A stretch of 64,000 nt of DNA from Arenicola marina (lineage: Eukaryota > Annelida > Polychaeta > Arenicolidae), in contig OZ025260.1 in the NCBI GenBank assembly GCA_964019135.1, positions 33,288,254-33,352,253 on the forward strand. The letters run 5' to 3'. A model generated the notes under the pieces. The model saw only the letters and a list, made by a program, of their open reading frames with translations, had not been told where the DNA came from and made no database searches. Positions 1 to 64,000 of this stretch are shown here, piece by piece. The position numbers and the translations under genes are program-made. Positions within the stretch are counted from its first letter, which is position 1, and every line of letters starts with the position of its first letter.

Positions 1-600
1 TGACACAATCATGCGCGATAAAAACGATGACACCAATCTCACACGATCAAACGGTGACACCAATCTCATACGCTCAAACGGTGACACCAATCTCAACAGG
101 ATCAAACGGTGACACTAATCTCAACATGATCAAGCGATGACACCGGTGACACCAATCTCACACGATCAAAATGTGACACCAATCTAACACGATCAAACGG
201 TGACACAATCATGCGCGATAAAAACGATGACACCAATCTAACACGATCAAACGGTGACACCTATCTCACACGATCAAACGGTGACACCAATCTCATACGA
301 TCAAACGGTGACACCAATCTAACATGATCAAACGGTGACAGCAATCTCACACGATTAAGCGGTGACAGCAATCTCACACGATCAAACGGTAACACCAATC
401 TCACACGAGCAAACAGTGACAGCAATCTAACACGATCAAACGATGACAGCAATCTAACGATCAAACGGTGACACCAATCTCACACCATCAAACGGTGGCA
501 CCAATCTCACACGATCAAACAGTGACACTAATCTCAACAGGATCAAACGGTGACACCAATCTCACACGATCAAATGGTGACACCAATCTCACACGATCAC
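1..600. repeat. 27-bp minisatellite (about 22 units)
   Basis: Degenerate units of CACACGATCAAACGGTGACA plus CCAATCT, running from the left window edge to about 600. The unit is a multiple of three, so an open minus frame repeats RVRLVSPFD; this is not taken as a gene. It lies 3' of the receptor gene's last visible exon, probably in an intron. The left edge is cut by the window. Confidence 0.9.
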
Positions 601-2029
601 CATAAGTAGATAATATAGGGGGGGCATAACATAGTAGCATATTCAGTAACCGGCCATATATAACGCGTGGCGGCTCTCTAAGACGTCCGCATTTGCCAAT
701 TCCATTGCCACGTACTTCCAAGCTCTCCTGAGTCAGCAAGATATCCCATGTTAAAGATATGCCGAGGGAAGCATGGGGGTGTGACGTCATACATGTAGCG
801 AGTGGCTTTAGCAGAAGATATATTTGGCCCTATGCGACGTGTCTGTATCGCGATACATAACAAACCCGGATGTGCCATCCATGAGAAAAGATTAACAGGA
901 CAACGTCAAAACATCAACGGAAACTTAAAGTCGCAAAAGAGAGAGGGCGTGAACTGCCAAAGCTCAAACCGCGCATCCGCATTCGCGCTGACGTAGTCAC
1001 GAACACTGCCCATGTCATATACAGACATGTGGTAAATATTGACAGTACTTTTTACATTCCTCTTTATGTATTTGCTTCACAGCGCTATTTGCAACAGAGT
1101 GCTTTCCCGGAGTGGAGGGAGGGAGTGGGAGTGCACTACAATAGTATAGTCGTCGGGTGTGCCGCGGAGGCCAAGGCGGGCATATGGAGAGCGAGAGGGA
1201 AGTGCGAGATATTAATTGTGGCCATGAAGGAAAAATTGTTGGTTAAAAGAGGCATCAAAAATAGATACTGACAGTCATGGTCATGTATATAGAGGTTAAT
1301 GAATTGAACACTTTCGATATCAACTAGTATTTTTAGTCTATAGCTGAAATATTATTTAAACACTTTTGATGTCAACCGGAATATATAGCCAAGAGCTGCA
1401 ATTTTGATAACACTTCTTAGACGGGCACATCGAGAGAAGTCTTAGATTTCTGCTCCGAGGATTGAGAGAAAAAAAGGTCATTTGGGCGGCACATATGTAT
1501 ATACGTAACTATATGTAGTGCCCCCCAGCCACCCCAACCCGGGGATTGCATTATATATATGTGTTTATTCAATCAAGACGGTTAATATATGTTTCGTCAT
1601 CCAAAGATATAACATAAATATTTCTCCCTATGATTCCTGCTATTTTATCAACTTCGGCCCAGATACAAAATAAACGCTTTAGTCGTGTCCATATCTGCTT
1701 AGGACAAAACATATATGTGTCTGCGTTTACCAGCTTGCACATAATCTAAACGTTGAGACCACTTAGCTTCGTTGCAGGTAATAAAAGTCAGCCCTCTGAG
1801 TCATATTTTATGTAATTTAGTGTTCCTTATGAAAAATTACAGGGAGTTCACTGTTCTTAACTGTCACTAAAATGCATCTGCACAAATTCTAAGTAGGTAT
1901 AACTATCCGATAGATAGTTTTTGACGTACGTGTTAAACATTAGCAGACCACGCTGATGCCGGGGTAGTGCACTTTTACACACTTTTCACATATTCTCTGG
2001 ATTTACATCAAACATAATGAAAAACATTT
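601..2029. other. Non-repetitive AT-rich sequence, no exon recognised
   Basis: I looked for the missing kinase C-lobe exons (G-x-x-PY, alpha-F to alpha-I) on the minus strand and found none. A run of open minus frame near 650-790 has no kinase resemblance. This is probably intron of the receptor gene, with the remaining exons outside the window. Confidence 0.5.
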
Positions 2030-2275
2030 CACTCGTTATGACTGAAGATCTCCCACATTGTGACGTCATCAATCAGAGCGTTACTTGCCATGACTAAAGA
2101 TCTCCCACATTGTGACGTCATCAGTCAGAGCTTTACTCCCTATGACTGAAGATCTCCCCATTGTGACGTCATATGTCAGTGCTATACTCACCATGACTGA
2201 ACATCTCACAGATTGTGACGTCATAAGTCAGCGCTTGACTCACCATGACTGAAGATCTCCCAGACTGTGACACCA
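2030..2275 (-). repeat. 52-bp splice-junction minisatellite (exon 22 end)
   Basis: Four intronic copies follow the exonic copy. Each has the exon 22 end (GGGAGATCTTCAGTCATG in sense), then a donor position, then about 24 bp of intron containing a TGACGTCA palindrome. Donors in order from the exon are GTGAGTCA (authentic), GTGAGTAT (52 bp on, intact), GGGAGTAA and GCAAGTAA (degraded). Skipping the true donor reads HGESSADL and then a stop. Confidence 0.85.
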
Positions 2276-2370
2276 TAGGACCACACATCTGATGCCTTGT
2301 TGTATGCCCTCGTCTCGCCCTTAGGCAGCCCCAGTTGCTCGGGGGCCATCCACTTGATGGGGACGCGTTC
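2244..2370 (-). CDS. Exon 22: activation-segment end and subdomain IX, last exon in window
   Basis: The acceptor is CTTGATCCGACCAG and the donor is TCATG|GTGAGT. It encodes [18 protein letters not shown], then [20 protein letters not shown] and SHG. The P+1 loop WMAPE and the structural Asp of SDVWSYG are intact and are of tyrosine-kinase type (VPIKWMAPE). The exon end plus donor is copied as a 52-bp unit in the intron. It leaves in phase 1; the next exon should begin like G-x-x-PY, which I could not find below 2,030. Confidence 0.9.
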
Positions 2371-5300
2371 CTGGTCGGATCAAGATATGAACTAATATGA
2401 AACACGTGATTTCAATGCTTTCAGGCTCAGTGGAAGCGCCGGACGATCATGTGGTGGCCCGTGAACACATATTGGATGGAGATTCGAGTTTCAGCCTCTC
2501 CAGTTGCCGAACGTTACTAATTTTGTTTATTTAAAAAGAAAGAACCCCAGAAATTATTTATTGCAGAAATAAATTTTAAAAATCTATTTTAGAAATCTAT
2601 TTCATAAATCTTTTTCATAAATCTATTTCAGAAATCTATTTCACAAATCTATTTCACAAATCTATTTCACAAATCTATTTCACAAATCTATTTCAGAAAT
2701 CCATCTACTTCAGAAATCTATTTCAGAAACCTACTTCAGAAATCTATTTCAGAAATCTATTTCAGAAATCTGTTTCAGAAATCTATTTCAGAAATCAACT
2801 TCAGAATTCTATTTCTTCTATTTATTTTTCAACAGGAGTATTTTTCAACAATGTGCTGCAAAAATTTGTTTTAGACATTTCTTTCAGAAATCTATGAGAA
2901 ATTGGTACTTACCTCGTTAACAGCCTCTTATGCATCTCATAATGAGAGATCATCATAAACAACCAGTTTAATAACGGAGGCTTCCTTTTCTGTTCATAAA
3001 GTATATATATTTACAACCTTATATTGCACATGTCCAGTGTATCCTACTTTACGCAAAATAGTCCCTACTGTTTAGAGACAATTTCACCCTCAGAAAAACT
3101 GTGCTTCCCATTATAACCGCCACAATATCTTTCCATCGTCGGCTGTAAAATATATTAAAAAAAAAAAAAAAAATTATATTCCGCGACTTCGGCCTTTTGT
3201 GCAGCCATTTTTGGTGCCAATCGCCTTCTCTCCTGGCAAAGGGCAGGGGCGGATCCAGAAAATCTGGATAGGGTGGGCCGGTTTTAGGGTCGGATCCAGA
3301 TATGCTGGATAGGGGGGCCGGTTTCGGTTTTTATATGTTAAATGGTATAAATTTCGGCCCTAAAAAGGGGTGCCTGGGCCGCCCCCCCCCCCTCCCCCCC
3401 TGGATCCGCCCCTTAAGGGTGCGGCGAGGGAAAACGAGAATACGAGGACGAGACCGCGAGAAAACGAGACCCATGTACTCTTCGGTTCCAATTTGGGCTT
3501 GGACACCATGAAGTCTGTTTTCTCTATTCATCCTGCATCATACCAGGAGGTCCTTGGCCAAGATTAGCCCTTACGTGGGTGCACAAAAGCGGTTTGAAAC
3601 CCCAATTCATTTTATATTCCAGACGTGATCCGGGTCTGTGTCTGACCTTCGCGCTGCTCATAGCCTCCGAGCCTTCCTGCTCCCCCTTCATGGGGCCGAA
3701 GCCGAACAGCTTGGCAAGTCTGCGTCCGTTGACAGTTCTCAGCAGCACATTACGCGCTCCAAGTCGCCTGTGAATTATCTGAAATATAAAATTATGAACA
3801 AATTTACTATTTAGCGGCATTCTTGAACTTGCCGATAGGCCACACGCAGATTTGATGGACGAGACAGGCCACGCCATTATAAATATCAGGCGGCCCCTCG
3901 CCTTGCACTGCTTAAATACGTGTAGAGAGGGAGGGAGGAAGAAAGTGTGAGCGCCATACACCCACACAAATATGACCTGAGCACGGCCCATCTTCAATTT
4001 TAGACCCCACGAAAGGGGTTATTGCAGTAAATGGTCGGCGTGAGTAACATTATGCTTCGGCGTGAGCTATGCTGAAACAATGGCAGAACGACTCGATGTT
4101 TGACCGTTGGACACGTGGTACATGACAAGATGATTGCTCCACATGGTCTGTCAGTAAATGACGCGTGACGTACCATTGACGTGCGCGTGACGTACGCGTG
4201 ACATAGGCGTGACGTACGTGTGACGTACGTGCAAAGACCTACCTCTTGCTGGTGGAGATGCTCGAGGCCGCGAGACACATCGGTGCAGAAGTTGATCATC
4301 TCATCCTCGTCGTCGGCAGTCGGGTTGCTGTGCTTCTTCAACCAGTCTTTCAGGCTTTCATCGCAGTACTCCAGCAGCAAGGTCTTACCTGCCAGTGACA
4401 ACACAGACGTACAGACAGCGCCCAGAGCATCAATTCATTAATCGCTCGTTAATTAAGGCCAAGAAAACACATTTTTACTTCAAATTGGAAACCATTTTCA
4501 TCTTTTCCAGCAAAGTTGAGTCAAAGTCCTTCAATGAATGGCAAGAACGACCGACCGATAGATCAGATTATATAATATTTTAATTACAGTTTCCGGTAAG
4601 GAAGCACGACCTGACGAGGTAAGGTATGCCCTGCACAACATGGCCAAAAGACCCGAGCGAGCATCCCGCACTCACGTGCCATGACCGCCCCCATGAAGTT
4701 GACGAGGTTGGGGTGTGGTTCGATTCCGTGAGCCATGAAGTTCATCTTGGCAACCATCAATAGTGCGTCGTCCGCAGTGTGGCGCTCTGTAAAAATACCA
4801 CAAATTAATACGGTGCACACATATCTAATGAATATATATGTATATATTTAAAGAATAAAACATGTTTTCACTAAATGCAATATGTATGTTTAAAATTTTG
4901 ACATATTGCTTATAAAATTATATATCATATTTATTATACATAATTACATTTATTATACATAATTATATTTATTGTACATTGTTATATTTATTATACAGAT
5001 TAATATTTATATTTGAATAAAACTTTCTTCCGTTTTTATTACCATATATTTGTGTTAAACCTGCACACTATTGCTTCTTATATATTACATATTACACATT
5101 GCAATAATACATATTACAATATTACGTATTGTATATAACATATTACATGATACAGAATTCTATAAACCGATCCCCAAGGTCCGTACGTTTCAGGGTCTTG
5201 GCTGCCACCGTCGTACGCTCCCCTTTCTCCTCCAGGATTCCGATATGGACGTCGGCGAACTTGCCGTGTACCAGGACTTTTCCCAGCGTGAAACGATCGC

Positions 5301-8300
5301 TGGAGTGCTTCCAGCTGGCCCCGGGATCCGTCTCCATGGCGCTGTAGAAGTAGATGTCATCCTCATCGCCGGTCAGGGCCGGGCGGGAGACGAAGTTCAC
5401 CGAGGGGTGCTGAGGGAACACAGAACACAACTCTTCAGCTATGGAAAGCCTAAGCGGTAGTTGGTTACGGGACTATTTAATTTACCGTGGACAATTAATG
5501 AAGTAGTTGATATGTCAATGAGTCTATCCTCAATTAAAGTGCCAACGAATTAATGGTCAATTAAATTGTCGAAGAATTACTAGTCAATTAAATTGTTCAT
5601 GAACTACTAGTCAATTAAAATGTCAATGAATTACTAGTCAGTTACATTGTCAATGAATTAGTAGTCAATTATTTTTTGAATTGATTAATAGCCAATTAAA
5701 ATGTCCGTTAAATTAAAACTAATTAATGTGTCTATTAACAGATATTTAATTATTGCTTTAATTGAGTACTTAATTTTTAGCCAGCTAGAAATGAGTAATT
5801 AAACATGTTGCGGCATTATGAGAGGTTGTTTTACACGACCATCATAAGTTAGGTAACGCGGTTACTAATTTCGCCTCGCTCATTCATCGACCAACTATCA
5901 TTGGGAAATTCCAGGCATTTACGTTAAACAAATTTAACATAAGAACAAGACATTGACATCTTTGTTTTCTCTGATAATAAATGCATCATGCTTGTGACCA
6001 CATTACAATTCATGCAACGGGCGAAGCACGTGGAACGCATTGTTCATATACCACCGACGCGCGAACGAAAGTTGCGCCACCTAGCGAGTGCCAGCGCCAC
6101 CTAGCGAGTGTGATTGCTGACCATGGTGTATCTGTTTGTCGCCTCCAGCTTGGCGCCTCTCTCCCAATCCAGATCGTCCGAGGCGGTCGGGTGGTGGGTG
6201 AAGCGATTCACGATGTCGCTCCGGATGGTCCGGGCTCTCGTTCGGATGTTCTCCGGGATCGGATCCTTGTGGGCTCGAATCCGGAGCAGGATGAACACCA
6301 CCACCAGGATAATCAGGATCAGCAGCAACAAACCTGCGTGGCGGCAGATCGGGATCTCATTAACACCCCATTAACATCTCATTAACATCTCATTATCGCT
6401 TTGGTTCGTAATATGTAATACTCGTTCTGCATTGCACGACGAAGTACAAAACAAATATTATCAACACTATATTCCAAGCATCCTTAAATATATTATTGAT
6501 AGGAATGCAGAACGGATGATACTTTGAGATGGTATAGTCTACACGCTTAAAGTTAATATAGCATCAACTTGTGAATCATGATATCAGATGGTTTTTGTTT
6601 TGAGAAGGTTGGTTTAACCAAGGTGGGAGGTTCAATCACTTCGCGAAGTGATCCGGCCTGTACATGTAGTTCGGTGGAAGGTTAGAGAAGAAATGAATTG
6701 AATTGGTGTTTTAGGGCTAAACTGGGCCAAGGAACCTCCCGAGACAATGAATGATGAATGGATGAAACCTGCCCCAGATTAGGTGTCCGGGTCTAGATGT
6801 TAACCCAGGACCTATTGATGTGTCGTCTTTTGCGTTAACAACTACTCCAAGGAAGCTCCCTCCGGAAGGTTAGATTACTTACCGATGACTATGCCAACAA
6901 TGCTTCCCGTTGGCAAATCAGGGCCAACCTCTGGAAACGCCAAATACAATACAAAAATCAGACATAATAAAGAAATTAGATTGTCACATGTGAGGGCGGG
7001 GTGTTATAACCTATAGCTATAGATTCATTGTCACAACGAGCACACGTTTTTTTACGACTAAAACGATTTACAAAACGTGGCTTATCAAATAGTGAACGGT
7101 GGAAATGAAACCAAATGTTTCTTACAGTGACTTGCATTCTGGTGTCGTGGTAGTTTATACGCGACCCTATTCGCCAGATGGCGACACCGTAACAACCAGT
7201 TCAACATTATCTGCCGCCTTCTAGCGAATCATCTCGTCGTTAATTGATGACTTGTGCTTCTATCTTGTGGGCCATTTCGTAAAATATTGCAACAGTACAA
7301 TGACAGGATACAATCTACCCGGGGGGAAGGAGGGGGGGGGGGGGCATTACATATAGTTACTAGGTGTATACATATGAGCTGCCCAAATGATTCAAGTTTT
7401 ACCACAATTACAGCTCTTGACTATATATTCGAATTGATATCGAAAGTGTTCAATTCATTAACCTTCATTTACATTGCCGTTACGTGGTGCAGACAGAGTC
7501 GGGGGCATGCGTTATTCTTACCCGGCCGGTCCACCGTAGCGAAGGAAAGGCTGTACTCCTCCCCACGCTGCATGAACACCCCATTCCTCCGGTTGTTATA
7601 TTCGATATACGCCGTCAGCCGGTACTCGTGTGTCGGTAGGAGACCCTCTATAATGACTTCAGTAGTGTTACTGCCTACCGTCTCGTGGCGCTCATTGTAG
7701 GACGTCGAGACGCCTTCCACTTGGAATACCACCGCCATGATCTCATAGCAACTCTCGTTGTAACGCCACGACAATCTCACACCGAAGCCCCAGTTCTCCA
7801 TCAGACGTACGTCCTCCGGGGCTGGGACTGTGGGGGGTGGGGACAGAGACAGAGGTATATAGAAGGATAGATACACACCGAGAGATGAAGACCGAGAGAT
7901 ACATACCGAAAGATACACACCAAGAGATACACACCGAGACACACAGAGATAGATACACACCGAGATACACACCCAGATGCACACCGAGAGATACGCATTG
8001 AGAGATACAAATCGAGAGATACACACCGAGAGATACACACCAAGAGATACACTCCGAGAGATAGCCACGGATAGATACACACCCAGATACACACCGACAG
8101 ATACACACCGAGAGATGCACATCGAGATATACACACCGACAGATACACACCGAGAGATACACATCGAGAGATACAGACCAAGAGATACAGACAGAGATAC
8201 ACACCGAGAGATACAGACCGAGAGATACACACCGAGAGATACACACCGAGATACACACCGAGAGATACACACCGAGAGATACAGACCAAGAGATACAGAC

Positions 8301-11300
8301 CGAGATGCACACCGAGAGATACACACCGAGAGATACAGACCAAGAGATATACACCGAGAGATACACACCGAGAGATATCACCCAAATACACACCGAGAGG
8401 TACACACCGAGAGATACACACCGAGAGATACACACCGAGAGATACACACCGAGAGATACACACCGAGAGATATAACCCAAATACACACCGAGAGGTACAC
8501 ACCGAAAGATACACACCGAGAGATATACACCCAGATACACACCGAGAGATAGAGACCAAGAGATACACACCGAGGGATACACACCGAGAGATACACACCG
8601 AGAGATATACACCGAGATACACACCGAGAGATACACACCGAGAGATAAACACCGAGAGATACACACCGAGAGATATACACCGAGAGATACAGACCAAGAG
8701 ATACAGACCAAGAGATACACATCGCGGGATACACACCGCGAGATACACACCGAGAAATACACACCGAGAGATACACACCGAGAGATACACACCGAGAGAT
8801 ACACACCGAGAGATACACATCGCGGGATACACACCGCGAGATACACACCGAGAAATACACACCGAGAGATACACATCGCGGGATACACACCGCGAGATAC
8901 ACACCGAGATACACACCGAGAGATACACACCAAGAGATACACACCGAGAGATACACACCGAGAGATACACATCGCGGGATACACACCGCGAGATACACAC
9001 CGAGAAATACACACCGAGAGATACACACCGAGAGATACACACCGAGAGATATACACCGAGATACACACCGAGAGATACACACCGAGAGATACACACCGAG
9101 AGATACACACCGAGAGATACACACCGAGAGATACACACCGAGAGATACACACCGAGAGATACACACCAAGAGATACACACCGAGAGATACACACCGAGAG
9201 ATACACATCGCGGGATACACACCGCGAGATACACACCGAGAAATACACACCGAGAGATACACACCGAGAGATACACACCGAGAGATATACACCGAGATAC
9301 ACACCGAGAGATACACACCGAGAGATACACACCGAGAGATACACACCGAGAGATACACACCGAGAGATACACACCGAGAGATACACACCGAGAGATACAC
9401 ACCAAGAGATACACACCGAGAGATACACACCGAGAGATACACACCGAGAGATATACACCGAGATACACACCGAGAGATACACACCGAGAGATACACACCG
9501 AGAGATATACACCGAGATACACACCGAGAGAGACACACCGAGAGATACACACCGAGAGATACACACCGAGAGATACAGACCAAGAGATACAGACCAAGAG
9601 ATACACACCGAGAGATACACACCGAGAGATACACACCGAGAGATATACACCGAGAGATACAGACCAAGAGATACAGACCAAGAGATACACACCGCGGGAT
9701 ACACACCGCGAGATACACACCGAGAAATACACACCGATAGATACACATCAAAAGATACAAACGAGTTACAAGTATTTTATAACATAGAAAATGGGGCTGA
9801 CTATTGTCGTATAATATGTTATATGATGCGCTCTTCCAAGCAACTAATCATTATGAAAAAATCCGACTTGACAATGAAGCATTGCAGTTTGAACATGTGT
9901 TATACTTACATTCATTCATTCCGCGCAGATCCGTCAGGACCCCAAGCTGAAACACATTGAGGGGGTTGACTTCAGCAGCAACATTAGGTGCTTTAGTCAT
10001 AACATGACAAAGCGTTGGTATACATGCAGCATCATCAATACCATATGCAACAATATCAAACTGGGCCGAGCGTGAAATATATAGATTTATCACTAAAGCC
10101 GATAATGTATTAATAATTCCAGAAAATATCAACAATGCCAATCGCTATATGCATATCTGCATAGAAACCTGCTATTTACAGCTGATTTCGCAATTTGCAC
10201 ACGTATTGGATTGATGCAGGATGGGTATCTGAATCAGTTTCGCGTCAGTTTATTTTTGATAGCCTCATTGACATGGAGATCAAACAAAACGGGACCCAAC
10301 CCGGAATAGAACGGATAGAGCGACCTGGCATTAATATTTACCTCTGTCTGTTAATAAAAAATCTCATTCCAGGTGATTAACGCAGTCATTTTGTGTGCCG
10401 TCAACGTCAGTGCGAACTATTGTTTCATCATTAAACTCATCATTACGATAGTCTAACCGTGAACCATAACATGCAGCAGGGTCAACTCCACCATAGATTG
10501 AACGTAGATATCAATCATACGGATTTGCTTCTGGCCGTGGATGGAGATTTTTGTCACGTTGTTCTATGGAAGGTTTCTATTTACCGGGTACTCGAATCCT
10601 GTCTGAAGTCGGGCCCGGTTGAAAACTTGACCTTCAATCTTAAGCTTCCTCCCTATGTGGTACCGAAGCCAACAATTATTGACGAACACCTCTTGTGGAC
10701 TCTCGTAACACTCTTCGAAATCTGTGCAGAAACAGTCAGGCGACGTTAGGCACTCGGCGGGTGTCTGAAACAGTAACAGAGTAACGGTTTTCATAACGAT
10801 AGACTTAGTAACTATGGCGACACTATCGTTGACCATAATGGATTGATAAGCAGCTACAACAGCCGCTGTGACGGACGAAGCGGCTCTACCAAACGGCACT
10901 CTGATTCACCTTCTGTACCAGAAGGGCCTCTGACTCACCTTCTGTACCAGACGGCCCTGTGACTCACCTTCTGTACCAGGCAGCCCTGTGACTCACCTTC
11001 TGTACCAGACGGCCCTGTGACTCACCTTCTGTACCAGACGGCCCTGTGACTCACCTTCTGTACCAGACGGCCCTGTGACTCACCTTCTGTACCAGACGGC
11101 CCTGTGACTCACCTTCTGTACCAGACGGCCCTGTGACTCACCTTTTGTACCAGACGGCCCTCTGACTCACCTTCTGTACCAGACGGCCCTCTGACTCACC
11201 TTCTGTACCAGACGGCCCTGTGACTCACCTTCTGTACCAGACGGCCCTGTGACTCACATTCTGTACCAGACGGCCCTCTGACTCACCTTCTGTACCAGAC

Positions 11301-14300
11301 GGCCCTCTGACTCACCTTCTGTACCAGACGGCCCTCTGACTCACCTTCTGTACCAGACGGCCCTGTGACTCACCTTCTGTACCAGGCGGCCCTCTGACTC
11401 ACCTTCTGTACCAGACGGCCCTGTGACTCACCTTCTGTACCAGACGGCCCTGTGACTCACCTTCTGTACCAGACGGCCCTGTGACTCACCTTCTGTACCA
11501 GACGGCCCTGTGACTCACCTTCTGTACCAGACGGCCCTGTGACTCACCTTCTGTACCAGGCGGCCCTCTGACTCACCTTCTGTACCAGACGGCCCTGTGA
11601 CTCACCTTCTGTACCAGACGGCCCTGTGACTCACCTTCTGTACCAGGCAGCCCTGTGACTCACCTTCTGTACGAGGCGGCCCTGTGACTCACCTTCTGTA
11701 CCAGGCGGCCCTCTGACTCACCTTCTGTACCAGACGGCCCTGTGACTCACCTTCTGTACCAGGCGGCCCTGTGACTCACCTTCTGTACCAAACGGCCCTG
11801 TGACTCACCTTCTGTACCAAACGGCCCTGTGACTCACCTTTTGTACCAGACGGCCCTCTGACTCACCTTCTGTACCAGACGGCCCTGTGACTCACCTTCT
11901 GTACCAGACGGCCCTCTGACTCACATTCTGTACCAGGCGGCCCTCTGACTCACCTTCTGTACCAGGCGGCCCTGTGACTCACCTTCTGTACCAGGCAGCC
12001 CTGTGACTCACCCTCTGTACCAAACGGCCCTGTGACTCACCTTCTGTACCAAACTGCACTCTGACTCACCTTCTGTACCAAACTGCACTCTGACTCACAT
12101 TCTGTACCAGGCGGCCCTCTGACTCACCTTCTGTACCAGGCAGCCCTGTGACTCACCTTCTGTACCAGACGGCCCTGTGACTCACCTTCTGTACCAGGCG
12201 GCCCTCTGACTCACCTTCTGTACCAGGCAGCCCTGTGACTCACCTTCTGTACCAGACGGCCCTGTGACTCACCTTCTGTACCAGACGGCCCTGTGACTCA
12301 CCTTCTGTACCAAACGGCCCTGTGACTCACCTTCTGTACCAAACTGCACTCTGACTCACCTTCTGTACCAAACTGCACTCTGACTCACATTCTGTACCAG
12401 ACGGCCCTCTGACTCACCTTCTGTACCAGGCGGCCCTCTGACTCACCTTCTGTACCAGGCGGCCCTGTGACTCACCTTCTGTACCAGGCAGCCCTCTGAC
12501 TCACCCTCTGTATCAGGCGGAGTTCTGACTCATCTTCTGTACCAGACGGCCCTGTAACTCACCTTCTGTACCAGACGGCCCTCTGACTCACCTTCTGTAC
12601 CAGCCAGCCCTCTGACTCACCTTCTGTTCTAGACGGCCCTCTGACTCACATTCTGTATCAGACGGCCCTCTGACCCACCTTCGGTACCAGGCGGCCCTGT
12701 AACTCACCTTCTGTACCAAACGGCACTCTGACTCACCTTCTGTACCAAACGGCCCTGTGACTCACCTTCTGTACCAGACGGCCCTCTGACTCACCTTCTG
12801 TACCAGACGGCCCTCTGACTCACCTTCTGTACCAGCCAGCCCTCTGACTCACCTTCTGTTTTAGACGGCCCTCTGACTCACATTCTGTATCAGACGGCCC
12901 TGTGACTCACCTTCTGTACCAGGCGGCCCTGTAACTCACCTTCTGTACCAAACGGCACTCTGACTCACCTTCTGTACCAAACGGCCCTGTGACTCACCTT
13001 CTGTGCCATACGGCCCTGTGACTCACCTTCTGCACCAGGCGGCCCTCTGACTCACCTTCTGTACCAGGCGGCCCTGTGACTCACATTCCGTGCCAGGCGG
13101 TCCAGTGACTCACCTTCTGTACCAGGCGGCCCTGTGACTCAACTTCTGTACCAGGCGGCCCTCTGACTCATCTTCTGTGCCAGTAGGCCCTGTGACTCAC
13201 ATTCCGTGCCAGGCGGTCCAGTGACTCAACTTCTGTACCAGGCGGCCCTCTGACTCATCTTCTGTGCCAGTAGGCCCAGTGACTCACCTTTTGCACCAAG
13301 TGTTCCTGTGACACAACTTCTGTACCAGGCGGCCCTGTGACTCACCTTTTGTACCAGGCGGCCCTCTGTCTCACCTTCTGTACCAGGCGGCCCTGTGACT
13401 CACCTTTTGCACCAGGTGTCCCTGTGACACAACTTCTGTACCAGGCGGCCCTGTGACTCACCTTTTGTACCAGGCGGCCCTGTGACTCACCTTTTGCACC
13501 AGGCGGCCCTGTGACTCACCTTTTGTACCAGGCGGCCCTGTGACTCACCGTCTGTACCAGGCGGCCCTGGTGGACCCTGGAGATGATTGTTTCCGGGTTC
13601 TGGTCGCTGGTGACGTCCACTATGTCGTATTCTATGGTGTGAATGCCGCCCACAATGTCAGCCGTGTAGACATTCAGCCTGAAAGTGTGGTATATAGTAA
13701 ACGACAGGGTAAGCTAAAGTTTTATTTTAAATAATAAAATCTTTAAAATAAATGAAATATCATTTTGAAAGAAACAAGAAGGGGAGAAGGGCATGTAATA
13801 TGCATTGTATTGGTTACTGGCACCTTTAATTCACATATATTGTATTGATTAATGGATACTTTAATTAACATAAATAATATTGATTAATGGAGACTTCAAT
13901 TCACATATATTTTATTGAGTAATGGAAACTTTAATTCACATATTATTGATTAATGGAGACTTCAATTCACATATATTTTATTGATTAATGGACAATTTAA
14001 TTCACGCAGCTTGTATTATTTAATGGAGACGTAATTAAGACAGATTGCATTAGTGAATTGAGACGTAATTAACAATGTAGACATAATTAATAAACTGCAT
14101 TGGTTATTGGATGTTTTACTACGCATATATTGCATTGCTTAAGGGAGACATTTTTTTTCAGATAGATTGTGTTTATTAATGAAAACTTTAATTCCGAAAT
14201 ATTGCATTGATTAACGGAAACTTTAATTCAGATAGACTGTATTAATGACTTGAAACTGCAATTCAAATATATTATATTAATTAATGGATACTTTAATTCA

Positions 14301-17300
14301 GATAGACTGCATTGATTAAAAGAGTGGTTAATTTAGATTATATCGACTAATAAATCCTATTCAACAAAATTTACCTGGAGTAATAACGCAAGTCTCCGTA
14401 TCCGGTGTTTTCCTCGAATGTTGTCATGGCAGAGTCAACGCTGGGGGCGGTGGAGTCGACTCGAATAGTGAAGTATTCCACGACGGAATGACCCACGGCG
14501 TCTTCTGCCCTAAGCCATAGCGTAAAGGCGTCCCCGTCCTCTCTACAGAAACAGCGAAAGGAACGGAAATGAGTTGGGGTTGAGGCCGCCTTGCGCACAC
14601 AAGGATGTGGGGAAGTCGTGTTTCCAGATCACGAAGAATACTTTTCTTTATTCCCAGATCACGGTGAATCAAAAGGGGAACTCCCCGCATACAAAGGAAG
14701 GGCCAATATACATGGTACTAAATTGACGATTTCCCGATTCACGGTTATTTAATCATAAAAATCCCAGTTCACCATTAATGAAAATCATTGATCACGGCGG
14801 TCGGCTAATACGCCATTCCCAGTTGGCGAAGAATTACTTTCCCCATTCCCAGTTTACGAAGAATTATTTTCCTCATTCCCAGTTGACCATGAAATAAAAA
14901 GCCCATGGAACGGAAATACCCCTTGCCCACTCCGCCATTCCCCCCCACAAGGCCTAAACTGGTCTAATGAACATCCCGGCCTACTGTCCTCTTTTCCCGC
15001 TAGGTGGCTAGACTAACGACAGAGTAGGATAAACACCGGCACGGAAGGTCACAGGAGGAGCTAAGCGATAATCGGGGCAGATGTGTTTATCAACTTCGAA
15101 CGATTCCGTCTGTATAAGATGTGTACAAATAACATTAGCACCATAAGGACGTCAATGACAGAAGTACCTGTTTTCCGTGATTTGCATGTTGTCCTGCAGG
15201 AAAAGTGACTGCCATTCTCCCTCTCCTGGCGCTTCCCTCTTCCTCCTCCGCCCCACCTGGGGCACATTGTACCCTTCCTGCAGCGCCATGCTGTAATTAG
15301 CCACTCCTGCCTGGTTGGGGAATTCCTCAAACGTCCTGTTCCCGATGATGTCATCAATGCCTTCTGGATATGCATCTTGGAAGGGCCGCGCCGGAGCTAG
15401 CCAATGTTTGGACAGCTGCATGTCGTTTCTGTACCTGTGATTGGCCCAGGTTTGGATTAGTATTGCCATGTTATTGATACAATTTATGTTATTGATGCAA
15501 TGATATTTAATGTAGCCATAAATTTTTATTATTAATAATATTACTCTAACAATTACCTGTGTTACTATTCATAATTTTTTTTCATTTTCAATTAATCATT
15601 GCTAACGAATTGTTATTAACGCATTAGTGCATTAAAAACAATTAAGTGATAATTGAACATTTTATTCAATAATATTATTATTATTACTAGTCAACATTTA
15701 TCGTTATCATCGTAATTAAAATATATATTTGCGCTGCGACAAAATTCCATCAGATCAATGGAACAGCAACATTAGCCGGGTTAAGAGAGCCACTTTAACA
15801 TATCAGGTTATTTGTCGAGATAACAGGGCCAACTGGAGCAATATGTACTCCTGGAGTAACTACTATCGTTGCGTTTTTGACGCCACATGCTGTAGCATGT
15901 GGGTCCCATAACGTGCATGATATTCTTCCTATTTCAAGACGTATGAAAACTCGTCGAGTTCAAATTCCAAGGATGCACCAAGAATGTCTGACTAAAATGG
16001 GCAAAAAGCCAAGACATGGCAATCGGACAATGGCGGTCATGTTGCCCTGTGCTATATATTGGTATTCGTTATGAATATAGGTCTATGGCGCACACGGCAG
16101 TTCTAGGCCTACTGTGGCAACAGTATGCCAGGTCTATTACGCTACGCACGCACGCACCTGTCTGTCCAAGACAGCTCTATCGGCCCCTGGGTCGTGTTCA
16201 CCCAGAGGTCGTTGTCCGCAACGCGATTCCCGCCTTGAATCTGCATCGGCGTCCCTGTCGTCTGCAGCGAGGAGACGTCATCGTAGAGCATCAGTGCGCG
16301 TGCGTAAGCCTTGTTATCAGCCCAGTCTGTGATGGTGGCGATAATGGAGTACATGCCGGCTTCGGGCAGGTTGAAAGAGAGCAGAGGGTCGTCAGATGTG
16401 ATGTCGTAAACGGATTCCAGGATGGGTTTCCGGTCCTCCAGCAGGTAGCCTTCCTCGTGCCACGACATGTGGTAGACGGCCACCTCCGCTGACTGCAGCC
16501 CGGAGTCCGCGTCTTCCCAGCCCGCAAAAGCCACCGTGAAATTGGAAGTCTGGAGAAATACAGGTTAGTACTTTTAGGTAAATTAGACATTCTAAAGGTA
16601 AAATAGCGCTCTCTTGGTGAATTGGACATGCACAATTATTAAGATAACTACCCAGTTCTCCTACCAAAGTGGACAGACTTAGCAAAGACAGGGCAATGCT
16701 CTATGACCAATGTGGACAGCTCAAAGACAGGGCAACGCTCTATGACCAATGTGGACAGCTCAAAGCCAGAACAACGCTCTATGACCAAAGAGGACAGCCC
16801 AAAGACAGGGCAACGCTCTATGACCGATGTGGACAGCCCAATGACAGGGCAACGCTCTATGACCAAAGAGGACAGCTCAAAGCCAGAACAACGCTCTATG
16901 ACCAAACAGGAGAGCCCAAAGACAGGGCCATGCACGCTATATGACCAAAGTGGACAGCCCAAGGACAGAGCAACGCTTTATGGCCAAAAAGGACAACCCA
17001 AAGACAGAGCAAGGCTCTATGACCAAAGTGGACATCCCAAAAACAGAGCAACGCTCTATGACCAAAGTGGACAGCTCAAAGACAGGGCCATGCACTCTAT
17101 GACCAATGTGGACAGCTCAAAGACAGGGCCATGCACGCTCTATAACCAATGTGGACAGCTCAAAGATAGGGCAACGCTCTATGATCAATGTGGACAGCCC
17201 AAAGACAGAGCAACGCTCTATGACCAAAGTGGACAGCCCAAAGACAGGGCAACGCTCTATGATCAAAGAGGACAGCTCAAAGACAGGGCAACGCTCTATG

Positions 17301-20300
17301 AGCAAAGTGGACAGCCCAACGAGAGGGCCATGCAGGCTCTATGACCAATGTGGACAGCTCAAAGACAGGGCCATGCACGCTCTATAACCAATGTGGACAG
17401 CTCAAAGATAGGGCAACGCTCTATGATCAATGTGGACAGCCCAAAGACAGAGCAACGCTCTATGACCAAAGTGGACAGCCCAAAGACAGGGCAACGCTCT
17501 ATGATCAAAGAGGACAGCTCAAAGACGGGGCAACGCTCTATGACCAAAGAGGACAGCCCAAAGACAGGGCAACGCTCTATGACCGATGTGGACAGCCCAA
17601 AGACAGAGCAACGCTCTATGGCCAAAGTGGTCATCCCAAAGACAGGGCAATGCTCTATGACCAAAGAAGACAGCCCAAAGACAGAGCAAGGCTCTATGAC
17701 CAAAGTGGACATCCCAAAGACAGGGCAACGCTCTATGACCAAAGACAGGGCAACGCTCTATGACCAAAGATGACAGCCCAAAGATAGGGCAACGCTCTAT
17801 GACCAAAAAAGACAGCCCAAAGATAGGGGCATGCAAGCTCAATGATGAAAGAGGACAGCCCAGAGACAGGGCCATGCACACTCTATGATGAAAGAGGACA
17901 GCCCAACGACAAGGCCATGCACACTCTATGATGAAAGAGGACAGCCCAAAGACAGGGCCATGCACGCTCTATGATGAAAGAGGACAGCCCAAGACAGGGC
18001 CATGCACGCTCTATGATGAAAGAGGACAGCCCAGAGACAAGGCCATGCAAGCTCTATGATGAAAGAGGACAGCCCAGAGACAGGGCCATGCAAGCTCTAT
18101 GATGAAAGAGGACAGCCCAGAGACAGGGCCATGCACGCTCTATGATGAAAGAGGACAGCCCAGAGACAGGGCCATGCAAGCTCTATGATGAAAGAGGACA
18201 GCCCAGAGACAGGGCCATGCAAGCTCTATGATGAAAGAGGACAGCCCAGAGACATAGCCATGCACGCTCTATGATGAAAGAGGACAGCCCAAAGACAGGG
18301 CCATGCAAGCTCTATGATGAAAGAGGACAGCCCAAAGACAGGGCCATGCACGCTCTATGATGAAAGAGGACAGCCCAAAGACAGGGCCATGCACGCTCTA
18401 TGATGAAAGAGGACAGCCCAGAGACAGGGCCATGCAAGCTCTATGATGAAAGAGGACAGCCCAGAGACAGGGCCATGCAAGCTCTATGATGAAAGAGGAC
18501 AGCCCAGAGACAGGGCCATGCAAGCTCTATGATGAAAGAGGACAGCCCAGAGACAGGGCCATGCAAGCTCTATGATGAAAGAGGACAGCCCAGAGACAGG
18601 GCCATGCAAGCTCTATGATGAAAGAGGACAGCCCAGAGACATAGCCATGCACGCTCTATGATGAAAGAGGACAGCCCAAAGACAGGGCCATGCAAGCTCT
18701 ATGATGAAAGAGGACAGCCCAAAGACAGGGCCATGCACGCTCTATGATGAAAGAGGACAGCCCAAAGACAGGGCCATGCACGCTCTATGATGAAAGAGGA
18801 CAGCCCAGAGACAGAGCCATGCACCCCAATGATGAAAGAGGACAGCCCAGAGACAGGGCCATGCACGCTCTATGATGAAAGAGGACAGCCCAAAGACAGG
18901 GCCATGCAAGCTCTATGATGAAAGAGGACAGCCCAAAGACAGGGCCATGCAAGCTCTATAATGAAAGAAGACAGCCCAAAGACAGGGCCATACACGCTCT
19001 ATGATGAAACAGGACAGCCCAGAGACAGGGCCATGCAAGCTCTATGATGAAAGAGGACAGCCCAAAGACAGGGCCATGCAAGCTCTATAATGAAAGAGGA
19101 CAGCCCAAAGACAGGGCCATGCAAGCTCTATGATGAAAGAGGACAGCCCAAAGACAGGTCCATGCACGCTCTATGATAAAAGGTCACAATTGGGTATGGA
19201 AATTGGTGTTTCGTAACATAAACAGGGATCAGAGAAATAGGTAGGCCTACACGATTTGCATATCTGGCAATTATTGTCTTAAATCTTCTTGCATTGTCAC
19301 ATGAGTTCTCCAAGCAATAAATGGTTACTACAAACACACGTGGAAAAAGTGTTATGGATGCCACATACCGGTAGGAGGTCGGGTCCATGAATGATTGGGT
19401 TGACCCTTGATGCATCACACTCCCCAGTCTGGTAACAGTGGTAGGGTGGGACGAAGTCGAACTTAAACACCAAGACATCCCTGTTGGTGTCGATGCCAAT
19501 GATGGTGGTAGTCCTTGTATTTTGGAGGTTGCTCTCATCTCGCACTGTCTTGTATCCGCCCGTCTTGCTGCCCACCCTCAACTCCAGCCTGAAAAGACCG
19601 GTAAACCATGTACGAATTGTAGTCATACGAAACACACTTACACTGTAAACATACATCGGTGTTGCTTATAACTGTCAGTAGGCTACATGTCAGATTCTCC
19701 TCTGATATAGCAGCTTATAACGCCGATAAATGCCATATCTATATTAATATTGCAAGCATCAGAAGGTTACAGCTTTCTCAGGACTGTCAAATAGCGACGG
19801 ACACTATTACTCTCAACATTCTCAAATACTCTCACCCTCAATTACTAACGCTTTCAATTAGTATAACCCTGATAGTCATTGTAGTGATAGTTAGTAACGC
19901 TTTCAATTACTATTCCTCTCACTTACTATCCCCTCAATTACTACCCCCCTCAATTACTAGCCCTTTCAATCATCAACATTTTCAATTACTATCACCCTCA
20001 ATTAAATAACGCTTTCAATTACTATCACCCTCAATTACTAACGCTTTCAATTTCTACCCCCTGAATTATTATCATTTTCAATTACTATCACCCTCAATTG
20101 CTATCACCATCAGTTACTATAACTTTCAATCACTCTCACTCTCACTTAATTTCTATCATTCGCAATTACTACCACCCTCCATTCCTATATTTCTCAATTA
20201 GTGTCCCCTTCACGTCATATCACTCGCAATTGCTATCACTCTCAATTGCTATCAATCTCAATTGATGTAACACTCAATTGCTATCAATCTCAATTGGTGT

Positions 20301-23300
20301 CACTCTCAATTGCTATCATCGGGCGCTGTGCGGCCCAATCCACGTAGTAAGACGGTACCTCTTAACCAGTTGTCGACGGTACTTACCTTACATAGTAAGA
20401 CGGTACTAACCTTACGCAGTAAGACGGTATTTACCTTACGCAGTAAGACGGTATTTACCTTACGCAGTAAGACGGTATTTACCTTACGTAGTCAGACGGT
20501 ACTAACCTTACGTAGTAAGACGGTACTTACTGTTGACCAGTGGTCACTCTGCGTAGTAAGACGGTACTTACTTGTGATCAGTTGTCACTCCGCGTAGTAA
20601 GACGGTACTTACTCTTGTCCAGTTTTCACTTCGCGTAGTAAGACGGTACTTGCCCTTGACCATTTGTCACTCGGCGTAGTAAGACGGTACTTACTCTTGT
20701 CCAGTTTTCACTTCGCGTAGTAAGACGGTACTTGCTCTTGACCATTTGTCACTCCGCGTAGTAAGACCGTACTTACTCTTGTCCAGTTTTCACTTCGCGT
20801 AGTAAGACGATACTTACTCTTGACCATTTGTCACTCCGCGTAGTAAGACGGTACTTACTGTTGACCAGTTGTCACTCTGCGTAGTAAGATGGTACCTGCT
20901 CTTGACCAGTGGTCACTCTGCGTAGTAAGACGGACTTACTTGTGACCAGTTGTCACTCCGCGTAGTAAGATGGTACCTGCTCTTGACCAGTGGTCACTCT
21001 GCGTAGTAAGACGGTACTTACTGTTGACCAGTGGTCACTCTGCGTAGTAAGACGGTACTTACTTGTGATCAGTTGTCACTCTGCGTAGTAAGATGGTACC
21101 TGCTCTTGACCAGTGGTCACTCTGCGTAGTAAGACGGTACTTACTCTTGTCCAGTTTTCACTTCGCGTAGTAAGACGGTACTTGCTCTTGACCATTTGTC
21201 ACTCCGCGTAGTAAGACGGTACTTACTCTTGTCCAGTTTTCACTTCGCGTAGTAAGACGATACTTACTCTTGACCATTTGTCACTCCGCGTAGTAAGACG
21301 GTACTTACTGTTGACCAGTTGTCACTCTGCGTAGTAAGATGGTACCTGCTCTTGACCAGTGGTCACTCTGCGTACTAAGACGGACTTACTTGTGACCAGT
21401 TGTCACTCCGCGTAGTAAGATGGTACCTGCTCTTGACCAGTGGTCACTCTGCGTAGTAAGACGGTACTTACTGTTGACCAGTGGTCACTCTGCGTAGTAA
21501 GACGGTACTTACTGTTGACCAGTTGTCACTCCGGCCGGAAATGCGAAGGTGACGTTGCAATCTTTGCTTTCACTGGGGTCTCCCGTGGGTGTTTTTTTGT
21601 AGCAGGATATCGTGGACGTGGTTAATGTAGAGTTATCTGATTGAAAAGGAACAAACACTGCTTGCTATCTGGTAGTAAAAAAAATCTAAGTACCACATGA
21701 TAGATCAATGTAAACAATGTAAACATGAACTGACCCAATACTTGTTTTTGCGTCGTTATGCCACTCAGACATTCATGGCCACTTTCGCTTTATGACATGC
21801 ATCAGCACTTTTTAATGCAGATCAACTATTTTTATATATCATTACTGTTTCATTATAAATATATATATATATATATATCACTAACTTTCTTACATGCATG
21901 AACACGTTGATTTATGTATCATTACTGTAGTGTTATATCACTACTTTTATAAATATATCGTTCATTGCCTATTTAGTTGCACTACTTTCGTGTGTCAATC
22001 CCTATTTTAGTATATGGGTTCGGCGGTATGGTTGTCTCACTCCGCCTCCCCAACGGGTCTCCCACCTGTTCCCCGCAGCGTCATGGTCGCGAAGGTCTCA
22101 GTCATGCCATGCAGGAAGTTGCTCAGGTAGGCGGGTCGTTCCGGGAGGTCCGTCACACGGTCGTAGCTCGCCAGCCACCGGAAGTTGACCATGTCGAAGT
22201 CTCGTTTCCCGGCCCACGTGGTATGGTTCTTTCTCTCCTCGATCCCGCAGAGGCCGTTGTGGAGCGGGTTCCCGCTCGCCAGCAGAGTGCCCTGACATGT
22301 CGGCGCGTTCACACCGGCCCTCACTGCAAGCACAAGTACCGTGTGAGCAGGGATCGTATTCATAATCCCCTCGTAAGTTACGCACGAAAAGTGCATTTTC
22401 GTCTTAGCCTCACCAGGTGGTTGTGGTGGCGTTCATTATCAGGAAATTATATTCAATATAATCTTAGCACTTTCTTAATTCAGAAAATGCACTTCTTGGG
22501 TGAATACTTATGTATTTTACAACCCGATAATCGATCGACAAAATTCCACTTAGCACTAAGTCTAGTGGCGTAGCCTAAGTGGGGATTAGTTGGCCCTAGA
22601 ATAGGACATTAGCATGGAGCGGGGCGAAATATTTGGCCCCCGCCGTTCGAACTTACGGACCCAGAAGACGTGACAGTATCCATCAATCGATTAATTCAGT
22701 ACTTGTAAAAAAAACTAAGATCATAATTTGAGTACTTTACGCCTGAAGGCAAATTTAGCACAAGAAACCTGGCCATATTCGGAACATGCCCCAGATGAGG
22801 GCGCAAAGGTTCGAACCCATGACCTATTGGTCCTATTACTGGCCTGCTCGTCAACTGAACGAGTGATGCTTCCATTTCAAAATAGAAGGATTATACAATT
22901 TATGACAAACGGGTTATTTGTATCCCGAAGACCTATTTTTCATAGATATTGCTTTATCGGTCGATATTTCTAAAAACATCCACATGATGAAGTATGTAAA
23001 GTCATTTATCGCAAAAACAAATATTCGAGGAAGTGTTCACTGGGAGAAAATGGTGGTCTACGAATAAGTGTTAAAGTGGCCTTTAGCCTGGTGTTTCACT
23101 TACACAGTTGGCAGTTGTTTCCGTGGAAGAGTCCGGGACACGTACACACCGGACGTCCGGTCCGTCTCGAACATGTGCCTGGGTAGCAATCCGTTTCGAA
23201 CGAACAAGTCTCTGTAATAACCATAAACAGTCGCAATATATAGGCTACACCAGAAGAGTGAGAGGTGTGGTTGGGGGTGGGTGGGGGGGGGGGGGAGTAA

Positions 23301-26300
23301 AGAGAAAGGGAGAGAGAGAAAAGACACTACGGTGGATAATTGGGATGGGATGTAAACAAACACGCACACAACATTAAAATTAAAATACGCCATGACTCCG
23401 ATGACCTTGGAAGCAGAGATCTATATGACTACAATAAGGCATGGAGAAAACGCTGGCGTTCGGGTTGGGAACACAGCTACGAGGCAAGGGTTTCGATCTC
23501 GTCGATCACATAACGACCCACTGAATGCCGAAACACATTTTACTATGATCTCATCATCTACCTCTAAACCAATTACCACTACTTTTTCCACTTTGATTTC
23601 TAGCTGAAAGATTCAATATATTTCTCATGGGAAAACATTGTCGTATAAACAGCTTTAACGTATCTGCGCCATGGTCCAGGATCAAACGCAACAAGAAACA
23701 CTCACTTAGCGCACAAATGTCGCCGGAGAAGGTCGTTGGGCAGTCACAATCGTCGGGGCCAATGCACACTCCCTCGTTAAGACATGCTGGGTTGCATATC
23801 GCTAATGGTAAGGAACGGCAAATGAAGCCTTCAAATACGCTCTTAATTACGGGTAATCTGTGGATATGCATCATATATAGAGACTTCTGCAGAGGTTTCT
23901 TGACAACCTTGGTGCATGTTAACCAGTGCAAGACGCTTGTTGGCAAATAATTAAAAATGTATCATGTCAGCAGCTACAAAGGAGACTCTTATAGGAAGGG
24001 GTCTGGAAGAGGTACATGGCGACACGTGACACAGCCATATTCGAAAAAGCGACATTCGACATTGATAGTGGCATTTTAGAAGAAAAACGACACTGAACAT
24101 AACCAAAAAGTGACAAAGAACGTCGTGAAAAATCGACACTGGACACTGGACCCCACCCTTCCAAACCCTTATATGAAGTTTATCGGCAAATCCGTCAAGG
24201 AACTGTTACATAAGGGGGTCCGTCGACAATGCAATGTATAAGAGCGGTCTTATGATTCATGGGCCTTCGGTTTACTATCTACACCCCGCCCCCCCCCCCC
24301 CCCCTGGATCGGCGCGTGGGTTTTGTCACTCACGGATGTCGCATCGAGTCCCACGCCAGCCGCTACAGCAGGACGTGTAATCTATCCTTGTTACTGTCTT
24401 CAAGCTACAGGAACAGGCCCAACGGCAAATGTACCTAAAATCAGCCAAATTAGAAAAAACACATAGGTATATGAATAACAAACTTACTTGTCCATATGTT
24501 ATTAATGATGTTGATTATGTTCGTTTGCTGACATGTAATGCGGTGTTTAGTATTTCACATTTTGCGTTGATGCGAGAACTGCATCGATCGTTTTCAACGT
24601 GTTGTTTACAAAGTTGTTGTTTGTCAAAAGAAAATATCACATAATTGATGAACCGTGAAGTGGCTTTAACAAAAACGGTAACAATCGGTAACAACGTACC
24701 AACCGACATAACAATTGTAGCACCATCGAAGTTCACGCTGGCATGACCAAACGGAGTAAGATCGCGTTGTCGGACAGAAATGAGTCAGGCTAGAAAGATA
24801 AAAAGGGTAAACTTCACATTCAAGGCACAGTAAACAAACAGTGGCAATGACGAAATGGCAATCGCGAGCCTCGTGGGCGCAGTTATCTGAAGTGTTGAGC
24901 CATAAACGAATCAGGGGCGAATCTAAACTTAAGGGGGTGGGGGGCAGGGGCGGATCTAGGAATTTGCCAAGGGGGGGGGGGGTGCTTTCCTTCTCCAGCA
25001 TTAGGTTGCTGCTCGTGGACAGCGATAGGCTGCTTTTTTCTCGGGGCCTTAACCTGTCGGTGGAGGGGGGCTTCTGCGGCTTGACCAGGGGGTGGGGGGC
25101 TATAGCCGCAGTAGCCCCCCCCCACCCGCTGGATCCGCCACTGGGGATGGACCATCTGATTGGTTCGTGACCAGAATGCCGTTCTCGGTGGTTCCAAGTC
25201 AACAGGCCTAGCTGCACGCTCTGCCTTCGACTCACTCCGCTAGGGCTCCATTAGATCTCTGTTGTCGCCTACTTCCTCAATGCATTTTCACACTCGCTCG
25301 CATTTTTACACCAGCTGCAGATCAATCGAACACGGGTTCGTGCCATTTCATTTTCTCGGAAGCTTTCTTTGCCAAGTTTGGCCTTCGCGAGATTGAATAT
25401 ACAGGTATGTCTAGAAACACCGTCTTTTCATTTTTACGATCGTTCCTTGAAGTTTTTGCACGTTCAGAAGGCCTGCAAACTCTTGGGTGTAAGTCTATGA
25501 CTGGGGAAATGGAATTTGTTTTTCCGTTTAACGGAAAAAACCACGCCCGCCAAGATCGTATTTACCGAGAAACACGGTGCTTTCCGTGAATGATACCTTG
25601 AATATGTCATTGGTCACAATTACGGTGACGTCGTACCAATTTCTTATAATCATACAATTCGTTCACGTCCACATCAGTACTGCTATACGCTGCTGGTGAA
25701 ATAGCACAATCACAAGAAGTGACGACCATTACATTCGTGCAAACATATTCAGTATTCAGATTAGTATTTTTACCCCTTCATCGGGTAGTATCCTCACCGT
25801 GCTGCTGTTGCACAGACAAACATATTTTTGGTGTAAGAAATTAAGATTTTGAAGCCCTCCATAAAATTGGACAACATATTTCTACAAAGAAACTTCCTGC
25901 TGAAGCCTAGCGTCAGTGTGAATAAATTAATAGCAAAAAAAGCTATGTTGCTAGACTATCTTTTGTCCATAAGCTCGATTGTAAGCAAAATAGGCTATAC
26001 AAGTTCTTTTCACAAGTTTGCCTTGCAATCGCTGAATATTTTGTGTATTTGTTTGTCATACATAACATACGTGCAACTTAGGCGGAACTAATACTTGATG
26101 TGACATGGGTTGATATTGGTTATCATTGAAAGCTCAAAAATACAACAAAATAAATTTGGTTCTGAAAAAATCTGCCAGGCGACACCCGCGCTCGACCTTA
26201 AGACATATTTTTTCAATTTAAGTGTCACCCTTGAGTGGGGGACAGGACCGCGTAGCCACTGGCGCAGTCAGCCACGGCAGACCGACCGAAGGGTGTAAGT

Positions 26301-27406
26301 GTCTTTGATGTGGGTGCTTTTGCTATTCAACCCGATTTCGCAGCGTCCACGGGGATCTGTTGGATGTAGGTGGCAGGAGCGGATCCAGGTTCCGGCCCCC
26401 CTTTTGGGGCCGAAATTTATGCCATTTAACCGAAACCGTCCTCCCCTATCCAGCATATCTGGATCTGACACTGAAACCGCTCCCCCCCCCCCCCCTATCC
26501 AGATTTTCTGGGTCTGACCCTGGGTGGGGTATGTTATCTGTTTTCAATTTGAGGTATTACCATCTGACTGTATCACAAAATATATCCAGGTATGAAAGGA
26601 AACGGGTTAAAGTTAGATGAAGTGTATCATACGGTTCCAGAAATTGCGCCACCTGAGGGCATAATGGCACGTGGATCGGTGGTTCGAGCCCGGCTGTGGC
26701 TATGTCTTTGTGGTCGCAGGATAAAATCCCATGTCTTTCTTTGTAAAGAGTAGGGGGTTACCCCCGGGACATAGCTCCACTCTCCGTTCCCTCTCCCAAT
26801 GACGTGATATGACCAAAAGTGATTAAAGCGTCCTGAATATACAACAAACCAACTAACCAGAAATTGCACACCATTGTCGTAACTGCGTCAGGCATTTAGC
26901 AAAACCATAGACCGAAAAGCTTTTAATTGGGAACCCAAGTGAAATTTAACGAAGCAGGCATTTTATTTATACTTGGCGGCATTTTTATGAAAATGCTATA
27001 TTTATTATGTAATTTGCATTTGACACAACTTAAAATACGTAACCTGTAGGCATTAGAAAACAAAAGGGACAAACAAAATGACCGTCGTTGGTGGGTATAT
27101 ATCCGGCGCTTATGGCGCATGCGCGCTACTTGCTAAGCCAGATAGATATATTCTAAAGAGCGGTAGAAAATTTTCTGCTGCAAGATCTAAAGTTGGCGTT
27201 TCTGCCTTTTTATGTCAAACCTGAGAGACATAGCAACAGTTGAACGTGTTGATATATGACAAAAAAGGCATACATAGAATGTTTATTAACCTCCTGAATA
27301 GAAAGGTGTCCTGAAATAAAGCACAAGACACTAACCTTGTAGCAAAATCCAATCCCATGAGAGTCAGAACCAACAGCAGTCCAACGGCTGCAAGTTTGGC
27401 AGCCAT
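2244..27406 (-). CDS. Receptor-tyrosine-kinase-like gene, 22 exons, predicted pseudokinase, 3' end not in window
   Basis: A single-pass type I receptor is assembled from 22 exons with AG/GT splice sites. The cumulative coding length is 3,661 nt and every junction keeps one open frame. Order by residue: signal peptide 1-23, Cys-rich EMI-like 24-87, two EGF-like 88-155, unrecognised extracellular region 156-785 with Cys clusters and a furin-type site, FN3 786-887, membrane span about 897-920, juxtamembrane to about 1010, kinase-like domain from about 1012. WMAPE and SDVWSYG are intact and the VAAK lysine is kept, but HRD is HRR and DFG is GFG, so phosphotransfer is unlikely. It probably works as a signalling scaffold or dimer partner at the plasma membrane. 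The EGF plus FN3 layout recalls Tie-type receptors, but no Ig domain is recognisable, so I give no symbol. Kinase subdomains X-XI are missing from the window. Confidence 0.85.
2570..2815. repeat. 13-bp array ATCTATTTCAGAA
   Basis: About 17 tandem copies of ATCTATTTCAGAA or ATCTATTTCACAA with point changes, in the intron upstream of exon 22. No relation to either flanking exon is seen. Confidence 0.85.
3244..3414. mobile_element. GGATCC-ended element, copy A
   Basis: The ends CAGGGGCGGATCCAG and CTGGATCCGCCCCT are inverted repeats, with a G/C homopolymer run inside. The inner sequence TTAAATGGTATAAATTTCGG is shared with copies near 26.4 and 28.3 kb. It is too short to encode a transposase, so it looks like a non-autonomous DNA element. 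No clean target-site duplication is visible and the superfamily is not assigned. Confidence 0.6.
3647..3778 (-). CDS. Exon 21: degenerate catalytic loop and activation segment
   Basis: The acceptor is AATTTTATATTTCAG and the donor is GCGAAG|GTCAGA. The catalytic loop reads [13 protein letters not shown] where active kinases have HRDLAARN: the base Asp is Arg (codon 3,764-3,766), while the Asn is kept. The metal-binding DFG is GFG within [10 protein letters not shown] (codon 3,701-3,703). The activation segment is [13 protein letters not shown] with no Tyr. Phase 0-0; it joins exon 22 as [13 protein letters not shown]. Loss of both Asp residues defines a pseudokinase. Confidence 0.9.
4165..4240. 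repeat. CGTACGTCAC micro-array next to the exon 20 donor
   Basis: About six copies of a 10-12 bp unit (sense ACGTACGTCAC) start a few bases after donor GAG|GTAGGT. Each carries a TGACGT half-site on the plus strand and a GTACGT hexamer in sense. The exon end itself is not part of the unit. Confidence 0.7.
4243..4388 (-). CDS. Exon 20: kinase hinge and alpha-D/alpha-E
   Basis: The acceptor is TTGTCACTGGCAG and the donor is AAGAG|GTAGGT. It reads [20 protein letters not shown] (beta 5, hinge, alpha-D), then a short acidic kinase insert [10 protein letters not shown] and [14 protein letters not shown] (alpha-E, matching xxQVARGMEYLAS of active kinases). The insert is short, unlike the split kinase domains of PDGFR or VEGFR types. 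Phase 1 in, phase 0 out. Confidence 0.9.
4676..4786 (-). CDS. Exon 19: kinase N-lobe, alpha-C helix and beta 4-5
   Basis: The acceptor is GGTATTTTTACAG and the donor is GGCAC|GTGAGT. The translation [20 protein letters not shown] aligns to the alpha-C helix of receptor kinases, but the Glu that pairs with the ATP lysine is absent (VAK where SEM or SEL is usual). It is followed by [16 protein letters not shown], matching HxNxVNLLGAC in FGFR and VEGFR-type kinases. Phase 1 in and out. Confidence 0.85.
4790..5186. other. AT-rich intron 18
   Basis: Low-complexity AT sequence with repeats of ATTTATTATACATAATTAC between 4,920 and 5,000 and ATTACATATTAC-like runs near 5,090-5,150. No further coding signal. 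Confidence 0.7.
5187..5409 (-). CDS. Exon 18: juxtamembrane end and kinase N-lobe start
   Basis: The acceptor is GTGTTCCCTCAG and the donor is AAAC|GTACGG. An acidic, Tyr-bearing segment ([15 protein letters not shown]) precedes the kinase start, [20 protein letters not shown]. The Gly loop LGxGxFGxV is reduced to LVHGKFADV, with the first and third Gly lost. The ATP-anchoring Lys is present in TVAAKTLK (residue about 1045). The intracellular YFY tyrosines could be phosphosites for partner kinases. A GT further on (at 5,152-5,153) was rejected because it would create a stop at the junction. Confidence 0.85.
5520..5770. repeat. Degenerate ~27-bp AT-rich array in intron 17
   Basis: About eight diverged copies of TCAATGAATTACTAGTCAAT plus TAAATTG. 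The copies are eroded, suggesting an old array. The rest of the intron (5,771-6,121) is unremarkable apart from a 20-bp duplication, GCGCCACCTAGCGAGTG, at 6,073-6,110. Confidence 0.7.
6122..6333 (-). CDS. Exon 17: transmembrane helix and juxtamembrane region
   Basis: The acceptor is CTGCCGCCACGCAG and the donor is CCATG|GTCAGC. The exon begins [17 protein letters not shown], completing a span of about 24 residues, followed by the stop-transfer charges RIRAHKD. The rest is juxtamembrane: [15 protein letters not shown], then [19 protein letters not shown]. Phase 1 in, phase 0 out. The orientation (EGF and FN3 outside, kinase inside) is that of a type I receptor. Confidence 0.9.
6334..7521. other. 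Introns 15 and 16, with a possible old SINE remnant
   Basis: Apart from exon 16 (6,883-6,930) no coding sequence is seen. The stretch 6,615-6,865 has CCCCAGATTAGGTGTCCGGG and CCAGGACCTATTGATG, similar to a segment at 22,785-22,840, which suggests an interspersed repeat. A G-run lies at 7,320-7,343. Confidence 0.4.
6883..6930 (-). CDS. Exon 16: micro-exon, stalk and start of membrane span
   Basis: A 48-bp exon between acceptor GGCGTTTCCAG and donor CATCG|GTAAGT. It encodes [16 protein letters not shown]. Phase 1 in and out. It supplies the short stalk after the FN3 domain and the first third of the transmembrane helix, which continues in exon 17. Too short for ORF scanning; the match of phase and sense on both sides is strong support. 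Confidence 0.8.
7522..7827 (-). CDS. Exon 15: membrane-proximal fibronectin type III domain
   Basis: A phase 1-1 exon of 306 bp encoding a full FN3 domain: [20 protein letters not shown] (A-B strands with the conserved Pro and Trp), then [17 protein letters not shown] (C strands), [20 protein letters not shown] (E-F strands with L-x-P-x-x-x-Y) and [13 protein letters not shown] (G strand). NES and NTT are sequons. The acceptor CCACCCCCCACAG lies right after the 14-bp array; the donor is GCCGG|GTAAGA. This is the domain just outside the membrane. Confidence 0.9.
7855..9757. repeat. 14-bp minisatellite (1.9 kb) in intron 14
   Basis: The unit is GAGATACACACCGA with 10-bp variants, roughly 130 copies, ending about 25 bp before the acceptor of exon 15. 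The unit has no stop codon on the sense strand in any frame, so three long open frames (up to 667 codons) of a [14 protein letters not shown] repeat run through it. This follows from the unit and is not evidence of a gene. Confidence 0.95.
9910..10060 (-). CDS. Exon 14: end of membrane-distal FN3-like unit and linker
   Basis: The acceptor is CACGCTCGGCCCAG and the donor is TGAAT|GTAAGTAT. It continues exon 13 as [15 protein letters not shown], like the F-G strands of an FN3 domain, then [20 protein letters not shown] and LTDLRGMNE. Phase 0 in, phase 1 out. Exon 15 then starts a new FN3 domain. AT-rich third positions set it apart from the GC-rich exons 6 and 9. Confidence 0.75.
10061..10584 (-). 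other. Intron 13 with a broken open reading segment
   Basis: The minus strand from about 10,580 to 10,370 holds a frame with one internal TGA. It includes [38 protein letters not shown] and [10 protein letters not shown] before a stop. It has no phase-compatible splice sites with exons 13 and 14. It may be a fossil of an interspersed element or captured coding sequence; I do not recognise the family. Confidence 0.35.
10585..10764 (-). CDS. Exon 13: Cys-rich start, FN3-like end
   Basis: 60 codons from acceptor GTTACTGTTTCAG to donor ACCCG|GTAAAT, phase 0-0. The first half has five cysteines in [20 protein letters not shown]; the second half, [20 protein letters not shown], then LQTGFEYP, resembles the E-F strands of an FN3 domain (L-x-x-G-x-x-Y). 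A weaker internal acceptor at 10,722 would give an incompatible frame. The FN3 reading is tentative. Confidence 0.8.
10880..13568 (-). repeat. 29-bp splice-junction minisatellite (exon 12 end), about 90 units
   Basis: The sense unit is GGCCGTCTGGTACAGAAG|GTGAGTCACAG: the last 18 bases of exon 12 (ending ACG in the authentic copy) plus 11 bases of intron. The array fills nearly all of the intron between exon 12 and exon 13. Most copies carry AAG|GTGAGT, a full match to the 5' splice-site consensus. Reading past the authentic donor gives [10 protein letters not shown] and then a stop. Copies nearer exon 12 (13,000-13,540) are more diverged than the middle. Confidence 0.95.
13549..13678 (-). CDS. 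Exon 12: extracellular exon abutting the 29-bp junction array
   Basis: The acceptor is CCACACTTTCAG and the donor is CAGACG|GTGAGT. It encodes 43 residues, from [20 protein letters not shown] to [12 protein letters not shown]. The final codons GRLVQT together with the donor form the 29-bp unit repeated about 90 times in the following intron. Its own donor (ACG|GTGAGT) matches the U1 consensus less well than most copies downstream (AAG|GTGAGT). Phase 2 in, phase 0 out. Confidence 0.85.
13679..14374. repeat. Intron 11 with a degenerate AT-rich ~36-bp array
   Basis: From about 13,800 to 14,330, diverged copies of TTAATGGAGACTTTAATTCA plus CATATATTGTATTGA. No coding potential. The array stops about 45 bp before exon 11. 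Confidence 0.75.
14375..14542 (-). CDS. Exon 11: beta-sandwich-like extracellular exon
   Basis: The acceptor is CGCTGTTTCTGTAG and the donor is TCCAG|GTAAAT. It encodes [20 protein letters not shown], then [13 protein letters not shown] and an acidic end [14 protein letters not shown]. The pattern x-A-x-D-x-x-G-x-S followed by V-D-x-T-A-P is the usual ending of a bacterial-Ig, HYR or cadherin-like sandwich and the start of the next. It joins exon 12 as an Arg codon. Phase 2 in and out. Confidence 0.85.
14600..14900. repeat. Degenerate ~32-40 bp repeats in intron 10
   Basis: Diverged copies of ATTCCCAGTTGACGAAGAAT plus TATTTTCC, clearest at 14,806-14,895. The rest of the intron to 15,167 shows nothing further. 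Confidence 0.6.
15168..15434 (-). CDS. Exon 10: extracellular exon with furin-type RRRKR site
   Basis: 89 residues from acceptor GGGCCAATCACAG to donor AACAG|GTACTT. The first part reads [20 protein letters not shown], then [20 protein letters not shown] (sequons NRT and NYS). Next is a basic stretch, [15 protein letters not shown], at genomic 15,236-15,250, which matches the furin consensus R-x-K/R-R and is followed by Glu. Cleavage there would split the ectodomain into two chains. No fold is recognised. Phase 2 in and out. Confidence 0.85.
15435..16157. other. Intron 9, no feature
   Basis: AT-rich sequence at 15,470-15,730 with ATTATTATTA runs, then ordinary intronic sequence. I see no exon or repeat family. 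Confidence 0.5.
16158..16549 (-). CDS. Exon 9: large extracellular exon, FN3- or HYR-like
   Basis: 130 residues from acceptor GTATTTCTCCAG to donor GACAG|GTGCGT. Features are [20 protein letters not shown] (a W-D-x-x-SG strand-turn motif), a mid-section [20 protein letters not shown] typical of a beta-sandwich F-G region, and a tail ending [17 protein letters not shown] and NTT are N-glycosylation sequons. This could be an atypical FN3 or HYR-type sandwich; the assignment is an inference. Phase 0 in, phase 2 out. Confidence 0.85.
16665..19178. repeat. 39/43-bp minisatellite (2.5 kb) in intron 8
   Basis: Two related unit types: a 39-bp unit at 16,680-17,820 (GACAGCCCAAAGACAGGGCA plus ACGCTCTATGACCAAAGAG) and a 43-bp unit at 17,820-19,178 carrying CATGCAAGCTCTATGATGAA. 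Roughly 60 copies. In the gene's sense strand each 43-bp unit reads CTGTCCTCTTTCATCATAG, a pyrimidine tract plus AG, like a 3' splice site. No similarity to flanking exon ends is seen. Confidence 0.95.
19369..19588 (-). CDS. Exon 8: extracellular segment, beta-rich
   Basis: The acceptor is GGTCTTTTCAG and the donor is CTACCG|GTATGT. The 73 residues include [18 protein letters not shown], then [20 protein letters not shown] and a Cys pair in YHCYQTGEC. Alternating hydrophobic residues suggest beta strands; no family is recognised. Phase 2 in, phase 0 out. The next intron holds the 39/43-bp array. Confidence 0.8.
19589..20335. repeat. Degenerate 16-bp CAATTACTATCACCCT array
   Basis: From about 19,800 to 20,320 there are diverged copies of TCAATTACTATCACCC. 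They lie between exon 8 and the 41-bp array in intron 7. 19,589-19,800 holds nothing recognisable. Confidence 0.75.
20336..21532 (-). repeat. 41-bp splice-junction minisatellite (exon 7 end), about 28 units
   Basis: The sense unit is GAGTGACAACTGGTCAACA|GTAAGTACC plus GTCTTACTACGC. The first 19-20 bases are the end of exon 7, then the donor and about 21 bp of intron. Variants keep a donor (CAAGA|GTAAGTACC, CACAA|GTAAGTACC) or change it (AGCAG|GTACCATC). The copies farthest from the exon (20,390-20,520) are shortened to about 24 bp with AAG|GTAAATACC. Reading past the authentic donor gives CAG TAA, an immediate stop. Confidence 0.95.
21513..21636 (-). CDS. Exon 7: short extracellular exon abutting the 41-bp array
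   Basis: The acceptor is GTTCCTTTTCAATCAG and the donor is CAACA|GTAAGTACC. It encodes about 41 residues including [14 protein letters not shown] and [17 protein letters not shown], with two cysteines and sequons NST and NVT. It is phase 1 in, phase 2 out, and joins exon 8 as CAG (Gln). The last 20 coding bases are also the first part of the 41-bp minisatellite unit that fills the following intron, so the exon end is itself a repeat unit. Too short for a default ORF scan; supported by splice sites and frame continuity. Confidence 0.75.
21637..22065. other. Intron 6, no feature
   Basis: AT-rich, with a short (AT)n run near 21,860-21,880. Nothing else recognised. Confidence 0.5.
22066..22323 (-). 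CDS. Exon 6: extracellular segment of unknown fold
   Basis: About 86 residues. The start has two cysteines (APTCQGTLL and [10 protein letters not shown]), followed by an NHT glycosylation sequon and a Trp- and Phe-rich stretch, [17 protein letters not shown] do not recognise a named domain. The acceptor is GTGCTTGCAG and the donor is AACAG|GTGGGA. Phase 1 in and out. A shifted frame across its 5' end shows EGF-like cysteines (CSEGRC), but that frame does not join to the neighbouring exons. Codon content is GC-rich compared with the introns. Confidence 0.8.
22324..23103. other. Intron 5 with a possible tRNA-derived SINE fragment
   Basis: Around 22,770-22,880 the minus strand has CGTTCAGTTGACGAGC followed by ATGGGTTCGAACCT, which resemble the A and B boxes of a tRNA promoter about 40 bp apart. 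No cloverleaf or target-site duplication was established. Nothing else is seen. Confidence 0.35.
23104..23211 (-). CDS. Exon 5: EGF-like domain 2
   Basis: A second phase 1-1 EGF module: [13 protein letters not shown], then [18 protein letters not shown], with six cysteines in EGF order and the CxCxxGxxGxxC-type ending. The acceptor is GGTTATTACAG and the donor is CTGT|GTAAGTG. It follows EGF 1 with no linker, so the two form a rod-like pair as in many receptor ectodomains. Confidence 0.85.
23212..23705. other. Intron 4, G-rich tract
   Basis: A G-run with GTGGGTGGG context at 23,270-23,300 and GA-rich sequence to 23,330. No coding signal. Confidence 0.4.
23706..23801 (-). CDS. Exon 4: EGF-like domain 1
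   Basis: A symmetric phase 1-1 exon, the usual layout of a shuffled EGF module. The protein reads [20 protein letters not shown] and then [11 protein letters not shown], giving the six-cysteine EGF spacing C-x3-C-x5-C-x5-C-x1-C-x8-C. The acceptor is CCTTACCATTAG and the donor is CTAA|GTGAGTG. It sits directly after the EMI-like module. No calcium-binding EGF signature (D-x-D/N-E) is visible. Confidence 0.85.
   Translation of the reverse strand, partial: RYATQHVLTRECALAPTIVTAQRPSPATFVR
23985..24165 (-). mobile_element. Interspersed repeat, copy 1 (minus orientation)
   Basis: On the minus strand it reads TTTTCACGACGTTCTTTGTC, then ACTTTTTGGTTATGTTCAGTG, matching the plus-strand copy at about 34,675-34,850 over roughly 170 bp with scattered changes. 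It has no coding potential and its class is unknown. Confidence 0.6.
24334..24434 (-). CDS. Exon 3: Cys-rich, second half of EMI-like module
   Basis: The acceptor is TTGATTTTAG and the donor is CATCC|GTGAGT. The translation holds ICRWACSC, then [20 protein letters not shown]. The CCxGWRGxxC ending is typical of an EMI domain running into an EGF-like domain. Six cysteines lie within 33 residues. It enters in phase 2, completing the Trp codon begun in exon 2, and leaves in phase 1. It is extracellular and probably disulphide-bonded with exon 2. Confidence 0.75.
24700..24789 (-). CDS. Exon 2: Cys-rich, first half of EMI-like module
   Basis: The acceptor is TTTTTATCTTTCTAG and the donor is GTTG|GTACGT. 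The exon encodes [20 protein letters not shown] followed by YNCYVGW, four cysteines in 30 residues, straight after the signal peptide. The Cys and Trp content together with exon 3 resembles the N-terminal EMI-type modules found before EGF domains in secreted and receptor proteins. That family name is an inference from the pattern only. Phase 2 in and phase 2 out. Confidence 0.7.
24945..25143. mobile_element. GGATCC-ended element, copy B, in intron 1
   Basis: The ends CAGGGGCGGATCTAG and CTGGATCCGCCACTG are inverted repeats about 200 bp apart. A second left-end-like motif CAGGGGCGAATCTAA sits 33 bp before it, suggesting nesting. Low-complexity G/C runs lie inside. The flanking G-run obscures any target-site duplication. 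Confidence 0.6.
25144..26372. other. Intron 1, no feature
   Basis: Unique-looking AT-rich sequence with no exon phase-compatible with exons 1 and 2 and no tandem repeat. Confidence 0.5.
26373..26521. mobile_element. GGATCC-ended element, copy C (reverse orientation)
   Basis: Shares GGGCCGAAATTTATGCCATT, TCCAGCATATCTGGATC and the C-run with copy A in reverse complement. It begins CAGGAGCGGATCCAG and ends TTCTGGGTCTGACCCTG. Confidence 0.6.
26637..26867 (+). mobile_element. SINE with 11-bp target-site duplication
   Basis: A body of about 209 bp is flanked by perfect direct repeats CCAGAAATTGC at 26,637-26,647 and 26,857-26,867. It contains GGTTCGAGCCC, a perfect tRNA B-box type motif, near its 5' end, and it ends with ACAACAAACCAACTAACC. 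A second copy lies at 31,091-31,293 in reverse, and a partial one at 35,620-35,716. The A box is not clear. Confidence 0.75.
27336..27406 (-). CDS. Exon 1: start codon and signal peptide
   Basis: The minus strand opens with ATG in a good context (A at -3, G at +4). It encodes a short basic n-region (MAAK), a hydrophobic core ([15 protein letters not shown]) and a polar end (DFAT), which is a classic secretory signal peptide. The exon stops at ACAAG|GTTAGT in phase 2. Joined to exon 2 this makes a Ser codon and keeps the frame open. No coding sequence is seen further upstream, so this is taken as the true N-terminus. Transcription start and 5' UTR limits are not visible. Confidence 0.8.
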
Positions 27407-28283
27407 TATGTTCCAGTCCTCTATAAGATCTAATAGACCTTATAAAAGCCGGGTTCAGTTAAAATGATAAAAAATATGGTTTCAAGTACAAACGCAATTA
27501 TTTTGTTCGTTTGTGCCACTGAGGTGAAGCGCTGATGAAGTGACCGCCGTGTGTCTGCGCGGTGACTCGTCACGCGTTATATGGTCACCCGGTAAACCAG
27601 GAAGTTTAAATCTCGTCAGCATAATTCACGACTTTGTCTGCTCGCCTGTATGGTACAGTGTGGTGCGCGGCAGCTCAACCAATCGTGTAGAGTTTTGCAT
27701 GGCACGGCTGCAAGGTAGAGCGCCCATTGAAAAGCCAACAGACTCAGCTACAACTAGATGAATAATGATGAAGAGATTCGACTATATGTAATGACAAATG
27801 ATTAAGATGAAGAGATACGAATAGGTGTTACGACTAATCCTGAAGCGCGAAAGAAGAATGGAGGAGGGGGTAAATAAAGTGGGATGGAGGACATGTAGAG
27901 CAGCCCCGAGAGCAGCCCACTTACTAAAACACACTCAGAGGTTAGGTGCAATGTTGAAAAGTATCCGTCGTTTTTCAGTCTCGAAACAGATGTGTACGTG
28001 CCTGCATGGCGACCCTCGTGATTAGTTGGTTAGACGGGGGTGCAGCCCGTAACTCGGCGAAAAGTGCCCTTTTGCTGCCTATTCTGGCTATTTAACGCCA
28101 TGTTTTGTTGGAACTGATGAACGGTGAATATGAAGAGAGACGGTGTGCGCGCATAAACGAAGGATACTTTGAAAGGCCTCACTGCTCATCAGAAGGCCAG
28201 CTTCTCCTGCCTTCAATGATTCAGTGAATTCGGGATCGAATCCAGAGCCGGTGTCGAGAGATGACCTAGAAACCGGCACCTCC
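27407..28283. other. 5' flank of the receptor gene
   Basis: The promoter is expected here (minus-strand transcription). I see no CpG-dense block or confident core promoter motif. No upstream coding exon is seen. Confidence 0.4.
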
Positions 28284-28284
28284 T

Positions 28285-28386
28285 ATCCAGATTTTCTGGA
28301 TCCGCCCTGTTAAATGGTATATATTTCGACCCTAAAAGGGGGGCCCGGGGCCGGGTGGCCCCCCCCCCCCCCTGGATCCGCCCCCG
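28285..28386. mobile_element. GGATCC-ended element, copy D
   Basis: Contains TTAAATGGTATATATTTCG and ACCCTAAAAGGGGGGCCC as in copy A, then a C-run and CTGGATCCGCCCCC. The left end is shortened. Confidence 0.55.
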
Positions 28387-29412
28387 GCATTCTTCGCAGT
28401 TTGATTTGTTACATATTATGTCACGAGAGTGCCAAAACTTATACTAACTTTGTTAAAGCTTGCAAAATCTTACGGTGACTGATCCAGCGTTGACCAATTC
28501 CAGTTGAGGAGGAATATGAAATGAAATTCTGGTATTTTAAGGCCACTCTTGTGCATATGGCCGCACTGGATCATTATATCTCACGGGACGTTGGTGAAGG
28601 AAGTATTGGTGCAAAGAGTATAGGAGAAAGCGACGGCCCGTAACCAGCGTACAGTAACTGGAACAGGGCGGCAAACACAGTGTAGTGCCTACCCTTAGGC
28701 TGCGTTGTTCCCCCCCCACACCCCACTCCCCTACACCCCACTTCATAAGTACCATAAAACTACATCTGCCCAACAAGTTCAAACACTCGGTAAGAACTTC
28801 CTCCTGCCCGTAATTAAAAAAATTTAGTTTGCATAACGTAAGGGCAGTAGAGCCCTGTTCCCATCATACCGCCCCCCCCCACCCCCCTAACAAGCCCCAG
28901 CACCCCGGAGACCAGGCACATGAGCAGTCGGTGCCTCCACAAGTGACCATGGCTCACGCCCAGCGGGCTATTTGCGTATTCACTACCTTGCACCGACATC
29001 ACGACATCGGGCGGACTACTTTCCGCTTGACCTCCTGCGTCCAGGCTCCCAGCCAATTTCTGTCGTTGGTGAGACACCGTGGGGGGCAGGGGGTGGGGGG
29101 TGAGAGAGAGGGAGGGGAGGGGGGTGTCGAAAGAGAGGTGAGGCAGGGGGAGGAGACAGGGGGAGACGAGAAAGAGGTGTTTCAGGTGGGGGTGGGCGTG
29201 AGGTGGTTAAGCGTGGGGGCGAGAGAAAGGTGAGTCATGAAGGACGAGAGAATGGGGTGATTTTGCGGGGGGCGAGAGAGAGATGAGGCAGAGGCGACGC
29301 AGGGGGAGGCGAGGGGGGCCGAGAGAGAGGTGAGCCATGAAGGGGGAAAGAATGGGGTGATTTTGCGGGGGGCGAGAGAGAGATGAGGCAGACACAGACA
29401 AATATAAATTGG
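28387..29412. other. Intergenic, GA-rich segment with a local duplication
   Basis: 28,387-28,860 is ordinary sequence. 29,080-29,400 is rich in GAGAGAGAGG runs and holds two copies of GGGTGATTTTGCGGGGGGCG (near 29,256 and 29,356). No gene. Confidence 0.6.
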
Positions 29413-30286
29413 TAGACGGTTGCTGTCTGGTCTCCATGGCTTCTCTTTCAAGTAGCAGACAGTGGCTGTCTGGTCACCATGGCTTCTCTTTCCAGTGGCA
29501 GACAGTGGCTGTCTGGTAACCATGGCTTCTCTTCCGAGTGGCAGACAGTGGCTGTCTGGTCACCATGGCTTCTCTTCCAAGTAGCAGTCAGTGTCTGTCT
29601 GGTCACCATGGCTTCTCCTCCAAGTGGCAGACAGTGGCTGTCTGGTCACCATGGCTTCTCTTCCAAGTAGCAGACAGGGGCTGTCTGGTCACCATGGCTT
29701 CTCCTCCAAGTGGCAGACAGTGGCTGTCTGGTCACCATGGCGTCTCCTCCAAGTGGCAGACAGTGGCTGTCTGGTCACCATGGATTCTCTTGCAAATGGC
29801 CGACAGTGGCTGTCTGGTCACCATGGCTTCTCTTCCAAGTGGCAGACAGTGTCTGTCTGGTCACTATGGCTTCTCTTCCAAGTAGCAGACAGCGGCTGTC
29901 TGGTCACCATGGCTTCTCCTCCAAGTGGCAGACAGTGGCTGTCTGGTCACCATGGCTTCTCTTCTAATTGGCAGACAATGGTTGTCTCGTCACCATGGCT
30001 TATCTTCCAAGTGGCAGACAGTGGCTGTCTGGTCACCGTGGCTTCTCTTCCAACTGGCAGACAGTGGCTTTCTGGTCACCATGGTTTTCCTTCCAAGTGG
30101 CAGACAGTGTCTGTCTGGTCACTATGGCTTCTTTTCCAAGTAGCAGACAGTGGCTGTCTGGTCACCATGGCTTCTCTTCCAAGTGGCAGACAGTGGCTGT
30201 CTGGTCACCATGGCTTCTCTTCCAAGTGGCAGACAGTGGCTGTCTGGTCACCATGGCTTCTCTTCCAAGTAGCAGACAGTGGTCAC
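29413..30286. repeat. 43-bp minisatellite with an inner hairpin (about 20 units)
   Basis: The unit is GGCTGTCTGGTCACCATGGC plus TTCTCTTCCAAGTGGCAGACAGT. AGACAGTGGCTGTCT is an inverted repeat with a 3-nt loop spanning the unit border, and GGTCACCATGG adds a further partial palindrome. Plus-strand frames stay open (up to 291 codons) because the unit lacks frequent stops; not called a gene. Confidence 0.9.
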
Positions 30287-31080
30287 CGTCAGCATTGTTT
30301 TCGAGCGGTTCGCGGAATGCAAATCCTTGGAAGCGATATTAATAACATAGTGTCAACGAGAAGTGAGATAATATCAAACCAATATTGCAATGGTGGTCCA
30401 ACGTTTTCAGAGGTACCCCATCTGGATATACCGGCGGGTACTCGACCGGCCGTGAATTTTCACTAAACATTTAATATGGTAATACGTCCTATGGTGCTTA
30501 AATGTGATCCGCCATTGTTTAAACCATGTATCTTTTGGTTATGTGAGAAACAGTAGCGAGTATGCCAAGTATTGAGCCTGGTGGCACACCCGCAGTTACA
30601 GGCAGCCGGGCAGAGTTCACATGGGCTGTATTCATAGCGGCGGCCTTTATAGATCACACAGAGTTTGCACATGAAAAGAACATGTTTGTCGTAGCCTCAT
30701 CAGCTCGATATGGTGGAGCTCATGGTCAAGAAATCATATTCAACATAATTTCTTAAATTTAACACTTTCTCAATTTACCCCTTAGGTGAATACGGTTAAT
30801 AAAAGTGCAGGTTTATGAATACGGCCCCTGGGGCGGTATCTGTAAACCGCACAGCCTATCACATTCATGTCCAGGATGTACTTCATAGGTACCTACACAC
30901 GGACTAGGGATTCTACGGTCCATTTCATTTAGACATAACAGCAGTTGTAAAAGAGTTACGTCTGTAACTGTATCATGGGCCTGCCAAATGGCGTGCGTAA
31001 GCTATGTGTGCTTTATGAATACGACCCCTGCAGACCTTTTACAATAGCCCTGCTGGCGGCGACCTCAATAAGTATTGAAG
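30287..31080. other. Intergenic, no feature
   Basis: Unique-looking sequence. The phrase TTTATGAATACGGCCCC / TTTATGAATACGACCCC occurs twice (about 30,812 and 31,012), hinting at a diverged interspersed repeat. Confidence 0.4.
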
Positions 31081-31303
31081 CAGTCCAGTATGTTGGTTAG
31101 TTGGTTGTATATTCAGGACGCTTTTACCACTTTTGGTCATATCGCGTCAATGGCAGAAGGAAGGGAGAGTGGAGCCATGTCCTGGGAGGTAACGCCCTAC
31201 TCTCTGCGAAGAAGGACATGGGATATGTATCCTGCAACCACAAAGACATGGCCATAGCGGGGCAAGAACCACCGATCCACGTGCTGTTAGGCTCAGTCTA
31301 GTA
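31081..31303 (-). mobile_element. SINE, second copy, with 10-bp target-site duplication
   Basis: The reverse-oriented body (31,091-31,293) matches the 26.6-kb copy, including GCGTCCTGAATATACAAC and the CCAACTAACCAA end. It is flanked by CAGTCCAGTA and CAGTCTAGTA (one mismatch). The B-box region is mutated to GGTTCTTGCC. Confidence 0.75.
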
Positions 31304-31914
31304 GGTAGGCCTAGTCTGTGGGACGGGCAAATTTCTGTCAGGGCCCGTCTACAAATTTTTGCCCATCGGTCCTACAGCCCCAGAACTGGGACTATCAGAG
31401 TACGTAGCTAGTTAACACTATGCGGATGTCAGCACCAGCGTGATCGCCAATAGCAGAATCAACATTAGAATAAAGCAATTGAATTAGTGAATAAATTAGC
31501 TGGTTAACAATAGCCCAAACATAAGGGTTTGAACCCGGAATGGAGAGCTTATTCTCTGGGCAGTGGCGGTGGAGAGCTCTTAGCTCGTCAAGGTCATCAT
31601 AGATTTATTGACGCCGAGATAACTGAGGGTCATGTGAATTAATGGGGTCGCAACTTCCTTGTACACTGTATGTCGCTCTGGTTGGATCCTGCCGTCGCCC
31701 AGTTTCGCCCTCAGGCTGGGAACCGGCCTAGATCTGTCGCAGCATACCAGGGCGGCAAAGGGGTAATGTTGAAACCCCCGTGATTGGCGGGGCGCCAGTA
31801 GTCGTGCATATGCTATGGGAAGCCAAAGTGGACTTTAATAGAGTATTAAACAAATTTTCAAGAAATTAACCGTAACATTGTTGTATGCATATCTTTACTC
31901 GAGTTGGACATGTG

Positions 31915-32035
31915 TCCTATTATGTATATGTCCAATTATTTATAAATATGTCCAATTATTTATACATATGTCCAATTATTTATACATGTGTTCAATTATT
32001 TATACATATGTCCAATTATTTATACATATTACAAT
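31915..32035. repeat. 20-bp array TGTCCAATTATTTATACATA
   Basis: About six tandem copies with one or two changes each. The sequence between 31,304 and 31,914 and between 32,036 and 32,740 shows no gene. Confidence 0.85.
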
Positions 32036-32740
32036 GTGAAGTAAATTGAATACATGTAAAATTAAAATTGGGCACAAGCGTAATTGAATTGCACATATGC
32101 ATAACTGAATTGGACACATTTATAGGTTAATTGGACATACATTTAATTGAAAAAAAATAATGACACTCAGAGGGATTTTCTCGACTTACATACAAGATTT
32201 GTATTAAGCATAGCATATGGAAACATAGAGACTGGGAATGGAGAGACATATTGAGCCTGTTTGACGGGAGCATGATATTTTGGAAAATATTAAATGAAGA
32301 CTTTTGAAGACTTTTGAAGACCTCATAGTCGCCATCCCTACTATCATTACAATTGTGTTGACGAAATGGAATCATTTCAGTGTATTTTGTGATAGTATTA
32401 CGGGGTGAAAATACAAAGAAATTACAAACACAGTAAATATAAGGTTTCATTCATGCGCTGCTTATCAGCAGCCGTCTGTATTGTATAGAGACCAGCGAGG
32501 TGGTGTTGTCACGTTTAAAAATGTCTGCCACGACCATGTGGGCAGTGAAAAAATATGCGTGCTTGTAGCTTCGTATAATATATTTTATGTATGACGGTTG
32601 GCTGGGTGAACTGGCCACGATGGAAACGGTTTGACCGCTGGACCGGCGCCCAGCATATAAACCCCTGGGCTTGTGGCTTGAGACACACTGAGACACACAC
32701 AGACGGAGAGACACAACTTGCGGACTGACCCACGCTACAC

Positions 32741-33090
32741 CCTGGGTCTGTTGGAGCCTGGGTCTGCTGGAGCCTAGGTCTGCTGGAGCCTGGGTCTGCT
32801 GGAGCCTGGGTCTGCTGGAGCCTGGGTCTGCTGGAGCCTGGGTCTGCTGGAGCCTAGGTCTGCTGGAGCCTGGGTCTGCTGGAGCCTGGGTCTGCTAGAG
32901 CCTGGGTCTGCTGGAACCTGGGTCTGCTGGAGCCTGGGTCTGCTGGAGCCTGGGTCTGCTGGAGCATGTGTCTGCTGGAGCATGTGTCTGCTGGAGCATG
33001 GGTCTGCTAGAGCCTGGGTCTGCTGGAGTCTGGGTCTGCTGGAGCCTGGGTCTGCTGGAGCCTGGGTCTGCTGGACCTGGGTGTGCTGCC
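32741..33090. repeat. 16-bp array CTGGAGCCTGGGTCTG (about 21 units)
   Basis: Near-perfect 16-bp units followed at 33,120-33,245 by GC-rich repeats of GCCTCCGTCCCGCCTCCGCC and CCTCGCCTCCACCCCACCCC. Open frames here are by-products of stop-free units. Confidence 0.9.
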
Positions 33091-33964
33091 CCGCCCGTAC
33101 CGCTCCCACCCTCCGAATTCCGTCTCGCCTCCGTCCCGCCTCCGCAATGCCCTCGCCTCCACCCCACCCCACCCCGTCCCGCCTCCGTCCCGCCTCCGCC
33201 CCGCCTCCGCCATGCCCTCGCCTCCACCCCACCCCGTCCCGCGTAGAGGTACATGAGATCGACGCATTAGAGAGACGTAATCTTTGACCCCGGAGGGGGG
33301 GGGGGGGAGAGAGGAGGGGGCACTATTATGCAAATCTGGTAGGGGAGCTCCCTGGGTGAACCGTCATGCCTGAGCGAGCGGACATTTCTGATGACAAAAG
33401 ATAACTCTGTAGAGAGGACATTTCTCATGAAGAAGATACAACTGACTTTTGCAAACTTGCGCTTGCGGCCGGGTAGGGGGGGGGGGGGGGAGGCGCAAAA
33501 TGTGGGTCCATAGAGCGCGTTTGCCGGGGAATAATATGAAACCGAGCGGATCTGCATGGAGCTGCGACATAAAGCGTGTCCATGGATAAAAATTTTGGTG
33601 AAGTATCCGCTCCCTCGAAAGGGGTTTTACACCTCCAAAATCCCCAGTGGATGTGCAAAGGGGCCAGATTTACCCCCGGGGCTTTACCGCGGAACCCTTC
33701 CAAACCCAGCTTTGTATTAAGTACCCCGCCCCCCTCACCCACGCCCTGGTCATTAACCTAAAGATGAAATTGCCCTGGCAGTTAGCTGCCCGCTGAGGTA
33801 TGCTAGTGACGACATTGGGTGTCGCGTGCGTGCGTAGGACCAAAAAACTGCAAAAATAAGGCGCATATGAAAATATTATAGGAAACCTGCACATCTAGAA
33901 TGCAACCTAACGGATGTTGTTTTGAACAGCACATGCTATACTTCGCACGCTCAGCACACTGTTG
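33091..33964. other. Intergenic, G-runs, no gene
   Basis: Two G-homopolymer tracts (33,295-33,310 and 33,477-33,490). No exon-like structure or known element recognised. Confidence 0.4.
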
Positions 33965-34676
33965 GTGGACCGGAGCGGGGGCAATCTTTGGTGGAGCTTT
34001 GACCGGAGCCGGGGGCAATCTTTGGTGGGGCTTTGATCGGAGTGGGGGGACTTTTTGGTGGGGCTATGAGCGGAGTGGAGGCACACTTTGGTGGGGCTTT
34101 GACCGGAGTGGGGGCACTTTTTGGTGGGGCCTTGACCGGAGTGGAGGCACTCTTTGGTGGGGCTTTGACCGGAGTGGGGGCAATCTTTGGTGGGGCTTTG
34201 GCCGGAGTGGGGGCACTCTTTATGGGGGCTTTGACCGGAGTGGGGGCACTTTTTGGTAGGGCCTTGACTGGAGTGGGGGTACTCTTTGGTGGGGCTTTGG
34301 CCGGAGTGGGGGCACTCTTTGGGGGGCTTTGATCGGAGTAGGGGCAATCTTTGGTGGGGTTTTTACCCGAGTGGGGGCACTGTTTGGTGGAGCTTTGACC
34401 GGAGTGGGGGCACTCTTTGGTGGGGCCTTGACCGGAGTGAGGGCAATCTTTGGTGGGGTTTTGACCGGAGTGAGGGCACTCTTTGGTGGGATTTTGACCG
34501 GAGTGAGGGCACTCTTTGGTGGGGCTTTGACCGGAGTGGGGACAATCTTTGGTGGGGCTTTGACCGGAGTGGGGGCAATATTTGGTGGGGCTTTGACCGG
34601 AAGGGGGAGGGGCGCAATCTGTGGTGGGGCTTTGACCGGAGTGGAGGCAATCTTTGGTGGGGGTTTTACCGGAGTG
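33965..34676. repeat. 33-bp minisatellite GGTGGGGCTTTGACCGGAGT (about 21 units)
   Basis: The 33-bp unit continues GGGGGCACTCTTT. Frame is kept across units, so open frames (GALTGVGALFG on plus, SGQSPTKECPH on minus) exist on both strands. They follow from the unit length and are not called genes. The array ends in an interspersed element. Confidence 0.9.
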
Positions 34677-34850
34677 AGTTTTCACGACCTTTCGTGTCGC
34701 TTTTTGGCTAAGTTCAGTGTCGTTTTTTTTCTCAAAAATCTGTGTCGATGTCGCATTTTTAGACCCTCAGTGTCGGATTTTAGGGATGAATGTCTAATGT
34801 CGATTTTTCAAATTTGCCTGTGTCGCCATTCACCCCTTCCAGACCGCCTA
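34677..34850 (+). mobile_element. Interspersed repeat, copy 2 (plus orientation)
   Basis: TTTTCACGACCTTTCGTGTC, then GCTTTTTGGCTAAGTTCAGTG, matches the 24-kb copy in the opposite orientation. It abuts the last 33-bp unit. Confidence 0.6.
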
Positions 34851-36828
34851 TATTTACATTGGGTATTCACGTTCCTTGTGATCGGTCTTTTTTTCAAGAA
34901 TCTGATTACTCATCGACCTGCATCCGCGCCTGTTTGAGATATTTGTACATCACCAAAGTAGTAAGCAATAAGCTCCGTCACTCGGGATAACGGTTAAATT
35001 TATCGTTCATGGCTCTCTACTCTTTCCTTCAAAGAAAATACGGTAGTATCGTAGTACAATACTACTGGCTACAGTAGTATTGTGAATAACATAGCTTGAA
35101 TACATGCGAGTGACACGAACAACATTTTTACTAGCACAAAAATCATGCCTTATGTCACAGTGGGCCATTTTGTCCCCCTGGGGCAAAATGGTCAGCACAT
35201 AATTTCAGCATGTTAATAATTGAACTGAACAGCCTAACAAGGCAAACTATTGCAACTCCTAACTTGCCCCACTCTTTGCCATTTTTCAATGCAAAATTTA
35301 GACCACCTGAGGCGTGGAACTCATTTCGTGCGAAGTTGTATATTAGAACAGACCCGCGGGATGGGGTGTTTGTGTTTTATACATTGCTGGGTTTGGGGGT
35401 TCCGCGGTAAAGCCCCCCCTTTTTCATGACCCCGATGGGTCATTTTGCCCCATGTTCCCCTAAAAATAAAACTCTGTTGGTATAAAATCTATTTGCCGTT
35501 AATCGCTCCGTTTAAAAAGAGGCCTGCAGCCTGCTCGATCAGCAGGCCAGGACATAATTAGTGCAAGAACAATGTATTCTTGTCAGCAAAACCCCTTGCC
35601 TGCAGCCTGCTCGATCAGCTCCAGTGTGGTCGCAGGATAAAGATCCCATGTCCATCTCCGCAAAGAGTAGTCACTCTCCCAAAAGTGTTTAAAGCGTCCT
35701 GAATATACAACCAACCGCAGTTCGTCTCTTAACATGCCAGGTAGGTATAACTCCAGGTCTCGTCTGACAGTGAAGCCACTGTCTCACAAGAGACTCCGAC
35801 ATATCCGTTCCGCCCGATGCCAGTTGTGACCCAGTGAAGGGGGAGGTCAGTGAGGAGCGTCTCATAGAATTCGACCGGCTATAGTTCCCTGGTAAAATAT
35901 TGGATATATAGGGTATACACCTTTCTGCCGCCGATATTTAACAATATTGTTTTATTTTGAGACATACCAGAGTATATGTGAAAGTAAAAGGGAGGTGATT
36001 CTTAGAAGTAAAAAATATTCCCAAATAATTTAACTGGCACAACTGACTGCACTCGGCCAGCAGAGGGAGCTCGTCCCTCACATCACCTCCGTTCCACGCA
36101 ACCTTCAACCTCGTCGTTGACCTCAATGATTTTAGAGGATTGTTCGGTTGAATTTTGTATTTTTTATGCAGAAAATGCAGAATTTGCAAAATACAGACAC
36201 ATTCCATTGTCGTACGATCACAATGGAAGAGTTAAGTTAATCAAACTCGAAAGCATGGCGACCGTAACATGGCTTCTGGTTAATCAAGTGGAATGATGGA
36301 CTCGTCCGGTATGGCACCAGTAGAACAGAACCTGCTAAACAGTGGTGTATGTGATGCCGAACTGCGAATATATCTTCGATTAGATTCATTTTCAATTGAG
36401 ACCCCTAGCTGGACTATTGCGCGAGCGGAATGCCCTCTGTCAGGAGATTGAACTGACTGCCGACTATGCAAGAGCCAGCACGGGGTCAAAAAGAACTTTA
36501 AATAACATTTGTGTGTATTTTTTTACTGCCTCTTCTGAATAGGCCATCCAAACGCTTCCGAGATAAATTTCATTTTGAGGCGCCTCACAAGAGGAGGCAG
36601 CCCAGCGACGTCATGACGCAGTACGCAGGACACACGTTCCCACATAGTCCGGCAGAAAAGTGCATAGGTACAAGCCTCAGGTTTGGCCTACATGTACAAT
36701 TGGAACCACTTTTTGAAATTTTAAGTAAAAAATTTAAAGTAGCCGCCAGGGAGATTCTGTATTTACGATTCTGTCAGACAACTGGAAAACGTCCAAATAT
36801 ATTGTTTTAGGCATATTTGATCATGTAA
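34851..36828. other. Intergenic, with a partial third SINE copy
   Basis: 35,620-35,716 matches the 3' part of the SINE (GTGGTCGCAGGATAAAGATC and GCGTCCTGAATATACAACC). The remainder is unique-looking with no gene I can support. Confidence 0.5.
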
Positions 36829-39800
36829 GGGGTGATGTTGGGAAGGGGTGGAGGTATGTACATGGTGATATTAGGAAGGGGTGGAGGTATGTGCATGGTG
36901 ATGTTGGGAAGGGGGTGGAGGTATGTACATGGTGCTGTTGGGAAGCTGGTGGAGGGATGTACATGGTGATGTTGGGAAGGGGTGGAGGGATGTACATGGT
37001 GATATTAGGAAGGGGTGGAGGTATGTGCATGGTGATGTTGGGAAGGGGTGGAGGTATGTGCATGGTGATGTTGGGAAGGGGTGGAGGTATGTACACGGTG
37101 ATGTTGGGAAGGGGGTGGAGGTATGTACATGGTGCTGTTGGGAAGCTGGTGGAGGGATGTACATGGTGATGTTGGGAAGGGGTGGAGGTATGTACACGGT
37201 GATGTTGGGAAGGGGGTGGAGGTATGTACATGGTGATGTTCTGAAGGGGTGGAGGTATGTACACGGTGATGTTGGGAAGGGGTGGAGGTACGTACACGGT
37301 GATGTTGGGAAGGGGGTGGAGGTATGTACATGGTGTTGTTGGGAAGGGGTGGAGGTATGTACATGGTGATGTTGGGAAGGGGTGGAGGTATGTACACGGT
37401 GATGTTAGGAAGGGGGTGGAGGTATGTACATGGTGATGTTGGGAAGGGGTGGAGGTATGTACACAGTGATGTTGGGAAGGGGGTGGAGGTATGTACATGG
37501 TGATGTTGGGAAGGGGTGGAGGTATGTACACGGTGATGTTGGGAAGGGGGTGGAGGTATGTACATGGTGATGTTAGGAAGGGGGTGGAGGTATGTACATG
37601 GTGATGTTCTGAAGGGGTGGAGGTATGTACACGGTGATGTTGGGAAGGGGTGGAGGTATGTACACGGTGATGTTGGGAAGGGGGTGGAGGTATGTACATG
37701 GTGTTGTTGGGAAGGGGTGGAGGTATGTACATGGTGATGTTGGGAAGGGGTGGAGGTATGTACACGGTGATGTTAGGAAGGGGGTGGAGGTATGTACATG
37801 GTGATGTTCTGAAGGGGTGGAGGTATGTACACGGTGATGTTGGGAAGGGGGTGGAGGTATGTACATGGTGATGTTGGGAAGGGGTGGAGGTATGTACACG
37901 GTGATGTTGGAAAGGGGAAGAGGGATGTACATGGTGATGTTAGGAAGGGGGTGGAGGTATGTACATGGTGATGTTGGGAAGGGGTGGAGGTATGTACACG
38001 GTGATGTTGGGAAGGGGATGGAGGTATGTACATAGTGTTGTTGGGAAGGGGTGGAGGTATGTACACGGTGATGTTAGGAAGGGGGTGGAGGTATGTACAT
38101 GGTGATGTTCTGAAGGGGTGGAGGTATGTACACGGTGATGTTGGGAAGGGGGTGGAGGTATGTACATGGTGATGTTGGGAAGGGGTGGAGGTATGTACAC
38201 GGTGATGTTGGGAAAGGGGTGGAGGTATGTACATGGTGATGTTAGGAAGGGGGTGGAGGTATGTACATGGTGATGTTCTGAAGGGGTGGAGGTATGTACA
38301 TGGTGATGTTGGGAAGGGGGTGGAGGGATGTACATGGTTATGTTGGGAAGGGGATGGAGGGAGGTACATGGTGTGTTGGGAAGGAGGTGGAAGGATGTAC
38401 ATGGTTATGTTGGGAAGGGGGTGGAGGGATGTACATGGTGATGTTGGGAAGGGGGTGGAGGGATGTACATGGTGATGTTGGGAAGGGGTGGAGGTATGTA
38501 CATGGTGATGCTGGGAAGGGGTGGAGGGATGTACATGGTGATGTTGGGAAGGGGTGGAGGTATGTACACGGTGATGTTGGGAAGGGGTGGAGGGATGTAC
38601 ATGGTGATGTTGGGAAGGGGTGGAGGTATGTACATGGTGATGTTGGGAAGGGGGTGGAGGTATGTACATGGTGATGTTGAGAAGGGAGTGGAGGTATGTA
38701 CACGGTGATGTTGGGAAGGGGGTGGAGGTATGTACATGGTGATGTTGGGAAGGGGGTGGAGGGATCTACATGGTGATGTTGGGAAGGGGTGGAGGTATGT
38801 ACACGGTGATGTTGGGAAGGGGGTGGAAGGATGTACATGGTTATGTTGGGAAGGGGTGGAGGTATGTACACGGTGATGTTGGGAAGGGGGTGGAGGTATG
38901 TACATGGTGATGTTGGGAAGGGGGTGCGGGGATGTACATGGTGATGTTGGGAAGAGGGTGGAGGTATGTACATGGTGATGTTGGGAAGGGGGTGGAGGGA
39001 TGTACATGGTTATGTTGGGAAGGGGATGGAGGGATGTACATGGTGTGTTGGGAAGGAGGTGGAAGGATGTACATGGTTATGTTGGGAAGGGGGTGGAGGG
39101 ATGTACATGGTGATGTTGGGAAGGGGGTGGAAGGATGTACATGATGATGTTGGGAAGGGGTGGAGGTATGTACATGGTGATGTTGGGAAGGGGTGGAGGG
39201 ATGTACATGGTGATGTTGGGAAGGGGTGGAGGTATGTACACGGTGATGTTGGGAAGGGGGTGGAAGGATGTACATGATTATGTTGGGAAGGGGGTGGAGG
39301 GATGTAGATGGTGATGTTGGGAAGGGGTGGAGGTATGTACATGGTGATGTTGGGAAGGGGGTGGAGGTATGTACATGGTGATGTTGGGAAGGGGGTGGAG
39401 GTATGTACATGGTGGTGTTGGGAAGGGGGTGGAGGTATGTACATGGCGATTGTTGGGAAGGGGTGGAGGTATGTACATGGTGATGTTGGGAAGGGGGTGG
39501 AGGGATGTACAAGGTGATGTTGGGAAGGGGTGGAGGTATGTACACGGTGATGTTGGGAAGGGGGTGGAGGGTTGTACATGGTGATGTTGGGGAGGGGGTG
39601 GAGGGATGTACATGGTGATGTTGGGAAGGGGTGGAGGTATGTACATGGTGATGCTGGGAAGGGGTGGAGGGATGTACATGGTGATGTTGGGAAGGGGTGG
39701 AGGTATGTACATGGTGATGTTGGGAAGTGGGTGGAGGTATGTATATGGTGATGTTGGGAAGGGGTGGAGGTATGTACATGGTGATGTTGGGAAGGGGTGG

Positions 39801-42184
39801 AGGTATGTACATGGTGATGTTGGGAAGGGGGTAGAGGGTTGTACATGGTGATATTGGGAAGGGGTGGAGGTATGCATATGGTGGTGTTGGGAAGGGGGTG
39901 GAGGTATGTACATGGTGATGTTGGGAAGGGGGTAGAGGGATGTACATGGTGATATTGGGAAGGGGTGGAGGTATGTACATGGTGATGTTGGGAAGGGGTG
40001 GAGGTATGTACACGGTGATGTTGGGAAGGGGGTGGAGGTATGTACATGGTGATGTTGGGAAGGAGGTAGAGGGATGTACATGGTGATGTTGGGAAGGGGT
40101 GGAGGTATGTACATGGTGATGTTGGGAAGAGGGTGGATGTATGGGCATAGTGATGTTGGGAAGAGGTGGAGGTATGTATATGGTGATGTTGGGAAGGGGG
40201 TGGAGGGATGTACGTGGTGATGTTGGGAAGGGGGTGGATGTATGTACATGGTGATGTTGGGAAGGGGGTAGAGGGATGTACATGGTGATGTTGGGAAGGG
40301 GCGGAGGTATGTACATGGTGATGTTGGGAAGGGGGTGGAGTGTGTGCATGGTGATGTTGGGAAGGACTGGAGGTATGTACATGGTGATGTTGGGAAGGGG
40401 GTGGAGGGATGTACATGGTGATGTTGGGAAGGGGGTGGAGGTATGTACACGGTGATGTTGGGAAGGGGGTGGAGGTATGTACATGGTGATGTTGGGAAGG
40501 GGGTGGAGGTATGTACATGGTGATGTTGGGAAGGGGGTGGAGGGATGTATATGGTGATGTTGAGAAGAGGGTGGAGGTATCTACATGGTGATGTTGGGAA
40601 GGGGGTGGAGGTATGTACACGGTGATGTTGGGAAGGGGGTGGAGGTATGTACACGGTGATGTTGGGAAGGGGGTGGAGGTATGTACATGGTGATGTTCTG
40701 AAGGGGTGGAGGTATGTACACGGTGATGTTGGGAAGGGGTGGAGGTACGTACACGGTGATGTTGGGAAGGGGGTGGAGGTATGTACATGGTGTTGTTGGG
40801 AAGGGGTGGAGGTATGTACATGGTGATGTTGGGAAGGGGGTGGAGGTATGTACATGGTGATGTTCTGAAGGGGTGGAGGTATGTACACAGTGATGTTGGG
40901 AAGGGGGTGGAGGTATGTACATGGTGATGTTGGGAAGGGGTGGAGGTATGTACACGGTGATGTTGGGAAGCGGGTGGAGGTATGTACATGGTGATGTTAG
41001 GAAGGGGGTGGAGGTATGTACATGGTGATGTTCTGAAGGGGTGGAGGTATGTACACGGTGATGTTGGGAAGGGGTGGAGGTATGTACACGGTGATGTTGG
41101 GAAGGGGGTGGAGGTATGTACATGGTGTTGTTGGGAAGGGGGTGGAGGGATGTAGATGGTGATGTTGGGAAGGGGTGGAGGTATGTACATAGTGATGTTG
41201 GGAAGGGGGTGGAGGTATTACATGGTGATGTTGGGAAGGGGGTGGAGGTATGTACATGGTGGTGTTGGGAAGGGGGTGGAGGTATGTACATGGCGATTGT
41301 TGGGAAGGGGTGGAGGTATGTACACGGTGATGTTGGGAAGGGGGTGGAGGGATGTACATGGTGATGTTGGGAAGGGGGTGGAGGGATGTACAAGGTGATG
41401 TTGGGAAGGGGTGGAGGTATGTACACGGTGATGTTGGGAAGGGGGTGGAGGGATGTACATGGTGATGTTGGGGAGGGGGTGGAGGGATGTACATGGTGAT
41501 GTTGGGAAGGGGTGGAGGTATGTACATGGTGATGCTGGGAAGGGGTGGAGGGATGTACATGGTGATGTTGGGAAGGGGTGGAGGTATGTACACGGTGATG
41601 TTGGGAAGGGAGTGGAGGTATGTACATGGTGATGTTGGGAAGGGGGTGGAGGTATGTACACGGTGATGTTGGGAAGGGGGTGGAGGTATGTACATGGTGA
41701 TGTTGGGAAGGGGGTGGAGGGATGTTCATGGTGATGTTGGGAAGGGGGTGGAGGTATGTACATGGTGATGTTGGGAAGGGGGTGGATGTATGTACATGGT
41801 GATGTTGGGAAGGGGGTGGAGGTATGTACATGGTGATGTTGGGAAGGGGGTGGAGGTATTACATGGTGATGTTGGGAAGGGGGTGGAGGTATTACATGGT
41901 GATGTTGGGAAGGGGGTGGAGGGATGTACATGGTGATGTTGGGAAAGGATGGAGGTATGTACACGGTGATGTTGGGAAGGGGGTGGAGGTATTACATGGT
42001 GATGTTGGGAAGGGGGTGGAGGTATGTACATGGTGATGTTGGGAAGGGGGTGGAGGGATGTACATGGTGATGTTGGGAAGGGGGTGGAGGGATGTTCATG
42101 GTGATGTTGGGAAGGGGGTGGAGGTATGTACACGGTGATGCTGGGAAGGGGGTGGAGGGATGTACATGGTGATGTTGGGAAGGG

Positions 42185-45100
42185 GGTGGAGGGATGTACA
42201 TGGTGATGTTGGGAAGGGGTGGAGGGATGTACATGGTGATGTTGGGAAGGGGGTGGAGGGATGTTCATGGTGATGTTGGGAAGGGTTGGAGGTATGTACA
42301 TGGTGATGTTGGGAAGGGAGTGGAGGGATGTGCATGGTGATGCTGGGAAGGGGGTGGAGGTATGTACATGGTGATGTTGGGAAGGGGTGGAGGGATGTAC
42401 ATGGTGATGTTGGGAAGGGGGTGGAAGGATGTACATGGTGATGTTGGGAAGGGGGTGGAGGGATGTACATGGTGATGTTGGGAAGGGGGTGGAGGGATGT
42501 TCATGGTGATGTTGGGAAGGGGGTGGAGGTATGTACATGGTGATGTTGGGAAGGGGGTGGAGGTATGTACATGGTGATGTTGGGAAGGGGGTGGAGGGAT
42601 GTTCATGGTGATGTTGGGAAGGGGGTGGAGGTATGTACACGGTGATGCTGGGAAGGGGGTGGAGGGATGTACATGGTGATGTTGGGAAGGGGGTGGAGGG
42701 ATGTACATGGTGATGTTGGGAAGGGGTGGAGGGATGTACATGGTGATGTTGGGAAGGGGGTGGAGGGATGTTCATGGTGATGTTGGGAAGGGTTGGAGGT
42801 ATGTACATGGTGATGTTGGGAAGGGGGTGGAGGGATGTACATGGTGATGTCGGGAAGGGGGTGGAGGGATGTACATGGTGATGTTGGGAAGGGGTGGAGG
42901 GATGTACATGGTGATGTTGGGAAGGGGTGGAGGTATGTACATGGTGATGTTGGGAAGGGGGTGGAGGGATGTTCATGGTGATGTTGGGAAGGGTTGGAGG
43001 TATGTACATGGTGATGTTGGGAAGGGGGTGGAGGGATGTACATGGTGATGTTGGGAAGGGGGTGGAGGGATGTTCATGGTGATGTTGGGAAGGGTTGGAG
43101 GTATGTACATGGTGATGTTGGGAAGGGGGTGGAGGGATGTACACGGTGATGTTGGGAAGGGGGTGGAGGGATGTTCATGGTGATGTTGGGAAGGGTTGGA
43201 GGTATGTACATGGTGATGTTGGGAAGGGAGTGGAAGGATGTACATGGTTATGTTGGGAAGGGGGTGGAGGTATGTACATGGTGATGTTGGGAAGGGGGTG
43301 GAGGGATGTACATGGTGATGTTGGGGAGGGGGTGGAGGTATGTACACGGTGATGTTGGGAAGGGGGTGGAGGGATGTTCATGGTGATGTTGGGAAGGGGT
43401 GGAGGTATGTACATGGTGATGTTGGGAAGGGGGTGGAGGGATGTACATGGTGATGTTGGGAAGGAGGTGGAGGTATGTACATGGTGATGTTGGGAAGGGG
43501 GTGGAAGGATGTACATGGTGATGTTGGGAAGGGGGTGGAGGGATGTACATGGTGATGTTGGGAAGGAGGTGGAGGTATGTACATGGTGATGTTGGGAAGG
43601 GGTGGAGGTATGTACATGGTGATGTTGGGAAGGGGGTGGAGGTATGTACACGGTGATGTTGGGAAGGGGGTGGAGGGATGTTCATGGTGATGTTGGGAAG
43701 GGGTGGAGGTATGTACATGGTGATGTTGGGAAGGGGGTGGAGGGATGTTCATGGTGATGTTGGGAAGGGGTGGAGGTATGTACACGGTGATGTTGGGAAG
43801 GGGGTGGAGGGATGTTCATGGTGATGTTGGGAAGGGGTGGAGGGATGTTCATGGTGATGTTGCGAAGGGGGTGGAGGGATGTACATGGTGAGGTTGGGAA
43901 GGGGGTGGAGGTATGTACATGGTGATGTTGGGAAGGGGGTGGAGGGATGTACATGGTGATGTTGGGAAGGAGGTGGAGGTATGTACATGGTGATGTTGGG
44001 AAGGGGTGGAGGTATGTACATGGTGATGTTGGGAAGGGGGTGGAGGGATGTACATGGTGATGTTGGGAAGGGGGTGGAAGGATGTACATGGTGATGTTGG
44101 GAAGGGGGTGGAGGTATGTACACGGTGATGTTGGGAAGGGAGTGGAGGTATGTACATGGTGATGTTGGGAAGGGGGTGGAGGTATGTACATGGTGATGTT
44201 GGGAAGGGGTGGAGGTATGTACATGGTGATGTTGGGAAGGGGTGGAGGTATGTACATGGTGATGTTGGGAAGGGGTGGAGGTATGTACATGGTGATGTTG
44301 GGAAGGGAGTGGAGGTATGTACATGGTGATGTTGGGAAGGGGGTGGAGGTATGTACATGGTGATGTTGGGAAGGGGTGGAGGTATGTACATGGTGATGTT
44401 GGGAAGGGGTGGAGGTATGTACATGGTGATGTTGGGAAGGGGTGGAGGTATGTACATGGTGATGTTGGGAAGGGGGTGGAGGTATGTACACGGTGATGTT
44501 GGGAAGGGAGTGGAGGTATGTACATGGTGATGTTGGGAAGGGGTGGAGGTATGTACATGGTGATGTTGGGAAGGGGTGGAGGTATGTACATGGTGATGTT
44601 GGGAAGGGGTGGAGGTATGTACATGGTGATGTTGGGAAGGGGATGGAGGTATGTACATGGTGATGTTGGGGAGGGGGTGGAGGGATGTTCATGGTGATGT
44701 TGGGAAGGGGTGGAGGTATGTACATGGTTATGTTGGGAAGGGGGTGGAGGTATGTACATGGTGATGTTGGGAAGGGGGTGGAGGTATGTACATGGTGATG
44801 TTGGGAAGGGGGTGGAGGTATGCACATGGTGATGTTGGGAAGGGGGTGGAGGTATGTACATGGTGATGTTGGGAAGGGGGTGGAGGTATGTACATGGTGA
44901 TGTTGGGGAGGGGGTGGAGGTATGTACACGGTGATGTTGGGAAGGGGGTGGAGGGATGTACATGGTGATGTTGGGAAGGGGGTGGAGGTATGTACATGGT
45001 GATGTTGGGAAGGGGGTAGAGGGATGTACATGGTGATGTTGGGAAGGGGGTGGAGGTATGTACATGGTGATGTTGGGAAGGGGTGTAGGTATGTACATGG

Positions 45101-47392
45101 TGATGTTGGGAAGGGGGTGGAGGGATGTACATGGTAATGTTGGGAAGGGGTGGAGGTATGTACATGGTGATGTTGGGAAGGGGGTGGAGGGATGTACATG
45201 GTGATGTTGGGAAGGGGGTGGAGGGATGTACATGGTGATGTTGGGAAGGGGGTGGAGGGATGTTCATGGTGATGTTGGGAAGGGTTGGAGGTATGTACAT
45301 GGTGATGTTGGGAAGGGGGTGGAGGTATGTACATGGTGATGCTGGGAAGGGGTGGAGGTATGTACACGGTGATGCTGGGAAGGGGGTGGAGGGATGTACA
45401 TGGTGATGTTGGGAAGGGGTGGAGGGATGTACATGGTGATGTTGGGAAGGGGGTGGAGGGATGTACATGGTGATGTTGGGAAGGGGTGGAGGGATGTACA
45501 TGGTGATGTTGGGAAGGGGGTGGAGGTATGTACATGGTGATGTTGGGAAGGGGGTGGAGGGATGTACATGGTGATGTTGGGAAGGGGTGGAGGGATGTAC
45601 ATGGTGATGTTGGGAAGGGGGTGGAGGTATGTACATGGTGATGCTGGGAAGGGGTGGAGGTATGTACATGGTGATGTCGGGAAGGGGGTGGAGGGATGTA
45701 CATGGTGATGTTGGGAAGGGGTGGAGGGATGTACATGGTGATGTTGGGAAGGGGGTGGAGGGATGTTCATGGTGATGTTGGGAAGGGTTGGAGGTATGTA
45801 CATGGTGATGTTGGGAAGGGAGTGGAGGGATGTGCATGGTGATGCTGGGAAGGGGGTGGAGGTATGTACATGGTGATGTTGGGAAGGGGTGGAGGGATGT
45901 ACATGGTGATGTTGGGAAGGGGGTGGAAGGATGTACATGGTGATGTTGGGAAGGGGGTGGAGGGATGTACATGGTGATGTTGGGAAGGGGGTGGAGGGAT
46001 GTTCATGGTGATGTTGGGAAGGGGGTGGAGGTATGTACATGGTGATGTTGGGAAGGGGGTGGAGGTATGTACATGGTGATGTTGGGAAGGGGGTGGAGGG
46101 ATGTTCATGGTGATGTTGGGAAGGGGGTGGAGGTATGTACACGGTGATGCTGGGAAGGGGGTGGAGGGATGTACATGGTGATGTTGGGAAGGGGGTGGAG
46201 GGATGTACATGGTGATGTTGGGAAGGGGTGGAGGGATGTACATGGTGATGTTGGGAAGGGGGTGGAGGGATGTTCATGGTGATGTTGGGAAGGGTTGGAG
46301 GTATGTACATGGTGATGTTGGGAAGGGGGTGGAGGGATGTACATGGTGATGTCGGGAAGGGGGTGGAGGGATGTACATGGTGATGTTGGGAAGGGGTGGA
46401 GGGATGTACATGGTGATGTTGGGAAGGGGTGGAGGTATGTACATGGTGATGTTGGGAAGGGGGTGGAGGGATGTTCATGGTGATGTTGGGAAGGGTTGGA
46501 GGTATGTACATGGTGATGTTGGGAAGGGGGTGGAGGGATGTACATGGTGATGTTGGGAAGGGGGTGGAGGGATGTTCATGGTGATGTTGGGAAGGGTTGG
46601 AGGTATGTACATGGTGATGTTGGGAAGGGGGTGGAGGGATGTACACGGTGATGTTGGGAAGGGGGTGGAGGGATGTTCATGGTGATGTTGGGAAGGGTTG
46701 GAGGTATGTACATGGTGATGTTGGGAAGGGAGTGGAAGGATGTACATGGTTATGTTGGGAAGGGGGTGGAGGTATGTACATGGTGATGTTGGGAAGGGGG
46801 TGGAGGGATGTACATGGTGATGTTGGGGAGGGGGTGGAGGTATGTACACGGTGATGTTGGGAAGGGGGTGGAGGGATGTTCATGGTGATGTTGGGAAGGG
46901 GTGGAGGTATGTACATGGTGATGTTGGGAAGGGGGTGGAGGGATGTACATGGTGATGTTGGGAAGGAGGTGGAGGTATGTACATGGTGATGTTGGGAAGG
47001 GGGTGGAAGGATGTACATGGTGATGTTGGGAAGGGGGTGGAGGGATGTACATGGTGATGTTGGGAAGGAGGTGGAGGTATGTACATGGTGATGTTGGGAA
47101 GGGGTGGAGGTATGTACATGGTGATGTTGGGAAGGGGGTGGAGGTATGTACACGGTGATGTTGGGAAGGGGGTGGAGGGATGTTCATGGTGATGTTGGGA
47201 AGGGGTGGAGGTATGTACATGGTGATGTTGGGAAGGGGGTGGAGGGATGTTCATGGTGATGTTGGGAAGGGGTGGAGGTATGTACACGGTGATGTTGGGA
47301 AGGGGGTGGAGGGATGTTCATGGTGATGTTGGGAAGGGGTGGAGGGATGTTCATGGTGATGTTGCGAAGGGGGTGGAGGGATGTACATGGTG
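42185..47392. repeat. Higher-order duplication inside the giant array, 3,502-bp offset
   Basis: The block of about 1.7 kb at 42,185-43,890 recurs at about 45,687-47,392. Shared rare variants include GATGTTGCGAAGG and GGTTGGAGGTATG spacing. Between the two blocks lies unrelated variant order. Confidence 0.85.
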
Positions 47393-50300
47393 ATGTTGGG
47401 AAGGGGGTGGAGGGATGTTCATGGTGATGTTGGGAAGGGGGTGGAGGGATGTACATGGTGATGTTGGGAAGGGGGTGAAGGTATGTACATGGTGATGTTG
47501 GGAAGGGGGTGGAGGTATGTACATGGTGATGTTGGGAAGGGGTGGAGGTATGTACATGGTGATGTTGGGAAGGGGGTGGAGGGATGTACATGGTGATGTT
47601 GGGAAGGGGTGGAGGTATGTACATGGTGATGTTGGGAAGGGGTGGAGGGATGTACGTGGTGATGTTGGGAAGGGGGTGGAGGGATGTACATGGTGATGTT
47701 GGGAAGGGGTGGAGGTATGTACATGGTGATGTTGGGAAGGGGTGGAGGGATGTACGTGGTGATGTTGGGAAGGGGTGGAGGGATGTACATGGTGATGTTG
47801 GGAAGGGGTGGAGGGATGTTCATGGTGATGTTGGGAAGGGGTGGAGGTATGTACATGGTGATGTTGGGAAGGGGGTGGAGGTATGTACATGGTGATGTTA
47901 GGAAGGGGGTAGAGGTATGTAGATGGTGATGTTGGGAAGGGGGTGGAGGTATTACATGGTGATGTTGGGAAGGGGGTGGAGGTATTACATGGTGATGTTG
48001 GGAAGGGGTGGAGGTATGTACATGGTGATGTTGGGAAGGGGTGGAGGTATGTACATGGTGATGTTGGGAAGGGGGTGGAGGTATGTACATGGTGATGTTG
48101 GGAAGGGGGTAGAGGGTTGTACATGGTGATATTGGGAAGGGGTGGAGGTATGCATATGGTGGTGTTGGGAAGGGGGTGGAGGTATGTACATGGTGATGTT
48201 GGGAAGGGGGTGGAGGGATGTGCATGGTTATGTTGGGAATGGGGTGGAGGGATGTATATGGTGATGTTGAGAAGAGGGTGGAGGTATCTACATGGTGATG
48301 TTGGGAAGGGGGTGGAGGTATGTACACGGTGATGTTGGGAAGGGGGTGGATGTATGTACACGGTGATGTTGGGAAGGGGGTGGAGGTATGTACATGGTGA
48401 TGTTCTGAAGGGGTGGAGGTATGTACACGGTGATGTTGGGAAGGGGTGGAGGTACGTACACGGTGATGTTGGGAAGGGGGTGGAGGTATGTACATGGTGA
48501 TGTTGGGAAGGGGTGGAGGTATGTACACGGTGATGTTGGGAAGGGGGTGGAGGTATGTACATGGTGATGTTAGGAAGGGGGTGGAGGTATGTACATGGTG
48601 ATGTTCTGAAGGGGTGGAGGTATGTACACGGTGATGTTGGGAAGGGGTGGAGGTATGTACACGGTGATGTTGGGAAGGGGGTGGAGGTATGTACATGGTG
48701 TTGTTGGGAAGGGGTGGAGGTATGTACCTGGTGATGTTGGGAAGGGGTGGAGGTATGTACACGGTGATGTTAGGAAGGGGGTGGAGGTATGTACATGGTG
48801 ATGTTCTGAAGGGGTGGAGGTATGTACACGGTGATGTTGGGAAGGGGGTGGAGGTATGTACATGGTGATGTTGGGAAGGGGTGGAGGTATGTACACGGTG
48901 ATGTTGGAAAGGGGAAGAGGGATGTACATGGTGATGTTAGGAAGGGGGTGGAGGTATGTACATGGTGATGTTGGGAAGGGGTGGAGGTATGTACACGGTG
49001 ATGTTGGGAAGGGGGTGGAGGTATGTACATAGTGTTGTTGGGAAGGGGTGGAGGTATGTACATGGTGATGTTGGGAAGGGGTGGAGGTATGTACACGGTG
49101 ATGTTAATAAGGGGGTGGAGGTATGTACATGGTGATGTTCTGAAGGGGTGGAGGTATGTACACGGTGATGTTGGGAAGGGGGTGGAGGTATGTACATGGT
49201 GATGTTGGGAAGGGGTGGAGGTATGTACACGGTGATGTTGGGAAGGGGGTGGAGGTATGTACATGGTGATGTTCTGAAGGGGTGGAGGTATGTACATGGT
49301 GATGTTGGGAAGGGGGTGGAGGGATGTACATGGTTATGTTGGGAAGGGGATGGAGGGATGTACATGGTGTGTTGGGAAGGAGGTGGAAGGATGTACATGG
49401 TTATGTTGGGAAGGGGGTGGAGGGATGTACATGGTGATGTTGGGAAGGGGGTGGAGGGATGTACATGGTGATGTTGGGAAGGGGTGGAGGTATGTACATG
49501 GTGATGTTGGGAAGGGGTGGAGGGATGTACATGGTGATGTTGGGAAGGGGTGGAGGTATGTACACGGGGATGCTGGGAAGGGGTGGAGGGATGTACATGG
49601 TGATGTTGGGAAGGGGTGGAGGTATGTACATGGTGATGTTGGGAAGGGGGTGGAGGTATGTACATGGTGATGTTGAGAAGGGAGTGGAGGTATGTACATG
49701 GTGATGTTGGGAAGGGGGTGGAGGTATGTACATGGTGATGTTGGGAAGGGGGTGGAGGGATCTACATGGTGATGTTGGGAAGGGGTGGAGGTATGTACAC
49801 GGTGATGTTGGGAAGGGGGTGGAAGGATGTACATTGTTATGTTGGGAAGGGGTGGAGGTATGTACACGGTGATGTTGGGAAGGGGGTGGAGGTATGTACA
49901 TGGTGATGTTGGGAAGGGGGTGCGGGGATGCACATGGTGATGTTGGGAAGAGGGTGGAGGTATGTACATGGTGATGTTGGGAAGGGGGTGGAGGGATGTA
50001 CATGGTTATGTTGGGAAGGGGATGGAGGGATGTACATGGTGTGTTGGGAAGGAGGTGGAAGGATGTACATGGTTATGTTGGGAAGGGGGTGGAGGGATGT
50101 ACATGGTGATGTTGGGAAGGGGGTGGAAGGATGTACAGGGTGATGTTGGGAAGGGGTGGAGGTATGTACATGGTGATGTTGGGAAGGGGTGGAGGGATGT
50201 ACATGGTGATGTTGGGAAGGGGTGGAGGTATGTACACGGTGATGTTGGGAAGGGGGTGGAAGGATGTACATGGTTATGTTGGGAAGGGGGTGGAGGGATG

Positions 50301-53300
50301 TAGATGGTGATGTTGGGAAGGGGTGGAGGTATGTACATGGTGATGTTGGGAAGGGGGTGGAGGTATTACATGGTGATGTTGGGAAGGGGGTGGAGGTATG
50401 TACATGGTGGTGTTGGGAAGGGGGTGGAGGTATGTACATGGCGATTGTTGGGAAGGGGTGGAGGTATGTACATGGTGATGTTGGGAAGGGGGTGGAGGGA
50501 TGTACAAGGTGATGTTGGGAAGGGGTCGAGGTATGTACACGGTGATGTGGGGAAGGGGGTGGAAGGATGTACATGGTTATGTTGGGAAGGGGTGGAGGTA
50601 TGTACACGGTGATGTTGGGAAGGGGGTAGAGGTATGTACATGGTGATGATGGGAAGGGGGTGGAGGTATGTACATGGTGATGTTGGGAAGGGGGTGGAGG
50701 TATGTACATGGTGATGTTGGGAAGGGGGTGGAGGGATGTACATGGTGATGTTGGGAAGGGGGTGGAGGTATGTACATGGTGATGTTGGAAAGAGGGTGGA
50801 GGTATGTACATGGTGATGTTGGGAAGGGGTTGGAGGTATGTACATGGTGATGTCGGGAAGGGGGTGGAGGTATGTACATGGTGATGTTGGGAAGGGGGTG
50901 GAGGGATGTACATGGTGATGTTGGGGAGGGGGTGGAGGGATGTACATGGTGATGTTGGGAAGGGGTGGAGGTATGTACATGGTGATGCTGGGAAGGGGTG
51001 GAGGGATGTACATGGTGATGTTGGGAAGGGGTGGAGGTATGTACACGGTGATGTTGGGAAGGGAGTGGAAGGATGTACATGGTTATGTTGGGAAGGGGGT
51101 GGAGGGATGTACATGGTGATGTTGGGAAGGGGTGGAGGTATGTACATGGTGATGCTGGGAAGGGGTGGAGGGATGTACATGGTGATGTTGGGAAGGGGGT
51201 GGAGGTATGTACATGGTGATGTTGGGAAGGGAGTGGAGGTATGTACACGGTGATGTTGGGAAGGGAGTGGAAGGATGTACATGGTTATGTTGGGAAGGGG
51301 GTGGAGGGATGTACATGGTGATGTTGGGAAGGGGTGGAGGTATGTACATGGTGATGTTGGGAAGGAGGTGGAGGGATGTACATGGTGATGTTGGGAAGGG
51401 GTGGAGGGATGTACATGGTGATGTTGGGAAGGAGGTGGAGGGATGTACATGGTGATGTTGGGAAGGGGTGGAGGGATGTACATGGTGATGCTGGGAAGGG
51501 GTGGAGGTATGTACACGGTGATGTTGGGAAGGGAGTGGAAGGATGTACATGGTTATGTTGGGAAGGGGGTGGAGGGATGTACATGGTGATGTTGGGAAGG
51601 GGTGGAGGTATGTACATGGTGATGTTGGGAAGGAGGTGGAGGGATGTACATGGTGATGTTGGGAAGGGGGTGGAGGGATGTTCATGGTGATGTTGGGAAG
51701 GGAGTGGAAGGATGTACATGGTGATGTTGGGAAGGGGGTGGAGGGATGTACATGGTGATGTTGGGAAGGGGTGGAGGTATGTACATGGTGATGTTGGGAA
51801 GGGGGTGGAGGTATGTACATGGTGATGTTGGGAAGGGGGTGGAGGTATGTACATGGTGATGTTGGGAAGGGGTGGAGGTATGTTCATGGTGATGTTGGGA
51901 AGGGGGTGGAGGGATGTTCATGGTGATGTTGGGAAGGGAGTGGAAGGATGTACATGGTGATGTTGGGAAGGGGGTGGAGGGATGTACACGGTGATGTTGG
52001 GAAGGGGTGGAGGGATGTTCATGGTGATGTTGGGAAGGGGGTGGAGGGATGTTCATGGTGATGTTGGGAAGGGAGTGGAAGGATGTACATGGTGATGTTG
52101 GGAAGGGGGTGGAGGGATGTACATGGTGATGTTGGGAAGGGGTGGAGGTATGTACATGGTGATGTTGGGGAGGGGGTGGAGGTATGTACATGGTGATGTT
52201 GGGAAGGGGTGGAGGTATGTACATGGTGATGTTGGGAAGGGGGTGGAGGGATGTACATGGTGATGTTGGGAAGGGGTGGAGGTATGTACATGGTGATGTT
52301 GGGAAGGGGTGGAGGTATGTACATGGTGATGTTGGGAAGGGGGTGGAGGGATGTACATGGTGGTGTTGGGAAGGGGGTGGAGGGATGTACATGGTGATGT
52401 TGGGAAGGGGTGGAGGGATGTACATGGTGATGTTGGGAAGGGGGTGGAGGTATGTACATGGTGATGTTGGGAAGGGGTGGAGGTATGTACATGGTGATGT
52501 TGGGAAGGGGGTGGAGGTATGTACATGGTGATGTTGGGAAGGGGGTGGAGGTATGTACATGGTGATGTTGGGAAGGGGTGGAGGTATGTACATGGTGATG
52601 TTGGGAAGGGGGTGGAGGTATGTACACGGTGATGCTGGGAAGGGGGTGGAGGGATGTACATGGTGATGTTGGGAAGGGGTGGAGGTATGTACATGGTGAT
52701 GTTGGGGAGGGGTGGAGGTATGTACATGGTGATGTTGGGAAGGGGGTGGAGGGATGTACATGGTGATGTTGGGAAGGGGTGGAGGTATGTACATGGTGAT
52801 GTTGGGAAGGGGTGGAGGTATGTACATGGTGATGTTGGGAAGGGGGTGGAGGTATAACATGGTGATGTTGGGAAGGGGGTGGAGGTATGTATATGGTGGT
52901 GTTGGGAAGGGGGTGGAGGTATGTACATGGTGGTGTTGGGAAGGGGGTGGAGGTATGTACATGGCGATGTTGGGAAGGGGGTAGAGGGTTGTACATGGTG
53001 ATATTGGGAAGGGGTGGAGGGATGTACATGGTGATGTTGGGAAGGGGATGGAGGGTTGTACATGGTGATATTGGGAAGGGGTGGAGGGATGTACATGGTG
53101 ATGTTGGGAAGGGGGTGGAGGTATGCATATGGTGGTGTTGGGAAGGGGGTGGAGGTATGTACATGGTGATGTTGGGAAGGGGGTAGAGGGATGTACATGG
53201 TGATATTGGGAAGGGGTGGAGGTATGTACATGGTGATGTTGGGATGGGGTGGAGGTATGTACACGGTGATGTTGGGAAGGGGGTGGAGGTATGTACATGG

Positions 53301-55324
53301 TGATGTTGGGAAGGAGGTGGAGGGATGTACATGGTGATGTTGGGAAGGGGGTGGAGGTATGTACATGGTGATGTTGGGAAGGGGTGGAGGTATGTACATG
53401 GTGATGTTGGGAAGAGGGTGGATGTATGGGCATAGTGATGTTGGGAAGAGTTGGAGGTATGCATATGTTGATGTTGGGAAGGGGGTGGAGGGATGTACGT
53501 GGTGATGTTGGGAAGGGGGTGGATGTATGTACATGGTGATGTTGGGAAGGGGGTGGAGGGATGTACATGGTGATGTTGGGAAGGGGTGGAGGTATGTACA
53601 TGGTGATGTTGGGAAGGGGGTGGAGTGTGTGCATGGTGATGTTGGGAAGGGCTGGAGGTATGTACATGGTGATGTTGGGAAGGGGGTGGAGGGATGTACA
53701 TGGTGATGTTGGGAAGGGGGTGGAGGGATGTACATGGTTATGTTGGGAATGGGGTGGAGGGATGTATATGGTGATGTTGAGAAGAGGGTGGAGGTATCTA
53801 CATGGTGATGTTGGGAAGGGGGTGGAGGTATGTACATGGTGATGTTGGGAAGGGGGTGGAGGGATGTACATGGTGATGTTGGGAAGGGGGTGGAGGGATG
53901 TACATGGTGATGCACATGGTGATGTTGGGAAGGGGGTGGAGGGATGTACATGGTGATGTTGGGAAGGGGGTGGAGGGATGTACATGGTTATGTTGGGAAG
54001 GGGGTGGAGGGATGTACATCGTGATGTTGGGAAGGGGGTGGAGGGATGTACATGGTGATGTTGGGAAGGGGTGGAGGTATGTACATGGTGATGTTGGGAA
54101 GGGGTGGAGGGATGTACATGGTGATGTTGGGAAGGGGTTGAGGTATGTACACGGTGATGTTGGGAAGGGGGTGGAAGGATGTACATGGTTATGTTGGGAA
54201 GGGGGTGGAGGTATGTACATGGTGATGTTGGGAAGGGGTGGAGGTATGTACATGGTGATGTTGGGAAGGGGGTGGAGGTATTACATGGTGATGTTGGGAA
54301 GGGGGTGGAGGTATGTACATGGTGGTGTTGGGAAGGGGGTGGAGGTATGTACATGGCGATTGTTGGGAAGGGGTGGAGGTATGTACATGGTGATGTTGGG
54401 AAGGGGGTGGAGGGATGTACATGGTGATGTTGGGAATGGGTGGATGTATGTACACGGTGATGTTGGGAAGGGGGTGGAAGGATGTACATGGTTATGTTGG
54501 GAAGGGGTGGAGGTATGTACACGGTGATGTTGGGAAGGGCTTGGAGGTATGTACATGGTGATGTTGGGAAGGGGGTGGAGGGATGTACATGGTGATGTTG
54601 GGAAGGGGGTGGAGGGATGTACATGGTGATGTTGGGAAGTGGGTGGAGGGATGTACATGGTTATGTTGGGAAGGGGGTGGAGGGATGTACATGGTGATGT
54701 TGGGAAGGGGTGGAGGTATGTACATGGTGATGTTGGGAAGAGGGTGGAGCTATGTACATGGTGATGTTGGGAAGGGGGTGGAGGTATGTACATGGTGATG
54801 TTGGGAAGGGGTGGAGGTATGTACATGGTGATGTTGGGAAGGGGGTGGAGGTATGTACATGGTGATGTTGGGAAGGGGTGGATGTATGTGCATGGTGATG
54901 TTGGGAAGGGGTTGGAGGTATGTACATGGTGATGTTGGGAAGGGGTGGAGGTATGTACATGGTGATGTTGGGAAGGGGATGGAGGGATGTACATGGTGAT
55001 GTTGGGAAGTGGGTGGAGGTATGTACATGGTGATGTTGGGAAGAGGGTGGAGGTATGTACATGGTGATGTTGGGAAGGGGTGGAGGTATGTACATGGTTA
55101 TGTTGGGAAGGGGGTGGAGGGTTGTACATGGTGATGTTGGGAAGGGGGTGGAGGGATGTACATGGTGATGTTGGGAAGGGGGTGGAGGTATGTTCATGGT
55201 GATGTTGGGAAGGGGGTGGAAGTATGTACATGGTGATGTTGGGAAGGGGGTGGAGGTATGTACATGGTGATGTTGGGAAGGGGTGGAGGTATGTACATGG
55301 TGATGTTGGGAAGGGGATAGAGGG

Positions 55325-58300
55325 ATGTACATGGTGATATTGGGAAGGGGTGGAGGTATGTACATGGTGATGTTGGGAAGGGGTGGAGGTATGTATATGG
55401 TGATGTTGGGAAGGGGGTGGAGGTATGTACATGGTGATGTTGGGAAGGGGGTAGAGGGATGTACATGGTGATATTGGGAAGGGGTGGAGGTATGTACATG
55501 GTGATGTTGGGAAGGGGTGGAGGTATGTACACGGTGATGTTGGGAAGGGGTGGAGGTATGTACATGGTGATGTTGGGAAGGGGGTGGAGGGATGTACATG
55601 GTGATGTTGGGAAGGGGTGGAGGTATGTACATGGTGATGTTGGGAAGAGGGTGGAGCTATGTACATGGTGATGTTGGGAAGGGGGTGGAGGTATGTACAT
55701 GGTGATGTTGGGAAGGGGTGGAGGTATGTACATGGTGATGTTGGGAAGGGGTGGAGGTATGTACATGGTGATGTTGGGAAGGGGTGGATGTATGTGCATG
55801 GTGATGTTGGGAAGGGGGTGGAGGTATGTACATGGTGATGTTGGGAAGAGGGTGGAGGTATGTACATGGTGATGTTGGGAAGGGGTGGAGGTATGTACAT
55901 GGTTATGTTGGGAAGGGGGTGGAGGGATGTACATGGTGATGTTGGGAAGGGGGTGGAGGGATGTACATGGTGATGTTGGGAAGGGGGTGGAGGTATGTAC
56001 ATGGTGATGTTGGGAAGGGGGTGGAGGGATGTACATGGTGATGTTGGGAAGGGGGTGGAGGTATGTACATGGTGATGTTGGGAAGGGGGTGGAGGGATGT
56101 ACATGGTGATGTTGGGAAGGGGGTGGAGGTATGTACATGGTGATGTTGGGAAGGGGGTGGAGGGATGTACATGGTGATGTTGGGAAGGGGGTGGAGGTAT
56201 GTACATGGTTATGTTGGGAAGGGGGTGGAGGGATGTACATGGTGATGTTGGGAAGGGGGTGGAGGGATGTACATGGTGATGTTGGGAAGGGGGTGGAGGT
56301 ATGTACATGGTGATGTTGGGAAGGGGGTGGAGGGATGTACATGGTGATGTTGGGAAGGGGGTGGAGGTATGTACATGGTGATGTTGGGAAGGGGTGGAGG
56401 TATGTACATGGTGATGTTGGGAAGGGGGTGGAGGGATGTACATGGTGATGTTGGGAAGGGGGTGGAGGTATGCACATGGTGATGTTGGGAAGGGGTGGCT
56501 GTATGTACATGGTGATGTTGGAAAGGGGGTGGAGGGATGTACATGGTGATGATGGGAAGGGGGTGGAGGGATGTACATGGTGATGTTGGGAAGGGGGTGG
56601 AGGTATGTACATGGTGATGATGGGAAGGGGGTGGAGGGATGTACATGGTGATGTTGGGAAGGGGGTGGAGGTATGTACATGGTGATGTTGGGAAGGGGGT
56701 GGAGGGATGTACATGGTGATGTTGGGAAGGGGTGGAGGTATGTACATGGTGATGTTGGGAAGGGGGTGGAGGGATGTACATGGTGATGTTGGGAAGGGGG
56801 TGGAGGGATGTACATGGTGATGTTGGGAAGGGGGTGGAGGTATGTACATGGTTATGTTGGGAAGGGGTGGAAGTATGTACATGGTGATGTTGGAAAGGGG
56901 TGGCGGTATGTACATGGTGATGTTGGGAAGGGGGTGGAGGGATGTACATGGTGATGTTGGGAAGGGGGTGGAGGGATGTACATGGTGATGTTGGGAAGGG
57001 GTGGAGGGATGTACATGGTGATGTTGGGAAGGGGGTGGAGGGATGTACATGGTGATGTTGGGAAGGGGTGGAAGTATGTACATGGTGATGTTGGAAAGGG
57101 GTGGCGGTATGTACATGGTGATGTTGGGAAGGGGGTGGAGGTATGTACATGGTGATGTTGGGAAGGGTTGGAGGTATGTACATGGTGATGTTGGGAAGGG
57201 GTGGAAGTATGTACATGGTGATGTTGGAAAGGGGTGGCGGTATGTACATGGTGATGTTGGGAAGGGGGTGGAGGTATGTACATGGTGATGTTGGGAAGGG
57301 GTGGAGGTATGTACATGGTGATGTTGGGAAGGGGTGGAGGTATGTACATGGTGATGTTGGGAAGGGGTGGAGGTATGTACATGGTGATGTTGGATAGGGG
57401 GTGGAGGTATGTACATGGTGATATTGGGAAGGGGTGGAGGTATGTACATGGTGATGTTGGGAAGGGGTGGAGGTATGTATATGGTGATGTTGGGAAGGGG
57501 GTGGAGGTATGTACATGGTGATGTTGGGAAGGGGGTAGAGGGATGTACATGGTGATATTGGGAAGGGGTGGAGGTATGTACATGGTGATGTTGGGAAGGG
57601 GTGGAGGTATGTACACGGTGATGTTGGGAAGGGGTGGAGGTATGTACATGGTGATGTTGGGAAGGGGGTGGAGGGATGTACATGGTGATGTTGGGAAGGG
57701 GTGGAGGTATGTACATGGTGATGTTGGGAAGAGGGTGGAGCTATGTACATGGTGATGTTGGGAAGGGGGTGGAGGTATGTACATGGTGATGTTGGGAAGG
57801 GGTGGAGGTATGTACATGGTGATGTTGGGAAGGGGTGGAGGTATGTACATGGTGATGTTGGGAAGGGGTGGATGTATGTGCATGGTGATGTTGGGAAGGG
57901 GGTGGAGGTATGTACATGGTGATGTTGGGAAGAGGGTGGAGGTATGTACATGGTGATGTTGGGAAGGGGTGGAGGTATGTACATGGTTATGTTGGGAAGG
58001 GGGTGGAGGGATGTACATGGTGATGTTGGGAAGGGGGTGGAGGGATGTACATGGTGATGTTGGGAAGGGGGTGGAGGTATGTACATGGTGATGTTGGGAA
58101 GGGGGTGGAGGGATGTACATGGTGATGTTGGGAAGGGGGTGGAGGTATGTACATGGTGATGTTGGGAAGGGGGTGGAGGGATGTACATGGTGATGTTGGG
58201 AAGGGGGTGGAGGTATGTACATGGTGATGTTGGGAAGGGGGTGGAGGGATGTACATGGTGATGTTGGGAAGGGGGTGGAGGTATGTACATGGTTATGTTG

Positions 58301-59492
58301 GGAAGGGGGTGGAGGGATGTACATGGTGATGTTGGGAAGGGGGTGGAGGGATGTACATGGTGATGTTGGGAAGGGGGTGGAGGTATGTACATGGTGATGT
58401 TGGGAAGGGGGTGGAGGGATGTACATGGTGATGTTGGGAAGGGGGTGGAGGTATGTACATGGTGATGTTGGGAAGGGGTGGAGGTATGTACATGGTGATG
58501 TTGGGAAGGGGGTGGAGGGATGTACATGGTGATGTTGGGAAGGGGGTGGAGGTATGCACATGGTGATGTTGGGAAGGGGTGGCTGTATGTACATGGTGAT
58601 GTTGGAAAGGGGGTGGAGGGATGTACATGGTGATGATGGGAAGGGGGTGGAGGGATGTACATGGTGATGTTGGGAAGGGGGTGGAGGTATGTACATGGTG
58701 ATGATGGGAAGGGGGTGGAGGGATGTACATGGTGATGTTGGGAAGGGGGTGGAGGTATGTACATGGTGATGTTGGGAAGGGGGTGGAGGGATGTACATGG
58801 TGATGTTGGGAAGGGGTGGAGGTATGTACATGGTGATGTTGGGAAGGGGGTGGAGGGATGTACATGGTGATGTTGGGAAGGGGGTGGAGGGATGTACATG
58901 GTGATGTTGGGAAGGGGGTGGAGGTATGTACATGGTTATGTTGGGAAGGGGTGGAAGTATGTACATGGTGATGTTGGAAAGGGGTGGCGGTATGTACATG
59001 GTGATGTTGGGAAGGGGGTGGAGGGATGTACATGGTGATGTTGGGAAGGGGGTGGAGGGATGTACATGGTGATGTTGGGAAGGGGTGGAGGGATGTACAT
59101 GGTGATGTTGGGAAGGGGGTGGAGGGATGTACATGGTGATGTTGGGAAGGGGTGGAAGTATGTACATGGTGATGTTGGAAAGGGGTGGCGGTATGTACAT
59201 GGTGATGTTGGGAAGGGGGTGGAGGTATGTACATGGTGATGTTGGGAAGGGTTGGAGGTATGTACATGGTGATGTTGGGAAGGGGTGGAAGTATGTACAT
59301 GGTGATGTTGGAAAGGGGTGGCGGTATGTACATGGTGATGTTGGGAAGGGGGTGGAGGTATGTACATGGTGATGTTGGGAAGGGGTGGAGGTATGTACAT
59401 GGTGATGTTGGGAAGGGGTGGAGGTATGTACATGGTGATGTTGGGAAGGGGTGGAGGTATGTACATGGTGATGTTGGATAGGGGGTGGAGGT
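55325..59492. repeat. Tandem higher-order duplication inside the giant array, 2,084-bp period
   Basis: The variant pattern from about 55,325 to 57,408 is repeated from about 57,409 to 59,492 without a difference that I noticed, including rare variants such as GGAGCTATGTACATGG and GGTGGCTGTATGTACATGG. Confidence 0.85.
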
Positions 59493-60088
59493 ATGTACAT
59501 GGTGATGTTGGGAAGGGGGTGGAGGTATGTACATGGTGATGTTGGGAAGGGGGTGGAGGGATGTACATGGTGATGTTGGGAAGGGGGTGGAGGTATGTAC
59601 ATGGTGATGTTGGGAAGGGAGTGGAGGTATGTACAAGGTGATGTTGGGAAGGGGGTGGAGGGATGTGCAAGGTGATGTTGGGAAGGGGGTGGAGGGATGT
59701 ACATGGTGATGTTGGGAAGGGGGTGGAGGGATGTACAAGGTGATGTTGGGAAGGGGGTGGAGGTATGTACATGGTGATGTTGGGAAGGGGGTGGAAGGAT
59801 GTACATGGTTATGTTGGGAAGGGGGTGGAGGGATGTACATGGTGATGTTGGGAAGGGGGTTGAGGTATGTACATGGTGATGTTGGGAAGGGGGTGGAGGT
59901 ATGTACATGGTGATGTTGGGAAGGGGGTGGAGGTATGTACATGGTGATGTTGGGAAGGGGGTGGAGGTATGTACATGGTGATGTTGGGAAGGGGGTGGAG
60001 GTATGTACATGGTGATGTTGGGAAGGGGTGGAGGTATTACATGGTGATGTTGGGAAGGGGTGGAGGTATGTACATGGTGATGTTGAGA

Positions 60089-63015
60089 ACTTTAAATATT
60101 CTGTGCGCTGAGTGATTTATTTTTACCCGTGGTTTGAGCAGCGACATTCACACACAAGACACGCCTGCGCCAGCGTCAACATTAATCAAATAGCCCGCAT
60201 TGGGCGCATTTCTTTGGGCCAGGACCGGTGGGACGCCCGGTATACCGAACCTCTTCCAAATCTGCCGGCTGGGCTGCGGCGAAGGTTCTTTTAGGGGCAA
60301 TGGAACCAGCCTAGATGGTCACTTTTCAATCAGCCGCCATCTTCTCCCGAATGGAACAAATGTATTCGGAAGGTTGACTGGCCTTTAGCGAGTTGTAACG
60401 AAATGAGATGCATATTTTATTATATTTCCTGGTCAAATGGCAAATGTTACTGATTACATTTTTATAAGTGTTTTTTTCTATGCACCATTTGCAGCCACGT
60501 TTCATGCATTTATGTGCTCCATTACACAAGACCCTTGTGATTTTAACTTACATATGGGTGTAACTTGTTTAATAATATACTACCGCCCGCGGACACGACA
60601 GGTGAGAAGGTATAAAGGGAGCGGCGGGCATAGCCAAACTGGGCTGCTAATCATCTTGGCGTCATGAGAACTCTCTTGACGACAGGACTGACTGTAAGCC
60701 AAATTACCCTTGAGTCCTTGGTTGAAGCTGACAAATATAAACCGATTTTAGGTTTGTCAACGAAATATTTCATGTCAAAGTAGAAAACGAGACGGCAAAT
60801 TTAGCGAGTTATAAATAAATGAGATGAACACGCATAGTTTATTATATTTGCCTGGTAAAATGGCAAATGTTATTGGATTATAAGTGTAAAGTAATAAAGC
60901 CTTAATTGCTTTAAATATAACTTAATTTTTATCATAATTAATACCGAATTGATAATAGTAATACTGTGGTGTTTAATATCTTAAAATGCTACATTATATT
61001 TCATCATAGGACATTGGCCGCAGCTAACACGCATTTCCTCAGGAATCCCAATCCAGTTTTGAGACTCGTATTTACTAGATTTTATAGTCTGGCGAAATAA
61101 AGGTCAAGGTCGCGGCGGGCGGCACGCAGCGCTGCATGGTGCATCCATTGTGTGCACAAAATACACGGTGGCGCGGGAGTGGGCGCGACCAGTGTGCGAA
61201 GGCTCTAATATTACATTCCAATTGACTGGTCCCTTGTCGCCCCTGTACACAACAGAGGAACCAATCTAGTCCATACCGTATGCAAAATGTATGTATCATA
61301 AATCACTGCACATTAATCACTGCACGCTGCACAAAATATATGTATCTTTATTTACAATAAGAGGGTTTCAACATATAGATAGCTGGACAAGAGTTTTCCC
61401 AAGGTGTTGACTGTCTCGACGGTGTTCACCGGAAGCACAGGTCACGTGGCACCAGCGTTCATCTTTGTTTTCTCCTTTTCCTCCTTGAGAAGGGAAATTC
61501 TTAACCTATCGTGAAATTGAAACAATTATTAAGCTCTCCAAATAATTTGGGCCACATATGAAGCTTTATTACCAGAATAAGTAAACAGTAAAGGAAAACA
61601 TACATTACGATTCAGATTCAACATTCTTTAGATCATTTACAGATGCGTAGCTAACCGTAAGCACGTACACACGTGCGTACGCATTGGGTTGTGCTAGCAC
61701 GTGCAATCCGGTTGTTCGGCAGAAAAAAAGCCAGGTCTGTTCACACATTAGCCTACCTGATATAAGAGGTGGGCCCCCGTGACCCCCACCCCCAGGTAGA
61801 AAGGCCAAGTCTGTTCACACATCCAGCCGCTACCGGCCAGTCCGGCCACCGTCACAGCCGAGAAACCAACCAACCATCACTTCATGTTTCACAGACTTGG
61901 ACCGGTTGGCAATATTTGCTTTACGAGGTCATACAAACATGAAATAGGAAGTTAACAAGGAGGATATTTCCCTGGTTAGTTCGTTGGCTGTATGTACCAT
62001 TGGCCAGACTGGCACGCATGACTGATTTCTATTCCCGTTGGACACGACTCAAATTCATGTTGCGACTTCTATTTTCAGTGGAGACTGACAAACCTGAAGA
62101 TTTACAATTCTGTGCGAACTTCACCTCACGAAAAAGTGGGCCTCTATAACCCCCCCCCCCCCCCCACTCCTCCTTAACCCCGCCGCTTGCGTCGTTCACG
62201 CTTTAGGGCAGTCTCGTGGAAACCCTTACCTCAACAGTAAAAAAACCGTCAGCCGCACCCATTACCACCCCCTCCCCCCCACTCCCACTGTCGTCTCTCG
62301 CATCACTCGCCACGGTCGTCCACCCCCGTCCCCCATTATCGTCCCCCCTCCGCTATCCCCCAATTATCGTCCCTCCCCCCACCACCACTGTGACCTCTCA
62401 CCACCCCTAGTGTCGCCCCTCCCACCCCCACCCCCCACAGTGGCCCTCCCCCTCACCCCCACTGTCGTCCACCTCAACCCCCGCCACCCCACTGTCCGAT
62501 ACATAGCCCGATCTACCACGCGCCGATCCCCATTATCGCCCACCTACCCACCACCCCTATAATCACCCACACGTGTCACCAACAAGGGGGGCATCTAGCG
62601 GCTGCAATAACAACTCACAGATACACAGACGAAAGAAGAACCAGGAAGTTTGAAACGAGACTTCAGACGGCTTCAAGTCTTGATAGAGTGCCATCTCTGA
62701 AGCCTGCTGCAGTGGGCGTGGTCACCTATACAGCGCTTCTCATTGGACGCTCTCCTAACTTCCCCTTTCACTCCACATGCTCAACAAATCCAACTGAAAC
62801 TTCTCCCCAGAACGCGAGGATTCATTCGTGGTCGTGTAGATGGGATCTGGGCTCAAACAGCACATTCTGCCAGTCTGAGATTGCTTCTCAAGAGCCTCTT
62901 CGAACATGTGTGACGTAAAACATACATGCATTCATAACGTTGTCCCTTTAGTTTAAGTTTTTAGCTTTAGTTCAATCAGTACCAGACCTGGAATAGTTCT
63001 ATCCTGTACTAGTGT
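60089..63015. other. Intergenic; a 90-bp direct repeat and a C-rich tract
   Basis: TAGCGAGTTGTAACGAAATG at 60,386 and TAGCGAGTTATAAATAAATG at 60,803 begin a diverged direct repeat of about 90 bp. 62,140-62,600 is C-rich low complexity (CCCACTGTCGTCC-like repeats). No gene is supported. Confidence 0.5.
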
Positions 63016-63350
63016 AGGTAAAGTGCTAGGGTAGTTTTATCCTGTAGGTCAAATGCTGGGATATTTTTATCCTGTAAGCCAAATGCTTGGATAGTTTTAT
63101 CCTTTAGGTCAAATGCTAGGATAGGTTTATCCTTCAGGTCAAATGCTAGGATAGGTTTATCCTTTAGGTCAAATGCTAGGATAGGTTTATCCTTTAGGTC
63201 AAATGCTAGGATACTTTTATTCCGTAGGTCAAATGCTAGGATAGTTTTAGTCTGTGGGTCAAATGCTAGGATGGCTTTGTCCTGTATGTCAAGTGCTTGA
63301 ATAATTTTGTCCTGTCGGGCATGCAATAGAATAGTTTTATCCTGTAGGTC
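63016..63350. repeat. 30-bp minisatellite (about 11 units)
   Basis: The unit is GGTCAAATGCTAGGATAGGT plus TTATCCTTTA. All units keep 30 bp, so a 105-codon minus frame repeating FDLKDKPILA is open. No splice or promoter context supports coding use. Confidence 0.85.
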
Positions 63351-63699
63351 AATCGATAGTGGCCCAAGTTAGCCTTCATGCGCACATAAGCGTCCTAAAA
63401 CATTTAAATTTCCTTCAAGCGCTATCATAGTTTCAACCTTTCAACTGGAGAAAATCTGCCCCAACCCGTCAGGTCATACAGACTTCAGAGAAAGAATCAC
63501 TGTAAGCGGCCACGTCAGCAGGGGTAGATTTAGCCCTAGTTCTGTGGCTTTAGGACGAGCAAAAATCTTCTCAGTGTCAGTCAGAACTGGGGCTAGGGCA
63601 GACCTACCATTTTAAAATAGGATATTTTAGGGGGATGTTTTTATACCATATAGACGACATTCTAATAGTAGGGTGCAAACAACCTCATTCCAACACGCC

Positions 63700-64000
63700 G
63701 GCTAGAGCAAACCACTGACCTCCGGCACGGGGGCTGGCCTGGCAGAGTGAACCCCCAACCTCCGGCACCATGTCTGGCCTGGCAGAGTGAACCCCCAACC
63801 TCCGGCACCATGGCTGGCCTGGCAGAGTGAACCCCCCAAACCACGGCCCCATGTCTAGCCTGGCAGAGTAAACCCCCGACCTCCGGCACCATGGCTGGCC
63901 TGGCAGAGTGAATCCCCGACCTCCGGCACCATGGCTGGCCTGGCAGAGTGAACCCCCAAACCCCGGCACCATGTCTGGCCTGGCAGAGTGAACCCCCGAC
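63700..64000. repeat. 40-bp minisatellite (7 units, cut by window edge)
   Basis: The unit is CCTGGCAGAGTGAACCCCCA plus ACCTCCGGCACCATGTCTGG. It continues to the right edge. 63,351-63,699 shows nothing recognisable. Confidence 0.9.

What the first reader, a model, noticed from the sequence alone, without database searches (positions are those of the whole stretch)
2030..21532. One gene has three independent minisatellites built from its own exon-intron junctions
After exons 7, 12 and 22, the intron begins with a tandem array whose unit is the last 18-30 exon bases, the 5' splice site and 11-24 intron bases. Unit sequences are unrelated to one another, so the same process happened three times. 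It implies that the 5' splice-junction region was repeatedly the seed of tandem duplication, or that arrays elsewhere are not tolerated. I recall, unverified, that junction-spanning 'mirage' minisatellites were reported in an amphioxus gene; three in one gene would make it a recurrent genomic process. Seen directly: unit-to-exon identity. Inferred: mechanism.
Basis: partly seen in the sequence, partly recalled or inferred. Interest (0 to 1): 0.88.

Follow-up and report, generated by a model that had tools for sequence, protein, structure and literature searches.

The report
Splice-site-spanning tandem repeats in an annelid
In one receptor gene of a marine worm, three introns begin with long tandem repeats that copy the end of the exon together with its splice signal, and the same arrangement turns up in other genes of this genome; a similar oddity was known from amphioxus, so the kind is not new, but the animal group and the scale appear to be.

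Summary
A receptor tyrosine (pseudo)kinase gene on the minus strand (22 exons in the window) has three tandem arrays (52, 29 and 41 bp units) that start inside exons 22, 12 and 7 (28, 21, 21 exon bases) and run into the intron, each unit carrying the 5' splice site. Homologous proteins support the exon ends, best for 7 and 22. Two paralogues carry the same three arrays; copy number varies at two sites. The host is not amphioxus: its COX1 is closest to annelids (Pilargis wolfi, 91%). Other genes show it too: ALDH1L, DBT and a dynein heavy chain (exons identified by homology) and three to four unnamed coding exons. The kind is known as amphioxus "mirage" minisatellites. Most likely this genome makes minisatellites everywhere, and those spanning a donor survive because the exon and its own donor stay intact. 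Seeding at donors is possible but unproven; which donor is used needs RNA.

The parts
2038..2271 (-). Array A: 52-bp unit x 4.5, spans the end of exon 22 (28 exon bases) and its donor GTCATG|GTGAGT
   Evidence: TRF; exon model; overlap; present in paralogues P1 and P2
2244..2370 (-). Exon 22 (kinase, ...[15 protein letters not shown])
   Evidence: the four homologues continue with GDTPF, GESPY, GESPF and GEAPY
10887..13569 (-). Array B: 29-bp unit x 92.5, spans the end of exon 12 (21 exon bases) and donor CAGACG|GTGAGT; 84 of 91 full units keep GT
   Evidence: found beside the same exon in all 5 genomic places that one search returned
13549..13678 (-). Exon 12
20511..21533 (-). Array C: 41-bp unit x 25, spans the end of exon 7 (21 exon bases) and donor TCAACA|GTAAGT; about 3 copies in P1 and P2
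20375..20530 (-). 24-bp sub-array x 6.5 next to array C, sharing its intronic half and carrying AAG|GTAAGT
   Evidence: sequence
21513..21636 (-). Exon 7
   Evidence: junction 7/8 aligned with homologues
2244..27406 (-). Receptor tyrosine (pseudo)kinase gene, exons 1-22; a likely last kinase exon lies left of the window at C13:33285877-33286002 (tblastn, 33% identity); the exon or exons between were not located

Best explanation
These are junction-spanning ('mirage') minisatellites. This genome gives birth to and expands minisatellites at a high rate. When a short tandem duplication happens to cover an exon end, its 5' splice site and the start of the intron, the first copy remains the exon end with an intact donor and all further copies fall inside the intron. 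If the exon-proximal donor is the one used, the change is nearly silent, so the array can then grow and vary in copy number. A duplication across a 3' splice site would place an extra AG and exon start upstream of the real one and so should be lost more often. Shown: the arrays, exon ends, sharing among paralogues, copy-number change at two sites and recurrence in other genes. Inferred: tolerance at donors, selection against acceptor arrays and use of the proximal donor.
For: Tandem repeats cover 54% of 252 kb around the gene. 12 of 15 merged arrays in the gene are plain intronic. In three paralogues 9 of 66 donors are spanned and none of 63 acceptors (21 per copy, exon 1 having none); that is 3 and 0 independent sites. 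Copy number differs between paralogues at sites B (92.5, 122, 120) and C (25, 2.9, 3) and not at A (4.5 each). Homologous proteins contain no array-derived residues at junctions 7 and 22, and the ALDH1L exon stops where its array begins. The donor motif is not clearly over-represented among arrays compared with its reversal, as expected if seeding is not donor-specific. Prior reports of amphioxus mirages say regular splicing is not disturbed (passages).
Against: No RNA was available, so proximal-donor use is untested. In array B of the window copy the intronic consensus donor (AAG|GTGAGT) looks closer to the usual consensus than the exon's own (ACG|GTGAGT), which makes faithful choice harder to explain; in P1 and P2 the exon itself ends AAG. 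An acceptor-side mirage exists in amphioxus (BflGb6), so acceptor arrays are not forbidden, and I did not search for them elsewhere here. Of 9 AGGTAAGT arrays, 4 pass an exon score at p < 0.02 and 6 look like exon ends by eye, which may exceed a neutral expectation that I could not measure.
Confidence: 0.6

Rival explanations
1. The 5' splice-site neighbourhood is itself a hot spot: something tied to transcription or splicing there (for example a nascent RNA:DNA hybrid or a polymerase pause) promotes tandem duplication, so donors seed arrays more often than other sequence.
For: Three donors in one gene (P = 0.043 in that gene). Of 9 AGGTAAGT arrays on C1 0-39.5 Mb, 4 have a significant exon score and 6 look like exon ends. 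The one C2 array whose flank I fetched (of two C2 arrays listed) follows a DBT exon. One of the 8 arrays picked by the reversed motif is a dynein exon junction, though it is the only one I fetched and I chose it because its unit held GTAAGA.
Against: The number of donor-motif arrays is about that of the reversed motif (9 against 8), and for short spacing the copy count is lower (857 against 1317). In 45 crudely de-duplicated local unit families GTRAG[TGA] occurs in 7 and its reversal in 5. A large share of AGGTAAGT 8-mers may be real donors anyway (own estimate, not measured).
Confidence: 0.22
2. Coincidence alone: minisatellites are so dense that some must overlap exon edges, with no difference between donors and acceptors.
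For: 54% tandem repeat locally; P = 0.21 for three or more junctions of any kind in this gene, and no acceptor hit in 43% of trials.
Against: No acceptor spanned at 21 sites in each of three paralogues; recurrence of donor arrays in several other genes. Acceptor arrays elsewhere were not searched, so this rival is weakened, not excluded.
Confidence: 0.12
3. The arrays have a function in RNA processing: tens of decoy donors bind U1 snRNP and tune splicing, intron retention or premature termination.
For: Decoy donors are kept in most B units: GT intact in 84 of 91, 117 of 121 and 117 of 119 full units in three paralogues.
Against: GT is intact in only 16 of 24 full units of C and 2 of 4 of A in the window copy. 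Copy number of C is 25 in one paralogue and about 3 in two. Homogenisation of repeats explains the conservation in B.
Confidence: 0.04
4. Assembly artefact: collapsed or expanded repeats misplaced at exon edges.
For: Long arrays are hard to assemble; the copy at C13:33412414 matches the window exon at 100%.
Against: The same three junctions carry arrays in separately placed paralogues with different copy numbers at two of them, and unrelated genes show it too.
Confidence: 0.02

Closest known systems
Amphioxus 'mirage' minisatellites (Adh3; troponin C; globins BflGb6 and BflGb9; PGBD5)
   Same: Tandem repeats whose unit spans an exon-intron boundary and duplicates a splice site; copy-number differences; reported not to disturb regular splicing (passages of PMC3087553, and PMC3902484; the original Adh3 paper was not held)
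   Different: Host here is an annelid; three donor-side arrays in one gene; up to about 122 copies; several other genes of the same genome affected; in the passages read BflGb6 had 6 and 3 units in two haplotypes and is an acceptor-side case
Internal tandem repeats at exon-intron boundaries of human genes in segmental duplications
   Same: Minisatellite-sized repeats (average 30-bp units) at exon-intron boundaries in recently duplicated genes (passages of PMC2812944)
   Different: In human they average about 4 units and can form novel introns; here the exon ends fit homologues and the repeats lie in the intron
Earthworm metallothionein intron-1 minisatellites
   Same: Large minisatellite arrays inside an annelid intron (passages of PMC12783039)
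   Different: The passages read describe them as intronic, not as spanning the exon end
Intron gain by tandem genomic duplication
   Same: Duplication around splice signals (search listing only; model also described in the PMC3087553 passages)
   Different: No new intron is shown here

Membership tests
Mirage minisatellites | Tandem repeat with minisatellite-sized unit | tested here: met
   52, 29 and 41 bp units, 4.5, 92.5 and 25 copies
Mirage minisatellites | Unit spans the exon-intron boundary and duplicates the splice site | tested here: met
   Arrays overlap exons 22, 12 and 7 by 28, 21 and 21 bases and include the donor
Mirage minisatellites | Exon end is real | tested here: met
   Junctions 7/8 and 22 fit four homologous proteins; 12/13 is in a variable stretch, two of four align through it; ALDH1L, DBT and dynein exons elsewhere. 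cDNA not available
Mirage minisatellites | Copy-number instability | tested here: met
   Met between paralogues for B (92.5, 122, 120) and C (25, 2.9, 3), not for A (4.5 each); somatic or population instability not tested
Mirage minisatellites | Regular splicing undisturbed | not testable with these tools
   No RNA data for this organism here
Mirage minisatellites | Cephalochordate host (the host group in the passages read) | tested here: not met
   COX1 best named hits are annelids, Pilargis wolfi 91%; the host is not part of what the structure is, so I treat this as an extension of range

The most novel reading that the evidence does not exclude
Donor neighbourhoods are a recurrent birthplace of minisatellites in animal genomes. 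In this annelid, extrapolating from 4 to 6 junction arrays in 39.5 Mb for one exact donor octamer gives roughly a hundred for that octamer and, if the octamer is about a tenth of all donors (own estimate), about a thousand in all. If so, the process arose or persists independently in annelids and cephalochordates and continuously supplies duplicated splice sites as raw material for new introns and isoforms.
Probability: 0.22. Interest if true: 0.78.

Novelty: new member of a known kind. Interest (0 to 1): 0.52.

Why it matters
In the papers of which I read passages, junction-spanning minisatellites appear as a feature of amphioxus, suggested to be general in cephalochordates, and in a different form in human segmental duplications. 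Finding them at several genes of an annelid suggests that the kind is not confined to chordates, and gives a natural experiment: genes in which up to about a hundred near-identical 5' splice sites follow one exon, while the exon ends still fit homologous proteins. That makes the question of how the spliceosome picks the right donor among identical ones directly testable with RNA from one animal, and gives a substrate for models of intron birth by tandem duplication.

Tried and rejected
Amphioxus as host: rejected on COX1; the receptor's near relatives are unnamed proteins, annelid (Ridgeia) and bivalve proteins, while amphioxus proteins appear only as distant kinase matches. The GFP family search as a species marker found nothing in this genome or in the control genomes and says nothing. 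A local motif test over 45 unit families was inconclusive (7 donor against 5 reversed). The genome-wide count of single AGGTAAGT, which would give the neutral share of real donors, was asked many times and never answered; a second donor motif (AGGTGAGT) was asked once, came back busy and was not asked again. Acceptor arrays elsewhere in the genome were not searched. A first protein search with a 520-residue piece found nothing; that tool only takes candidates of similar length, and the full-length search worked. The exon score was trained on this gene's own exons, its null positions avoid arrays and this gene's exons but not those of unknown genes, and it gives p < 0.05 for 12 of the 22 known exons; of the three exons of the finding only exon 12 passes (p = 0.0008; exon 7 0.059, exon 22 0.19). 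L043 (p = 0.28) is called an exon only by eye, and L044 was judged by eye and not scored. Of the two C2 arrays listed I fetched one.

Full report
What is there. The window is bases 33288254-33352253 of contig C13 in an 867-Mb, 762-contig animal assembly. The tandem-repeat finder gives arrays at 2038-2271, 10887-13569 and 20511-21533, with a 24-bp array at 20375-20530 beside the last. Reading the minus strand I built a gene of 22 exons between 27406 and 2244 with one open frame of 1182 residues and GT-AG introns. Pfam finds a tyrosine-kinase domain above its cut-off, and fibronectin III and EGF matches below theirs. The kinase is incomplete in the window; a likely last kinase exon lies to the left at C13:33285877-33286002 (tblastn, 33% identity), and what lies between was not located.

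The junctions. Arrays overlap the ends of exons 22, 12 and 7 by 28, 21 and 21 bases and include the donors GTCATG|GTGAGT, CAGACG|GTGAGT and TCAACA|GTAAGT. A full-length protein search found relatives over most of the length: an unnamed 1273-residue protein (35% identity) and bivalve proteins such as one of Mercenaria, plus partial matches in the annelid Ridgeia (about a fifth of the query); amphioxus proteins appear only far down as kinase matches. Aligned with four relatives, junction 7/8 and the end of exon 22 are free of array-derived residues; junction 12/13 lies in a variable stretch, where two of the four align through it and two have gaps before it. The exon ends are therefore supported without RNA, least well for exon 12.

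Age and change. Exon 12 with its array occurs at the five places returned by the search, four on C13 and one on C3. In the 252 kb that I could read there are three copies with all 22 exons, the window's included. Each carries the three donor arrays: B with 92.5, 122 and 120 copies, C with 25, 2.9 and 3, A with 4.5 in each (window, P1, P2). The simplest reading is three births before these duplications, and copy-number change afterwards at two of the sites. No acceptor is spanned among 21 in each copy. Most intronic copies in B keep an intact GT (84 of 91, 117 of 121, 117 of 119 full units), fewer in C (16 of 24) and A (2 of 4) of the window copy.

Chance in this gene. Tandem repeats cover 54% of the 252 kb. 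Placing the gene's 15 merged arrays at random, with up to 35 bases of exon overlap allowed, gives 0.82 donor-spanning arrays on average; three or more occur in 4.3% of trials, three or more junctions of either kind in 21%, and no acceptor in 43%. The single gene is therefore weak evidence for anything special about donors.

Other genes. A whole-genome pattern search for three copies of AGGTAAGT spaced 10 to 40 bases lists, in its capped list of places, nine separate arrays on C1 from 0 to 39.5 Mb. I read the upstream flank of each. One follows an ALDH1L exon, 51 residues matching formyltetrahydrofolate dehydrogenase up to the exon end (E 2e-25). Using a codon score calibrated on 8000 random positions outside arrays and outside this gene's exons, four of the eight that I scored reach p < 0.02: ALDH1L 0.0004, L042 below 1/8000, L047 0.0065, L040 0.0135. 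L045 has p = 0.067 with a clear acceptor and a membrane helix, and L043 0.28; L039 (1.0) and L041 (0.21) show no exon; L044 was not scored and shows none by eye. On C2 one of the two arrays listed was examined: it follows an exon of the branched-chain E2 enzyme DBT (E 5e-6). An array from the reversed-motif control list, chosen because its unit held GTAAGA, follows a dynein heavy chain exon (E 4e-11). At C1:1.09 Mb the exon is followed by two unrelated donor-bearing arrays in series.

Is the donor enriched? Not clearly. The reversed motif TGAATGGA gives eight arrays over the same 39.5 Mb. Copy counts are 3844 against 2525 for spacing 10-40 and 857 against 1317 for spacing 10-26. What stands out is where the donor arrays lie, at exon ends in four to six of nine. 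A proper expectation needs the share of all AGGTAAGT words that are real donors; that search did not complete. My own rough estimate, from typical gene numbers, is that this share could be a third or more, so the observed share may be only mildly above neutral.

Which animal. The mitochondrial contig C762 holds COX1 with 13 internal TGA codons. ATA stands where methionine is expected and AAA where lysine is expected (reading, expected residues recalled). Among the 8000 candidates scored, the named hits in the first 49 rows are annelids, first Pilargis wolfi at 91%; gastropods begin at row 50 with 83% (Pilargis is in Phyllodocida). Together with the receptor's annelid and mollusc relatives this makes the host most likely a polychaete annelid, unless the mitochondrial contig were foreign, which I did not test further.

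What is known. I read passages of two papers on amphioxus: globin genes (PMC3087553) and PGBD5 (PMC3902484). They call such repeats mirages, cite Adh3 and (PMC3902484) troponin C, and say that splicing is not disturbed; PMC3087553 calls the mechanism unclear, the phenomenon possibly more general in cephalochordates, and shows both boundary types. The original Adh3 paper was not found in the library. In human segmental duplications repeats at exon-intron boundaries are known as well (passages of PMC2812944). Ten searches of the held library (two, with lists cut short) listed no report of the kind in annelids, but only asked for annelids by name; it listed an earthworm metallothionein study (passages read) and an earthworm genome (listing only). 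Subscription papers are mostly not in that library.

Conclusion. The structure is real and belongs to a known kind, in a phylum where I found no report of it and apparently at larger scale. The most economical account is a high genome-wide rate of minisatellite birth with survival of those at donors, because the first copy leaves exon and donor intact. Preferential seeding at donors remains possible. Function is unlikely but untested.

Noticed in passing
window 36831-60089: A 23-kb array of about 690 copies of a 34-bp unit holding GGAG|GTATGT on the plus strand; 30 kb in paralogous block P1 but 0.5 kb in P2. No exon was seen beside it by eye.
   Followed up: partly
window 2244-5409: The kinase has HRR where HRD and LFGFG where DFG are usual (motifs recalled); the four homologues fetched share HRR and a GFG in place of DFG, so this looks like a family of receptor pseudokinases.
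   Followed up: partly
C13:33281325-33282435 and C13:33129691-33130968 (left of the window): A 24-bp array with AAAG|GTAAGG, preceded in both copies by a conserved short open stretch; possibly a further junction array.
   Followed up: partly
C13:33.10-33.35 Mb, L006-L024 and window: Tandem repeats make up 54% of 252 kb.
   Followed up: yes
C1:1086177-1094877 (L047, L046, L038): One exon followed by two unrelated donor-bearing arrays in series, 27 bp then 42 bp.
   Followed up: partly
C1:0-39.5 Mb: All nine AGGTAAGT arrays listed there are on the plus strand, while the two C2 arrays listed are on the minus strand; unexplained, perhaps chance.
   Followed up: no
window 6122 and 3647: Exons 17 and 21 have unusual donors GTCAGC and GTCAGA.
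   Followed up: no
window 4161-4229: An 11-bp array starts 14 bases inside intron 20, next to the donor but not over it.
   Followed up: no
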